From Heligmosomoides polygyrus polygyrus (taxonomy: Eukaryota > Nematoda > Chromadorea > Rhabditida > Heligmosomidae), in the NCBI GenBank assembly GCA_947396885.1, contig OX377204.1, positions 93,010,728-93,074,727 on the forward strand: 64,000 bases of DNA, read 5' to 3'. Positions 1-64,000 of the stretch are shown here, in pieces. The translations under genes and the position numbers were made by a program. The notes below the pieces were generated by a model, which saw only the letters and a program-made list of their open reading frames with translations, ran no database searches and was not told the DNA's origin. The number at the start of each line of letters is the position of its first letter. The stretch's first letter is position 1.

Positions 1-111
1 TGGTTTGGTCCTTTTAGTTCTTTAACTGGCTCATGACATTCATTGGCCTTTCGTTTTCGTCGTTTGACAACGATGTGAAAATTGTAAATGAACTATTTTG
101 CAAGAGCAAGA

Positions 112-150
112 CAGAACAGAACAGAACAGAACAGACAGACAGACAGACAC
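112..150. repeat. GAACA/GACA microsatellite
   Basis: Short tandem array: about four GAACA units followed by four GACA units. Nothing coding is visible around it. Confidence 0.8.
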
Positions 151-248
151 TGAACTGGCCTTCAAGTGATCCTGTTTGGAATTTCTAAAGCCGTTTGAGG
201 TCAGATGATTCTACTTATTTTGGTTTTCTAATGGTGCCTTCCTGTGAA

Positions 249-548
249 TAAAAGGATAAAGGATAAAGGACGGCGTTTTCTCAATCCCTTTTGGGATGTG
301 CCACGCATTCTACTTCTACGGGATGTTGCGGAGGCGACCTGAACGCGTATTTGGCGATACACTGACTTGCGGTGGCCAGCGATGAACAAGTCAGCGCTCT
401 ATCCTTCCCAGACAAGTCTGGTACCAATTCACCGACCCCGGAGGGATGGAAAGCTTGGTTGGCCTGGGCGAGAAATCCGAACCAGGGACCTGGTATCGGG
501 TGCAAGTGACAGCCAGCGCCTCCTCCGACTACGCTACACGCGCCCAAC
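249..548 (-). mobile_element. SINE-A copy (near full length)
   Basis: Reverse copy of the window's dominant SINE. Read on the minus strand it starts with a tRNA-like head that has an A box (TAGCGTAGTCGG here; TAGCGCAGTCGG in most copies) and a B box near GGTTCGGATTT, followed by a roughly 200-bp body. It ends in a conserved tail with the hairpin GAATGCG-TGG-CGCATTC (imperfect here) and a pyrimidine-rich CCTTTATCC run. The family is inferred to be RNA polymerase III transcribed and mobilised by a LINE; that follows from the tRNA-like boxes and was not shown here. Open reading frames across the copy are incidental. Confidence 0.85.
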
Positions 549-561
549 GCTTTATAGCTTA

Positions 562-1430
562 TTTTAAATAACAGAAAGCCGGAAATTTTTGGTGCCATTA
601 TGTAATGTTATTATATAATATATAATGTTTGTGTTTTATATTGACTGTGACGGACCTAGAAATGCGAAAGATTAAACCGCACACAAGCAATCGAGTATAA
701 AATGTGAAGCTTTGGAGAAGCACATGATGCAATCCAATCGATTTTTCTGCATTTTCACGCTTGCCTTAAATTATTAAAGTCTTTACTGGCAACAAAGGTA
801 TAACCTTTCGAACAGAGCTTTCAAATTTTTATGGCACCCTGTTGTACTTGCCTCGTTCTCATGGGTCATTGACCAGTCATTCAGCTCAAGTTTTCTCCAT
901 TTTCAACTCAAACAGACTTTGTACGATGCCAATGGTTTGCCTCATAAACTTCCCACCATTCCAGCTCTGCTTCGCCGTTTCGCTGAGTTTAATCGCAGAA
1001 ACGATTGAGCGATGACATTTCAAACCCGCGCTGACGACAAGAGGCGGCGCTGGAGAATCCGTCGACAGCGGCTGCCGCTGTCGTTGCAACATCGGCAGCA
1101 GCAGCAGCAGCAGCATTAGCGGCAGCAGGTGAGAATTGAATTCGAGCAAAAAGCCCGTAATTCTCACCGACGACTGAGCTGAAGCCCATGTGAGGCGGCC
1201 GACCGTCTCGTCGTCAGGCAGAGTACGCGACACTTGAAGGCTTCTGGACCTAATCGACACACTATCTCCAAATCTCATTTTCACTGGCTTCTAGTCGCCA
1301 CCTTGTCAGTTGTCGCGTCCATTAGTCAAATCGCTTGTGTCTTCGTTTCTTTCATGGTCTTCGCTGTGTTGCTCTGTTTATTTTTGCCATTAATTCTTTG
1401 ATTTAAAAATAATTACCGTTTCATCAAAGA
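562..1430. other. Unresolved stretch with CAG-repeat tract
   Basis: No gene or recognised transposon. A (CAG)n tract lies at about 1098-1116. A 132-codon minus-strand frame crosses 885-1284 but has no family features; its leucine-rich part is simply the CAG tract read on the other strand. It could be upstream regulatory DNA of a neighbouring gene, but nothing in the sequence shows this. Confidence 0.4.
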
Positions 1431-1432
1431 AG

Positions 1433-1613
1433 AACTCGTCGTAGCGCAGTCAGAGGAGTCGCCAACTCTCACGTGCACCTCGATAGCTTGTTGGTTCGGG
1501 TTTCGCGTAAGCGAATCAAGCCCTCCATCCCTTCCAAGGCCATGTGTTGGTAGTAGATATGCCTTGGAAGGGAAAAGCCGTAGAAGCATAATGCGTGGCG
1601 CATTCCTCAGCGA
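1433..1613 (+). mobile_element. SINE-A copy, divergent and shortened
   Basis: The A-box region (TAGCGCAGTCAG) and the tail (TGCGTGGCGCATTCC) are recognisable, but the middle is rearranged and includes a small inverted repeat around CCTTCCAAGG. An old copy. Confidence 0.6.
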
Positions 1614-1681
1614 AAATGGTGGATGCCTGCAGTGCTGTAGATGAAATGTTCATGTGGATGGCACCGTCAGTGCACTGATTG

Positions 1682-1782
1682 AATAAAGGAATAAAGGGCG
1701 GCGTTACTCTATCCTTTCTGGATACGCCACGCATACTACTTCTACGGGATATCGTGGAAGCGATTTGAGTGTGCATTTGTTC
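1682..1782 (-). mobile_element. SINE-A 3' fragment
   Basis: Only the tail half of the SINE in reverse orientation, abutting the head of the next, forward copy. The two form a tail-to-head inverted junction near 1784. Confidence 0.7.
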
Positions 1783-1785
1783 TTC

Positions 1786-2090
1786 GTGGGCGCATGTAGC
1801 GCAGTCGGAGGAGGCGCCGGCTGTCGCGTGCACCCGATACCAGGTTCCTGGTTCGGATTTCCCGAACCAGGCCAACCAAGCCTTCTATCCCTCCGGGGTC
1901 GGTGAATTCGTACCAGACTTGTCTGGGAAGGATAGAGCGCTGACTTGTTCGTCGGCTGGCCACAGCAAGTCATTGTATGGCCAAATACGCATTCAAATCG
2001 CCTCCACGACATCCCGTAGAAGTAGAATGCTTGGCGCATTCCAAATGGGATCGAGTAACGCCGTCCTTTATTCTTTTATCATTTATCCTT
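1786..2090 (+). mobile_element. SINE-A copy (full length)
   Basis: Complete head, body and tail. The A box TAGCGCAGTCGG and B-box-like GGTTCGGATTT are intact. The tail ends in an alternating CTTTAT-type tract. A good reference copy for the family. Confidence 0.88.
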
Positions 2091-2130
2091 ATTTGTTCTT
2101 CCCAGATATGTTTGGTATCAAGGAATGTAA

Positions 2131-2222
2131 TACTTGGTTGGCCTGGGCGGGAGAACCGAACCAAGAACCTGGTAAAGGGTCACGCGACAGCCGGCACCTC
2201 CACCAACTGAGCTACACGCACT
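2131..2222 (-). mobile_element. SINE-A head fragment
   Basis: Only the tRNA-like head (A and B boxes) in reverse orientation, ending at GAGCTACACG. Probably 3'-truncated or rearranged against the preceding forward copy. Confidence 0.7.
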
Positions 2223-2560
2223 GAACATATGTCCAGAGATAAAAATAACAGTTTTTCAACACTTTTCAAGAAAACTCTACCTGCCGCAAGTGGTTAGTCA
2301 AGAATGTACTCCCTGCGAATCAGGTTGGGTGGTTTGGGATTCGGGTCCAATTTTTTTCGGTCCTCCTTTTCTCTGCTTTTCCTTGGCTATTTTATGCTCT
2401 TAAAAATTTGTTTATTCCAATCCATTGTACGTTTACTTGTTTTCCGGAATTCGTTTGCTACTTTTTGTAATTGCTACTTGCTGTTTGATTGTGATTGTGG
2501 GAACTGTGGGAACGCAGACCAGAGCTACGTTTAACAGAAATAAATAAATAAGTAACGATC
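2223..2560. other. No recognisable feature
   Basis: AT-rich, ends in a short AAATA repeat. A 76-codon frame at 2304-2534 has no family features. Confidence 0.5.
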
Positions 2561-2564
2561 AAAC

Positions 2565-2739
2565 GGCGCCGTGGTGTAATGGCGTAGATCATTCCCGCCC
2601 GGTCAGAGGGAGGTGCGGGTTCGAGTCCCGCCCGGCGCTAGAAGTTTTGATCGCAACAAAACATCGCTATGACAACCTACAACCTCGATACCAGCCAACT
2701 GAGGCTCAAAGAAACTGATTTAAATAAATAAATAAATAG
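2565..2739 (+). mobile_element. SINE-B copy 1 (tRNA-derived)
   Basis: A tRNA-like head (2565 to about 2640) has a seven-base acceptor-like pairing and a perfect T-arm GCGGG-TTCGAGT-CCCGC, but its anticodon arm is mispaired and position 33 is C, so it is not a normal tRNA. A body starting GTTTTGATCGCAACAAAACA follows, then an AAAT-type tail. The same head and body recur at 42086, which makes it a SINE family and not a lone tRNA pseudogene. Confidence 0.72.
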
Positions 2740-3180
2740 GGTGTTGTTTTAGATCTCATCGATCAGGAAAGGCCGCGTGCTCTTGTTTTCTCTGCACTTG
2801 GAGAAGTTGTCCTTCGTTTGGCTATACAGTCGAAGCTCTCGTCTACGCTCTGTTCAGTTACCCTTTTTTGTGCTGTAGTTGTAGTTTTCTTAGGAAGAGT
2901 TTTCTTATTGTAGCCCTGAGTTGGATTTAAAGGACAAGTTTTTGTATCTCTAAGAAGTCTCCATTGTTCACAATGATGAAAGGCTGAAACCGATGTGATG
3001 TAGCTACACCCTCATGTAAAACAACTATCGGCCCGTTAAATAAAAAATCGTCACTTCAGACAGATTTGTAGGTTCAATACGAGTCCAAGTTACACCCTAT
3101 TTTTTACCGCCACCTAGTGAATTTGAGGGGGGGGCTTCGAAGCCTGTACTTCGCTGTGGGTGCCATGGAGCAGGAGTGCA
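2740..3180. other. No recognisable feature
   Basis: Non-coding appearance, no TIRs or repeats recognised, apart from a G run at 3127-3134. Confidence 0.45.
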
Positions 3181-3187
3181 CATTTGC

Positions 3188-3300
3188 CGGTTAACGATTT
3201 AACGAATTTAACGAATTAACGGCGTTTTTCGTTAAAATTTGGCTTAACGACATAACGGAAACTTTTAGAAATTTAACGGAATTTTTAACGGACTTCTTTG
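3188..3300. repeat. AACGAATTT-type degenerate repeat block, left
   Basis: Many degenerate repeats of TTAACGAATTT and its complement within about 110 bp. A similar block occurs at 5676-5757, the two bracketing a 2.4-kb segment that contains the mariner and a MITE. Confidence 0.55.
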
Positions 3301-3584
3301 TCAGTAAGCTTATCACTTTCTCCCTAGTTTTCAGCAATATTGTTGCCCTCATCCCCCCCCCCCCCAACAGGATCGTTCCTGAAAAACTGTTGAAATCAGG
3401 AACAATATTTCAATGTTTTCATGCTATTTTCACACATTCTATGACGCATTTGAATTTTTGGTAATATGTAATGCATTTTGAAGCTAGAAAAGTTCTTCGC
3501 TGAGCCACATCAACGAATCCACCAAGACTGGTCTGACCCTCAGATAAGATACGCCTATCCCCACATGGCGCGCAGCTTATCCTA

Positions 3585-4858
3585 TTGTAACGAACTAAAT
3601 GGCACTGAACCACTGTAAATTTAAACAGCTAATATCTCGGCTTGTAGGCAAGTTTATTAATCGAAATAAGAACCTTCTGATTCTACACATCTTTGCCAAC
3701 GTGACACAAGCTTTTTTATCCCAGTAGCATAAAAATCAGAAGTTCTGGAATTGACGAAATCTTCGAAGGCACTTTCGGCATCCTGTTGGTATTTGAATAT
3801 TTTCCCTGCCAAGAAGTCGCCAAGATGCTTGAAGAAATGGTAGTCTGTTGGGGAGAGGTCGGGAGAAAACGGAGGATGTGGTAGAGTTTCAATGCGCAGC
3901 TCATTCAATTTCTGCAACGTCATTTGTGCTACATGGGGGCGAGCATTGTCGTGCAGAAGGAGAACCGTCTTCGTTTTACCAAGGCCGGCCGGATATCCTT
4001 CAACTTCTTCATCATTTCTTCAATTTCAATGCAGTACTTCTCTGCCGTGATGGATTCACCGGGAGGGAGGAAGCTGTGGTGAATAATTCCCAGCGAACAC
4101 CACCATACTGTCACCATTACTTTCTTTTGGTGCAATTCCGGCTTCGCAAAAACCTTGGGGCTCTCATCGCTGTCCACCCACTGTGCCGATCGTCGCCTGT
4201 TGACGTACATTATCTATTTCTCGTCACAGGTTACGATGCGATCAAGGAATGGGTCCGTTTCGTTCCGTAGAAGCAGTGCGGACGAGATCTCATATCGTCG
4301 GTTTCTTTGCTCCTCAGACAGCTCGTGAGGCACCCACCTTTCCAGCTTTTTGGTCATTCCAATTTCCTTCAGATGCCGGGCAGCTGTGTTGTGACTGACG
4401 CCAAGAACCTTCGCGATCTCCCTGGTACCTTTGTGTGGATCCTCCTCTACCACATCTCTCAGCTTGTCCTCATCAACATCACTATGCCTCCCACGACCTT
4501 CATGTTCTTCCAAGCTGTCATCTCCATTCCGCAACTTCTGATACCAACGATACGCCGTTCGAATTGTGGAACATCCTTGACCGAATGCGGCGTTGATCTT
4601 CTCGTCCGCCTCCTTAGCTGTAGTGCCCAGCTTGAATTCATACAAGTAAATGCCTCGGATTACCCTTTTGCCCATCTGCAAAAAAGTCAATAAAACTCTA
4701 AAGTTTTCCCACTTTTACATAGAAAATTTGGTACCCACCGGTAGAACAAAGTTTGTGCTTCTAAATGATATGCCACATGTTACGGTTTGTTCTTGATCAA
4801 ACGCGTAAAGACGCGCCAAAAAATGGCGCGAGCCAATGCCATTTAATTCGTTACAATC
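3585..4858 (-). mobile_element. Mariner element M1 with TIRs and TA duplication
   Basis: A 1,274-bp element. The left end TTGTAACGAACTAAATGGCA is inverted at the right end, preceding TA at 4859-4860, with TA also at 3583-3584; the left TIR seems to lack two terminal bases. Length, TIRs, TA target and the mariner transposase inside agree. It resembles hookworm and Hsmar1-like mariners of the irritans type in protein motifs; the subfamily is an inference. Confidence 0.88.
3657..4690 (-). pseudogene. Mariner transposase (DD34D type), broken
   Basis: Encodes the cut-and-paste transposase that binds the TIRs and cleaves at TA. The N-terminal half (4214-4690) carries the paired helix-turn-helix region and WVPHELSEEQ, ending at CDEK. 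The next codon, normally Trp, is a stop. The middle (3929-4210) resumes with RRRSAQWVDSDESPK, and the catalytic HDNARPH region lies in a shifted frame near 3940. The C-terminal part (3657-3923) has PPFSPDLSPTDYHFFKHL and a normal end. One nonsense change plus at least one frameshift means no functional enzyme is encoded. The order and spacing of the parts match the usual length of about 340 residues. Confidence 0.88.
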
Positions 4859-5300
4859 TAATAAAACACTCTTGTTCGCCACAAGAAACAGTCGAGAAGA
4901 AGAGAACGTTTTCTGTGGATTTCTAAATGATTTGATGAAAACGATATCAACAAAAAATTTTGGAAAGCTACTTTTCCACTAACGTTATCACGTTAGCTGT
5001 CGTGTCACAACACCCTTTCGTCCGCGTGGGTCCGCATGACACAATGTTGTGTCACGGTCTCGACGCTTCAAAAAATCGATTGGTCTCACGCACCAGGTAC
5101 GCAAAAATCATGCGTTCGTCAACGTGTTAACACTGATAGGCTCATAGTTGTATCTTTATTAATTCTTTCAGTACTAGCGGGCTCGTCCCCTCATCGAGAT
5201 TGCACATGCTCGTAGAATAGTCACACAAAACGGTTTCGCAACGAACTAAGAAAGAGGGAAATCCGGGGACCTGTCTGGTCTAACTTACCCAACCCATTAA

Positions 5301-5437
5301 CAAGGGAGGTCAATGAGCGAGAAGTGCTGTGGCGGTTTTCTCACAGTCCCCTACAAATTTGAAAACCACCACGGTTCTTCTCACACAGACCCCTACAACC
5401 TTTAAAATCGCCACGGGGCGCTCATTGACCTCCCTTG
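5301..5437. mobile_element. 137-bp MITE, TAA duplication
   Basis: Perfect terminal inverted repeats CAAGGGAGGTCAATGAGCG at both ends, flanked by TAA (5298-5300 and 5438-5440). The three-base TAA duplication suits the PIF/Harbinger type. Confidence 0.82.
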
Positions 5438-5675
5438 TAAGTACCGCGTTCTCTTGGATGGTAATTTCATACCTATTCTTCCTCCACACCCTGAATAATA
5501 TTCGTTGCTGAGAGCCTCTTTATTTTGCTGTCCACACTTTGTTGATAGTGAATTGTTTGTTTTATATTGTAGTGATATATTCCACCTCTTGGATTTAGTT
5601 GTTGACATGTTGAAAATGAAACATATAGTGTTATTTATTTATTTTTCATTTTAAGTAGTAGTTTGCAGCTAGCAG

Positions 5676-5757
5676 TATTTTTAACGAAATTTAACGATTT
5701 ACCGGAAATTTAACGAAAGTTTTCCGTTAAAAATTTTCGTTAAAAAATCTTAACGCA
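5676..5757. repeat. AACGAATTT-type degenerate repeat block, right
   Basis: Same degenerate TTAACGAAATTT units as at 3188-3300, on both strands. May be the other end of an old 2.6-kb element or an expanded low-complexity repeat. Confidence 0.5.
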
Positions 5758-5973
5758 CAGAAATTCGTGTGCATTTCTGCTATGGAGTGGCGAGGATCGC
5801 GAACGAATGTTCTGTCATGCTAAGCGATCCAGAGCCATTACATTGGCACGCTCTACGCACACTTCTCGTTTGCTCAAGTCGCCTTGTACTTGCTTTATCC
5901 ACGTCTTCTTTAATGCAGCTTGCTGGGCCTACCATCCGCTCGGTCTGGTCTTTTGCAGCAATTTGTTGTGTAA

Positions 5974-6390
5974 AGGCCCCCGCAGACTTTTGCGGCGTCG
6001 CCGCTGCCCTATGCTTAACCATAGGGCAGAGACGCAGAGCTCGCCTCCAGCGGCGCCGCCAGCGGAGGCGAGCTCTGACGCCGGCGGCACCGGCGGCGCC
6101 GCCCAGCGGCACCGGCGGCGTCGCTGGCGGAAATGACTTGAATCATTCCACCCGGCGGCGCCGCTCCAGCGTCTGTCTGTCTGCGCTCTGCGCTCTGTCC
6201 TTTCGCGGCGGGATCCAGAGCGGAGACGGTCGATGCGGGCGCGCGATCGTCACCGGGGCGCGTTATTGTTAAGCACCAGTCGATCCCGACTAGAAACAGT
6301 ACAGTACCTCGCCGTCACCGCTCCCACTGATGATGAGTCAAGCCGTTCGCCGTCGCCGCTCGGCGGCGCCGCAGAAGTCTGTGGCGGCTT
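5974..6390. mobile_element. GC-rich hairpin MITE, family F4 (copy 1)
   Basis: Starts AGGCCCCCGCAGACTTTTGC, ends with the imperfect inverse, and is flanked by TAA (5971-5973, 6391-6393). Carries the family's internal hairpin GCCCTATGCTTAAC/CATAGGGC and long stretches of GGCGGCGCCGC palindromes. No gene inside; frames crossing it are a by-product of GC content. Confidence 0.78.
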
Positions 6391-6397
6391 TAATCGT

Positions 6398-7765
6398 TTA
6401 GGTGCCATTCGACTTACTGCCAAAACCACTTGAGCCTGCGTTTTCGGATTTCGGACTCAACAATGGGCTGGTCACAGCAGAAGTTGCGGATATTTTCGTT
6501 TGTAATCCGATGACGAAGAGTTGAGCGTTTAGTACTCGTCTGAGGCACCTCATTTGGAAGGCCTCCAACTTCTGCAAATCTTTCAGATGTACCCATGTTT
6601 CAGCTCCATAAAGCATTATTGACACCACAATGGATCGAAACACTCGCATTTTATTGTCAGCGACACGTTATGTCTCATCCAGATACCAGGTTACTGAACG
6701 CCATCGAAGCCTTTCCAATCCTGGAAAGGATTTCTCCAGTGCATTTTTTTGCTTTATTCAATACGCTGCATAGGAAAAAAATGCAAACTTAACATAGCGG
6801 AATACGGAACATCAACAAATGACATCATGAAAAGTGCCATAAAAATGATAATAACCGCTTTCCTGCGATGCGCTTAAAAATCGAGAAGAATTGCGGAATG
6901 GGGGTCAGCGAGATGTAACCCGATCCGGCTCTGCAAGTGAAAGAGTTTCCACAAATTCTGGTTTTAGGCGTTTTATATCCAATTTTCACTGATGATCTCT
7001 GAGTTCTAGACTTGATGATACTATAAAAGATACTAACTTCAACCATCATTAAGCATGAAAGTAATTTAAAAACTACACACCTCATTTTCCGCCTTTCGCC
7101 GCGACTCAATGATGTAGAATTGAAGCAGTGAGTTACTGTCGAAAGCCTGGTATTCTACAAAAACTCGGCTTCTTCGGTCTCAGTATCATCATCGCTGTAA
7201 AGCTGTTTTGTACCTTCTCCAGCAATTCAACCTTCTTCATTTTGAGAGTACAAAACATGAGCCGCATTCCAGGATTGTTCTTCTAATACGTTTTAAACGT
7301 ACGCTTTAATTAAAAGACTTTGCGTGAGACCTTGTTCTGCTGTAGTATGTCTAGAGTCAATGTATTTGAACTCCTCGACTTGTTATATCTGGAAGTTGCC
7401 CGGGGGCCGAATTTATCAACGATTTACTGCAATTAACAGATAATATTGCAGTCGAAATCCCTGATAGCGCGGCTTGTCAAGCGATATGGTCAGCGATAAG
7501 CCGCGTTATCTGAGTTTTCCGCTGCGAATTCTCTGTTATAGCTATGTAAGTCGTTGATGAATCCTACCCCAGATAGAGTGTGTAAACGGAGCCAACGTTT
7601 GTGTGCGCCTTCGTCTTTTGAGCGTTTATAGTTAGTCCGTAAGGAAGAGCTGTAGTGGCAATCTCTTGAAGAATATCATTTACCTCCGCACCACTGTCTA
7701 CAAAGATATCACTATCGTCAGCAAACGTAGAGTTCGTAACGAATTGATCTTCTCTAATTTGAACT
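6398..7765 (-). pseudogene. LINE reverse transcriptase remnant, split by a MITE
   Basis: Read on the minus strand, the RT core is visible near 7650-7765 (TFADDSDIFVDSGAEVND, with the catalytic ADD, then TINAQKTK). A MITE interrupts it at 7399-7571. Post-RT sequence VEEFKY follows, then the C-terminal part SIMLYGAETWVHLKDLQK with EAFQMRCLRRV at 6405-6649. Several frameshifts and stops occur. It is a dead non-LTR retrotransposon that predates the MITE. The clade cannot be named safely. Confidence 0.75.
7399..7571. mobile_element. GATTCATC-family MITE (copy 1), inside a LINE
   Basis: Termini GGGGCCGAATTTATCAACG and the inverse of GTTGATGAATCC; the interior holds an inverted GATAAGCCGCG/CGCGGCTTGTC pair. 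Similar to copies at 9655, 47436, 50828 and 63574. It separates two halves of one LINE reading frame, so it is a later insertion. Confidence 0.75.
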
Positions 7766-8112
7766 GCCTAGCAGGGATTCATCGTCAAAGAAGTCGGTAA
7801 ATCGCTACCACGAATTTACCTAACCGGCGCCCTGCTAGAAACCTACCGCGACTTGTGATCCACGAAGCATGCGATGAAAGATGCCGTTCATGCTTCCAAC
7901 TACATTTGGCAGCTCGTTGCCAGTAGGTCAGACCTTAGTAGTAGAGCGTTACCGGTACGTCACGCATCATTTACCGGTGCTCTAGCCGGGAAACCGTTAC
8001 AACTGTTTCCGTCTTTCCACCGGAAAGCTACCACGCTACGCGTTGATGAGTCGCGGTACGTGGCGCTTTTGCGGTAAGTTCCATCATCACCGGCCGGTAA
8101 ATCGTCGATGAA
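7766..8112. repeat. Possible foldback repeat with TTTACCGG blocks
   Basis: TTCATCGTCAA on the left and TCGTCGATGAATTGACAG on the right are roughly inverted, and GGTAAATCG occurs near both ends in opposite orientation. Lies between two unrelated LINE remnants. Could be a diverged member of the GATTCATC MITE group. Confidence 0.4.
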
Positions 8113-9335
8113 TTGACAGAACCTTCCAAGTCAGGGTAAAAGGTAGTTTCTCGTCGATCTTTTCAACTTACAGTGATGTTCCACAAGGTGGAGTTCTATC
8201 TTCATTGTTGTTTGCGATTTATACATACTTATGAACTCCCTGTTGAAAGTTCGTGATTTGGTGTCTCCTGCAAGGTTTATGCTGACGATATAAAAATTTA
8301 TAAGGTTATTAAAAGGAAAGAAGATACAGACTCCATACAGGCAGCAATTAACTACATTGATCAATGGTCTAGGGACTGGCAACTACCTCTTTCTGCGGAA
8401 AAGACCAAATATCTCATAGTTGCACCCCGAGGCAAAGATCACACGATATAATACAACTTACAGGGATCTACTCTACAACCTGTCAAGGACGTTCGCACCT
8501 CAGGCTTTTTGATATCGCAGAACCTCGATTTTAAAAGCCACTTCAGTGCACTCGTAAAGAAAGCGAATTATAAGACCTATTTGTTGTTCAAGATTCTGCG
8601 TACGGATTTACAATTTGCTTTTACAAGCTTACAAAGCCTACGTTTGCCCCATAGTGGAATTTGGAATAACAGTATGTAACCCATTCAAAAGGAAAGACAT
8701 AGAGCTGCTAGAAAGTGTCCAAAATAATTTTGCTCGGAAGCTATATGTGGGATGTTTTGAGAGAGGTTAGAAAGCCGTTCCAAACGGCATTATGAGGGCC
8801 AGAGACCTTGGCTTTTAAATTCTTCAGAACAGACGTAGGAAGGCAGGTCTGTCTATGATGTTTAAGATCCTGACAAAAAGAGTTTTATTTGATCCAGTAG
8901 CTTTTTTGGTGCACCACTGACGACGTCAGGAAACGATAGGCTCAGACTTTATATCTATAGAGGATCAGTGATCTCTATTTGTTTACAATGATCTTTACTA
9001 TGATATGTATCAGTATCGCAGCTACTCGTGGTATAAATAGGGTCGGCTGCGATGCTGGTTTAATTCTTATTGCTCTCGCTGTCTACTGTTCCTGCGAAAT
9101 AAAGAAGTGGCGGATCGGTTAAACACAGCAAGACACAAGACCCGCGTGGCAACGATTTGGATCCCACTCAACGGATCCCGTTTAATATCCATGTGGCAAT
9201 ATCCCAGATTAGTTCGAATTTCTTTACATACAGAAACCTTCGAAAGTTCAACAAGTTACTTAGTGAGGAGGAAGATATCCTAGGACTGTCTCTTCAAGCT
9301 TTTCAAAGTCTTATTATTCGCAAAATGTTTGGTTA
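8113..9335 (+). pseudogene. LINE reverse transcriptase remnant, split by an LTR-like insert
   Basis: Shows SDVPQGGVLSSLLFAIY (RT palm), then ADDIKIYKVIKRKEDTDSIQ with the catalytic ADD, then LPLSAEKTKYLIVAPRGKDH. A C-terminal part reads FFTYRNLRKFNKLLSEEEDI at about 9220-9280, after an insert at 8955-9175. Frames change several times, so it is dead. Jockey/CR1-like in its motif wording, but I would not fix the clade. Confidence 0.72.
8955..9175 (+). mobile_element. Possible solo LTR inserted in the LINE
   Basis: Contains TATAAATAGGGTCGG (core-promoter-like) at about 9030 and AATAAAG about 70 bp later, followed by a purine-rich stretch ending near GTGGCAACGATTTGG, an arrangement typical of an LTR running into its primer-binding region. 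LINE sequence appears on both sides. No clear TG...CA ends or target duplication were found. Confidence 0.4.
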
Positions 9336-9554
9336 AATTGGATGGATGCTACTCTTTTCAGACTTGCTTGTCAATCAGTTGCCTTTGCTTATTTTATTCC
9401 ATGAAGGATAAGTAAATTCTCTTTTCTTCTCTCCGCCTCCTCATTTCGGTTTTTCTAGGTGTTACTGCTTCTCTGATTTTTATCTCTGACATGTCCTTTT
9501 TCGACCGATTATCACTGTGTTTAAGTTGGACGTCAATAAATAAATAAACAATAA

Positions 9555-9960
9555 AATACGGCCCTTGTCCTCCACTAAACACTTTATGCACAATAGCATC
9601 GACCACACTATTGAACAGCAACGGCGACAATACGCACCCTTGCCATACACCAGGGGCCAGATTCATCAACCGCCTACCGCTTTCTAACGGTGAAAATACC
9701 GCTAAACCCGATGCTAAAGAATGTCATATCAGGCAGCTTAGCGGTATTTTCTACGTCAGCGGGCGGTAAGCGGCTGACGAATCTGGTCCCAGATCGAATT
9801 GCAAACGCGTTTGAAGTTCCTTCTCGTACACGGACAAAGCTAAAGCAGCTCTAGAGTAGTTCGTCGCACAATTTTGGGTGCAACGTGTACTGATTCTGAA
9901 GCCCTCCAAGAGGCTGGCCAGTAGACGCCATCGAAAGCTGCACGAAAATTTGTAAATATT
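9555..9960 (-). pseudogene. LINE RT fragment split by a MITE
   Basis: Minus strand: FRAAFDGVYWPASWRA (RT motif A region) at about 9900-9960 and SGVWQGCVLSPLLFNSVVDA (motif B region) at about 9580-9650. A GATTCATC-family MITE lies between them. Removing it joins the two parts in the normal RT order. Confidence 0.72.
9655..9787. mobile_element. GATTCATC-family MITE (copy 2), inside an RT frame
   Basis: Ends GGGGCCAGATTCATCAACCG and the inverse TGACGAATCTGGTCCC; the interior is a hairpin of TACCGCT/AGCGGTA blocks. The right flank AGATCG is also the right flank of the copy at 50828. Confidence 0.75.
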
Positions 9961-10094
9961 TGTTACCCGCCCGTTTTATAATTTCACCTCATGTAATTGG
10001 CGTACCTCTCATCATCATTACGCACACATACTATCCTCAGGCAATCATGGGAGTTCGGAACACTGGGACAATGCTTAACGGCGGGACTCTCCTG

Positions 10095-10240
10095 AATAAT
10101 TCTTGCATAATTAACTAATTTGGTGTTAATTTCTTAATTAATTATATATTATAATTATTAAAGCATAATATTAATAATATTTTAATAAATAATAATTTGA
10201 TAATATTATAATTATTAAATTCTCAATTAATTAAACACTC
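10095..10240. repeat. AT-rich low-complexity tract
   Basis: Almost pure A/T with ATTAATAATATT-like repeats. The 300-bp stretches on either side (9961-10094 and 10241-10735) show no gene or recognised transposon. Confidence 0.7.
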
Positions 10241-10737
10241 AAGTCCGTAACATTTTGTTTTTCTTCGACTATGTTCCTTTTCTTGTATAACGCACAAAAA
10301 ATCAATAAATCAGTAAATCAATAACTCTTATCATGATTTTGTTTTTCTTCTGTTTTATTGTGAAAAAGCAACTACTTTCTACTCAGCGATATCCATGTTA
10401 CGTCTTCCGAAAATAATATTCACACATCCACGCTTGATGAATTCCGAGAAATTCCCCCTAAGGGCGTGGTCCAGACTCGTCCACACAACACAGACATATG
10501 TACATGGCTGGCTGTGCCTGTGTTCGAATTTTAATTGTTTTGCTGTGATGCCGAGTGAGTATGAGACGGCGACTTCATCCCGCTAACTCACCCGCCGTCA
10601 ACGATGTATGGAGATATTTGTTGTTCTAATTCCTGTTGAGGTATGTTCATCTGGAGTGGGAAGAAACTCTGACTTCTTGCGTGATTCTCTCTTTCTGCTG
10701 ACTTGGTTTGAAAAGCCTGAAGGCGATTTGAAATAGT

Positions 10738-10975
10738 AAAGGACAACGTTTGACTCGAATCGATCATTTTATGACTCGCGCCACGTCTTCTATTCTACAG
10801 AATATCGTTGGACAGTCTGAATGCGCATTTGGTTCGTCGAATGGTAGGAAGTCAGAAGAGGAACCGGTTGTCACGAGCACCCCGGAATCAGTATCCTTGG
10901 GTCGGGTCCTGCCCCAGACAAAGCAATCCTTTCGTAGTTCCAGGGTCGATTAACTGGTGCCAGACGTTTGGAAAG
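10738..10975 (-). mobile_element. SINE-A relative, strongly diverged
   Basis: Follows the order of a reversed SINE-A: AAAGGACAACGTT, a GCGCCACG..TTCTATTCTAC tail block, AATGCGCATTTGG, then the CAGACGTT/TGTCTGG-like middle. Identity is low. Confidence 0.4.
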
Positions 10976-11014
10976 ATTGGAACACCGACTTCTCTATTGG
11001 TCATTACATACCGT

Positions 11015-12080
11015 TTTTACGTCGAATTGGACACTCTTCTAAGCTAGCCTCAGTCTTTTGAAATCAGAACGAACTCTTCCAAGTCGAAATGAGTTTTTTC
11101 TACACCAGGCAAATACTCTCCAAAAATGTTAGATAAATTTTTCGTAGAGGAAATTTGTTGCATGATTTCTATGAGGTTTTGATTCACCTACCCAATAAGC
11201 GGCGCGTCTAGCGCAGTCGGAGAAGGCGTCGACTATCGCGTGCACCCGAAACCAGGTTCCTGGCTCGAATTTCCCCCGAGGCCAATCAAGCCTTCCATCC
11301 CCTCGGGGTCGGTGAATTGGTTTTGCCTGAGGAGAATAAAGCGCTGATTTGTTCATCGGTTGGCTACCGCAAGTCATTGTATGGCCAAATACGCATTCAG
11401 TCCACAATATCCCGTAGAAGTAGAATGCGTGGCGCATCCCAAAAGGGATTGAATAACGCCGTCCTTTACCCTTTATTTACCTAATTATTAAATACTTTAA
11501 AATTTTATAAAATTCTTATTTTATGTGGAAGAATAGTGATTCTGGCGTGCATGCGGGCGCAATTTTCTGGTGCCAAAAGAATAAATTGCGCCTTGCCCTC
11601 TTCAAAGACGTCGCAATTTTTATTCGATTCATAGCAAAATTGCTATATGCGCGAAGTTTCACACCAGTAAACGATATAAGAAAAGCAAAAGAATATTATA
11701 CACATATTCTCATTTTGATGCTTCACGTAAGCAGCTTTTACAGTTTCCCTCAAATAAAAATCGGGAAGAGCTTTATGAGTGCAAGGCGCAATCTGTTTAC
11801 TAACGGATTGATTTCCGCGTTGTTGCGCTTTGAAACAAAATTTAACTTATTATTTTTTCTCTTAAAACAAAATTTTTGTTAAATTATTATAATCATTCGG
11901 ACAGCAGTGGTCAAGAATTGCAGTAAAGTTAAACGCGTTTTTCTGAACAAAAAATTATTCAAATCATCTAAAAGAGTCTGTAGTTTTACCAGTAAAAGCT
12001 AGGTCCGATTTGGGAAACGCTCAATTTGATTTCAAAATTCCTAGGCTAGCTCAGAAGAGTGTTGAATGGTATAGATGTAT
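11015..12080. mobile_element. Foldback family FB, copy a
   Basis: Starts near ACATACCGTTTTTACGTCGA and ends near the inverse AATGGTATAGATGTATAGG. Inner blocks (TTCGATTCATAGCAAAATTGC, CTTCACGTAAGCAGC) recur at 36.7-37.7, 39.7-41.0 and 45.0-46.8 kb. A SINE-A copy (11201-11482) sits inside. No transposase is visible. Confidence 0.65.
11201..11482 (+). mobile_element. SINE-A copy nested in FB copy a
   Basis: Head TAGCGCAGTCGGAGAAGG, B-box-like GGCTCGAATTTCCC, tail with the GAATGCG-TGG-CGCATCC hairpin and CCTTTACCC. Body has a small deletion. Confidence 0.8.
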
Positions 12081-12086
12081 AGGCCA

Positions 12087-12172
12087 GGAACGTATTCAGT
12101 TTGCCTTCACAGTGTCTCACAGAAGTAGAAAGCGAGGCGCATCCTAGACTTGGATTGGCTAACGCCGTTTTT
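12087..12172 (+). mobile_element. SINE-A 3' fragment
   Basis: Only the tail half: GTATTCAGTTTGCC, AGAAGTAGAAAGCGAGGCGC and TGGCTAACGCCGT. Confidence 0.55.
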
Positions 12173-13310
12173 ATCACGTATACCATTTTATTGTCAAATT
12201 GGATACTCTTCCAAGCTTGTTTGTTGCTTTTGAATCAAGCTGAACACAGTCCAAAATGAAACGAGCTGCTTCCAAACTGAACCAGAGATTCTCCGAAAAG
12301 ATCAGAAAAATAGTTGTCGAAGGAAAATTCGACATCTTTTGAGATTTGAACACACCTTTCCAAACAAGTAAACAAACAGTTTGAAGCTTTTTAGAATTTA
12401 TTTTTGAAGAAATACTGTAGAAAACGTTTGTCCAGAATGAAAAAACAGCAGTTTCTAGACTGCTTAGAAAGCGACGAGAAAGAGACGGCATGCACTCTTC
12501 TAGCTCGACACGACTTTCATTTAATTGATAATGTAAATGCCAAAATCTTCATCTCCGAATGCTCCAGCTATGTGTATCTGGGTCGCGAAGTCAACATGGC
12601 CAACGACCTACCGCCAGAGTGAAGCAGGAGGAAACGAGCGCTTGGGGAGCTTTCAAGAGCGTCGAGGAAATCGCGAAGAAGACGAAGAACGTCCGAATCC
12701 GTGTCCACCTATTCGACTCCACTGTTCTTCCTGCCCTAACGTACGCCTCACAGACCTGGGCTATCGAACGCAGGATGAACACGCGATCAGCGTCGCGCAG
12801 CGTGGAATCGAGATGACGATGCTCGGAGTGACACGACTCACTCAAGTGAGAGAAGGCCTCCGGAGTTCCGAGCTTCGCCTACGTTCGAAGATCAAAGACG
12901 CTGTCGCGTGGGCCAAGTTGTCGAAAATTAGGTGGGCCGGCCACGTAATGCGCTTCGCAGACACCCGATGGACGAAAGCCGTCACCGACTGGATTCCGCG
13001 GGATGTCAAGAGAACACCAGGATGCCCACCAACGCGTTGGTCGGACTTCTTCGTGAAAGCCCTGGACGACCGCTATGACGATCTTCGTGTCCTTCGAGGA
13101 TCGATTGGAGCACTCTGGCACGCGACAGGAACGAATGGAGACGCTGCTGGGACCCGCTCGAGCAAGTCGATGATCAACGGAACGACAGGTGACAGGTGAC
13201 AGGTGAAGTTCTCCTCCAACAAAAATTGTTCGAATCGTCTCGGAAAGTCTCCATTTTAAGCCAGAAGTTCCAATTTGTATGATGTTCAGTTTCATTTTGA
13301 AAGCGTCAAA
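12173..13310. mobile_element. Foldback family FB, copy b, split by an RTE-type LINE
   Basis: Left part begins with TATACCATTTTATTGTCAAA (compare the FB terminus), right part 13206-13310 has the matching arm (TTTGTATGATGTTCAGTTTC). The LINE at 12404-13205 lies between them. Confidence 0.55.
12404..13205 (+). pseudogene. RTE-type LINE, 5'-truncated 3' part
   Basis: Encodes the region after the RT domain: SSYVYLGREVNMANDLPPE, then in another frame ETSAWGAFKSVEEIAKKTKN with VLPALTYASQTW, then RWAGHVMRFADTRWTKAV, DWIPRDVKRTPGCPPTRWSD to the end. This order is the hallmark of RTE-like endonuclease/RT proteins. It ends in a short TGACAGG tandem tail, as RTE elements do. Frameshifts near 12620 and 12790 and the missing 5' part make it inactive. 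The intact C-terminal frame (about 12760-13199) suggests a fairly young copy. Confidence 0.8.
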
Positions 13311-13352
13311 GTTGCCTAAATGAGTCCCGACGTAAAGATGTATGTTATTATA

Positions 13353-13445
13353 TAGACGCACTCAAGACATCGCCAGAAGTTCTATAGTAGAATGCGTGGC
13401 GCATTCTACAAGAGGAATTCGAGAGGTTAACGCCGTCTTCTCCCC
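13353..13445 (+). mobile_element. SINE-A tail fragment
   Basis: Retains ACATCGCC-AGAAGTT, GTAGAATGCGTGGCGCATTC and GTTAACGCCGTC. Confidence 0.6.
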
Positions 13446-13746
13446 ATCTTTTGCAACTCTAGCACTTACCTTTACTCACTTAACACTTCTTCTCTGCTTA
13501 GCGGTTACCTATAGTTCTCATCAATACGTTTTTCTGAAGCTTACTCTGCTAGGGTCATTTCGCTTTGACAAAGTGCATGTGACGCGGGAATTATTCGTCG
13601 CCTAAGGCATTGTGCACTTCCGCGTCTTCGTACTACGCTTGTAGGTGAGAGATTGTGAACAGCACGCATGACTTCGGTTAGAAGTACACTTTCTTCTGCT
13701 TAGTTTACATGTCTCAATCCAGCTACATAACTGCCTTAGTACAGAG

Positions 13747-13820
13747 TAGGCAGCGGTTCAGTGGTAGAATGCTAGCTTGCCACGTATGTCGCCGGGTTTC
13801 GAATCCTGCCTGTGCCCAAG
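13747..13820 (+). pseudogene. tRNA-Gly(GCC)-like pseudogene or SINE head
   Basis: GGTTCAGTGGTAGAATGCT and the anticodon loop TTGCCAC match eukaryotic tRNA-Gly(GCC), but the acceptor and T stems are mispaired. It may be a pseudogene or the head of another SINE; no second copy was found here. Confidence 0.6.
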
Positions 13821-13849
13821 ATTTGATACACCAGTCCAATAGCAGCTTC

Positions 13850-14325
13850 CCTATTGACGCGATGTAAAAACTTTTTTTGAGTGGAAGGACTTTTCGAAGC
13901 AAATTTTTTCACAAATATTTGTAAAGGACTATAGAGATGAGCGATGCAGTATCATTTTGTAAAAAAAAATTGAAAAAATATGTTTCGCGCGCAAACACAA
14001 ATTGGTTATGCTTAGCGGCGGTACTGGTTATTATGACAAGTGTGAGACCATGTAGCTGAGCATTCACCAAAGGCCTTATCCCTCCAGAGCGAAGCTGTCC
14101 AATTACCTCGCATTGGCTCAAAAACACTAAACCTCTAGAAAACTCCTCTGGTTACCTGCTTCCCAGCCGCAGCAAGAATTGGCCGGAAAGCTGTCTGTCC
14201 TCAGCGCATAATTCATGATGCGTTGAGGCTGGGATGTATGTATGAACCTATAGTTCCCAAAAGGACAGCCTCTGCTGCACTCTATTCTCCACCTCCTTCT
14301 CGTCATCGTTCTCGTCGTCGTCGTT
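13850..14325. other. Region upstream of the Clc-like gene
   Basis: No recognised repeat or gene. The last 100 bp become rich in TTCTCGTC/GTCGTCGTTG and lead into a pyrimidine tract before the first coding exon. Might contain promoter or leader sequence of that gene. Confidence 0.4.
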
Positions 14326-14349
14326 GTTTTCACCTTTCGCTGCTAACCG

Positions 14350-14371
14350 ATGCCCAATCCGTTCGTTGCAG
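14350..14371 (+). promoter_or_regulatory. 3' splice or trans-splice acceptor before the first Clc-like exon
   Basis: TTCGTTGCAG directly precedes GACCGC and the start ATG at 14378. An acceptor seven bases ahead of the ATG fits nematode spliced-leader trans-splicing or a 5'-untranslated exon; the sequence does not decide between them. Confidence 0.6.
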
Positions 14372-17300
14372 GACCGCATGTACAAATTCGCTCTGATCTG
14401 CTCAATTGTGCTGATCCTAGGCGGAATGCTGCTGACTTCCGTCAGTCTGTTTAGTCCTTTGTGGCAGGTTAGACGCTGTTATGGATGTTTTCGCGTTTCC
14501 CTTTCTTAGTCATTTTTTCACGGCATGTACAACTTTGTAAAATTATTATTATTCTACTATCAATACTCGTTAAGCTGTAGTTCCAAGATTTTATGCACGT
14601 TTGATCGTTTTTCTGAGGATGAGAATGAATCCAGTTAAGAAATTGTATTATATTATAAAGGATAAAAAGAAAAAAAATTCTAAAAGATAAAAAATAATGA
14701 AAAATACAAAAAGTAGTGTGCTTAGCCTACTTACAGGTTCGTCTTGAAGCAACATCTACGGCTTAAAACTTTACAAACAGCATTCAGAATAGAAGGATAA
14801 AATAAGTCGTGGATCAGTCTCCGTTCGGGATACGCCACACATTATACTTCTAGGCGATTCCGTGGAGGCGACTTTAATGCGCATGCAGCCAATACTATGA
14901 CTTGCCTTGGTCAGTCAAAGTACAAGTCTGTTTTCTATCCTACCCAGACAAATCTGGACGAAGGTCTGCATTTTACACACGGTTGATTGTGTTTCGCTTG
15001 AACACGTGTTATAATTTCTTCATAAAGTGGCCGTATCGATTGATTTGGCCTTCTTTAAAGGTTTAAAACTTAAAAACACATTATGGCTTGCGGAAAGTGC
15101 AGGGTGTCCTAAAAATGAGGGTAGTATTTGGAACGTTCTCACAATGCTTCTAGTGAAGCACTTGAATATGATTGAGACTAACATGAAGGCACAGGGCAAC
15201 GAGATTACTGTGGCGTGCAAATAGCCAAGATTGCGCCATGCTCCCGCCTGAAACCTTGCACTTCAGACTCGATTGATTGTGCATGGGCTGAATGCCTGTC
15301 ACAATCTTGTTACTAATTGGCCAGATTAACCTGTGCTGTGTTGCTGTTTTTTTAACTCTTAGAACTTGACAACGATCATTAGAAAGACACGTGACATACC
15401 AAGTTTATTGATCGCGCGATTTAAATGTGAGCAGGACCCCATTTTACATGACGCCCTCTGTGCACTGATGAAAAAACATTCAAGTTGAATGTAGAGGTTA
15501 ATCGGCATAATGGCAGCTACTTTAAGACGTATAACGTTAAAAGAAGCAAGGTACAGGTTAAAGTGGCCAAGTAGTAACAAGATTATAACAGGCATTCAGC
15601 CCATGCACAATCAATCGAGTCTGAAATGCAAGGTTTCAGACGAGCGCATGGCACAACCTCGCCTATTTCTACGTCTCCGAAATCTCGTTACTCTGTGCTT
15701 TCATATGATCCTCAAACGTTTTCAAATGCTTTACTAGCAGCAATGTTAGTACGTTTCATTCAGCACCTGCATTTTAAGGATACCCTGCAATTTCCGAAAA
15801 TCATAGTGTTTTTGAGTTTAAGCCCTAAATAAAGCACAAATCAATTGATACAGCCATTTTGTGAAGAAAATATAACATGTTTTCAAGCGAGACACAATCA
15901 ATCGAGTGTAAAATGCACAATTTCAGACGAGTGCGTGGCGCATTCCATGCCGCGCATATGTCAACAATTTCTGCCATATAAGCGCCTAACTTCTTCAGAA
16001 CCTTTACTGTGAGCAAAGTTATCACCCTCCAAACAGTGCATACATTTTTTTGAGGCACCATCTATACATAATGTCATGATTCTTGCTGGAGGAAGTGTGC
16101 ATAATTCTCTAATTGTGAAACTTCTCATCAATGGTCGTTGCAGCATCAATCAATTGAGCATCACGATACCCTGAGTAAATTGACAGCGCAATTTTCGCGG
16201 CAAACGCATCATAACTTTTACATTATTATAATTGTTATAATACGCTAAAGAGCTCTGATGTAAGTAAAGCGATCGGAATCTTATTAGGGTGTCCCATAAT
16301 TTTCTGGGCTATCATACGATTTTTTTAAATTTCTTACAACAAGATAATGACAAAGGGTATCAATCGATATAGTCTCCATCTGTGACCACAACTTTTCTCA
16401 AACGATTGGCAGAGAGTAGACCGCATTCTCCCAGAAACAAGCTGGCCTGCCCATTCTTTGATTGCGCGCTGAACTTTTTGACGTTGCGAGCATCATTTGC
16501 TCATGCAGAAGTGAGCAGGACTGCTGAACGCTGCATAGTCATAAGGGATGGTATCTGGTGAGTACGTAGGATGTGCCACAATTTCGACGGACTCCTTCCT
16601 CATCGTCTCCTGCGTTCGTTTCGCTCGAAGCGGTCGTTCAATATCCATCAACACACAAATAGTACCGAATTCCAGGTACTTATCAAGCAGCTTACGCTTC
16701 ATTTCCAGCACATCTTCAGTGGACCAGTCTGCTGCAATCATCTGCTTTTCCGGTAAAAGCGAGCAGCGCACGACTCCGGTTCTATCGGTCTTCAGTATGC
16801 TTCTTGTCCGTAATGCTATACATGCATTCCCTTACGGAAACGATTGAACCAAGTTTCACACGTTGACTTGCTGCAGGCGTCTTGACCTAACAAAGCGACG
16901 ATAGTTTTGTGAGCAGCATAAGCAGACAGTTTAGAACGGAAGTGATGAAGAAGTAGGTCGCGATTTCGGCAGTCGGCAATTCCTTTTTAAGAAATTGCCG
17001 AAGTCCGATAGTGGTAATCGATTTGCTATTGCGAAATATATTCGAATCGCCTTGTTGCGCCAAGAGAGAATCCTATTTGGATCTATGTTCTGTTCTATAA
17101 GGCCTTTGTCATACCATCGCTCACCCCGAGCGACGCCCAATGATATGTACCCATATCGATTCCATCGCGCCGCCCGATCGATGTGGGAGCATATCATTAG
17201 GCGTCGCTCGGGATGAGCGATGGTATGACAAAGGCCTAAGGCCTATGTTATACTCCCGCGGAAGCATCCGCGGACGGGCGGGATTCGCGCCGAGGTCCCT

Positions 17301-20300
17301 CACCTGGCCAATCGCCGCGCCCTCCACGCCCCTCGTCCGCGGTTCGCCGCCGACAGACGACGAGAGGGGCTATACTTCCCGCCCGCGGAAGGCTGTAGTC
17401 CTGCGCCAAAAACGCGCTCCAATGCGAAGCTAGTCGCCCCGTCTCCACAGCGACCGTCCGCGGGAGTGTAACATTGGCCTAAAAAAGTTGTAGCGCGCCA
17501 AACACTCATGGTTCAAATAACCCAGAAAATTATGGGACACCCTAATATTATCAGAGCACAGCTTTTAGTTTTCTTAAGGCCTCTGTTATACTCCCGCGAG
17601 AGCATACGCGGAACGTCCGCGGACTAAGGGTGCACCGCAGACGGCGGGCGTGGCGGTGCGTGGCGACTGGCCAGGTGAGGGACCTTGGCGCGATTCCCGC
17701 CCTTCCGCGGACGCTCCCGCGGGAGTATAACTCAGGCCTAAGACACCCTGCAGTTCAGTGTCTACTCGACTGTATGAAAACAGGCGCCGCTCCCATGGAA
17801 TCGAATAGGGTTCACTGTCATGCCATGCTAGTGATTCATGCCTTGAGATATAGGCAAGTATTTTTTTACCTACTGCTCATGGATGCTCAATCACAGACCT
17901 GTCTTCGTAGGATGTTGACGTTCATAGAAAGATGGGTGTCTGGTGCGATTCACTAACAATGGTAGGCTCATATGCTCATATGCTCATATGCTTTTTCAAG
18001 CGATTCCCGGCCGATGCACAATGTACGGAAGACGACGACGACGACGAACAGCTACGAGATTTATCTGGGCGAGGATATGAACCGCCATTTCCATGCGCTT
18101 CTTGAGTGTCATCAGTCGGATTGTTTCCTCCTGCCTTCCCTCCTCTCTCTGAATGCCTTCCTGCGAGTCTTCGGCGAATTCCTTGAGCAGGGTTGACAGT
18201 CTCCCGGTGGTTCGTGTGAGTAGACCCTGCCTGGTTGATAGTGATGACGTCATACTGCCGTCTTGCCGATGTTCAGTTCTTCGTCTACTGCTTCAACTGC
18301 TCTCGATGAATAGCGTTCAGCTCGTTCCAAGTTCCTTGTCGAACTGCTTCAGCTGCTCTCGACGAGTTGCGTCCAGCTTCGGGTTTCCTTGTCGAACTGG
18401 AATTCTGCTTCAGCGGCCGGAGTCCTGACAGGTAGCGCGATGCACCATGTACGGAAGACGACGACGAAGACGAACAGCTACGAGATTTATCTGGACGAGG
18501 ATATGAACCGCACTTGATATAGCTTAGCGCTCCGCTTTTATATGGAGCGTAATCACTTTCTCATGGCATATTCTACATAACTAACAAAGAAAAGAAAACA
18601 ATCTGCGGCATTCATGCGATATGACAAGTAAACATTGAACAGATCAACTACATGATAACACTATTCTACCACTAAAACACTAAAACAAGTAATAGTGAAC
18701 AGATCAGCTACGTGATAACACTATTCTATCACTAAAGAAGTAGAGTTCCTCTACAGGCCGCAACGGCAAGTACGAATACTAGGGGGAGAATCTCCATCCC
18801 CTAAATAGTTGGAAAACGTGTTTTGTTTTTGCCGAGTTCTCAAGGCAAATAAGTAGGAGGTACTGAAAGTTTGTATTGGTTAAGGATCCGCAGAGGCGAG
18901 ATTAGCATTGAGGCGCAAATAGTTCGTGGCGCGGGTGTGACCTGGGTGGCACAGGGGTAGAGGTGGTGTTTCATGTTATGATGTCGAGGGTTCGGTTTCC
19001 GAGCTATGCCTCGTTTTTGCACTTTTGCCCTAGTATCGAATTTCCATGAAGAAACGCCACCTGATCGTCTTTATTGAGTTTGCTGTGGTGTGGTATTCTC
19101 ATTAATGTTTTCCTTGTCGACACTTCATGATGCACCAGCAATTCTTCAAATATGCAACATACTATGAGATATGAAATTTTCATGCCAAAAAATGATGGAT
19201 GTCAAACTAGCGATAAGACATTTTGACGTGGGAAGGATATGAAATAGCGGCAGGAAGCTGCTACATTGGCTGTCAAGTATAGCGAGCCGACGTGAGTTTT
19301 TTTTTAGCACTCAACCATCAGCCAAACATAAACGATCAGAGAGTGATTCCCACATGGAAATTCGATATTAGGGTAAAATTGCAAAAACTAGGATAATACG
19401 CGGGAATCGAACCCTCGATACCTTAACATGAAGTTGCACCTCTACCCCCGCGCCATCCAGGCCATGCCGCCAGCTCTTTCCGCCTCGTGGTAAGCTTGAT
19501 CCTGTGGACATTTGACCACCGCAAATTTTCGTTGAATCCTACTTGCTTACTTCAAGGATTCTTCAAAAACAAAACATATTCTCCTCCTATTTGGAGGATG
19601 GGGATTCTTTCTGTGGAACTCGCTCTTGCAGTTCAGGCGTACCTCCGTTAAGACAGTTTCCTAGTAAGACTCTAATGAGTGACTCCGTTCTTTTTAGCTT
19701 AGCGTTGGTGCATTTTGTGCTCTTCATACTGTAGAAGCCCTTCTCGAAGACGGAAAAATCTCGACAGCCCGAAACGAACGTCATGCCCACCCATGCACGT
19801 CACGGCGAAAGCCAAAGAATCGACGGTGGTTGAAGAGTTCTCCGAAGCCCTTTCTTCTCGACGATGGGCTTCCCATGCCGTACGGCTTCACGTTTAGGCG
19901 TACGATAGGTCAGGAATACGTTCTTTAATTATTAGAAATGGAAATAAAGCCAGAAAGTACACAGAATGAACCAAAATTATGAGTCGTGTTCATCGGATTC
20001 TCCATCCAGAAGAGGATTGACTGCAAATGGCCTACACGTACCCTGGCTTTCGTCACCTCAAAGCAAACAATTCACGGCGCCAATGAGCAAAAGAAGTTTA
20101 GAGGCGTGAGTCGTGATTATCCTCGAAAAACTTGGTCGAGGTGAACCCAAACTTTGCCTCTTTCATTCTACCCATTGAAAGCTAAATGATCGATGCCTCT
20201 ACTCTACCAAGGAGAGTGTTTATTCAAAAGAATTCTTACAGCTATGAAGTTCTGTGTATCGTTCTCAGGAAGGCGACGGCTTCCTCCTGAAGAGTCTTCC

Positions 20301-23300
20301 TTGAGCTTCTTCGCGACGAATTCACTCAAGGCGAGGAGGGCTTCTGAAGATAACAAAAACAACGAGATAGCAGTTGGGCTGAATACGAATCCTCTAATTC
20401 GAATTGACTGTTAGAATTCACTATGGAAGAAGCTATTCCGCGGCTTCCAAAGCTTTCCTTCATTCCATATGCAAAGACGCGTTTGACGATAACCACTATC
20501 CACATTTAGGTGTGATGTGGTTCTTTTTGGAGTGCGCCATGCCTACTTTTAGTGCAGGAGCTTTGAAAGCCTAGGAAAGGGACGCTTTTGAACGCCCACT
20601 CTAGATAGTATAGTGTTAACATCATTTAATTAATTAATTAGTTATTTGGGCGCGTGGAGCGCAGTCGGAGAAGGCGCCGGCTGTCGCCTGCACCCGATAC
20701 CAGGTTCCTGGTTAGGATTTCCCGCTCAGACCAACGAAGCTTTCCATACCCCCGGGGTCGGTGAATTGGCACCAGACTTGTCTGGGAAGGATGAAGCGCT
20801 GACTTGCTCATCGGCTGGCTACCGCAAGTAATTGTATGGCCAAGTACGCGTTCAACTTGCCCCCACGACATCCCGTAGAAGTAGAATGCGTGGCGCATCC
20901 CAAAGGGGATTGAATAACGTCGTCCTTTATCCTTATTTATTTCTTTATTTATTTTGTTCACTTAACTACGTCTCAAGGACGCGGACTATATGCGAACAGC
21001 AAAACAAATAAAAATAGGACGTGTAGCAAAAAATAAGAAGGATAAAGGACGGCATCACTCAACTTCCTTCAGAATGCGCCGCGCATTCTAATCCTAGGGG
21101 ATGTGGTGGAGGCGATCTGAATGCGTATTTGACCAAATGATGACCTGCGGTGACCAGCCGATGAACAAGTCAGCGCTCTATCCTTCCCAGACAAGACTGG
21201 CACCAACTCACCCACCCCGGCCGGATAGAAGGCTTAGTTGGCCTGGGCGGGAAATCCGAACCAGGAACCTGCTACCGGTTGCATGCGACAGCCGGCGCTT
21301 CATCCGACTGCACCATGCGCGCCCAAATTTGGAAATAATGATGATAAACTTTTTGACTAGCATTTCCTTCCAAGATTTCTTCACCTGTCTTTATCGAAGA
21401 CAACGGGTGCTGAGTGGAACACCCAGCGCTCATGCCTGATTGGCATGAGCGCTCCCACCTAGCAATGCTGCTCACCTTCGCGACATGTACCCTTTTTTGT
21501 TTTGTTTTTTCCTACTTACAATGACCTTAACTAATGTTCCTTGAAGTTTTTCTGCTTTTGCATAGTTATTCATAAAAGTACAAAAGGATAAAAGGATAAA
21601 GGACGGTGTTATTTAATCCTTTTGGAATGCGCCACGCATTCTACTTTTAAGGGATATCGCGGAGGCGATTTGAACGCATATTTGGCCATACAATGACTTG
21701 TGGTGGCCAGCCGATGAACAAGTCAACGCTTCATCCTTCCCAGACAGGTCTGGTGCCAATTCAACGACCCCGGAGGGATGGAAGGCTTGGTGGGCCTGGG
21801 CGAGAAATTCGAACCAGGAACCTGGTATCGGGTGCAGGCGGTAGTCGGCGCCTCCTCCGACTGTGCTACACGGGCCCTTATAGCCATCCATATGCAGAAC
21901 AAAATACATTCAAATATTTTAGCAAATTTTTCTCGCCCTCTGTTCTGATTGCCATTTTCAGATTGCCGACCGGCCAATGCTGTCCGAGATCCATCACCAC
22001 GGCCTATGGTGGGACTGTGTGCTGTCGGACGGGACGCTGATTCCGCTACCGTACTCGGCGGGTGATGTTGCACAGCAGCCGCAGAAAGGTGCTGAGCTCA
22101 GTGGTCTCGCGTGTGCAACTCCGCGATTTCCCGTCGTTTAATAGCCTCGTCCGCCGAGCAAAAAACGGCGCATCTCATCGTCGACGCGCTTGCCCGTCGT
22201 CGAATTGAACGCGAGATTAATGCAGCAATGTCGCCGACTCGTCAAAAAACGCTCGCCGATGGCGAACTGATTTAGGGAATCGCATTCGGAGCACTGAGGT
22301 TGATGATCGAAAAACGCTTCGGCAGGGTTTTTATCGAGTCAAGCTTGCAGTTCAGCTATGGAAGATGCTCTTCAATGTAGAAAACACCTTCTAAGGAATA
22401 TCACGTAATTTGAGAAGGCACGAAGCATCGTTCACTGTAAAGTGCAGAATGAAACAGTGCCGGGAGAGGTTTGAGTTGCAGCACTAAATGTGCTGCAGTT
22501 TCTGTTATGGAGTTTTTCTATAAGTCTTTTTCAGTAAACTATTAAGAATCCGGCACTATTGTACATTACGGACTCCAGAGAACGAGGAGAGGTCGAAAAC
22601 ATTTTTAGTCCAAACTTCGCCCAGGGGGTTATTTGGGGTGCTGATCACGAATCTGACATCCCTTTTTGAAATTTCGGTCGATTACGGTAGGTGCGGGTAA
22701 CTAAGGCTGTCGAGGTCATAATCACCAGTTTCGCCCAAACTTCGCCTAGGAGGGTTATTTGGGGTGCTGATCACAAACCTGACATACGTTGTTCGTTTTA
22801 CGCTGGAGTTTCGGCGAAATCGGTGACCATTACCTTAGTCACCCTAACCTTCCGTAACCTACCGTACTCCAGCGTAAAACGAAAACGGATGTCAGATTTG
22901 TGATCAGCACCCTGAATAACCCCTCTAGGCGAACTTTGGGCGAAATTGGTGATTATGATCTCGACAGCCTTAGTCACCGGTGCCTACCGTAACCAATCGT
23001 AATCGACCAAAATTTTTAAAACGGATGTCAGATTCGTGATCACCACCCTAAATAATCACTCTAGGCGAAGTTTGGGCGAAAATGGTGATTATGAACTCGA
23101 CAGCCTTAGTCACCGGTACCTACCGCAACCTACCGTAATCGGCCAAAATTTCAACAACGGATATCAAATTCGTGATCAGCACCCCAAATAATCCCCTAGG
23201 CGAAGTTTGGGTGAAAATTTTTTTTCGACCTCTCCTCGTCCAGCGGAGTCCGTAAGGTACAATAGTGCCAAGAATCCCCCTGGAGATACCGCTCAACTAG

Positions 23301-26300
23301 AGTTCTGAATTGCCGCGTTGTGTTAGACAAAGTTTCTTCTTGGAGACAATCAGCAATTCACTGCTAGCACGTTTAGTAAAAAAATGTTGCTTCTGCATTA
23401 CATTTTGCTTTTTTTTTTGGAAGCGCGACGACAATCCACCCAGGAGCCACGCTAAACACCGCGTGCGGCGCGAAAAAGTATGCCACGCGTGCCAGCACAG
23501 AAAGCCATCGCGCATTCCGGTCTCCACTGTTGCGGCGGCCGACAGCGAAGTTTCCTTTGATTACTCGGCCACGAGCGGTGGAATCGTCATGAACTGAACA
23601 GCTCGATAGCATCGCGGCGATGGAACTATGCCCCCGTCCTTAGGCTTCGTGCATACTCCCCGTCGCCGCGATGGAATCGCGGGGATGAGTTTTGCAGAGC
23701 GACGCGAAAGGATTTGAATTTCTCGGTGGTAGTGGCATCGCTCATCGCTCTGCAAGGGAACGCGATGGCGATCCGTCCAGGACCAACGCTAAACAGCGCG
23801 GGCAGCGCAAAAAAGTATTCCATGTCCGCGATAAGCGCGGGAAGCCATACCGGCCGTCAAAGTTGCGGCAGCCTCGGCGAAGTTTCCTTTGACTATTCGG
23901 CAGCGCGGCGGAATGGCCATGAACTGAGCCCCGCGATGGCATCGCGGCGATTGAATACGCCCCTGGCCTTAAGCCCTCCGCACACTTTTGCGGCAGCCGC
24001 GTACGCGGCAGAGGCCAGAACAGCCGCGTACGCCGCTTCCACTGCCGCGTGCTAGAGTTCACGCGGCACTCCTCCCGCTCGCTCAATCACCAACGCGGCA
24101 ATGCGGCAACAATGCCTTGAAGGATTACTGCCGCTGCCACCCCGTCTGCCGCATCTGCCGCGTAGGCGGCACATCAGCGGCAGGCCGCGCGAGGCAAGTT
24201 TTGCCTCGCGCGGCGACTCTGCGTCTCTGCTCCATGCCTAAAGATAGGGCTGCCGCGTTGCCGCAAAAGTGTGCGGAGGGCTTGAACGGGCCCTTGAACG
24301 AAAACCAAACAGACAGTATGTCCTTCTCTCTGTGCTCATCAGTAAAAGAGTGGAAGGAAGAAGGAGTTGTTGCTGTGAACTAACCTGGGCTCCTTCTGTT
24401 GACGTTGGACTTGGCGAACAACAAATAAACGTAAAGAAGCAAGTTTTGGATGCTATATAATACTATAGATGCTATAAAGATACCACCAGAAATAAATAAA
24501 TCTTCAATGAAAGGCATTAAGAAGATATGAGAAGGGTAGCAGAAAAGTAGAATAGATGCAACGATTTGCAGCAGAGAGCGCAACGTGGTTCAACGAAAAG
24601 ATTCACCAAGGGAAGAGAGTGGATTAATAGAAAAGGAGAAGGGGTTAGTTATGGTGAAGGAGAAAAAAGTGATGAAGAGGTAGAGCTCCACGCCGAACCA
24701 CCAAATGCCCTGCAGTCCACCACCACGTGCACAATAAGTTAGGGAGTATGATTTCATAGTTTAAGTGCTAGTGCTAGACTTAAAAAGTGATAAAATTAAT
24801 GAACCGATGGAACAACACCAATCAAGGCATTTACATATCGAGTTCTTTATATGAATTTTAGTGTGACCTAGATCGTATTTATATTGGATTAATTTGTTTT
24901 TGCGAATGCATTTAAATAATTGAAAACGTTACCGTCATAACCTGACTCGGATAGTTGCCTTTTATTATGCAAGAGTTTGGTTATAAAATCCTCTTTAAAG
25001 CTCCATGTTCGACTTTCCATAAATCTCGGCATAGTGAACATGTGGTTCTGAGTTCGAGTGCGTCAGCTAGCCAAGATAACACAGGTTTATTCGGCTAACG
25101 TTTTAGCCTCCTCGCCTTCGTCGGAGCCTAGAAGTGCAGAGAAGGACCCGTTAGAGTCGCCCGCAAACCAAATCTGATCTGTGGCGATCTGTGGGCGACT
25201 CCAGCGGGTCCTTATCTGCACTTCTTGGCTCCGGCGAAGGCGATAAGGTCGAAATGTTAGCCGAATAAACCTGCGTTACCTTGACTAGCTGACGTACTCG
25301 AATTCAGAACCTCTTTAAAGCTTCAACTGCGTGCAATTCTTAGAGTTTCTGCATAGATCGTGGCTTTTTTGATATTATATGGCACAATGGTATCGAAATT
25401 TGGAAATCTTTTGATACTAATGTTAAAGATATCTGTTTTATTATAAAGCTTAGTGGTTAATTGATTGCCCGAGATCTTTATTTCCATATCTGAATAGTTG
25501 CACAAGTAGTCGTTGTCATCAGTAATAAGTAGCTTTAAGACATCATTATAGACGTTGATAAGTTTGTTATAAATATCATTAGTGCTATTGTTATGGACAA
25601 CTAAAATGTCCTCATTATAACGAAATTGAATAAACAGGTAGAGGTTAGAGTAGGTAATAGTTTAAAATTCTCGAGAGAAAGATTTAATTTATCAAACCAC
25701 CTGCATATCATGTATGATTGGAAACATCAAGTATGAGAGGTTTTTAAGGCTATTTCTCATTATTTTCCATTGTTGGCGAATGTTTTTCACTTTGCATTCC
25801 AGAGCAAGATGCTTTGCAGGTGAGACATGTCTCAGTAAATTCGATCCAGCTGTTCACGCACAGCTAAGAAGTGTGCTCGAATCCAGTGACGCGTCGTCTA
25901 GGGAGCTTTTATTGCACCGGTTTCTACGTGAGTTTCTGAGAAATTCTAGAAGCACTTTGTCCAGTTTCTCTGCTAGTTGGTTTCGGGTTCTGGTTCAAGC
26001 TACGTCTTGAACACGGCGACAGCGGTGGAGAAAACTGAACTGTTGATTCACGCGTTTCAGCTCACCATAAAGCAGTGATCTTCTTCTCGGTGTTCACGTT
26101 CGTATTCGGCTCCATTGGCGTCATCACCGGTGCGTGTTCACCGTGTTTCCCGCCTAATTCGCTGCTCTACGTGGTCTCCATATTCATGACAGGTGACTCT
26201 TGCGATCATTCCGAAGAAATATGACTAAGCAAAATGGCGATCAGGATAGCGTAGGAGGGTTCAAGCACCGTTGGCACGTGTGTATCAGGCCCATGTTCGA

Positions 26301-29300
26301 CTCCGCAACTGGCCTTATCGCTGTTAAGCGCATAGGGCGACGAATTTTTTTCACCGCTGTCTGTCCTGGGCTACTTCTTCACACTCCTGCCTAGAACTAT
26401 TGATAACTTTCAAGTCATTCATCAACGTGCGACGTCACGTGTTTCTTGGGCGGCCTCTGGTTCGCTGTCTGCCGGGATCCACTGCAATGCTGTGCACAGG
26501 CATACGCAGAATGCACCCGACCACGCGAAGTCGGCGTTGCGTAACGGTTTCGTAAAGGTTAGCTAAGCGGCAACGTCGCTATACTTATTTGTCGATCAAG
26601 CGGTCCGTGTAACGTATCCTCATTATTTGCCGCAGACATTTGCAATAAAATTCATTGACCCATCTGATGATACTAGCTGACATCATCCATGTTTCGCTAG
26701 CGTGCTTCGCGGTGGGGACGGCTATCGAAGAACACAAATGCAGCTTGACGTTATTTGAAATGGAAGACGACGTCCGCAGTGGCTTATCTCAATAATATAA
26801 TAGCTACATAATATTAATATTAATACACACCTCTAAATCAGCTTCTGAATATTTGGCAAAGGTTGATTTGAAACTAATAAAAAAATAAGATAGTGACCGC
26901 ACCATCAGATTACCGTTTGTTTTGCTCCCTTCAAAACCATTTTATGATAAAATTTTTGATTTTGATCAAGCTGCTAAAAATGAGTTGCACCAGTTGTTCG
27001 CTTATAAAAACCAAGACTTTTTTCAACGTGGAATTTTTCAACATACCGAAAGAGGCAGAAGGTCATTCAACAACATGTTCAATACATTAACCCATTGACG
27101 ACCGCGCGGCCCAATTTTAGCCCGCGGTTAAAAAAATGTTCGCTGCGGCCCACTCCCTCGATTTTTCATAGTTTACTAGTATTCATTATATTTGCTGGAT
27201 TCTACCAATGCTACCTGCACAGTGGTCCGAGAATCATTTACTTCTAACGAAAGCTTTAATAAAAAAAATCAGCACAACACACTATTCAAACCTCAAATAA
27301 ATAGATACTACTCACGAGCAGCTACGTATATCTTACAAAAATGGTCATGGTTAAGACATCTAGTCAAATTTCTTGCGAAAAACTTGAACCCAATTTAGAA
27401 AGAATATTTCAAACACTTGCTGCATCGTGTGGTCACCTTATTTGCACGATTCGTGACGAACGTGCGCCCTTTTCTGTGCTGACCTTTTTATAGCAGCAAA
27501 TGCATCTCCTACGTTTTGCTTCGAACCTGTTCCGGCCTTTTCCAATATGTGGCTCACCCATTGGAGAGGTAGCTTCATTTGGAATACCGTGAAGTAGTGA
27601 ATGCACGAGATTCGAGCCTCAAGGCGGTCCCAGCGCGCGGTCCCACGCGCCAGACACGCAATTTGCCGCGCGGTCGTCAATGGGTTAAGATTAATGTTTG
27701 TTGTTAGTATAAACAAATTCACTTTGAAATTATGAAAAAAACGACATCTATTATCGAGCAACCTAATACATTAGCTTCAAAAAAAAAGCTAAAAAAAAAA
27801 CAAAGAAAAAACTAAAAACTGAAGCCTAGTATCAAACACTAAAGTCTTCCAAGCAAACACATTTTGCTCCAGAATGATTGCTAGTATTTTCAGCCGCTTG
27901 TTCAATGCTATCCGATATCATTTTCGTCTTCGGCGCCACAAAAGACAATAAAGCCAGGGACGAGTTGGAGCCGCCAGACGAAACGCAGCCGGAGGTGCGT
28001 TGCTTTCACCAAACTACGTAGTGCAATAGGTACGTGGTAGCGCAGCCGAAGGAGGTGCCGGTTGTCGAGTGCATCCGATTCTAGGTTCTTGGCTGGGATC
28101 AAGAGTTGGCGGAATTTCTGCATTCTGTTTTCTGACTTCCCGACTACTTTAGGCAAATTTTTTACATTCTTTATTTCCTGGAAAAGTGGCTGAATTCGAT
28201 CAGAAGACAGGGAACAACATGGCATAGAAATTTCTACATGGATGCCATAACCTAATTTATTTTAATGTGCATCCTACAGTCCACCACATCCACACTTTGA
28301 ACATCCTTCAAGAAAAACCTTACGACTTCAACAATAAATGTCGTGCGTTGTTCAAAGATTTAAAAAAAACCTTCTATACTGTCGAACTACCAGTGGTATG
28401 AGAGGCTTTGTAAAGTTTTAAAATCGAGGATAATCAGGTCAAAGCTATTCAACTTTCAACTGCTTTATACTTCTTTAAACAGAAGTGCTGTTATGAAGGT
28501 AGGATCAAGTTATGTTGAGCTGAACATTCAAGAAGGTGTTCGAAAATGAGATTCTCTTTCACTACTACTTTTTGTGTTAGCACTTCAAAATGTGCTGAAT
28601 GCGGTCATCTGGCTAAATGGATGTTTCCGAATGAATGACGAGATACCTCCACGCATCGCATATGCTATCGTATCGTATTGCCTGCTGATGCCTGCAACGA
28701 ACTACAAAGCATGGCAGAAGATCTTACAGAGCTGTCAGGTCGAGTCGAATTTGAAATGAATTACTCGAGAACCAAGTGTATGAAACTCGGTAGACCAATA
28801 ACCGACACGGAAGGGGTGTAACAGAAATCTACGGATAAGTTATAGAATGCGTCATCGAATTTATTTACCTAGTACACCTTTTGTCAAACTAGCGCAATCC
28901 ACTAAAACAGGTTCAGAAAAGGATTAAAGCAAAAAGAGGAGTCTATTTTAACTACGGACTGCTTGTTCTAAGGCCGTTTTAAACCCGTCAAGTTCAGCTG
29001 AAAAGAAGCACTTTAATACTCCATGTTCGACTTTCCATAAATCTCGGCATAGTGAATATGTGTACTGAGTTCGAGTGCGTCAGCTAGCCAAGATAGCACA
29101 GGTTTATTCGGCTGACGTTTCGGCCGTATCGCCTTCGTCGGAGCCTGGAAAGCCAGAAACGTGTAAAATTATCCCACCAAGCACCATTTCAAATTGAGAA
29201 AACAAATTCAAGCACCGTGTGGACCAGAAAAGGAACCATGCAACCGAGGCTAGAAGGCTCACATAGAAGTGCAGAGAAGGACCCGTTGGAGTCGCCCACA

Positions 29301-32300
29301 GACCAAATGACTGGTAGGTGACCCAGAAGCCGTGCCGTGGCCTCTGACCTGAGGACTCCGGAGGTCAGAATCCACAGAGGTCAAGGAATGGGGCGAGTTC
29401 GTTGGCTATGGCCAGACATTCATCCTTTCTGTTCAACTTGGGATTTTTGCTGTGTATCCAAAACGCCTCCAATGTTTTGCGTGCAGCTGTTTGTTTCTCT
29501 TGCGCCAGAATTCGCACTGTCACCTCAAACTCTGCATTATCGTGCGTTTGCAACCGATGAGATCCTAGAGGAGTTGAAGGGTTTGACTTTTCTAAACCAT
29601 TGATGTGCTCCTTCATCCGCACGCATAGCGGACGACCCATTTCCCCCACATGCTCCTCTCCGCACCGCCTGCACGAAATTACATAGATGGCCCCCGAGAT
29701 CAAGCAGTCGCCCACTCGCCCATATGGGCAGATGACGCACCCAGGGGTGGGACAATATCGATCGTAAAGCCGATTTCGGATGAACCGCCGCTTAAGGTTT
29801 GGGAGCGGTATTTCTACTAACCTAACCGTACCACTAAGATCGTAACGACGTAAAGAGGCCCGGATAGACGCGCTTAGTGCGTCGTCTATGAATGGAAAAC
29901 AGAACGGGATTTTGTCGTCGTTTTCCACAGTGTTAGTTCTGCGTTCGGAGGAAAGTATGCGCACAGTTTGGCTGGTTGTGGGGTAGCCATTAGAATGCGC
30001 AATACATCTAGCCTTCTCCAAGGACTCTGCCTTTTCCTCGCTCCCAGATGAAACTTTTTCCGCCCATTTGAACATGTTTCTTGTGACGCCAAGCTTTGTT
30101 TTTAGGGGATGTGCAGACCGGAAGTGGATGATTATNNNNNNNNNNNNNNNNNNNNNNNNNNNNNNNNNNNNNNNNNNNNNNNNNNNNNNNNNNNNNNNNN
30201 NNNNNNNNNNNNNNNNNNNNNNNNNNNNNNNNNNNNNNNNNNNNNNNNNNNNNNNNNNNNNNNNNNNNNNNNNNNNNNNNNNNNNNNNNNNNNNNNNNNN
30301 NNNNNNNNNNNNNNNNNNNNNNNNNNNNNNNNNNNCGGAGGAAAGTATGCGCACAGTTTGGCTGGTTGTGGGGTAGCCATTAGAATGCGCAATACATCTA
30401 GCCTTCTCCAAGGACTCTGCCTTTTCCTCGCTCCCAGATGAAACTTTTTCCGCCCATTTGAACATGTTTCTTGTGACGCCAAGCTTTGTTTTTAGGGGAT
30501 GTGCAGACCGGAAGTGGATGATTATGTTTTTACTGCTGGGTTTACGGAACCACTTCGTTCTGTAGAAACCCCTCCTTAGTTGGACCTGAACATTCAGGAA
30601 AGGTAGCCGCTCTAGGACAGGTTGTTCTATCCTGCTCATGAAAGCAATGGCCACCGTTGGCGCTAGCCTTTGGCCCATAGCGAGTCCCCTAATTTGTTTA
30701 TAATAGTTACCCGCCTACCTAAAAATGGAGCAACCTAGGCATTGCTTTAAAAGGTCCATGATGTTTTGTACTGAGAGACCGTAAGTGTTAATATCCGTGC
30801 GGTGCTCAGTAAGGAGCTCACATATCGCTTGCACTGCATTATCATTTGAGACGTTGGTATACAGAGAGGTTACGTCAAACGACTCCATGACGTGATTGCG
30901 TCTGAATCTAGATTCCCGTAACTTGTCAAGAAACATATTTGTGTTAGTAAGATGGGCGGGTATAAATTGAAGCAATTGTGAGAGAATGAGGTTAAGGAAC
31001 CAAGAAATAAGCTTAAGCGGCGGTTCATCCGAAATCGGCTTTACGATCGATATTGTCCCACCCCTGGGTGCGTCATCTGCCCATATGGGCGAGTGGGCGA
31101 CCGCTTGATCTCGGGGGCCATCTATGTAATTTCGTGCAGGCGGTGCGGAGAGGAGTATGTGGGGGAAACGGGTCGTCCGCTATGCGTGCGGATGAAGGAG
31201 CACATCAATGGTTTAGAAAAGTCAAACCCTTCAACTCCTCTAGGATCTCATCGGTTGCAAACGCACGATAATGCAGAGTTTGAGGTGACAGTGCGAATTC
31301 TGGCGCAAGAGAAACAAACAGCTGCACGCAAAACATTGGAGGCATTTTGGATACACAGCAAAAATCCCAAATTGAACAGAAAGGATGAATGTCTGGCCAT
31401 AGCCAACGAACTCGCCCCATTCCTTGACTTCTGTGGATTCTGACCTCCGGAGTCCTCAGGTCAGGGGCCGCGGCACGGCTTCTGGGTCACCTACCAGTCA
31501 TTTGGTCTGTGGGCGACTCCAACGGGTCCTTCTCTGCACTTCTAGGTGAGCCTTCTAGCCTCGGTTGCATGGTTCCTTTTCTGGTCCACACGGTCCTTGA
31601 ATTTGTTTTCTCAATTTGAAATGGTGCTTGGTGGGATAATTTTACACGTTTCTGGCTTTCCAGGCTCCGACGAAGGCGATACGGCCGAAACGTCAGCCGA
31701 ATAAACCTGTGCTATCTTGGCTAGCTGACGCACTCGAACTCAGAAGAACTTTAGTTCTTGCGTGCTCTCTGCCGTTCTGCACGATTGCGAAGCTTGGACA
31801 TGATCACAAGAATTTACTATAAGACTAATTCCGTTCAAGGAAGACTTGAAAGAGCAATTCTCGGTGTTCGTTTGAGCGATAAAACACGGTCGAGAGTTGC
31901 TCGACACAGACTAGAACTCAAGGATTTGGTCCACCACGTGCTCATAAAGAAGTGGCTGTTCGCAAACAAGCTCTGCAGAAGCGAACGTTCATGGGCACGC
32001 ATTGAAGCCAATTGGATACTTGAGGAAAAACAACGTAAAGGAAAGCCAAGAACAAGATGGTTGGACAACATCGCAATACGATAGGAACAGGAACAAGATA
32101 TGTCATGAGAAATTGGACCGCTCTGATTGAAGGGAATCCGAACAAGAACACTGAACTCTTCGTGAAGGAAGCTCGTTGACACTTAGGCCTATATTATACT
32201 TCGGCGACGCTGTTGTTGCCGACGCGTCGCCGAAGTATAAAATGGGCCTTAATTGTGTCGTGTTGCGATAAAAGATATGTAATAAATCAATAAACAAAAA

Positions 32301-32657
32301 ATCTTGGTACAAATTACAACAACACAGTCTCTACGGCATAAAAGTGGTTAAGAGCCAATCTTTTATAAAAAAAATTCGGGTTTGTTAAAGAGTGTCTCTT
32401 TAATTCCAAATACGTCTTTGTTGATTTTGATCTATTCGTTTGATTTGAAAAGTGAGTATTTTGGCGTGGAAGTTGCACATTCACCCTCTTTCTCTTCAGA
32501 ACCGACTCGGACTAGCCTGCTACATGCACTTCCTGGCGACGAGTTTTTTCGTTCTGTCGCTCATATTCTCAATCGCCTCAGCGTATCTGCTAATCTCCTC
32601 AAATAAAGGACGAGAAGGATGCTGCACGAGTAAGAAGGACTACATCCAGCAGTACCG
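14371..32657 (+). CDS. Clc-like (claudin-fold) four-pass membrane protein, at least 6 exons
   Basis: Coding exons: 14378-14467, 21962-22088, 25805-25927, 26061-26192, 27894-27994 and 32500-32657, with consistent phases 0,1,1,1,0,2 (about 243 residues so far). Four hydrophobic segments: residues about 4-26, 117-139, 147-172 and 195-222. The first extracellular loop has the claudin-superfamily pattern W29 ... GLW (44-46) ... C49 ... C75/C81. ELLLHRFL-P-HHKAVIFFSVF, CSPCFPPNSLLYV and the final GCCTSKKDY are typical of the nematode Clc-like family. Such proteins sit in the plasma membrane; a junction or channel-subunit role is only inferred from the fold. The last exon either ends in a GT donor at 32658 or reads 12 codons further to TGA at 32692. 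Introns of 7.5, 3.7, 0.13, 1.7 and 4.5 kb are full of transposons. Confidence 0.87.
14378..14467 (+). CDS. Clc-like gene exon 1
   Basis: Thirty codons from ATG, MYKFALICSIV then a first membrane segment, ending SPLWQ before the donor GTTAGA. This start is chosen because it opens the hydrophobic segment and follows an acceptor by seven bases. Confidence 0.82.
14792..14957 (-). mobile_element. SINE-A copy, 3' two-thirds
   Basis: Reverse copy with TACGCCACACATTATACTTC tail block and middle (CTATCCTACCCAGACAAATC); the tRNA-like head is missing. It abuts and probably truncates the next element. Confidence 0.6.
14958..16062. mobile_element. TA-flanked foldback element X, copy 1 (left-truncated)
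   Basis: Two inverted arms with a short loop. For example TTGTGCATGGGCTGAATGCC (about 15278) is mirrored by GGCATTCAGCCCATGCACAA (about 15591). The right terminus ends TTTTTTTGAGGCACCATC before TA. Homologous along its length to 59368-60640. No transposase. Confidence 0.68.
16493..16771 (-). pseudogene. Mariner-like transposase fragment
   Basis: Minus-strand frame with LLDKYLEFGTICVLMDIERP, AKRTQETMRKESVEIVAHPT and YSPDTIPYDYAAFSS, the place of the second and third catalytic acidic residues in a mariner transposase (usual wording DNARPH and YSPDLAPSDYHLF). The DNARPH motif is changed to DIERP and the N-terminal half is not found in frame. An inactive remnant belonging to element M4. Confidence 0.72.
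17101..17236. mobile_element. MITE family F3, copy a (136 bp)
   Basis: Near-perfect TIRs starting GGCCTTTGTCATACCATCGC; TAA on both sides (17098-17100, 17237-17239). The right TAA is shared with the next MITE. Confidence 0.87.
17240..17479. mobile_element. MITE family F2, copy a (240 bp)
   Basis: Begins GGCCTATGTTATACTCCCGC and ends with the inverse GTGTAACATTGGCC; TAA at 17237-17239 and 17480-17482. Interior is GC-rich and palindromic. Confidence 0.82.
17578..17738. mobile_element. MITE family F2, copy b (161 bp)
   Basis: Begins GGCCTCTGTTATACTCCCGC, ends GGGAGTATAACTCAGGCC; TAA at 17575-17577 and 17739-17741. Lies 33 bp outside the end of mariner M4. Confidence 0.84.
17996..18760 (-). mobile_element. 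Possible BEL/Pao-type LTR retroelement remnant
   Basis: A roughly 75-bp direct repeat (18011-18085 and 18438-18514) flanks a region whose minus strand begins SLSTRQGLLTRTTGRLSTLL, similar in wording to the start of BEL/Pao gag-pol proteins. A second direct repeat of about 45 bp (ACACTATTCTAYCACTAAA) follows at 18635-18736. No pol domain is present. The assignment is tentative. Confidence 0.4.
18938..19054 (+). mobile_element. SINE-C copy 1 (tRNA-derived)
   Basis: GGTGGCACAGGGGTAGAGGT resembles an A box and GAGGGTTCGGTTTCCG a B box. The body TTTTTGCACTTTTGCCCTAG ends at ATCGAATTTCCATG. An inverted copy lies 300 bp downstream. Confidence 0.65.
19355..19478 (-). mobile_element. SINE-C copy 2, inverted
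   Basis: Reverse complement of the SINE-C arrangement: GCGGGAATCGAACCCTCGAT (B box side) and CACCTCTACCCCCGCGCCAT (A box side). With copy 1 it forms an inverted pair. Confidence 0.68.
19490..20640. other. No recognisable feature (Clc-like intron 1)
   Basis: About 1.1 kb without recognised coding exons, TIRs or repeats. A few short frames show no family features. Confidence 0.45.
20647..20945 (+). mobile_element. SINE-A copy (full length)
   Basis: Intact head (GAGCGCAGTCGGAGAAGGCG), body and GAATGCG-TGG-CGCATCC hairpin; tail CCTTTATCCTTATTT. Confidence 0.86.
21039..21325 (-). mobile_element. SINE-A copy (full length)
   Basis: Reverse copy from the AAGGATAAAGGACGGC tail to the CATGCGCGCCC head. 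Opposite to the copy 100 bp upstream. Confidence 0.84.
21583..21882 (-). mobile_element. SINE-A copy (full length)
   Basis: Reverse copy with clear head (GACTGTGCTACACGGGCCC) and AAAGGATAAAGGACGG tail. It ends 79 bp before Clc-like exon 2. Confidence 0.85.
21962..22088 (+). CDS. Clc-like gene exon 2
   Basis: Acceptor CCATTTTCAG, donor GTGCTG. Encodes IADRPMLSEIHHHGLWWDC with the claudin-type GLWxxC motif, then an extracellular stretch. Phase 0 in, phase 1 out. Confidence 0.8.
22552..23269. mobile_element. hAT-like non-autonomous element (8-bp TSD)
   Basis: Terminal repeats GGCACTATTGTACATTACGG (left) and the inverse, slightly diverged, at the right; the exact duplication AAGAATCC stands at 22544-22551 and 23270-23277. 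The 718-bp interior is built of inverted and direct units of about 125 bp (GGCGAAGTTTGGGCGAAA, GTGATCAGCACCC, CGACAGCCTTAGTCACCGG). No transposase. Confidence 0.85.
23424..23639. mobile_element. MITE family F8, copy a (left-truncated)
   Basis: Right terminus GCGGCGATGGAACTATGCCC ending before TTA (23640-23642). About 200 bp match copy b as a direct repeat (for example CGAAGTTTCCTTTGA). Confidence 0.65.
23643..23968. mobile_element. MITE family F8, copy b
   Basis: Left GGCTTCGTGCATACTCCCC and right GAATACGCCCCTGGCC form diverged TIRs; TTA at 23640-23642 and 23969-23971. It stands directly between F8 copy a and F4 copy 2. Confidence 0.7.
23972..24282. mobile_element. MITE family F4, copy 2
   Basis: Ends AGCCCTCCGCACACTTTTGC / GCAAAAGTGTGCGGAGGGCT; left TTA (23969-23971), right TGA, probably a mutated duplicate. 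Contains the family's CCATGCCTAAAGATAGGGC hairpin. Confidence 0.78.
24290..24985. other. No recognisable feature (Clc-like intron 2)
   Basis: AT-rich non-coding stretch; no TIRs or coding exon recognised. Confidence 0.45.
25093..25128 (-). ncRNA. Hammerhead-ribozyme-like core, decayed
   Basis: Same layout as the core at 31663-31698: GGCT / CCGACGA / stem II / AAAA / CGTT / AGCC. The GAAA is changed and the cleavage triplet altered, so probably inactive. Confidence 0.5.
25227..25262 (+). ncRNA. Hammerhead-ribozyme-like core, right arm
   Basis: GGCT-CCGGCGA-AGGCGATAAGGTC-GAAA-TGTT-AGCC. Stem I (GGCT/AGCC) is kept, stem II is weak; likely decayed. Confidence 0.5.
25805..25927 (+). CDS. Clc-like gene exon 3
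   Basis: Encodes RCFAGETCLSKFDPAVHAQL and SSDASSRELLLHRFL; donor GTGAGT. Phase requires the acceptor TTCCAGAG at 25804; the better-looking TTCCAG two bases earlier would break the frame, so the start is less certain than the end. Confidence 0.75.
26061..26192 (+). CDS. Clc-like gene exon 4
   Basis: Acceptor GCGTTTCAG, donor GTGACT. Encodes HHKAVIFFSVFTFVFGSIG (second membrane segment) and CSPCFPPNSLLYVVSIFMT. Intron 3 before it is only 133 bp. Confidence 0.87.
26390..26760 (-). pseudogene. LINE C-terminal remnant
   Basis: Minus strand reads, with interruptions, LRQIMRIRYTDRLIDK, LYETVTQRRLRVVGCILRMP and RGRPRNT.RRTLMNDLK, the usual wording of the region after the RT in several invertebrate LINEs. 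Related to the remnant at 6398. Lies in Clc-like intron 4. Confidence 0.65.
27091..27684. mobile_element. piggyBac-like non-autonomous element (TTAA)
   Basis: TIRs CCCATTGACGACCGCGCGGC at both ends and TTAA on both sides (27087-27090, 27685-27688). TTAA plus a CCC start is the piggyBac signature. Interior 594 bp without transposase. Confidence 0.85.
27894..27994 (+). CDS. Clc-like gene exon 5
   Basis: Acceptor TATTTTCAG, donor GTGCGT. Encodes ACSMLSDIIFVFGATKDNKA, completing the third membrane segment, then a short charged loop (DELEPPDETQPE). Phases join exons 4 and 6 exactly. Confidence 0.83.
28030..28100 (+). mobile_element. SINE-A head fragment
   Basis: GTGGTAGCGCAGCCGAAGG and TAGGTTCTTGGCTGGGATC match the SINE head; nothing of the body follows. 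Confidence 0.6.
28330..28800 (+). pseudogene. LINE RT remnant
   Basis: In shifting frames: FKDLKK near 28350, SVMKVGSSYVELNIQEGVRK near 28490, LALQNVLNAVIWLN near 28575, then LQSMAEDLTEL and NYSRTKCMKLGRPITDTE. This is the order of RT motifs B to D of a non-LTR element; the catalytic ADD is lost. Confidence 0.6.
29110..29145 (-). ncRNA. Hammerhead-ribozyme-like core, PLE1 sense copy
   Basis: Minus strand: GGCT-CCGACGA-AGGC-n-GGCC-GAAA-CGTC-AGCC, matching type I hammerhead order (stem I, CUGANGA-like, stem II, GAAA, very short stem III, NUH). Position U4 is C and an extra A stands at the base of stem II. PLEs are known to carry such ribozymes. Confidence 0.65.
29145..29262 (-). other. Intron-like segment in the PLE1 3' region (sense copy)
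   Basis: 118 bp, GTGAGCC ... TTTCCAG on the minus strand, ending one base into the ribozyme core. The same segment is missing, exactly, from the element at 25003. Confidence 0.7.
29365..30975 (-). pseudogene. PLE reverse transcriptase/GIY-YIG protein, inactive
   Basis: Retrotransposition enzyme: the RT copies element RNA and the GIY-YIG nuclease nicks the target. On the minus strand, motif A FDVTSLYTNV (about 30865) leads to CSIFR, then one TAG where Trp is expected, then IRGLAMGQRLAPTVA. The segment holding the catalytic YxDD is absent: ERLPFL runs straight into NVQVQL, a deletion of roughly 55 codons. A Cys cluster (CPTPGCVICPYG) and GIY-YIG follow (GAIYVISCRRCGEEHVGEMG), where the usual YVGETG has become HVGEMG. 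It ends at LDLCGF. The internal N gap with duplicated flanks does not break the frame. RT and nuclease are both expected to be dead. Confidence 0.85.
29946..30525. other. Assembly gap (N 30136-30335) with identical 190-bp flanks
   Basis: Bases 29946-30135 and 30336-30525 appear identical. Together with exactly 200 N this looks like two contig ends that overlap but were not merged. The true sequence is probably 390 bp shorter; 390 is divisible by three, so the PLE frame is unaffected. Confidence 0.88.
31011..31443 (+). CDS. PLE GIY-YIG endonuclease domain, partial copy
   Basis: Plus-strand partial copy of the PLE C-terminus: Cys motif CPTPGCVICPYG, then a GIY-YIG domain with complete hallmarks, GAIYVISCRRCGEEYVGETG, VRMKEHINGLEKS and a conserved Glu near TLEAFWIHSKN. 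Ends at LDFCGF. No start codon belongs to this part and the RT is missing, so it is a truncated copy, though this domain is open and better preserved than the opposite copy (EYVGETG versus EHVGEMG). Target nicking during retrotransposition is its family role. Confidence 0.82.
31546..31663 (+). other. Intron-like segment in the PLE1 inverted copy
   Basis: 118 bp, CTTCTAG/GTGAGCC to TTTCCAG/GCTCC. Its loss gives exactly the junction seen at 25003-25309. Introns in PLE terminal regions are known from other invertebrates. Confidence 0.75.
31663..31698 (+). ncRNA. Hammerhead-ribozyme-like core, PLE1 inverted copy
   Basis: GGCT-CCGACGA-AGGCGATACGGCC-GAAA-CGTC-AGCC. Stem I pairs GGCT with AGCC, stem II GGC with GCC. 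The first G of stem I is the last base of the intron (or, after splicing, of the upstream exon), so the core is the same in both RNAs. Confidence 0.65.
31758..32175 (+). pseudogene. LINE C-terminal remnant
   Basis: LERAILGVRLSDKTRSRVAR, DLVHHVLIKKWLFANKL, RSWARIEANWILEEKQRKGK and PRTRWLDNI follow the order of the post-RT region of R2/RTE-like LINEs. Stops after about 108 codons. Lies in Clc-like intron 5, directly after PLE1. Confidence 0.65.
32186..32248. mobile_element. MITE family F1, shortest copy (63 bp)
   Basis: GGCCTATATTATACTTCGGC and its inverse enclose a 15-bp loop; TTA at 32183-32185 and 32249-32251. An almost pure hairpin. Confidence 0.84.
32500..32657 (+). CDS. Clc-like gene exon 6
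   Basis: Acceptor TTTCTCTTCAG. Encodes NRLGLACYMHFLATSFFVLS (fourth membrane segment) and SSNKGREGCCTSKKDYIQQY. Followed by GTGCGTTTT, a plausible donor; no further exon was recognised. Confidence 0.83.
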
Positions 32658-32949
32658 GTGCGTTTTCTTGCCATCGAATACAGTTGCCAAATGATTTAAG
32701 AGCTCTCACTATTCTCCGAGTGTGACTATCGTCAAATTTCCGCATCGGTGTTTGTTTGTTGTTCGTTGAGGTTGATTCAGCCAAACAAGAATGGTAAATT
32801 CTTTTAACGGCCAATGTCGCTTACTTCAAGGGCAAAATGAGACAGAACATTCACAAACTATACGGCCAAACTCTCGAAAGAGCCTTACAGGAAAGCCAAC
32901 GAAATACCAGTCAATAAACACGGGAGATCGACTGTAAAAACCGTCCTTA

Positions 32950-33600
32950 GATGGATCCACCGACGTTGTTAGTACAGGAGACCACTGGACCGTCGGTATC
33001 TAAATTTCTGTTAGCTCTACTTGAGGGCCGAGGTTTTTGTCCAGGTCAGCCCACAGAGTTCCAAAAACGGTGTAGTTTGCTGATGATCGCAAGACGTTCC
33101 TCTTTCCGGTTAATTTTTGGAGTGAATCCAAAAGGCCTCCGGTGTTTTTCGCGCAGTGATATCGCATTCCAGACCCAGAATTCTGAGGGTAATCTCGAAG
33201 GGATTCCTCTGCATGCCTTTCAACCCAATGGGTTCCCAGTGGGGTGGAGAGTCGCGATCTGGATTTGCCCTGCAGATGTTCCTCGACCCGAATGTACAGA
33301 TGTCGAGCCGTCTCCCCAACGTATTTCTTGCCACAGGCCCATCAAGGGATTGAGTAGATGGTCCCACTCTTGCTGCAGTCATCCGATTACCCAGTTCAGA
33401 GGTCACACAATGTTGGTCGTATATGTGGTTCCTGAGAAGCTGCTTCTTCAAAGTGACAGGTGGTATTTCTACCAGCCCGACAAGCTTATCTAAGACTCTC
33501 ACTTTTGACTTCGACAGTTGACAAATACTAAAAAAATCCTTGATTAAAGTCATCCAATCGAATTCAGGTGGCGACAAGAAGCGAGGACGGTGTTCGCCTG
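32950..33600 (-). pseudogene. Penelope-like element remnant PLE4
   Basis: Minus-strand frame 33110-33577: RPRFLSPPEFDWMTLIKDFF (RT region), LVGLVEIPPVTLKKQLLRNH, then a damaged Cys/GIY-YIG part and FEITLRILGLECDITARKTP with EAFWIHSKN. Old, truncated copy from a different PLE lineage than PLE1. Confidence 0.7.
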
Positions 33601-33604
33601 TAAC

Positions 33605-34240
33605 AGCAAATTTTGTCGACCCATTGTCGTCGTCGAAGACGACAGCCTTTGATTGAGTGTCGGCTCCTTAGAATGGAGTATGCTTACATTGTTCGCCTTC
33701 GATGTAGCCTGTATTGTTTTTATTCAAAAAGGGTGGTACTCATGTGCAGTATGTATACCAGCTGTCGGAATCGGCTACCACAGAGCTCAAGCGCCGACAT
33801 ATTAATTGCCTTTTCTTCGTTTCATTGGATAGGAAGATGGTCCATAACTTTGCATATGTTGCTCAGACCTCCGTTGTTAAACTAATATTCAATGTTTGGA
33901 TCTCCGTTTGAAAATGTAATCTTTCAGTTCAATGGTTCAGCGTCTATCTTCTTCACCACTTCAATCACTTCAGTCTTGTATATACTCCCTGGTATAACTT
34001 TCCTAGGCTGTAGGGTAGACAAACCTGCAAGTTGAAGCAGGCTCATGGTGGTTGGTGGCCACATCTGGCCGGTGGTGCAATCTGGCCGACTAACGGCTTT
34101 GTAATTATTACCGCTGTAATCCGAAAGATTCCAAAGTCTAAGTGTACACCATACGGCAACTGTGACATGACCTCGAATATACCGGAGTGGGGGGGGGGGC
34201 TCGAGGAAGTAGTTGTGTCGACATATAGTGGCGGCAAAAT
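33605..34240. other. No recognisable feature
   Basis: Contains a G run at about 34189-34199; no coding or repeat features recognised. Confidence 0.4.
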
Positions 34241-34355
34241 ATTTACTGCTAGAACCGCCCAAGTCCGACTTTCGATAAATCTTGGCATATCGAGTATACT
34301 ATTCCAGCGTGCTTCTCTGAGCTGTTCCCCAAGATTGTTGAACAGGCTTTACTTC

Positions 34356-34392
34356 GGCTGACGTTTCGGCGTCTTCGCCTTCTTCGGAGCCT
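34356..34392 (-). ncRNA. Hammerhead-ribozyme-like core, PLE3 left arm
   Basis: Minus strand: GGCT-CCGAAGA-AGGC-n-GCC-GAAA-CGTC-AGCC. Complete apart from U4 to C and the extra A in stem II. Confidence 0.62.
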
Positions 34393-34965
34393 GGAAAAGT
34401 TGAGAATATTAGTGAAACTATTCCCCTAAACGCCATTTCATCCTACAGAATAGTGTTCTCAAGACAGCTAGAGTAAAGGACCGATGTACCAGGTACAGCG
34501 TATCAACTAACCTTCCAGGTGAGTGCCGATGAGCACCACAAGTCACCCGCGGATGGAGATGTTCCAAGTATCCGTCTCTATCTTAGCGAGAGAAAGCGAC
34601 ATCTCAGCACGCAGGACACTTGAGGCGCTTTGGATAGCGGTCAGAAATCCACAGGTCAACCGCAAAGACGAGTGCATAGCGATAACCCAGTAACTGGCAC
34701 CCTTTGTCGAGCTCTGTGGGTTTTGATCAATCTGATCTGACCTGCAGGGTATTTAAGTCGGGTGGTATCCGGGGCTAAACTCACTCACCCACGTCTATCT
34801 CAATCCACGGGTGACTGGTGGTGCTCATCGGCACTCACCTTGAAGGTTAGTTGATACGCTGTACCTGGTACATCGGTCCTTTACTCTATCTGTCTTGAGA
34901 ACACTATTCTGTAGAATGAAATGGCGTTTGGGGGAATAGTTTCACTAATGTTCTCGACTTTTCCA

Positions 34966-35001
34966 GGCTCCGAAGAAGGCGAGGACGCCGAAACGTCAGC
35001 A
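34966..35001 (+). ncRNA. Hammerhead-ribozyme-like core, PLE3 right arm
   Basis: GGCT-CCGAAGA-AGGCGAGGACGCC-GAAA-CGTC-AGCA. Same as the left arm except for the last stem I base. Confidence 0.6.
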
Positions 35002-35071
35002 GAAGTAAAGCCTGTTTAACAATCTTGGTGAACAGCTCAGAGAAGCACGCTGGAATAATTTACTGCTAGAT

Positions 35072-35625
35072 TTTCGCTCTCCGCTATCCACCTAGTCCCA
35101 CCCAGCTGGGTAACTAGCCCGTAGACCCTGCGACATGCCCTTTGCATCCGCTGTATGTTGTTATTTTGTTTCTATTCCTTGTTGATGTCTCTGATCTCAG
35201 TGCAGCAAGCGGTCTCATATCTTTTCATAGCTATTGATTTATTGATTGGATAGAGTGTGCTTCCTGTTTGGATTGTCCAATGAATTTGATTTTCCTCTAT
35301 AGTCGAGCTCGTGTTGACCATTATTGCTTGCCTCATTCCTGATTTTTCACAACAAAAGTCAGGAATTGTTACGATTAGGCGACAAAATGAAATTGCAAAT
35401 CGAAGCTGGTTGGAAACCGGTTGTGAAAAAAGGATTTTTCTTTGCGACAATTCGTGAATCGGCAAGAGTTAGACAGTATAGCCTTATGCACTCGAGTTCG
35501 CACCGCAGGTCTTCATCTCTATACAGCCATTGAGTCCAGAAGTCGCAGGAGAAGACGCCGACCAATAGTGTCAAATGATAAAGGATATAGGAAGGCGTCT
35601 CTGGGACAAACTGGGAGAGATTGGA
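35072..35625. other. No recognisable feature
   Basis: Unique-looking non-coding sequence between PLE3 and the duplicated tRNA segment. Confidence 0.45.
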
Positions 35626-35635
35626 AGAATATTCC

Positions 35636-35844
35636 CACTATTTCAGCCCCTATTTCCGAATCGTCAAAGCATCTGCTAATGTCTCTGGATTCGTCCGTTG
35701 TTCCGCCAGTTCAAATCCCTACCTCGCTCGGATTACTGTGATTCCTTTTCGTAATGCATAGACGCATCGAAAGCTCTAGGACGCATGGAAAGGGCAGCGC
35801 TGACGCAGCGCGCAGATCACTGTCAGCGAACGGCCGACGCCTGT
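35636..35844 (+). repeat. Duplicated 5' flank of tRNA-Leu, copy 1
   Basis: About 160-200 bp upstream of the tRNA gene match 38005-38217 (CATCTGCTAATGTCTCTGG versus CACCTGCTAATGTTTCTGG) at roughly 75-80% identity by eye, falling off just before the tRNA. Confidence 0.7.
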
Positions 35845-35962
35845 GCACGGATGGCCGAGTGGTCTAAGGCGCCAGACTCAAGCGTACAACTTGCCGCGAG
35901 GAAAGCGGGCTGAGCGTTCTGGTACTCGTAAGGGTGCGTGGGTTCAAATCCCACTCCGTGCA
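35845..35962 (+). tRNA. tRNA-Leu(CAA) with a 34-base intron, copy 1
   Basis: 118 nt. Acceptor GCACGGA pairs fully with TCCGTGC, discriminator A. Anticodon stem CCAGA/TCTGG around loop CTCAAG(T), anticodon CAA. Intron 35883-35916 follows the base after the anticodon. Long variable arm as in Leu tRNAs and T-arm GTGGG-TTCAAAT-CCCAC. tRNA-Leu(CAA) genes carry introns in many nematodes and other eukaryotes. Confidence 0.95.
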
Positions 35963-36144
35963 GACGTTTTGCTCCTCATCACTACCGGAAATGACTTTTT
36001 CATCACTTATGTCGACAACGGGAATTTCAAACCTTTTCAGGCGTGCCGCTAAGAAGACTGTCCTGAATTTCTAATTGTATGCACCTTGTCCTTGTTGTTT
36101 TGAAGCGATAATTGTTATTCCCCATGTAGCCGTAATGAATAGAT

Positions 36145-36442
36145 CAATAAAGGATAAAGGATGGCGTTATTCAATCCCCTTTGGGATGCGGCACGCATTC
36201 TACTTCTACGGGATGTCGTGGAGACGAGTTGAATGCGTATTTGGCCATACAATGACTTGCGGTGGCCAGCCGATGAGCAAGTCAGCGCTTTATCCTCCCC
36301 AGACACGTCTGGTACTAATTCACCGACCCCGGAGGGAAGGAAGGCTAGGTTGGCCTGGGCGAGAAATCCGAACCAGGAACCTGGTATCGGGTGCAGGCGA
36401 GAGCCGGCGCCTCCTCCGACTGTGCTCCAGGCGCCCTTTGAA
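36145..36442 (-). mobile_element. SINE-A copy (full length)
   Basis: Reverse copy between the two tRNA-Leu genes, from AAAGGATAAAGGATGGCG tail to head GACTGTGCTCCAGGCGCCC. Confidence 0.85.
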
Positions 36443-36654
36443 TAAATAAATACCAACATTTATTTAGATAGTATTTATTTATTTACTTAGTGCTATCCAA
36501 TTTACTCGCGATTTTGTAGGTGTTGGTTGCTTTAATCTATACATTACTATTTGATCGTCACTGTGTTTTTTGTTTGTTTCGTTTCTATGGCGCAACTCAG
36601 GTGCATCAATAAATATTTAAGTAAATAAAATTAATATCAATATCAAATCAATAT

Positions 36655-37735
36655 ATACCATTCTCACAAATTCATCAATTTAGTCAAATTGCTCTGCTGA
36701 GCAAATTTCATGCTTCTAGAATCAAACTGAACGTTTTCTAAATTGAAACGAGCTTCTTACATGTTAAACTACGGACCTTCAAAGATGGTTAGAATCACTT
36801 TTTGTTCACGGAAAATTTGATATAGCTTTCTTTGTTTCGTTTTCTAGTTCAACTGCTCGAATGAGCGTAATAATTTTATATTTTTTTGTAGAAAATAATA
36901 AGCTAATATATGTTTTAAAACGCAACAAACCAACAATTATTCACTGCAGTAAAAAATGAGATCGCGCCACGCTGTCAAAAGTCCAATTTTTTTAAATTTT
37001 TTAATTTTAATTTTATTTTTATTTGATTGACAGTGTAAGCGCTGCTTGAAACATGAAGCATGAAAGCATAAATATGCGTTTTTTACAATTGTATTTGTTG
37101 AATTGTCTACAGGTGTGAAACTCCTGTAAACGATAATCTTTTTCTATCAGTCCAACAAAAATAGTGACCTTTCTGAAGAGGGCGTGACTCAAACTTTTCA
37201 TAGAACACTAAAAAACGTCCATCTACATACCTGCTTAAAACAAGCTCTAAATCATTACAGATTTCTCCTAAAAACTGACAATTTTTTCTAAAAAATGAGA
37301 TGTTTAAAAATATTAAAGTTTTTAGAATTCAAATTAGTAATTTAGCACATTCAGAAGCGTTATTCCACCTTCTTCTTCACTGATTAGCCACCGGGGAGGT
37401 ATCGTCGTAAAAAAAAGTTCGTCATGAGAAAGCGAACCACTGCGGATTAAGAAAAAAATTGTAATTTTGTTTTTCGCTTTTACTTTAATTTACTATAAAC
37501 TTTTAAACAGTTCGTTCAGTTACCGGGCAGGCGAATTAAAACTTCAGAGTAAGTTGTACTTCAGCCTTTCATCAACAAAAAATCATTCTACTCTTTCTGG
37601 AGAGTCTTTGGTTTACTGTGGATTGAGCTCAGTTTGGTTCGAAAGATGTTCAGTTTGATTTTAAAAGCGACAGTCCTGTTTAGAAGGGTGTTCAATTTGA
37701 CGTCAAAATGGTATATACAGCCTTTCTATCGTTTC
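36655..37735. mobile_element. Foldback family FB, copy c (diverged)
   Basis: Contains FB blocks in order: TTAAACTACGGACCTTC, GAGATCGCGCCACGCTG, GGTGTGAAACTCCTGTA and the terminal TTCAATTTGACGTCAAAATG followed by GTATATACAGCC. No coding capacity. Confidence 0.62.
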
Positions 37736-38004
37736 AAACTCACCAAATCATCCGCCAAAGCCTGGACCAATAGTTCTAACTTCAGTGTTTGAGCCCTCCT
37801 ACCTTCAAAGTGTCTGCGAGTGGTAGCACAGAAACAAATGCGTGGCGTATCCCGTAGAGGAAGTATCTTTCATCGACTCGATCTTTTGTACGGAATGTTT
37901 TGTCGAATTTTATCGAAAAAACTATTGATTCAGATCAGGAATCAAAAATGAAAGCCCCATTTATGCCGTCAGCATCAATCCATTAACTTGGGAAACTTCC
38001 CACT

Positions 38005-38217
38005 GGTTTCAGTCCCTATTCCCTCATCGTCGAAGCACCTGCTAATGTTTCTGGAGTCGTCCGTTGTTTCGCTAGTTCGAATCCCAACCTCGTACGAATT
38101 ACTATGATTCCTTTCCCAATACATGGACACATCGGAAGTTTCGGGAAATGGCTGCCCCGATACCACGGCCATGAATAACAGCGAGCATATCATTGGCGGT
38201 GAATGGCAGTCATCTGT
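38005..38217 (+). repeat. Duplicated 5' flank of tRNA-Leu, copy 2
   Basis: Counterpart of 35636-35844, with more mismatches than the tRNA itself. Confidence 0.7.
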
Positions 38218-38335
38218 GCACGGATGGCCGAGTGGTCTAAGGCGCCAGACTCAAGCGTACAACTTGCCGCGAGGAAAGCGGTCTGAGCGTTCTGGTACTC
38301 GTAAGGGTGCGTGGGTTCAAATCCCACTCCGTGCA
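38218..38335 (+). tRNA. tRNA-Leu(CAA) with a 34-base intron, copy 2
   Basis: Identical to copy 1 in all mature positions; a single difference lies in the intron (GAAAGCGGTC instead of GAAAGCGGGC). Same strand, 2,373 bp downstream. The 3' flank shares only GACGTTTTGC. Confidence 0.95.
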
Positions 38336-38559
38336 GACGTTTTGCTTTTCCGGCAAAAACACCATCATGAACATGGAATCCTAAATCGATACGCATAGTA
38401 CAAGTTCCATCCATGAAGTTCATAGCACACACACACCTCATGCATGCAACATCGTTCTCATAGAGAATGAGCAAGAACACGTGGAACTCGTGCTTCACGG
38501 CTGACGAGCCTGAGCATCTATTCAATGGAGGTACTTTTTCGGACCTATTCTCACGCCTT

Positions 38560-39055
38560 CTACAGGGTGCGGCAAAAGTTCTTGAACACATATAGTTGGC
38601 CGCCCTAACGACTGTTTTAAAGCAAATGGGAGGAAATTCACAGTATTTATTACTGTCGACCAGGCACATACAAAAGCGGTAAGGTTTCAAAACGGCCTCC
38701 TTTTGGAGAAAGCATACATGGCGGTACGCAGGGCTGTTCACTGTGACTCCTTCTTAACTATTGACCAATTTTTCGAACATCAAAACGGCAGAATTCTTGC
38801 CAAGGACATAGAAGAAACCAACCAGAATGAAAGAGTAGCACCAACAGCAGGATATCCGAAGTCTGTTATGGTTTTTCGAGGATTAACAGCTGATGGGAAA
38901 ACACCGCTGCTTTTCGTGAAAAGTGGAACCAAAATCAACACAGTGAAATCAGAACTGTCTAGAGCACATTCTGAAGAAATTCTCCCTGAGCATCTTCCCA
39001 CTTTTGAAATGGCAACCGAAGTTATCAGCAGGATTCTGGGCCAGCTCACAAGGCT
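38560..39055 (+). pseudogene. Tc1-like transposase remnant
   Basis: Possible terminus ACAGGGTGCGGCAAAAGTTC at 38563. In frame from about 38750: FLTIDQFFEHQNGRILAKDI, VAPTAGYPKSVMVFRGLTAD, GKTPLLFVKSGTKINTVK, EEILPEHLP. This corresponds to the middle of a Tc1/IS630-type transposase (usual ...DEK.F.I...SVMVWGGI). N- and C-terminal parts are missing; the first catalytic Asp context is lost. Confidence 0.68.
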
Positions 39056-39056
39056 C

Positions 39057-39313
39057 AGGCTCATTTATACTTCACTGTCGGGCGAAGCGACTCGAACGAA
39101 GCGATATGTCAGCAATTACGCACAATTGTGTACTTGGACACATGCAATTATGCACACATTTTCGGATCCACTGCAAAAGGCAACTGGAGCAGTAATATCG
39201 TGCTCTAATCCATCGCTGATATCGAGAGCGACGCGATCCGACGCTGACCGGCGCTATCAATCAATTTGGCCTCTTTGCATGGAATTGCGTCGCGCGGCGA
39301 TGGAAGTATAAAG
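39057..39313. mobile_element. Possible MITE with TTTATACTTC termini
   Basis: GGCTCATTTATACTTCACTG on the left and the inverse of GATGGAAGTATAAAGGGGG on the right; interior GC-rich with GCGTCGCGCGGCGA, like the F1-F8 group. No clear target duplication. Confidence 0.45.
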
Positions 39314-39414
39314 GGGGTCTGAAATGGTAGTTTTCCGGATTTTATCGCAGCCGATGAGTGGCCCACGTACGTGGACCTCAATCCGATGAACTGCTCAAAA
39401 GTCTTTGCTGAAGA

Positions 39415-39705
39415 GTAAGGCTAAATAACGGCGTGCTTAGTCCGTTTCAGAATGCGCCGCGCATTCTGCCTCCGCGGAATGTCGTGGAGGCGATTTCAAT
39501 CCATATTTGGCCATACAATGACTTGCGGTGGCCGGCCGATGAAGAAGTCAGCGCTTTATCCTTCCCAAACAAGTCTGGTTCCAATTCACCGACCCCGGAG
39601 GGATGGAAGAATTGGCTTGCTTGGGTGGGAAATTCGAACCAGGAACCTGGCATCGGGTGCATGCAACAGCCGGCACTCCTTCGACCGCACTATAGGCTAC
39701 GAAAT
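39415..39705 (-). mobile_element. SINE-A copy
   Basis: Reverse copy; tail hairpin here is GAATGCG-CCG-CGCATTC, head degraded near CGACCGCACTATAGGC. Abuts FB copy d. Confidence 0.8.
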
Positions 39706-39709
39706 AAGT

Positions 39710-40975
39710 AGATAGAGGTGTAATAATTTTATTAAAATTTTGTTTTTTTAATAATAAATTAGATGTCGTCTTAAAGCACAGCATTCCAAATTTCATTTAA
39801 ATTAGTGCAGGGAAGATCGCGCCATGCACTTGAAAGCTTGTAATTTTTATATGACAGAGAGTGTGGATGCTGCCCACATGAAGCATCAAACTGAGAGCGT
39901 GTCTTTTACAGTTGATTTTGGCGTGTTGTTCACAGGTGTGAAACTCGATCTAAGCAAAAATTCTGCTATCAATCGAATAAAAATCGCGACCTCTTATACG
40001 AGAACGTGACGGAATCTGTTTTTTCAGCGCTAAAAATTTGACGGTCGCCTGCTTTTTAAGACAAGCTTCATGCCATTATTTTGACATAAAAATGAGAATT
40101 TCATAAAATTTCAGACAATGTATTCACATACTGGGCGGGTGAAATAACTTTTTAAAATTTTTCTTGAAAAAAAATTATTGTTCGCTTTGATTTCAAAAGT
40201 GTTGGGCTAGCTTAAAGCAGTATCCATTTTGATTTGAAAGGTGTTCAATTCGATGTGGAAATGTTCTTTTAGTGCTCTGGATGCCTGTAGCCTTCCTTGT
40301 CACACCCTTTGGATTCGATCGGGCAAGAGCTCGATAAGTACCTATTATTTTTATACGCATGCATTTTTAGAATAACTTCTAAACCGAATACGATTTATTC
40401 CCTGTTTTCGAAGAAGTTTAAAGAAGAGAACGCCGTCACTTGCCAAAGGATACGACATGGCCACACTTTCGATTTTACCGGAGGTTTCACATTTATCCCT
40501 AGTTTTCAGCAATGTTTTTCGATGTTTTAAACTAATAGGAAGTCCACTTGTAGATTTACGAGGTGACATTAGCTGACCGGATGCAAAGAAAAACCAAAAC
40601 CAAAATAAGGTGCCACATCGCTCTTTTTGATCGCTTTGTGGAACGGATTCGCCCACAAAGGAAAGTGACTGAATCCCTGCCCTTTGCAGCTGCCCATACT
40701 CTTATAGCCATCTTCGTGTCGCTTTGGACACTTTCCAGATGAAATTTAACACTCTCCTAAGAAAGTTTTTTAGGACTTTTGAGAAGCGAACTCTTCCAAA
40801 TCAAAATGTCCTTCAGTCATGTTAAACTACGGACTCAATAAGATTATTAGAACAGTTTGTTGTTAAACAAAATTTGTTGCAACTTTCTTTGAATTTTCCA
40901 GTCCGACTCCCCCAATAAGTGTAATAATTGTATAAAATTTTTATTTTTGAAAAAATTATAAATTGTAATTTGTCC
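39710..40975. repeat. Foldback family FB, copy d (left arm of a large inverted repeat)
   Basis: Inverted match to 45165-46655, with very high identity over the inner 700 bp (40270-40975). A 100-codon frame (40351-40656 minus) recurs on the plus strand at 45487-45777 because of the inversion; it has no known domain. Confidence 0.82.
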
Positions 40976-41089
40976 TACTGTCGTCTAATTTGTCTTGCTT
41001 TCAAAAAACGCCAATTTTTCGAATATTCGAACTCGAATGTTCAAATCCGAACAGAAGTTGTTCGAATTCCTATTCCAACAGATCATTCT

Positions 41090-41405
41090 GACATACTATA
41101 ACATCAACCTCTTACACAATACCGAGTGGGTCGCCATGTCGAGGAATTGAGACGCGAGAATGTTCAGCAACTAGGCTGGGAAGTTCTGCCCAATCCACAG
41201 AACTCTCCAGGCATGTGTACTTCTGAATAGAGCGCTGAATCAGCACCTCGGAGACAGAGACTTCGAGGGTCGAGAGCAAACTGGAGACAGAAGTTCCTCA
41301 GTTCGGTTTCTTCCTCGGAGTTTCTTGGACTGTGACGGAGAGGAATCTGAAGGTTGCCCGCAAGCTGGGAGAGAATCCTAAATTTGAATGGGAATTGCAA
41401 CTTTT
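41090..41405 (+). pseudogene. Mariner-like transposase C-terminal remnant
   Basis: Plus strand: RVGRHVEELRRENVQQLGWE and VLPNPQNSPG at the place of the usual GWEVLPHPPYSPDLAPSDYH, then RRQRLRGSRANW and a tail resembling GI.KLP..WE....NG. Heavily damaged. It sits next to FB copy d. Confidence 0.55.
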
Positions 41406-41409
41406 ACAC

Positions 41410-41812
41410 AACGAATGACGGAGTCTTTGGTTCGTAACTTGTTACAGTTGTTTTTGTTCTGTTATTTGTGTGTAAGAAGACTTCACGATCAGTCAAGTAC
41501 ATCTGAATAAGGAAATAGCAGGGCTAGCGGACCAGTAAGATTCGAGCGAAAGCGACCGACCTTCCGGATTCTCAGATCGGATGCGATGTGCGAAAACGAT
41601 CCATCTCCGACATACCGATGGCTAGCCGGACGTAAGCCGCTCTCGGGCCAGCCGCCGAGAGTGACCGTGAAATTGACGGCGATTTAGCCAGCGGCGCGGC
41701 TCAATCTGCAGACGTTCTAGCCGCACGCCATGGAACCGGTTTCCGAATACCAGACCATTATGGCTATTATGTGTTAAACACTCTAATCTCTCAGGTTTCT
41801 TGGTGTAGTACG
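41410..41812. other. No recognisable feature
   Basis: Mixed sequence; no TIRs, coding or repeat matches recognised. Confidence 0.4.
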
Positions 41813-41814
41813 AG

Positions 41815-42015
41815 CGTATGTATAGCATTTTCACGTCGAACTGGACACGTCTCTCTTTAAAACAACGCTTTTAAAATGAAAAAGAGCACCTTCCAAATCA
41901 AAAATAGCTCCTTTTGCATTGAACTACACGGTCGTAAAACGATAGAATAATTTTTTGTTCAGATAAATGTTAGTATTACCTTTTTGAACTTTTAATTCAC
42001 TTACCCGACAAGTGA
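41815..42015. mobile_element. Foldback family FB, terminal fragment (copy e)
   Basis: TATAGCATTTTCACGTCGAA, CTGGACACGTC, then TTGAACTACACGGTCG and AATTCACTTACCCGACAAG match the terminal 200 bp of FB copies. An apparent inner continuation lies at 42262-42320. Confidence 0.58.
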
Positions 42016-42085
42016 ACACATTCCTGGTCATGGGTGAGTGATGACAGACCTCGAGGATGTCGCGAAATTTACGAGCGGTTAAACA

Positions 42086-42240
42086 GCGCTGGTGGTGTAA
42101 GACGTAGCATCGCTGCCAGGAAAGCAGACGTTGCGGGTTCGAGTCCCGCCTAGCGCAGGAGTTTTGATCGCAACAAAACATGCTATAATAACATCTAGCC
42201 TCTTTACCAGCCATTCCAGGCTTAAGCGAATGTGTTAAAA
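42086..42240 (+). mobile_element. SINE-B copy 2
   Basis: Head 42086-42157 pairs at the acceptor (GCGCTGG/CTAGCGC) and T-arm (GCGGG-TTCGAGT-CCCGC), but the anticodon loop CAGGAAA lacks U33. Body GTTTTGATCGCAACAAAACA as in copy 1. Confidence 0.72.
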
Positions 42241-42422
42241 AGCTGTTACTAGTGAACATATGGTTTGAAATTTTATAAACATTTTATTTTTGAGGAAAAA
42301 TGGTAACTTAAAACTAGCATTGTATTCCATGTGCGACTGTCCTTGAATCTCGGCATTTCTTAGAACAGTATGGCAGGTAGTCGTGGAGCTGTCGTGCCAA
42401 GATTGATATCGAACGTTTATTC

Positions 42423-42458
42423 GGCTTACGTTTCGGCGTAACTGCCTTCTTCAGGGCC
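42423..42458 (-). ncRNA. Hammerhead-ribozyme-like core, PLE2
   Basis: Minus strand: GGCC-CTGAAGA-AGGCAGTTACGCC-GAAA-CGTA-AGCC. This copy has the canonical U4 (CTGAAGA). The cleavage triplet would be GTA. Directly follows the intron 3' end TTTTTTCCAG. Confidence 0.67.
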
Positions 42459-42660
42459 TGGAAAAAACAAGGGGAGTTAGAGAAATTACCCGTCCAAGAG
42501 TCATTTCAAGTTTCAGCCTTCTCGAAAGCTAAAGGGAGAAAGAGACAAACCGCGAGGAGGACAGCCCAACTGACCTTATGTAAACAGCCGAAGGCTGTGG
42601 AGTCACCCTTCAGATGGAGATAAATGTGGGTGAATGAGGTCCTCCCTTCGGGTCAGCCCC

Positions 42661-43825
42661 TCAGCGACCTTCCGGCTGGCGCCCCCCAGGGTCAAGCCCA
42701 CAGAGGTCGGCAAATGGAGCCAACTCCTGGGTTATGGCCACCTTCCTATTGATTTCAGGGTTCTTGAACGCAATCCACAGCGCCTCCAGGGCCTTGCGCG
42801 CTGCGATGTCGACCTCGCGGGCCAGGATCGTCACCGCCACTCTAACCACTGCGCCACTATGACTTCGCAGCTTGTGCTCCCCGAAGGGTGTGGCGACTTT
42901 GCACCTGTTGACCCCATCCATATGCTCCTTAACCCTTACCCAAAGTGGTCTGCCAGTCTCGTCAACGTATTCCTCCTTGCATTCAATGCAAGTTATGAGG
43001 TATACTGTTCCTGAAGCCCTACAGGCGCCTTCGCTGCTGAATGGGCAGACCACACAGGAGGGTGTTTCACAAGCGCAGTCATTAATATGGTTCCTGTACC
43101 AGTTGCGCCTTGAAATTAGCCGGAGCCACCTAAAGATGTCACCCCGGTCAGCCTTATGAATGCATTCCCGTACTTGAGCACTGAGAGCGTCCGAGATAAA
43201 AGGTAGGGTGAGGGCGATTTGATCACGCAATTGTGCCCTGTGTATGCGTGCTTGTGCACGTGGTTGACGGCCACTGAACATGTTGTGGGCAACATACCCG
43301 TTGGATAAGGCAATGCGAGATGCCATTTTCCTAGATGAGGACTTGAACTCGCTATTCGAGGACACCAGTGCAGCTGTTTGAAACATATTCCGGACATTGG
43401 CCCTCTTAGAACTGTATGGGTGTGCGGATCGATAGTGCACAATGATGTCCTTGTTGCTGGGCTTCTGGTACCACTTAGTTTGGAAGATGTTCCTAGAGAG
43501 ACGAATTTCCACGTTGAGGAACGGCAACCAGTGACTTGTCGGCTTCTCCCTTGTGAGCTTGATATGCTCAGCCTGATGGTTCAGCAACTCGAAGCAGGCA
43601 TCCATTTCGCTCTGCGTGGGACATACGATGAGACAATCATCTATTAGGTTAATACGTAAGTTCTCAGACATTTGGGGCATGAAATATTTATTATCACAAC
43701 ATACGAACAACAATATCAAATCGTGGTAAGTCATGGATGCCTTTTCTCCAAAACGTGGCCTGTTGTGATTCGAAAATGTGAGCAGTGCCTCCATGACATC
43801 CTCTCGGTTCCTAAATTGCTGGCCG
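42661..43825 (-). pseudogene. PLE2 RT/GIY-YIG protein, partial
   Basis: Minus strand: NREDVMEALLTFSNHNRPRF and YHDLILLFVCCDNKYF (after motif A), then a deletion removing motif B, then INLIDDCLIVCPTQSEMDAC with the catalytic IDD. Next WLPFLNVEIRLSRNIF, a long linker, the Cys cluster CETPSCVVCPFS and GIY-YIG (GTVYLITCIECKEEYVDETG, with YVD in place of YVG). Open to the end (DLCGL) without stops, unlike PLE1, but 5'-truncated and lacking motifs A and B. The frame continues upstream into mariner sequence by chance. Confidence 0.82.
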
Positions 43826-44721
43826 TCCAAATAGCGTTGAAGGCTTGAAAAACAAATGACAATCAGAAGGAGCGAGATCTGGTGAGTAAGGTGGATGTGG
43901 AAGAACGGTCCATCCGTAGTCCGCCAACTCAGCCGCCGTCGCTCTAGCAATATGCGGTCTAGCGCTGTCGTGTTGAAAATACACCTTCACTTGCTCTCCT
44001 CGTGTGGTTTGAAGGTGAGCCCTCATCTTCCTGGTTGGTTGACGTAAACCTCTGCCGTCACTGTTAGCCCTTCGTTCAGCAGCTCCCAGTATTCTACGCC
44101 AAGAACGCTCCACCGAATGCATAGCATCACCTTTTTCACGTGAAGGTCGGGTTTCGGAACGTCCTCTGCCTCTCCAGTTGCGTTAACCCACTGTACACGC
44201 CGGTGATAATTAGAGTAGAGTATTCACTTCTCATCCCCGGTGACAAGGTTGTCCAGCCATCCGTGGATACGTCTGAGGGTAAGGAGAGACAGAGCGACAT
44301 GGGCTCTGCGATCCATGTCATGTTGTGTCAAGTCGTGAGGTACCCAGCGATATAAACTTTGCACCTTGCCAATCGACTTCAATCCTCGAACGACTGTTGG
44401 GTGACCAACACCAGGAGTGCTTGATAGTTCGCCAGTGGTTGGGTATGGGTCCGCTTCCACTCTACTTCGGAGGCCATCCAAATCCAGTGTCATCGAACGC
44501 CCTTCTCGTTCATTATCTTCAACGGAGAATTCACCAACTGCAAACTTCGAGAACCACTGGTACACAGTACTTCGAGCAGGAGCACTCTCGTTGTAAACAT
44601 CCTTCGGGCGACGATACGATTCGTTGGCATTGAGGCCAGGTTGATGCAGGAATAACATGACGTGCGGAATATGCGTCTCGGTTGGGATGAATTGCTTAGC
44701 CATAATAGCTGACGTTAACAA
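43826..44721 (-). pseudogene. Mariner transposase M2, truncated
   Basis: N-terminal part 44224-44721: ARSTVYQWFSKFAVGEFSVE, PTTGELSSTPGVGHPTVVRG, YRWVPHDLTQHDMDRR, ending GDEK before a stop (Trp expected). After frameshifts the catalytic part reads VKVYFQHDSARPHIARATAA and PHPPYSPDLAPSDCHLF (D, D present), then in another frame SSLQRYLDGQQF, where mariner sequence stops at the PLE2 junction. It belongs to a different mariner group than M1. Inactive. Confidence 0.85.
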
Positions 44722-44724
44722 CGC

Positions 44725-45003
44725 AGAAGTGAGTGTTAGGAACAGTTTTGTAGCCCTTTCCTTTCTCTATCGATCGATCATTTAGGCGTTGATACATGTG
44801 AGAAATTTGGCGGGAAAATGCGCTTTCAATTCATGAGGGATCAAATGACCTAGAACTTATGCACCAACCTAATACTTCGTTGGCCTTTCTGTAAGACTTC
44901 GTCAAGGGAGTTGGTCGGTCAACTTTGTGAATGTTCTGTCTCATTAAGGTTCTTATTCGACTGACAGCAAAAATTTTGCATGATATGACAAAAACAGTTG
45001 CTA
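44725..45003. other. No recognisable feature
   Basis: May include the 5' end of mariner M2; no inverted terminus was identified. Confidence 0.4.
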
Positions 45004-45004
45004 G

Positions 45005-46830
45005 GAACATGAACACACATCTTCATTTAGATGCTTCGTGAAAGCAGCATGTTAACACTATCAATCAAATGAAAACCGCGTCGACCAGGCGCGTGCAGAT
45101 GCAGGTGAGTGCATGGCGCGATCTGGTTTTCTAATGCACTAAGTGATTGCTTCTTTGCTTTACTTAAAGACAAATTACAATTTATAATTTTTTCAAAAAT
45201 AAAAATTTTATACAATTATTACACTTATTGGGGGAGTCGGACTGGAAAATTCAAAGAAAGTTGCAACAAATTTTGTTTAACAACAAACTGTTCTAATAAT
45301 CTTATTGAGTCCGTAGTTTAACATGACTGAAGGACATTTTGATTTGGAAGAGTTCGCTTCTCAAAAGTCCTAAAAAATTTTCTTAGGAGAGTGTTAAATT
45401 TCATCTGGAAAGTGTCCAAAGCGACACGAAGATGGCTATAAGAGTATGGGCAGCTGCAAAGGGCAGGGATTCAGTCACTCTCCTTTGTGGGCGAATCCGT
45501 TCCACAAAGCGATCAAAAAGAGCGATGTGGCACCTTATTTTGGTTTTGGTTTTTCTTTGCATCCGGTCAGCTAATGTCACCTCGCAAATCTACAAGTGGA
45601 CTTCCTATTAGTTTAAAACATCGAAAAACATTGCTGAAAACTAGGGATAAATGTGAAACCTCCGGTAAAATCGAAAGTGTGGCCATGTCGTATCCTTTGG
45701 CAAGTGACGGCGTTCTCTTCTTTAGACCTCTTCGAAAACAGGGAATGAATCGTATTCAGCTTAGAAGTTATGTCTAAAAATGCATGCGTATAAAAGTAAT
45801 AGGTACTTATTGCCCGATCGGATCCAAAAGGCGCGACAAGGGAGGTTATAGCCATCCAGAGCACTGAAAGAACATTTTCAAATTAAATTGGACTCTCCTT
45901 TAAGCTATCCTAAGACTTCTGAAATCGATGCGAACTTTTCCAAATTGACATGAGCTTCTCACACATTAAACTAGAAATACTCTGAAAAGGTTAGACAATT
46001 TTTTTCCTCAAGGAAAATTTTAGTATAACTTCATTTGAGGTTTTAATTCGCTTACGTAATAAGTGAATACTTCCTTAAATTTTTTTATGAAAGCAAAAGG
46101 ACCAAAACCAACAAAAACCAAAGCAATAGTTTAGTTTCCGTTTTGCACGTGCCCTTAGACGGAAAGCAAACCAACTATTGCTTTGGTTTTTGTTGGTTTT
46201 GGTCCTTTTGCTTTCATTCCGTTTCATCACATTTTCAGCCTTCTGTTTTTCCTTCCTTTATGAAAAATAGTGGTATAAAGCCTTTTTCAAAACCAGGCAA
46301 GCGTCCAATTTTTAGCGCTGAAAAACAGATTCCGCCATTCCCTCGTCCAAGAGGTCGCGACTTCTATTCGATTAATAGCAACATTTCTGCTTAGATAGAG
46401 TTTCACACCTGTGAGCAACAGCCAAAAGCAACTGTAAAAGACACGTGTTCTCAGTCTGATGCTTTATGTAGGCAGCATCTACACTCTCCGTGAAGTAAAA
46501 ATTACAAGCTTTTTAAGTGCATAGCGCGATCTTCCTGTACTAGGTTAAATGAAATTTGGATTGCTGTGCTTTGAAATAAAATTTAATTTAATATTTTTCC
46601 TAAAAAATAAAAATTTTATAAAATTATTACACCTCTTCTTATTTCGTAGCTTGTAGCGCAATACACAATACATGTTCTTTGTTCTGTTCTGGTTTTTAAC
46701 GTTCATGTTCTGTTTGGTCTTTTTTGTGTGGATAAATAAATAAATAAATAAATAAATAACTTTGGTTCGAAAAATCTCCAATTTGATTTGAAAAGTGTCC
46801 AATTTAGCGTGAAAATGGCATATATAGGAC
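45005..46830. repeat. Foldback family FB, copy f (right arm of the large inverted repeat)
   Basis: 45165-46655 mirrors 39710-40975; the arm contains a 130-bp perfect hairpin insert at 46088-46216 missing from the other arm. The end at about 46790-46830 (CCAATTTAGCGTGAAAATGG, CATATATAGG) is the FB terminus. Confidence 0.78.
46088..46216. mobile_element. Perfect-armed hairpin insert
   Basis: TGAAAGCAAAAGGACCAAAA at the left and its exact inverse at the right, arms of at least 42 bp without mismatch around a loop of about 40 bp. Absent from FB copy d. Confidence 0.75.
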
Positions 46831-46875
46831 TAAGGTAAGCAATAAAAAGCCATTAGAGGAGGTTAAGGAAGGATC

Positions 46876-47162
46876 TGGGCGCGTGTAGCGCAGTCAGAGG
46901 AGGCGCCGGCTATCGCGTGCACCCGATACCAGGTTCTTGGTTCGAATTTCCCACCCAGGCCAGCCAAGCCTTCCATTCCTCCGAGATCGGAGAATTAATA
47001 CTGGACATGTCTGGAAAGGATAGAGCGCTGATTTCTTTAACAGCCGGCCACCGCAAGTATGACCAAATACGCATCCAAATTGTCTCTACGATATCGAGTA
47101 GAAGTAGAATGCGTGGCGCATTCCAAAAAAGATTGAGCAACGCCGTCCTTTATCCTCTACCC
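46876..47162 (+). mobile_element. SINE-A copy (full length)
   Basis: Head TAGCGCAGTCAGAGGAGGCG, B-box-like GGTTCGAATTTCCC, tail hairpin GAATGCG-TGG-CGCATTC, pyrimidine tail CCTTTATCCTCTACC. Confidence 0.86.
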
Positions 47163-47369
47163 TTTACATACAAGACTGGATAAGCCCAGTTCTAATTGCT
47201 TTTTCTTGCCATTGGGAGTTTTACTATATATAATTCAGTTGATTCGTGGGTCACGTTGTCAGTCAAAGGAGGTGTGGGACCAAAGTCAAACGATGCCTCA
47301 CGAAAGACAGAACGGCGTATATCATCACTGAGCTGGTATGGCGTCTCAGGGCATGCATGGGGATCAAAT

Positions 47370-47890
47370 ATTGAGCGCCGGGATTCAGAAGACGTGTTGA
47401 AGACGTTGTCCAACGTGCATAAGGAATCAGGGGCCGGATTCATTAACAAGTTACCCGTGGGTATAAGGATTAGCGATACCCACGATGAAGCCTGCATCTC
47501 TGACTCTTGCATTATCTCTATCTGACTCTTATCGTATCTCTACTCTCTATATCCCGCATACCCACGGGTTTAATTGCTGATGAATACGGCCCCTGAAGTG
47601 AGGGGGGACAGGGAAGGGGACCAGTATTGACTTCCGATATCGAACAACGTGTGTAGAGATGCAGAAGACGTGTCACAGAAGTCGTGCCACGAGTGTCGGG
47701 AGGCGGAACTTTTATCACAGTCATCGTGGCAACGTCGTGACACGTGCGTTGGGATTCAGCAAACATGTCACAAACGTTTTGCAATATGCGCACGGATCGA
47801 GAAGACGTGATACCGACGTCGTACAACGTGGGTACAGATCTAGAAGGCGTGCCACAGATCAGACTTTGCGCAGCATGCTTTGGATTTTCA
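47370..47890. repeat. Degenerate GAAGACGTG repeats
   Basis: Units such as CAGAAGACGTGTCACAGAAG, GAGAAGACGTGATACCGACG and AGAAGGCGTGCCACAGATC recur with ACAACGTGGGTACAG-like links, at least five times. A MITE interrupts the series. No coding pattern. Confidence 0.5.
47436..47596. mobile_element. GATTCATC-family MITE (copy 3)
   Basis: GGGGCCGGATTCATTAACAA and the inverse of TGATGAATACGGCCCC; interior ACCCGTGGGTAT / ATACCCACGGGT inverted and a TCTCTATCTGACTC run. Confidence 0.75.
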
Positions 47891-47959
47891 GATGACATTT
47901 CAAAGGCTTCGGCCAACGAGTGTGTACGTTTTATTGGAGAGGTGGATAGGGAGATTAAC

Positions 47960-48770
47960 TAAAGGAATCGCAGGAATATCTTTGCTGTTGGACAGTTATG
48001 GAACGGTATGGAGCGGTCTACCAATACCGACTGATTTCATCTATGTTTCCGCAGTTTAAGCGTTTCGGAATGAGCCTTTCGCGATCTGTTGCTCTCCACC
48101 CGCTACGTACGGTAGAGGGTGGATAGGCTCCATAGGAGCAGTTTTGTAGACTCTACCCTACCTTATCTATATGGTAGAACCAGCTTTTTGCTGTAATGAA
48201 GGTAAGATGATCTAAAGTGGAAAAGAAGACGGTCGGGTGTTCTATTCGTGGGTTTGGGCGAAGCCCCCAACCAGACGTGGAGGCCGCTAGGCCGCTGAAC
48301 GTCTTGTGTGACTATAATGGAGTCCACTGCAGCGTGGCACCAGTTTCCTGGTCCAGTTGTTCTGGAAACACTCTCCGACAATGCCCTATGCCGCCGACAG
48401 CAATACGCTGCCACAGCGTCAAGGACCCTCTCCTTCACGATGGGCACCTGCAGCTGAACCAGGAAGAACCCGTTCCACTCGGTGATGATATCGTGCGCGA
48501 GCGTACGCGGCGGCAGTGGCTGCGGGTTATTTTCGCGTTAGCCGGCTAGCGGTGGCGAGGAGTCGGACAGAAAACAGGTGGACGTGAGATGGAACATGCT
48601 TACGGATGTCACACGAAACTGCATCGGAGCGGGTTCTTCACCGTCGTCCGGTGAAGGAGTGACCCACCCCGGTCGGATCGGCGCAGCGCAGCCGATCCTC
48701 GCAGCGCGTATCCGCTTAAAAGCACTCTTGAGACATTCGATCGGTGACATCGTCGACGCTTATTCGCTGA
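47960..48770 (+). other. Upstream region of the GRL gene
   Basis: No recognised transposon. It runs directly into the first coding exon without an intervening repeat, so promoter and 5' leader sequence probably lie here. A minus-strand frame at 48163-48447 shows no family features. Confidence 0.4.
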
Positions 48771-48772
48771 TA

Positions 48773-48820
48773 ATGATGACGTTAGGCGCCGTTCTGCTTC
48801 TACTCGTCCCTGCCGCTCAG
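48773..48820 (+). CDS. GRL exon 1 (signal peptide)
   Basis: Sixteen codons from the first of two adjacent ATGs, ending CCGCTCAG before donor GTACCG. The second ATG (48776) would serve equally well. Confidence 0.8.
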
Positions 48821-51800
48821 GTACCGCGTTCACTTTCACGTCTACAACGCCTACCCAGAATGAGGTAGCCTTAGCTGAGCGGACTTTCGCCCCTCGCTAA
48901 CAAAATGGAAAGCCTCGCGCTGAACACGAACTCTCCCTCTCTATGAGCTTCAAGATGCGCTTACAGCTTATTGTTGATTTCAAACGAGATTTTTTAACCA
49001 TTTCCGAAAATTCCCTTATAAGTGCTTTGGTTCGCACAACGGTTTAATGTCCTGACAGCGTGGGTGGGCAAGTGAATCGCTCCTATTTTGTACTGTAGGG
49101 TGTCTTGAAGGCACGTGGTAGCTCAGTCGGAGAAGGCGCCTTCTGTTTGTCGTCGATTCAAGGTTCTTGGTCCGGATTTCCCGCCAAGCTAACCAAGACT
49201 TCCATCCTATGTACATGATCGAGAAATCGGTAACGAAACTGTCTGAGAAGATCAAAACACTAACTTGTCCAATGGATGGTCACCACATGCACTGTACTGA
49301 CCGGATACAATTGCTGTTTGCTATTGCTACAATTGCCTACACGATTTCTCATAAAGTAGAATGCATGGCGCACCCCAAAGCAGGGACCGCATTTCATCCA
49401 ATCCTTGTTTTCAATATAGTAGACTCACATTACACCCTATGTTTGAATATCGTGCTCTACCAAAACAATAATTTTTAAAATTTTCCGAATTGCGATAAAG
49501 TCTTCAACCGTGATCTGGTCCCGACCCCCCTTCAAGCAGAATGTCCGGTTCATCAGGGAAATAAATGTCATAAAATCTAGAGGAACTCAGAAGACACTTC
49601 TAGCTCCATGACACACCCATGGGGATCAACTACAGGTCGTTGCATTGAAATGGCCGATTTTGACTGAAAACGTAGACAGATCATACCTTCGCTTGGAAGC
49701 AATTTTATCAATCTAAGGCACGTGTAGTAAAGTCGGATGAGGCGCCGACTGTCGCGTGCACCCGATACCAGGTTCCTGGTTCGGATTTCCCGTCCAGTCC
49801 AACCAAGCCTTTCATCCCTCCGGGGTAGGCGAGTTGGTACCAGATTTGTCTGGGAAGGATGAAGCGCTGAATTGTTCATCGGCTGGTCACCATAAGTCAT
49901 TGTATGGCCAAATACCCATTCAAATCGCCTCCACGTAGAATGCGTGGCGCATCCCAAAAGGGATTGGATAACGCCGTCCTTTGTTTTTTTTTTGTCCTTT
50001 GTAAATAAGCATCATTACAATAGTGCACTTTTTCCAACGCGACAATAGCTTAGACATTCCATATTTGTAAAAATCAGAACTGCGAGAATTAGTAAAACAT
50101 AGAAAGTCATTTTTGACATCATCTTGGTCGCTGAATTGTTTATCCTTCACATGACGATCTAAATGCTTAAAAAAAAGAGATCTTCGGTAGAGAACAGCTC
50201 TGATGAATATGTTGGATATGGCGGAGTTTCGTGTCCCAATTCATCCAGTTTCTGAACAACAATTTCTGAAACGTGCGGACGCGCGTTGTTATGCAGTAGG
50301 ATTGGGCCTCTTCGAATGAGCAAAGCCGGCTGTTTTTCAATCAACTTCTGCTCTTCTCTGCTGTGATAGCCTCTCCAGTCTTCAGGAACTTGTGATGGAC
50401 TACGCCAGCCATTGCCCACCATGCGGTCACCATGGTCTTCTCTGGATGGAGACTTGGTTTCAGCATCTCCTTAGGAGTCTCATTCTTGTCCAACCACTGT
50501 GCAGAGCGACGAAGATTGTCGTGAAGGATCCACTTTTCGTCGCATGTCACGATCCCTTCAAAAAAGGCTCCCTAAGATTGCGCAGCCTCAGCGAAACCCA
50601 GGTGTCGTGGCGCTTCAGCATCTGCCCGGCGGTTAGTTGGTGCGGGGTTCAATTTCTTCACTTTTCCGATCGCATTTAAGTGGCGACTGATAGTGCTGAT
50701 GCCGAAATGCTGTGCCATCTCTCTCACAGTTTGACACTGATCCGCTTACACCACGGCTTTGAGTTGGTCGCCGTTGAGGAGCGATGGCGGCCTACCTGGG
50801 TCTCCATCTTCGAAACCTCCGTCTCTAGGGGCTAGATTCATCAAAGACTTACAGAGATTTAACGGAGAAATTACAGCCGAAATCCCTGATAACGCCAACA
50901 TTTCCCCATATCGCCTGCTGATAAGCCGCGCTAATTCGCGTTTTTTTTTTCTCAGGAATTTCGGATGTAATTTCTCCGTTAAACCTCTGTAAGTCGTTGA
51001 TGAATCCGGCCCAGATCGACACATTTCGAACCAGCGGCGAATTGATCGTTCCTTAGCGATGTCCTCCCCAAATGCAGCGCTAATGTTACGAGCTGCGGCC
51101 GCGGCACAGTGTCCACTTTTCCAATCATATAAGTGTAGCACCCGTTGATTACTGTACTGTAAAAACGGCGTCAAAAACCCAGCAAGAGGCAATTATGTCA
51201 CAAAAGCTATACATCGTAAGAAAGCGGAGATTCTGCGCTTTTAGAGACCAATCGACCAGAAATTAGGTGGCAAATTCAGCCACTTCTTATGCAACGACCT
51301 AATAATACGGGAAGCGGCATCGTCGGTCGCGTGCGGTTCTTGATTCGAGTTTCCCGCCTTGTCCAGCCAAGCCTTCCATCCTTCCGCGATCGGCGAACTG
51401 GTTTCCGGCCTTGTCTGGGAGGGATAACACTCCAACTTTTCCCTCGGCTGGTCATCGCAGTTCATTGTATCGGCCAAATATCCATTCAAACTGCCTCCAC
51501 GATACCCCTTGAGGCGGAATTCACGGCGCACCCCAGAATGGACTGATTGTCGCCGTTTGGTGCAATCCCAAGGTGGGTGGAGGGGTGGGGGGGGGGGGGG
51601 TACCTTCTAAAGGGGCTTGCGTCCTACCCCTCGTTCTCTTGGCATGAACACCCACCACCTCAACCCGAGGGTCTCTTGGGAAGCCCCAACAGAAAGAGTC
51701 CTCTGGACAGACCCAACAAAAAACCTAACAAAAGCAAAAACAACAACAACAAACAATAATAAGCTATAAAACACGCCTAAGCCCTGGTTTATACTTGCGC

Positions 51801-54800
51801 CGCTGCGCGGCGCGGCACCATTGTCGGAATAGATATCGACCGGACGGCGCGAAAAATCGATACATATGGCGGTCGTCGTGCGCGCCGCTTGCCGGCGCAA
51901 GTGTAGAGTGGGGCTAAGGCGTCCCCGGGTCACCTCTGCGTATCGCTCCTCGGTGAATCAGTCGACGCTCACACATTCGGTAGCGCGGGAATTTAAACGG
52001 GGATTACCCTCATGAGGCTTTTCGTGCCTTTGAAGCTAAATTTTCCCAATATTCCGGCGATGGTACCCGCTGTTTTCACCGGAAGGCTTCGGGTAAGCGC
52101 TTTTATATGTCATGTTGTGTGAGTTTATAGTTCATCTTCAAATACTATTTACAAGTAGTGACTATGGAGTGCCCCCCTCCGCGGCTTGAGTTTGCACCCG
52201 CCGTCCCTCACCTTTGTCATTTATATGTCACCTCGGCTGATCGATTTCGTTTTCAGGCCATATTCTTCGGCAGTGGTGGTGGTGGCTGTGGCTGTCCTCA
52301 ACCTACTTGCCCACCTCCTCCATCATGTGCTCCACCTCCACAGCCCGTGTGTGCGCCGTCATGTGGTTCGGTACGTTACGTTTTCTCTTGTGCGTGTTAT
52401 CAGCTTCCGAGATGAAAGTGTGGTACGGAAGACTCACTTGCATCCATTGTAATTCTCACTATTTTGACCTTATCATGTAATAAAGTTACGGAAAAAAAAC
52501 TTTGCGAGCAATGATTTACGATAAATTTTTGTGCCAGTCGTTAATATGGCCTACATGGCATCGGCTAAGCACAACCCACTCGTTCTATGCGGCCTGCAAT
52601 GTTGATCACATCAATGACAATGTCATCGAGCACGAAAATCAAATCGTACAGATGAGCTGAAAGATTCCCACTGGGTCCATATTGTTATCCTACGGACTTC
52701 TGACTCATTTTCGGATATATTTCGATGAAGTAATAGCCTACCAGTGGTATTACTTATAACTAATCCCCTACTGCCGTTTGAATTGCGGGTTGATGTGCAG
52801 GTTTGCGGGATACTGTAGCGTGCGGTCGCTGTCGTTGCGTTCCGGATTGCGCCGGCGTCGTGGTCATTCAATCGATGCATAATCCCACTGAGCAACGAGA
52901 GCGGTTCGGGCACGAGCAAGTTGGAGGTCTTATCCTTCCTAGAGGTGTCTGTAGGTTTTCGCGCTCAATGATAGAAACTGGCTCCGGTGACAACGGCTTG
53001 GGTGATGTGCAGGTTTGTGGATACTGTAGCAAGCGCGCGGGAACATTCAAACGGCAGTAGGGCATTAGTTGTAACTGCTATTCCTACCGGCTAGGTTAGA
53101 GCGAGCAATAGAAAAAACTGGCCTTCTCCACCAAGCAACAACTAAAGGAAGGTGTAAGTTTAGAAATCACTTCCATTCTGATCTCTCGACTTCGCTGTGG
53201 CCTAAGCCTATGTTATTTTCTTTCAAACACTAATTCTAAGAAGTTCTATTCCTTTCAGGCAGCACCACCTGCTCCGCAGTACTATCCGCCATCTCCTCCA
53301 GTCTACGCCGCACCTCCACCTCCTCCTAGTGGCTATGCTCAGGCAGGACGTAAGGCTCTCTTAGCACATGGAGTGAAAACTGGTGTGAGTCCTAGCTCAT
53401 GCTTCTCCTTAGCTTTCTGTGGATCTCTATCATTACTGTAATAATTCTAGTCACTGGCAGCTTCTGGTGAAGGATACCTGGCTGAGACTGAAGGTCTGCG
53501 AAGAGTTCGTCGTGACACTGAGGCAGCGTTCGACCCGAAATGTAATTCTGAAGCGTTAAAGGAAATTATTCTCGAGGTTGGAACATCTTTGGTAATACGC
53601 ACTTGTAGAGAGTGTGGTGTCAGGCTGTGGCGAAGTCCTGCTGATCTTCCAACCTTCATCCCCAGTTCGGCAGAGCCTTATTTTTCGTGGCTCCTTGAAC
53701 TTTTCGCACAAAATATAGGCGGTCCTTTGGCACTAGACGTGGACGCTTGTTCAGTCCTGGAAGTCTGCACAATGTACAGGATGAGGGCGCCAAGTTGTGG
53801 ACATCAGTTGCCGCTCTCTGGCGATCGCGGTTATTCTTCCATCGCTACGCCGCGAGCGCTCACCGCCGCAATATTCTCACGCATCTTTGCGACAGAGCAC
53901 GAAATCTTTCCTTCATAGCTGTGCGCGCTCAGCGGGAGTGCGCAGCTGGGGTTCTCGCAGCATCCAGGGTGTGTGCCATCCAAACTGCCCATGTGGGAAC
54001 TGCTTTCGTCGCTCAGGGAGAGTCCGAGGATGGATTCTGCGCTCTTCGAGCGCAGAATCAGGCTAGGGAAGGGACTCCAGGGTGTGTGCCATCCAAACTG
54101 CCCATGTGGGAACTGCTTTCGTCGCTCAGGCAGAGTCCGCGGATGGATTCTGCGCTCTTCGAGCGCAGAATCAGGCTAGGGAAGGGACTCCATGGTGTGC
54201 GCCATCCAAACTGCCCATGTGGGAACTGCTTTCGTCGCTCAGGGAGAGTCCGCGGATGGATCAGGCTAGGGAAGGGACTCCAGGGAGTGTGCCATCCAAA
54301 CTGCCCATGTGGGAACTGCTTTCGTCGCTCAGGCAGAGTCCACGGAGCACTGAGCAGCCACCGACCGACCATCGGCTGTCTTCCACATCGACTGACCGCG
54401 CTGACCTCGTTTTCCACGTTTGCCACGTGTCCGCGACGCGACCGCTCGCGGCGCAGCGGAGGAAGAATAGCCGCCATCCTCTCTGGCCGTCTAATCTTGA
54501 TCGATATAAATCGAAACGACGGCGAGTGTATGACGGCCTATAAGGCGCCTTTTAGGGGTCGTTTAGTTAGCACGCGACGCGCGACGCGATGACATGAATG
54601 GTGGGCAAATCGATCGATCGCGTCGCGCGATCGATATGGGAGCCTACTATAACATCGCGTCGCACGTCGCGTGCACACTAAGGCCTATGTTATACTTCGG
54701 CGACGCGTCGGCCGACGTCGGCGACGCTGTGCTTTGCGGGCAGCTACGCACTGCGTGGCAGCCCGCCCAACACAGCGTCGCCGACGACGTCGCTGAGAGC

Positions 54801-57800
54801 TCCGCAGGGGGTGTTATACTTCCGCCGCCGACGTCGCCACCGACGTCGCCATCGACGTCGCCACCGACGTCGCCACAGACGTCGTCCGTGGGTCGGTCGC
54901 CGCGCTGTGCACGGCGACGGGCCGTCGCCGGCCTCATTCAAGGCTGGGAGAAAATGCGCTCAGAGGGAGTATTTTGTTTGTGGGTGGGTTCTTCGTTCCC
55001 GGCACTGTCAACATCCTCGGCGGACCTCGAATTACGAAATCGAAAGTGCAAAAACGCCCATCTTGCGGCATCCAGCCAATAGTGTGAAAAAACCAACGGT
55101 CGCGTCAGACTCCTAAGTGGTCCAGTACCATTTGGAGTCTAGAAGAAATAGAGTTCGCTTCAAAATATAGTTCATGCCTACTTTGAATCGACATGAGTTT
55201 CATAACCGCACATCAAGAAGGCGCCTCGTTTGCTTACTTTCTCTCAATGTCGGCCATCATTTTCACGATGTTTAGCACCTATCGCGCCGTAATCATCTTG
55301 GCTCTTCATCAATTGATACTTAAATAGGTTACATATTCGCGCTCACAATCTTCTTTTCCTCGCACACTACAAGATTTTCAATTATGCTCTACCTTAGACA
55401 AATCACATTTTATTCTATTCAGATATTCTATCGCCCAATTATGCAATCGCGTCTGCTAAATTTGCATTTCTTAAAGAGTACATACAGAACAACAAATCAT
55501 CATCAAGTCTTGAAACATTAAGAAGAATTAAGAATAAAAAATCCTTTTGAAGATTAAGAAAAGCACAAAATGTATGCAATCGGCAGACTGGTGGCCAAAT
55601 GATGACATTGAAAATGCGCTCCGATGCTCTCCTGTCAACGACGTCCCCGACGCCGCCACAGAATCTGTTGACGACGACGCCGACGTCGACCACGCGTCTG
55701 TGGCGACGTCGGCGGCGTCTGTGGCGACGTCGGCGGCGTCTGTGGCGACGTCGGCGACGTCGCTAGTGACGTCAGCGTCGGCCGACGTCGGTGACGGGCC
55801 GTCGCTGACGTGTCGCAGCGTCGGCGACGCGTCGCCGAAGTATAACATAGGCCTAAACGACCTCTTATACTTGCGCCGCCATGTGGCGCGCAATGATGGT
55901 TGGCATAGCTATCGATTTTTCGGCGCCGTATCGCCTTTATACCCCGCCGCCTCAAAACATCGCATTTGACGAAATTTTGGGTAACGGTATTCGGCGAATC
56001 CGCCGCCGAAAAAAAGGCGCAGTGCGACGCAAATAGCCGCGACGCGATTCAAAACTCATTAATAATTCTAGGACATAACAGTACCTTTGGCGCGGAGCTT
56101 CTCATGGTGTGTTCCCCTTTCTGTTTTTTAATTCTTTCGAGATGTTTCTTTTTGTGGTCCATTCTTCTGTTCTCACCAAATGACCTTTTTGGGAGCGACT
56201 CTGAATTGGCAAGGATGAGAGAGAGAATAATAATAAGTTCCGATGTTGCGATAAATATCAGTGAGATTTAGTATTGAGCCTCCACTTTCGTTAATCATTG
56301 GGTTCCTTGGATGGAACAGCCTCCAAATTCTACATACAATAGCGAGTGATAAACCATGGTACAGCTTGTACATCAGTCGGCATTTGAGCCTTCCGTCCCA
56401 CCATAGAGCCTTCGTTACCACGATGGTGAGTGGCTGACGGTGAGCCAGGACTGGCTAATTTTGAGCCAATTCATGACTTCCACTTTCACAAAAATTTGGA
56501 GACTGTTCGAGTTCAAAAAGTCTTCTTCTCGATAGACGTCATGCGGATACCTGATTTTAGGCTTGCCTAAGAACGCACTTGGCACTGCGCGAAGCTATAC
56601 GAAAAATCCAATCAAAAATAAATGAAAGGGAATGACTCATGGATCGTCTCCGCCGTCATCCTCGGCGTACAGTCCGTAGTCAGAAGCTCGTGCTGCGCGT
56701 CGCTGACGCTCCCCATTCAAAGGGATATGTTATACTTCGACGACGCTGTGTTGCGCGAGCTGCGTAGCAACCCGTGTAAGGGCCCCCGTACACTTCTGCG
56801 GCTTTGCCGCTGCCCTATCCTTCATCGTAAGGTTGTTGAGCGGCGTGACTCATCGATTTCGCCGTCCGCCGCCCGCCGCTGGCCGCAGAAGTCTGCGGGG
56901 GCCCTAAGGCCTATGCTATACTTCGGTGACGCTGTTGTGGGCGACGTCGGCGACAGTGTTACGCGGGCTACGACTCAGTGCGTCGCCGACAACAGCGTCG
57001 CTGAAGTATAACATAGGCCTAAGGCCTTTGTCATACCATCGCTCACCCCAAGCGACGCCTAATGATATGCTCCCATATCAATCGGGCGGCGCGATGGAAT
57101 CGATATGGGTACATATCTTTAGGCGTCGCTCGGGGTGAGCGATGGTACGACAAAGGTCTAAAGGGACACACACACTTCTGTGGCGTTGCCGTTGCCCTAT
57201 CCCTAACCATAGGGCAGGGACGTAGAGCTCGCCGCTAGCGGTGCCGGGAGAGTCTGTCTGCGCTCTGCCCTTTCGCGCCCGCATACGATGAGTCATGCCG
57301 TTCAGCGGTGTCGTTCATACTTCGGAACAGCAGCGACAAGAGCGACGAAAGCGCAGCGCGTACGGTGCGCAGCGCGCGGAAGTATGTACAGGCGACAAGA
57401 GCGATTGGAGCGAGAGCGCCGGCGCTTGACTATGAACGCCTTTCGGCGGGGCGCGCTCGGTATTAATCGACATGCATGTTTTCACGGGCAACGAGTCGCT
57501 CTTGTCGCGTAGTATGAACAGGCACTAACTGCAGTGGCGTAACGGCGCGTCAAGTATGGGTGCTAGTATAAAAAGGCGCCTAAATGCGGGGTTACACACG
57601 TTTATCGAAAACAAGAGCGACGACAATACAGCGACATAGGGACTACAGATGAAATGTAAAAAATATAGTGAGGAAAAAACTACTAACAGCCGAGTTTTCA
57701 GGTGGAGATCACCTTTTATAACCTCACCTTCTCGCGCTTTGACGGAATATCGTTCAAAATTTAAATTAACGCGATCAGTAATCAAAATCATTAGAAACAT

Positions 57801-58281
57801 ACATATGGGATAGGCAAGTTGCTCAATAAAATACTAAAAATACTGATGCCGGTTACGATAGAGCGAGTGAAAGATTCGCACTTTGCGAGGTCGCTCTGCG
57901 TGGTCAACTTCTTAGTCATCACTGAAGGTTCGCCTGCAGTTTACGCCAGAATTTTCAAAGTCATCCCTTCCCCTTATCCTACACACCCTTGTCTTGTCCT
58001 ATTGATAGTGAAGTAATGTACTGAAAGATATGACACTCTGTCTAGAACATCGATTCATCAACAGCAGTTGCCAAGCGACAGATTCAAGAAGCCGCAACAG
58101 AGCGACTGGGAGGAAGGTTAGTGTTGCTCAAGAGGTTCAGTCGTTCATCTTTCATCGCTTGCGCTTCAGAATTGACGTTATCTGCTCAACGGGTACGTTC
58201 TCCTACATCGTTAACACCGAGCTGTACTGTGAGACAGAAAAGAGCGGCACCACATGCTTTGCCTTCCGACAGTCAAGCTAG
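48773..58281 (+). CDS. Ground-like (GRL) domain secreted protein, 6 exons, 198 residues
   Basis: Exons: 48773-48820, 52257-52370, 53259-53384, 53451-53576, 58046-58116, 58170-58281; all phases agree and the total is 597 bases including TAG. Residues 1-17 are a signal peptide (MMTLGAVLLLLVPAAQA). Next comes a Gly/Cys/Pro-rich segment (GSGGGGCGCPQPTCPPPPSC), a Pro/Tyr-rich linker (QYYPPSPPVYAAPPPPP), a possible furin site RRVRRD at 113-118, then the ground-like domain with four Cys at 127, 167, 182 and 191 (KCNSEALKEIILEN, ICSTGTFSYIVNTELYC, TTCFAF). GRL proteins are nematode-specific, hedgehog-related, secreted, and linked to cuticle or glia and apical matrix; the exact role here is unknown. 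AATAAA lies 117 bases after the stop. Introns 1 and 4 (3.4 and 4.5 kb) are transposon-filled. Confidence 0.9.
49109..49385 (+). mobile_element. SINE-A copy, diverged
   Basis: Head GTGGTAGCTCAGTCGGAGAA, GGTCCGGATTTCCCGCC, tail GAATGCATGGCGCACCCC; middle reworked. Confidence 0.68.
49716..49985 (+). mobile_element. SINE-A copy
   Basis: Head with a damaged A box (TAGTAAAGTCGG), good body, tail lacking the CGACATCCC block but keeping GAATGCG-TGG-CGCATCC. Confidence 0.84.
50020..51192 (-). pseudogene. Mariner transposase M3, split by a MITE
   Basis: Minus strand: LHLYDWKSGHCAAAAARNIS and RSIRRWFEMCRS (N-terminal domain), MITE 50828-51014, then DGGFEDGDPGRPPSLLNGDQ, HFGISTISRHLNAIGKVKKL, VTCDEKWILHDNLRRSAQWL and LHPEKTMVTAWWAMAGVVHH. 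The catalytic HDNARPH is HNNARPH here (Asp to Asn), and the third region is decayed (TYSSELFSTEDLFF). Ends near SSDFYKYGMSKLLSRWKKC. Stops and frameshifts throughout; dead. Lies in GRL intron 1, opposite to the gene. Confidence 0.82.
50828..51014. mobile_element. GATTCATC-family MITE (copy 4), inside mariner M3
   Basis: GGGGCTAGATTCATCAAAGA and the inverse TGATGAATCCGGCCC; second inner inverted pair TTTAACGGAGAAATTACA / TGTAATTTCTCCGTTAAA. It splits the M3 frame between RS and RDGGF and happens to remain in frame. Confidence 0.8.
51310..51560 (+). mobile_element. SINE-A copy lacking most of the head
   Basis: GTCGCGTGCGGTTCTTGATT onward; tail AGGCGGAATTCACGGCGCAC. A G run follows at about 51588-51601. 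Confidence 0.68.
51781..51914. mobile_element. MITE family F5, copy a (134 bp)
   Basis: GCCCTGGTTTATACTTGCGC and the inverse GCGCAAGTGTAGAGTGGGGC; TAA at 51778-51780 and 51915-51917. Confidence 0.8.
52257..52370 (+). CDS. GRL exon 2 (Gly/Cys/Pro-rich)
   Basis: Acceptor CGTTTTCAG, donor GTACGT; 38 codons AIFFGSGGGGCGCPQP and following Cys-Pro repeats with six Cys. Confidence 0.88.
52375..53255. other. GRL intron 2
   Basis: Non-coding. A diverged direct repeat is visible: CGTGCGGTCGC..GATACTGTAG at about 52809 and GCAGGTTTGTGGATACTGTA at about 53010. No transposon recognised. Confidence 0.5.
53259..53384 (+). CDS. GRL exon 3 (Pro/Tyr-rich linker)
   Basis: Acceptor TCCTTTCAG, donor GTGAGT; 42 codons AAPPAPQYYPPSPPVYAAPP to GVKTG. 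Confidence 0.88.
53451..53576 (+). CDS. GRL exon 4 (start of ground-like domain)
   Basis: Acceptor ATTCTAG, donor GTTGGA; 42 codons SLAASGEGYLAETEGLRRVR then DPKCNSEALKEIILE. Intron 3 is only 66 bp. Confidence 0.87.
53827..54475. mobile_element. Possible TIR element around a 113-bp minisatellite
   Basis: CGCGGTTATTCTTCCATCGC at the left is mirrored by the inverse of CGGAGGAAGAATAGCCGC at the right. Between them are tandem repeats. No target duplication seen. Confidence 0.5.
53964..54346. repeat. Minisatellite, 113-bp unit, 3.6 copies
   Basis: Units start at 53964, 54077, 54190 and 54280 (CCAGGGTGTGTGCCATCC). The third unit lacks 23 bp (the TTCTGCGCTCTTCGAGCGC palindrome); the last is partial. 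High identity. A 281-codon frame over it is a by-product. Confidence 0.88.
54571..54676. repeat. GC-rich hairpin (F6)
   Basis: GCACGCGACGCGCGACGCGA and the inverse of CATCGCGTCGCACGTCGCGTGC (two parts) flank CGATCGATCGCG. Directly precedes the TAA of the next MITE. Confidence 0.55.
54682..55853. mobile_element. MITE family F1, large copy (1,172 bp)
   Basis: GGCCTATGTTATACTTCGGC and its exact inverse CCGAAGTATAACATAGGCC, TAA at 54679-54681 and 55854-55856. Arms of about 250 bp consist of GACGTC-rich direct units (for example GTCTGTGGCGACGTCGGCG three times near 55700-55760). The central 500 bp (about 55080-55600) is AT-rich and unlike the arms, possibly captured DNA. Confidence 0.78.
55857..56715. 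other. F5-like MITE fragment, then unannotated DNA
   Basis: Begins ACGACCTCTTATACTTGCGC, like the F5 terminus, right after the TAA of the large F1 element; a second end is not clear. The remainder (to 56715) shows no feature. Confidence 0.4.
56720..56776. mobile_element. MITE family F1, half copy
   Basis: GGGATATGTTATACTTCGAC and GACGCTGTGTTGCGCGAG match the left half of F1 copy at 56908; cut off at the TAA where the next MITE begins. Confidence 0.65.
56780..56904. mobile_element. MITE family F4, copy 3 (125 bp)
   Basis: GGGCCCCCGTACACTTCTGC and the inverse GCAGAAGTCTGCGGGGGCCC; TAA at 56777-56779 and 56905-56907. Confidence 0.84.
56908..57019. mobile_element. MITE family F1, copy (112 bp)
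   Basis: GGCCTATGCTATACTTCGGT and the inverse GAAGTATAACATAGGCC; TAA at 56905-56907 and 57020-57022, each shared with a neighbour. Confidence 0.85.
57023..57158. mobile_element. MITE family F3, copy b (136 bp)
   Basis: Same length as F3 copy a with the interior in opposite orientation; TAA at 57020-57022 and 57159-57161. Confidence 0.86.
57162..57302. mobile_element. MITE family F4, copy 4 (right end lost)
   Basis: AGGGACACACACACTTCTGT follows the TAA; internal hairpin GCCCTATCCCTAAC/CATAGGGC is intact. The right terminus is not found before the next repeat. Confidence 0.68.
57307..57525. mobile_element. MITE-like repeat F7
   Basis: GTTCATACTTCGG..AGCGACAAGAGCGACG at the left and the inverse CGAGTCGCTCTTGTCGCG..AGTATGAACAGGCAC at the right; TAA follows at 57526-57528. 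Left flank has no TAA. Confidence 0.6.
58046..58116 (+). CDS. GRL exon 5
   Basis: Acceptor CTGTCTAG, donor GTTAGT; NIDSSTAVAKRQIQEAATER then LGG. Joins exon 4 in phase 0 across a 4,469-bp intron. Confidence 0.87.
58170..58281 (+). CDS. GRL exon 6 (end of ground-like domain)
   Basis: Acceptor GCGCTTCAG; RIDVICSTGTFSYIVNTELY, CETEKSGTTCFAFRQSS, stop TAG. The last three conserved Cys are here. Confidence 0.9.
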
Positions 58282-58397
58282 GCCTAGCCATTCCGCTCAC
58301 GTCGAAGACGCAATCTGCTCTCAAGGAGTAGTCGAAGTGGAAACACCTCGGATAATATGTCTAGAGATTCGCTTAATGACATGCATATTTGAATAAT

Positions 58398-58403
58398 AAT
58401 AAA
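58398..58403 (+). terminator. Polyadenylation signal of the GRL gene
   Basis: AATAAA inside AATAATAATAAATTATT, 117 bases after the stop codon. Confidence 0.6.
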
Positions 58404-58419
58404 TTATTTAACTTTGTTG

Positions 58420-59362
58420 ATTTTTGTTTATGCTTGTTCCGAATGCATGAGACAAAGGTTTTAGAATCTAAAGAAGAAGACAAAACCTTAAGATAGTTAA
58501 GCTCGTTTCGACCCTAACCTGTACGAGCATACTCAAGGTATGTAAAATCTTCTCCGGATTTCATCAGCAGGTAGAGAAGGCTTTATGAGAGAATAAATAA
58601 AGTAAACTAACAAATTAAACTAACCTTCAATCGGTATATAATCCACAACAGTTGACCCCAAAAGAAATATATTCACAATAAAATCCGGACTAGATAAAGA
58701 AATTCTGTAAATGGATAAATACAAAACCAGATACAAGTAGCGACACCCGTACGTCGAAGAAACGCTAACGATAAGCGAACCCGGAAATACGCGGACTAGT
58801 AGTGTGACAAGATGAAAGCAAAGAAACATTAAGATTGAGGGACGCAAGGAAGGGGAGTGGAATAGGAAACACAACCGCAGCGAAGGGATCTGTGAGATTA
58901 AGTGCGAATGCGACGTTCGACAAAGGTCGAGAAGGTCTGAAGAAGGACTAAAATGTTCTAAAAGGGCGGAAAGAAGTCAATTATCTAATGAGTTGAGGAA
59001 ACAGATAACAGAACTTCCAACATATACGCCGCAGTGTTCCAACTGCCCTTAGTCGATCGATCTCGGGTTGCAAAGTCACAGCATTTGCATCAAAAAAATA
59101 CAACGAAAAACAGAAGTTTAAAGAATATCAGTAAGAAAAAAGAAGCCTTAATGTAAGTTGCACGGTGTTGTACCATAAAGACGAAATAGCGATCAGAAAG
59201 GCTCTCGAGCTCTTCAGGATTCACGAGCGAAATCAAAACTTGAACAACAGAAATGAATGTATCTCCATAACCAGTGAACTCTTGCATTTTATCCGTTGGT
59301 GCGAGCTGTGACATCCCATCTACAGCTTTGTAGGTGCACTTTCAACTCATATACACTTGGAG
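58420..59362. other. No recognisable feature downstream of the GRL gene
   Basis: Non-coding appearance, no TIRs or known repeats identified. Confidence 0.45.
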
Positions 59363-59367
59363 CAGTA

Positions 59368-60640
59368 CACAAGGTGTCTCAAAAAGTGTTTGAAAGGTGA
59401 TAACTTTGCTCACAATAAATATTATAAAGAAGTTAAATGCTTCCATGAATTCTTAGAAAAATAAAAATTTTCTGACATACATATAATCTGTATGGAACGC
59501 GCCATGCACTCGTCTGAAATTTTGCATTTTTCCCTCGATTGATTGTGTTTTGCTTGAATACCTGCTATAATTTCTTCACAAAGTGACAATTTTGATTGAT
59601 TTGAGCCTCTTTTAAGGCTTAAAACGTAAAAATACACTACGACTCGTAAAAAAATTGGGTAACCTAAAGAAATGTGGGCACTATTTGAAAGGCTCCAACA
59701 TTGCTGTTAATGAATTTTTTGAAGATGTTTAGGACTTTGAGCCTCAAATGAAAGCACAGAGTAACGAGATTTCTGTGGCGTGCATATATGTAGTCAAGAT
59801 TGCGCTATGCCTCCGTCTGAAACCTTGCATTTTGGACTCGATTGATTGTGCATGGACTGAATGTTTGTCACAACCTTGTTGCTACTTGGTCGCAGTAACC
59901 TGTGCTTGCTTCTTTTAATGTTTAGAACTTGAGAACCACGTGAAAGACAGGTGACATGCAAGTTTATTGATTGCTCAGTTTAAGTGTGAGCTAGAGCCCC
60001 ATTTTCCAAGCCGGGTTCTGTGGACTAATGAAGCAGCATTCAAGTTGAATGGACAGGTTAGTCGGCTTAACTGCAGCTAATGGGCGACGGAAAACGTTAA
60101 AAGAAATACAGCACAGGTTAATCGGACCAAGTAGTAACAAGATTGTAATAGGCAATCAGCCCATGCACAATTAATCGTGTCTGAAATGCAAGGTTTTAGA
60201 TGGGGACATAGCGCAATCTCGACTATATACCCGCCACATAAATTTCGTTGCACTGTGCTTTTATATGAGTCTAAAAAATTTTTAAAAACTTTACCAGCAG
60301 CAATGTTACAACCCTTCAAATAGTACCTGCATTTTTAAGATACCCAAAAAAATTTTGCGAGCCGTAGTGTATTTTAAAGTTGCAAACCTTAAAGGAGGCT
60401 CAAATCAATCAAAATGGTCACTTTGTGATGAAATTCTAACAGCTGTTCAAGCGAAACCCAATCAATCGAGCGTAAAATGCAAGGATTCAGCCGAGTGCAT
60501 GGCACAATCCATACCGCTCATACGCCAGAAAATTTTTACTTTCCTAAGCCTTAATGTAAGCTTTCAACTTTTTCAACAGCTTTACAGTGAGCAATGTTAT
60601 CATCTTTCAAACAGTGTATAGATTTTTTTGAGGCACCATG
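59368..60640. mobile_element. TA-flanked foldback element X, copy 2 (complete)
   Basis: 1,273 bp. Left GGTGTCTCAAAAAGTGTTTG and right inverse with GAGGCACCATG; TA at 59366-59367 and 60641-60642. Long inverted arms, for example ATTGTGCATGGACTGAATG versus CAATCAGCCCATGCACAAT. TA duplication and TIR wording suggest Tc1/mariner mobilisation; no transposase inside. Confidence 0.8.
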
Positions 60641-60804
60641 TATTTGAGCACACCTTGCGCCATGGTGGGCAGTTGATCCCGTTTTCTTTGGGATGGTTGG
60701 ATCGTTTAAAAGAACTACTAGAAGCATGTTGTGCATGGTAAAGAGATGGAAGCGGTGCTTTAGATCCAATGAGTTGCACAGAGTCAAAAACATTTCGAGC
60801 TTTT

Positions 60805-60865
60805 TTCAGGCCTGGAGAAAAACGAGTTTGTTGAAACGTCGGCAGAACTGAAGAATTTCATATCA
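60805..60865 (+). ncRNA. Penelope terminus remnant with a ribozyme-like core
   Basis: TTTTTTCAGGCCTGGAGAAA, AACGAGTTTGTT, GAAACGTCGGCAGAACTGAA follows the order intron 3' end, core, GAAA, CGTC seen in the PLEs, with a different stem II (AAC/GTT). No other PLE sequence is evident. Confidence 0.45.
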
Positions 60866-60869
60866 AACC

Positions 60870-61208
60870 TGGTAGGCAAAGAGGATTAAAGAAGCTTATC
60901 TCATAAAATAAATTACATTTCTTCCTGATGACATAGTACCAAAAGGCAGCGCGTTGTGTCTTCCGGATTAGATCAAGAAATTAGCTGGTTCCCAAATAGG
61001 AAGGCGGATCGAATCCGCATTGTTCAGTTCAACATTGGTCACAAAGTTATGAAGCCAGAATTACGTCAAGCGTTTTGTCGTAATGAGTCGGTTGGGCAAC
61101 AAGTTGTTTCAGGCCACAGTCATGAAAGAAACCGAGGAAAGGTGTTGAAAAGGATTCTAGCGGTTTCCTAATTTGCCAATCAATTTTGAGATTGAAGTCT
61201 CCAAGCAA
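60870..61208. other. No recognisable feature
   Basis: A 71-codon frame at 60956-61171 has no family features. Confidence 0.4.
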
Positions 61209-61212
61209 TATA

Positions 61213-62467
61213 CAGGGTGGCCGACAAGTATTGTCGTCGCGAAAAACGTCATGTTTTCAATAATACGCAAGATTTTTTAAAATTTATTATTCCTCAATAT
61301 ATCCAACAATATGTAGATTGGATTTCACAAGAATGCTTTGAAGTGACCTCCCTTGGCTTTTACGCAGGTTTCAAGTCTTGGTTTCACTGATTCCACGATG
61401 CGCTGCAGTCGATTTCTAGATTAAGTTTCCGGCGAATTTGGTCCAATTTGGTGATGGTCTTCTTCCTCAGTCTCTGTTCTACGTATCCCCATATGTCATA
61501 TCATAGGGGATTTAAATTCGGCCTGTTAGATGGCCACTGATCCTTCGTTAGGTATCCAGAGAAGTTGGCGTCCAGATACGCAATCGTCGTCTCGCTCCAT
61601 GGGCAGGAGCCCAGTCCTGTTGAAAGTTCATCTCGGATTTTTCCATAGAAGGGAAAGATTATTTTCTTCAGAACCTCTACTTTTAATGCTCCTGCTTTGA
61701 TTTTCACGTTTCTTTCCACGAAACCAGCGGCGTCTTCTGATTTGCTGTGATACCAGCCCACACCATCAGTCCTTTGGGAAACTGCGATTCTGTGACGATC
61801 TTCCATTTCCGAGTAACGTTGATCGGGTCTGAGAAGCTTGCAATCATTTTGAGCATTGTGTGCCACTTCGATAGTGAAAATTTTCTCATCTCTCCACAGC
61901 ACATCTTCGAGGCGGCACACTGAGAAAAACAGTAGCAGCTCCTTGCACTTTTTCTCTCGGTTTTCCTTGGCTGGCTCTGTCCACTGCTCTCCGTTAAGCA
62001 GACCATAGCCACGAAGTCCTAGTTTACTCTTAACAATTGACTGGACAGTAGAATGTGCAATTCCGAGGCTCTTGCAATCATGTTAAGAGATATGCTCTCG
62101 TTTCTGCCGATTCTTTTCTAAATGATCACGCGGTTCTTCCTTGTAATCACTGAACGAGTGTGACCTTACTTTATCTTTATGGTGACGTTCCCTTTCTCCT
62201 TACACTGTTTGATGACACGCGAAACTGTTCTCAATGGAATAGTGAGCTTTCTTGCAATGGCGATGGTGGACTCCCCGCTTTCAGCTAGATGGGCTACTGC
62301 TTCTCGATGAGGGTACGGTCGCATAAGAGCTACAAACAAAAATTTGCATATATCGCATGAAATTGGATTTATTGCCGTAAACGATGGACGCAGAGACACA
62401 CGATTTCAAAAAATATAAGAGAAACAGGTGCGCGCACATATTGCGACTATACTTATCGGTCACCCTG
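61213..62467 (-). mobile_element. Tc1-like element with TIRs and TA duplication
   Basis: 1,255 bp. Ends CAGGGTGGCCGACAAGTATT and the inverse TATCGGTCACCCTG; TA at 61211-61212 and 62468-62469. Contains a Tc1-like transposase remnant. Confidence 0.85.
61501..62399 (-). pseudogene. Tc1-like transposase, broken
   Basis: Minus strand: helix-turn-helix YPHREAVAHLAESGESTIAI, ARKLTIPLRTVSRVIKQCKE (62166-62399), then SQPRKTERKSARSCYCFSQC in a further frame, the catalytic start VLWRDEKIFTIEVAHNAQND (61840-61900), FPKGLMVWAGITANQKTPLV, and the end SNRPNLNPL (normally SPDLNPLDY). Frames change at least three times. The catalytic acidic residues are present but no continuous protein exists. Confidence 0.82.
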
Positions 62468-62559
62468 TAGTACTTTCGGAAAGCAACAGTCTAGAGAGCG
62501 TCAATGAGACCTTCAACATCACTCATGACAGATTTTGGAGGTCAAGAACCTCAAAGGCA

Positions 62560-63330
62560 AACCAGCCTTAAAGATGTTCAAACACAAAACATTTGCCTTA
62601 AACACATGCACAAAACCCCTCCTCCTCTTCTCTTGCATTTTACATGGGCTTCCTTGCTGCGAATGCAGGGTCGAAGACGACGAGGAAAGGCATCGACGGT
62701 GCGCCGCAAGTAGTTCACGTCAATTTCGTTCCATGCTTTAACCAGATTATCCTTCACTGACTTCATATTTTTGTGGGAGGTAGCGCAAGCCTTGTTTTCC
62801 AAAACCTCCCATATAGAGTAATTAGGCGGATTCAAATCCGGTCTATACAGAGGTCATTCCTCTGCAGAAACGAAGACCTTCACGTTGGCGCGGCACCAGT
62901 CCTGAACAATCCTCGACTCTGCGCAGGAGTCTAATCCTGCTGGAAGACATACGGCTTACTCTCGAGGTGGGATTCAAGCCAAGGAACCAGATGCTTCTTT
63001 AGGACATCAATACAGGTAGTTCTACTGATTTATCTTTACTTCCGCATCCAAGAAAACGAGAGGCGCTTGCGATGAATGCACAAACCATGATACTGGCCGT
63101 ATGCGCCTCCCTTGCAAGGAGCCTTCCGCCAGAATTAGCACTTTGGAGGTCCTTGAAGAGTGTGTAACACTTCTACATGTTGAGTGCGCAAAAATATCAA
63201 GTCAGTGATGGTCAAAGCATAGAACGAAATCGACGTGGACTACTTGCGGTGCACCGTCGATGCCTTTCCTCGGGTCTTCGCCCCTGCACTCGCAGCAAAG
63301 AAGCCCATACAAAATACAAGTGATGCTGTT
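62560..63330 (-). pseudogene. Second Tc1-like remnant, with inverted C-terminal duplicate
   Basis: Minus strand 62578-62835: NPPNYSIWEVLENKACATSH, SVKDNLVKAWNEIDVNYLRR, TVDAFPRRLRPCIRSKEAH, the C-terminal end of a Tc1-family transposase. More N-terminal sequence continues to about 63010. On the plus strand at about 63210-63320 the same end (NEIDVDYLRCTVDAFPR) occurs again, so two remnants converge. Confidence 0.72.
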
Positions 63331-63334
63331 CTGT

Positions 63335-63570
63335 TTGCTAGATCATTGTCGACATTTTGTATATAAACTTATTAGCTTTTATGATGTGTTGTTATTTCTA
63401 ACGCTTACGTTTAGTGCGTCAATACTTTTTACGCATCCTGTAGTTAAAGGACGACGTGGTGCGGCTCTCATCCTTAGCCTAGCCGTCCTACTCCACGCCG
63501 GCAGCGCTTTATGTCATTATCATTATCATTATCAGTTTCCATTGTACATCTCGCCACGATCAGCCAGAGT
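63335..63570. other. No recognisable feature
   Basis: Non-coding; short CATTAT run at 63514-63535. Confidence 0.4.
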
Positions 63571-63573
63571 CCA

Positions 63574-63757
63574 GGGGCCGGATTCATCAACGACTTACGT
63601 AGATTTAACGGAGAATTGTAAGCTTATCAAGCGATATGATGAGCGATAACCAGCGTTCAAAGCTCAGATAACGCGGCTTATCAAGCGATACGGTGAGCGA
63701 TAAGCTTACGATTCTTCGTCAAATCTACGTAAGTTGTTAATGAATCCGGCCCCAGAC
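63574..63757. mobile_element. GATTCATC-family MITE (copy 5)
   Basis: GGGGCCGGATTCATCAACGA and the inverse TTAATGAATCCGGCCCC; inner GATAAGCTTACGATTC / GAATTGTAAGCTTATC inverted pair. Best-preserved copy. Confidence 0.8.
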
Positions 63758-63958
63758 AGAACTCCGCCGGCGGCGCTGGCAGAGCAATGCGGCAATAATT
63801 TAATGAATTATTGTTGCCGCTGTCGCATTGGCGGTGCCGCGTCTGCCGCCCAGGCGGCATATCAGCGGCAAGTTTTGCCGCCGGCGGCGATCTCCGCATC
63901 TCTGCCCTATGCTTAAAGATAGGGCTGTTGCGTTGCCGCAAAAGTGTGCGGATTCCTT
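63758..63958. mobile_element. MITE family F4, copy 5 (left end lost)
   Basis: Right half with CCCTATGCTTAAAGATAGGGC hairpin parts and TGCCGCAAAAGTGTGCGG terminus; left terminus missing at the junction with the preceding MITE. Confidence 0.68.
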
Positions 63959-64000
63959 TACACGTTTTCCGAGCCCTTACTAGGCAACTCCGAGATACTT

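Follow-up and report, generated by a model that had tools for sequence, protein, structure and literature searches.

A 307-bp head-to-head PLE insertion with two intronless arms, consistent with double priming on a spliced leader

Head-to-head PLE insertions, with inverted pLTRs and a single tail, and PLEs with introns are both already in print (PMC3846280). For the PLEs of Adineta vaga, the inverted repeats were read as products of self-priming on an antisense template, and the use of unspliced sense RNA was left open; the intron was reported in another PLE family of the same genome (PMC3846280). PLEs keep their introns, and the antisense template proposed in print for head-to-head repeats fits this retention (PMC3846280). 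For Poseidon PAc, a PLE from Anolis carolinensis, reverse transcription in vitro was initiated internally, from two neighbouring sites in the early part of the ORF, and the stretch between these sites equals the genomic tail (PMC11167929). Both target strands were cut and extended in the same system (PMC11167929). Poseidon PAc carries a hammerhead at the pLTR-ORF junction, and hammerhead mutants were without effect on in vitro insertion (PMC11167929). No mention of spliced templates was seen in section 3 of that study (PMC11167929). Animal retrozymes are short non-autonomous hammerhead insertions whose mobilisation is attributed, as a presumption, to LINEs or PLEs (PMC11722881).

The insertion described here occupies positions 25003-25309 of the window, i.e. 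of the whole 64-kb stretch of DNA that was analysed (Table 1). These limits had been given in a preliminary description of the locus and were correct, as was its perfect target duplication (CCTCTTTAAAGCT on both sides, 13/13 bp identical). Both arms lie within the CCTCTTTAAAGCT pair, so the element is a genuine insertion bounded by a target duplication of its own. For control, random pairs of 36-mers were drawn from the same window (pairs may include repeats), and an exact match of at least 13 was obtained in 3/2000 pairs. A short target duplication is also characteristic of canonical GIY-YIG PLEs.

The 307 bp consist of two head-to-head inverted arms with 105 identical and 19 different positions over 124 ungapped columns; compared as 25044-25165 and 25190-25311, the arms are 86% complementary. 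The palindrome score of the element was 148; none of 20 mononucleotide shuffles scored above 14. The term palindrome, which had been applied to the whole element, holds for the inverted arms but not for its full length, as the leftmost ~43 nt (25003-25045) have no counterpart on the right. The last 10 bases of the filler CTGATCTGTGGC are a near-repeat of the start of the right arm. The element has a pLTR with the start of an ORF and a one-sided tail, the latter being optional in PLEs. Its coding capacity is ten codons and nothing beyond, and neither a reverse transcriptase nor an endonuclease of its own is encoded. It is a non-autonomous PLE product without its own enzyme.

Table 1. Positions of the 307-bp element, of the other PLE copies and of a dispersed repeat in the window. 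Leader, exon and intron assignments are predicted.
Feature	Position	Strand	Remarks
Left target-site duplication CCTCTTTAAAGCT	24990..25002	.	Exact match to right copy
First 10 codons of the PLE ORF with its start codon (MPRFMESRTW); outer portion of left-only tail	25003..25032	-	Translation; MPR[FL] database proteins
43-nt tail, left arm only	25003..25045	-	Inner limit uncertain by 2 nt
Left arm, leader exon-2 part including hammerhead-like core and tail	25003..25127	-	
Left arm, leader exon-1 part, 46 nt	25128..25173	-	Directly joined to exon 2
12-bp filler CTGATCTGTGGC between arms	25174..25185	.	Read directly from sequence
Right arm, leader exon-1 part, 42 nt	25186..25227	+	
Right arm, leader exon-2 part, no tail	25228..25309	+	Ends 13 nt before start-codon place
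Right target-site duplication CCTCTTTAAAGCT	25310..25322	.	Exact match to left copy
Longer head-to-head PLE insertion	29015..31743		Introns in both arms, 29145-29262 (-) and 31546-31663 (+); tail left only
Head-to-head PLE insertion, other subfamily	34252..35051		13-bp target duplication ATTTACTGCTAGA; introns 34391-34511 (-) and 34846-34966 (+); tail left only
Single-arm PLE copy	42325..43825	-	Limits from preliminary description; intron 42458-42574; PLE coding sequence in ORF 42661-43950
Dispersed repeat of ~290 bp, copies	250-545, 1788-2084, 11201-11475, 20648-20949, 21038-21328		
Dispersed repeat of ~290 bp, further copies	21583-21877, 36136-36436, 39417-39692, 46876-47165, 49717-49990		

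The left arm, read on the minus strand, ends in 30 nt that translate as MPRFMESRTW. At the same place the other three copies read MPRFMESRTW, MPRFIESRTW and MPRFKDSRTW, and the four tails of the window differ pairwise in 0-4 synonymous and 0-2 non-synonymous codons of 10. A start with MPR[FL] was found in 18 of 118 database proteins gathered; 14 of these 18 have at least 600 aa, 15 matched a first motif scan, and by their source names the 18 are from Ancylostoma, Haemonchus and Necator. The remaining 100 proteins start otherwise, and many of them are short. Among the proteins of at least 850 aa, 9/19 are without an MPR start, including a coral protein and nematode proteins starting with MRLRD or MKLRD; some of these 9 represent other PLE lineages or gene-model variants. 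Judged by the MPR[FL] proteins, MPRFMESRTW is the beginning of strongylid PLE proteins. Because the left end encodes the PLE start codon and the first ten residues, each arm looks like a copy of the 5' leader of a spliced PLE mRNA, to which the left arm adds ten codons of the ORF. The tail is confined to the left side in 3/3 head-to-head insertions of the window. Left arms match an exon-2 profile to its last position (127), and right arms stop at positions 84-94 of 127. Neither a tail nor a start-codon motif was found in the flanks after the right arms of these three insertions.

The exon-2 profile was built from seven copies and found those very seven, which lie in four insertions (E 8.6e-21 or better). 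Four further weak matches in the 64-kb window, with E of at least 0.34, were left uncounted. The 29-31 kb copy has arms with 98.5% identity over 735 bp. Its target duplication is imperfect (6 bp exact, 11/12 with one mismatch), so target duplications among the PLE copies of the window are not uniformly clean. The same copy contains a run of 200 N (30136-30335) flanked by an exact 190-bp repeat (29946-30135 and 30336-30525), which together are probably an assembly artefact. Its longest ORF (437 aa) extends across the N run and is not real as read.

For the coding sequence of the 42-43 kb copy, the best match was a GIY-YIG-domain protein of Heligmosomoides polygyrus, with 79% identity over 62% of the query. 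The 36 protein matches are mostly from strongylid nematodes, so that the host is probably a strongylid. Many of the matches have RT or GIY-YIG Pfam domains. For two ORFs of the window scanned directly with Pfam, no PLE domain was obtained. This copy has the same leader as the 307-bp element and thereby ties the latter to PLE coding sequence. The PLE origin that had been proposed for the element was supported by this common leader, found in a copy which encodes GIY-YIG/RT-like sequence. ORF 42661-43950 extends past the end of the single-arm copy; by eye, it starts in mariner-like sequence and continues into the PLE. An ORF with a Mos1-type HTH domain (PF17906) adjoins this copy at 44224-44721 on the minus strand.

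All five other arms contain a predicted intron, with lengths of 118, 118, 121, 121 and 117 bp. Its ends are GTGAGC, GTTAGT or GTCAGT at 5' and TTTCCAG/G at 3' (slashes mark junctions), and a branch-like CTAAC, CTAAT or TTTAC starts 22-23 nt from the 3' end in 5/5 arms. The place of the intron is fixed just upstream of the hammerhead-like core in 5/5 arms, which belong to three diverged subfamilies; the last exon base is altered in one of the five. From the 307-bp element the intron is absent in 2/2 arms, and the exons are joined exactly. The junction reads CTTCTAG/GCTCC in the left arm (between 25127 and 25128) and, with one substitution, CTTCTTG/GCTCC in the right arm (between 25227 and 25228). 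The intron is thus missing exactly from both arms, as had been noted before: the exons meet at the GT..AG ends of a 117-121-bp segment that the other arms retain. Separate random deletions in each arm, and likewise an intron acquired as a separate insertion, were rejected on three grounds: GT..AG ends that are exact in the two arms, splice signals, and the target duplication around the element.

It is considered moderately probable that the element stems from one PLE insertion in which spliced sense PLE mRNA was reverse-transcribed from a pair of primers. The break in the target would have been staggered by 13 nt, and both of its 3' ends would have acted as these primers; priming on both target strands is assumed by analogy with the lizard PLE in vitro (PMC11167929). 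Two internal start sites would have been used: for the left cDNA one lying roughly ten codons inside the ORF, and for the right cDNA one roughly 13 nt upstream of the start codon. Each cDNA would have crossed exon 2 and then exon 1 until it reached, or nearly reached, the 5' end of the mRNA, and the two would then have been joined head to head with the 12-bp filler. Spliced RNA would have been the template at this insertion, and the inner end common to both arms would correspond to the mRNA 5' end. The longer copies may keep the intron as they could have started at the downstream pLTR of a tandem RNA. The left-only tail of the three head-to-head insertions fits the two internal start sites and the both-strand extension of the Anolis PLE. 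Within the 64-kb window, the element is the single example of an intronless head-to-head copy. The more general proposal that PLE enzymes make recurrent 'leader-only' insertions, in which reverse transcription enters a spliced mRNA near the initiation codon and proceeds, from either side of the break, as far as the 5' end of that mRNA, is put forward tentatively and with somewhat less than even confidence.

The preliminary description had stated outright that a spliced RNA was copied. The exact GT..AG absence and the splice signals speak for this, but an intronless genomic source would leave identical DNA. Double priming could have been otherwise the same with RNA from an already intronless genomic PLE copy, i.e. 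a retrocopy or the product of an AGG..AGG microhomology deletion. A 3-nt AGG repeat is present at both splice junctions of the nearest copy (TAG/G and CAG/G) and leaves room for such a deletion, and one template source would explain both arms. Relative to the + strand arm of the 29-31 kb copy, 3 differences are common to the two arms, as expected if both have one source; this being the nearest copy with an intron, the 3 differences are also compatible with a distinct source. An intronless source is nevertheless rather unlikely, given that 5/5 other arms of the window keep the intron, that an exact GT-to-AG deletion is not to be expected without splicing somewhere in the history of the copy, and that the same microhomology deletion is not easily obtained twice.

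The inner ends of the two arms are 4 nt apart (46 versus 42 nt of exon 1), and 1209 and 236 bp lie between the paired arms of the other two head-to-head copies. Assuming independent and uniformly distributed ends, the chance of a difference of 4 nt or less is 0.5-7% over ranges of 1900-122 nt. As this chance depends on the range assumed and reaches 7% for the narrowest one, the near-equal inner ends are suggestive only as support for run-off at the mRNA 5' end. TCATTT beside ATTTGG, which we take to be initiator-like, was seen by eye and was not used as evidence for a transcription start. Near-equal inner ends would also suit self-priming, in which a single cDNA or an antisense template would have looped back on itself to prime the other arm; head-to-head repeats with junction palindromes in Adineta vaga PLEs were interpreted in this way (PMC3846280). 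For the 307-bp element this is highly improbable, since splicing at this intron is not expected of an antisense RNA, and since the right arm stops near the stops of the other two right arms and the tail is not repeated.

Private differences number 7 in the left arm and 12 in the right arm; either the insertion is therefore old or two templates differed. By an estimate of (105/124)^13, a perfect 13-bp duplication despite 19/124 arm differences has a probability of ~11%. Inverted repeats can convert each other, and gene conversion could later have spread the loss of the intron from one arm to the other. This course of events, or a genomic inversion as the origin of the palindrome, is extremely unlikely: the 19/124 mismatches between the arms argue against recent conversion, and the target duplication encloses both arms. 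Genomic inversion was rejected on the same three grounds as separate deletions: exact GT..AG ends, splice signals and the target duplication around the element. The earlier suggestion that the structure formed during reverse transcription and not by genomic inversion was upheld, as the two ends differ in the same way as in the two other head-to-head copies and the missing segment has splice signals.

Using the Rfam hammerhead models, no match was obtained in the whole window at E up to 1, or in the stretches 25090-25290 and 42400-42480 at E up to 10. Small PLE hammerheads may escape these models. In the left arm, the core has TAAAA in place of CGAAA, with the G of GAAA lost. Both arms and their nearest relative have C at a position where hammerheads presumably have U. 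For 4/7 arms, namely the two of the 307-bp element and the two of the 29-31 kb copy, the lowest-energy predicted fold has paired core bases and is not a hammerhead; the predicted fold of the 42-43 kb copy has two hammerhead-like stems. With a damaged left core, C for U, no Rfam match and a predicted fold other than a hammerhead, the view of the element as a two-ribozyme unit appears weak. A two-ribozyme family was not adopted in view of the Rfam result, the predicted folds and the single copy in the window. The palindrome had also been proposed to be a member of a non-autonomous family that moves ready-made. It is compact and complete and has its own target duplication; the exon-2 profile search, however, found one such copy in 64 kb, and a one-sided tail is the expected product of fresh double priming, which makes a ready-made unit improbable.

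Scans of viral contigs returned 0 stretches for an exact core pattern and 0 for a degenerate one; with a PLE protein alignment of 14 of 38 proteins, 54 stretches matched a pattern and none was a relative. Genome contigs scanned with the same alignment gave 4 stretches, none a relative; both contig sets are separate from the host's own genome and say nothing on copy number.

The window also contains other repeats. A SINE- or MITE-like dispersed repeat (Table 1) occurs in both orientations, and its copies are roughly 74-90% identical to each other. Segments 35632-35973 and 37997-38346 are duplicates with 82% identity, each with a tRNA gene that has a long insert by the anticodon arm (52.2 bits for both genes). 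A 131-bp inverted repeat at 46087-46217, with 84% identity over 138 gapped columns, scores 60 bits for the miRNA family MIR840 on either strand, far below the gathering score of 150, and is probably a small inverted-repeat transposon. A long inverted pair (40180-40974 and 45169-45935) is 93% identical over 796 columns.

A head-to-head insertion with two exactly spliced arms suggests that spliced sense RNA was the template and that both target strands provided primers. If this is true, spliced sense RNA can serve as template, and not only antisense or unspliced RNA. In that case, introns would usually be retained because copying starts at the downstream pLTR of a tandem RNA, and leader-only insertions would record PLE splicing, transcription start and double-strand priming in genomic DNA. 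No report of a spliced, leader-only, head-to-head PLE insertion was found in the literature searched; older literature on PLE introns and the Penelope promoter, which lies outside that search, may describe an intronless copy.

Compared with known systems, the 307-bp element resembles the animal retrozymes as a short non-autonomous insertion, with a hammerhead in the retrozymes and a hammerhead-like core in the element (PMC7229834, PMC11722881). Retrozymes differ in having circular RNA and a type I hammerhead (PMC7229834, PMC11722881), whereas the element has inverted repeats, a damaged left core and nothing that points to circularisation. With Poseidon PAc it would have in common two start sites with the tail between them, cutting and extension of both target strands and the position of the hammerhead, or hammerhead-like core, at the pLTR-ORF junction (PMC11167929). 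The start sites themselves differ: those of Poseidon PAc lie 111-118 nt into the ORF in vitro (PMC11167929), and those of the element would lie ~30 nt into the ORF and ~13 nt before it. Pen2a of Adineta vaga likewise comprises head-to-head pLTR insertions of a canonical PLE (PMC3846280). In contrast to Pen2a as described there, the 307-bp element is without an ORF between its arms, both arms are intronless, and both stop near the same position of the leader.
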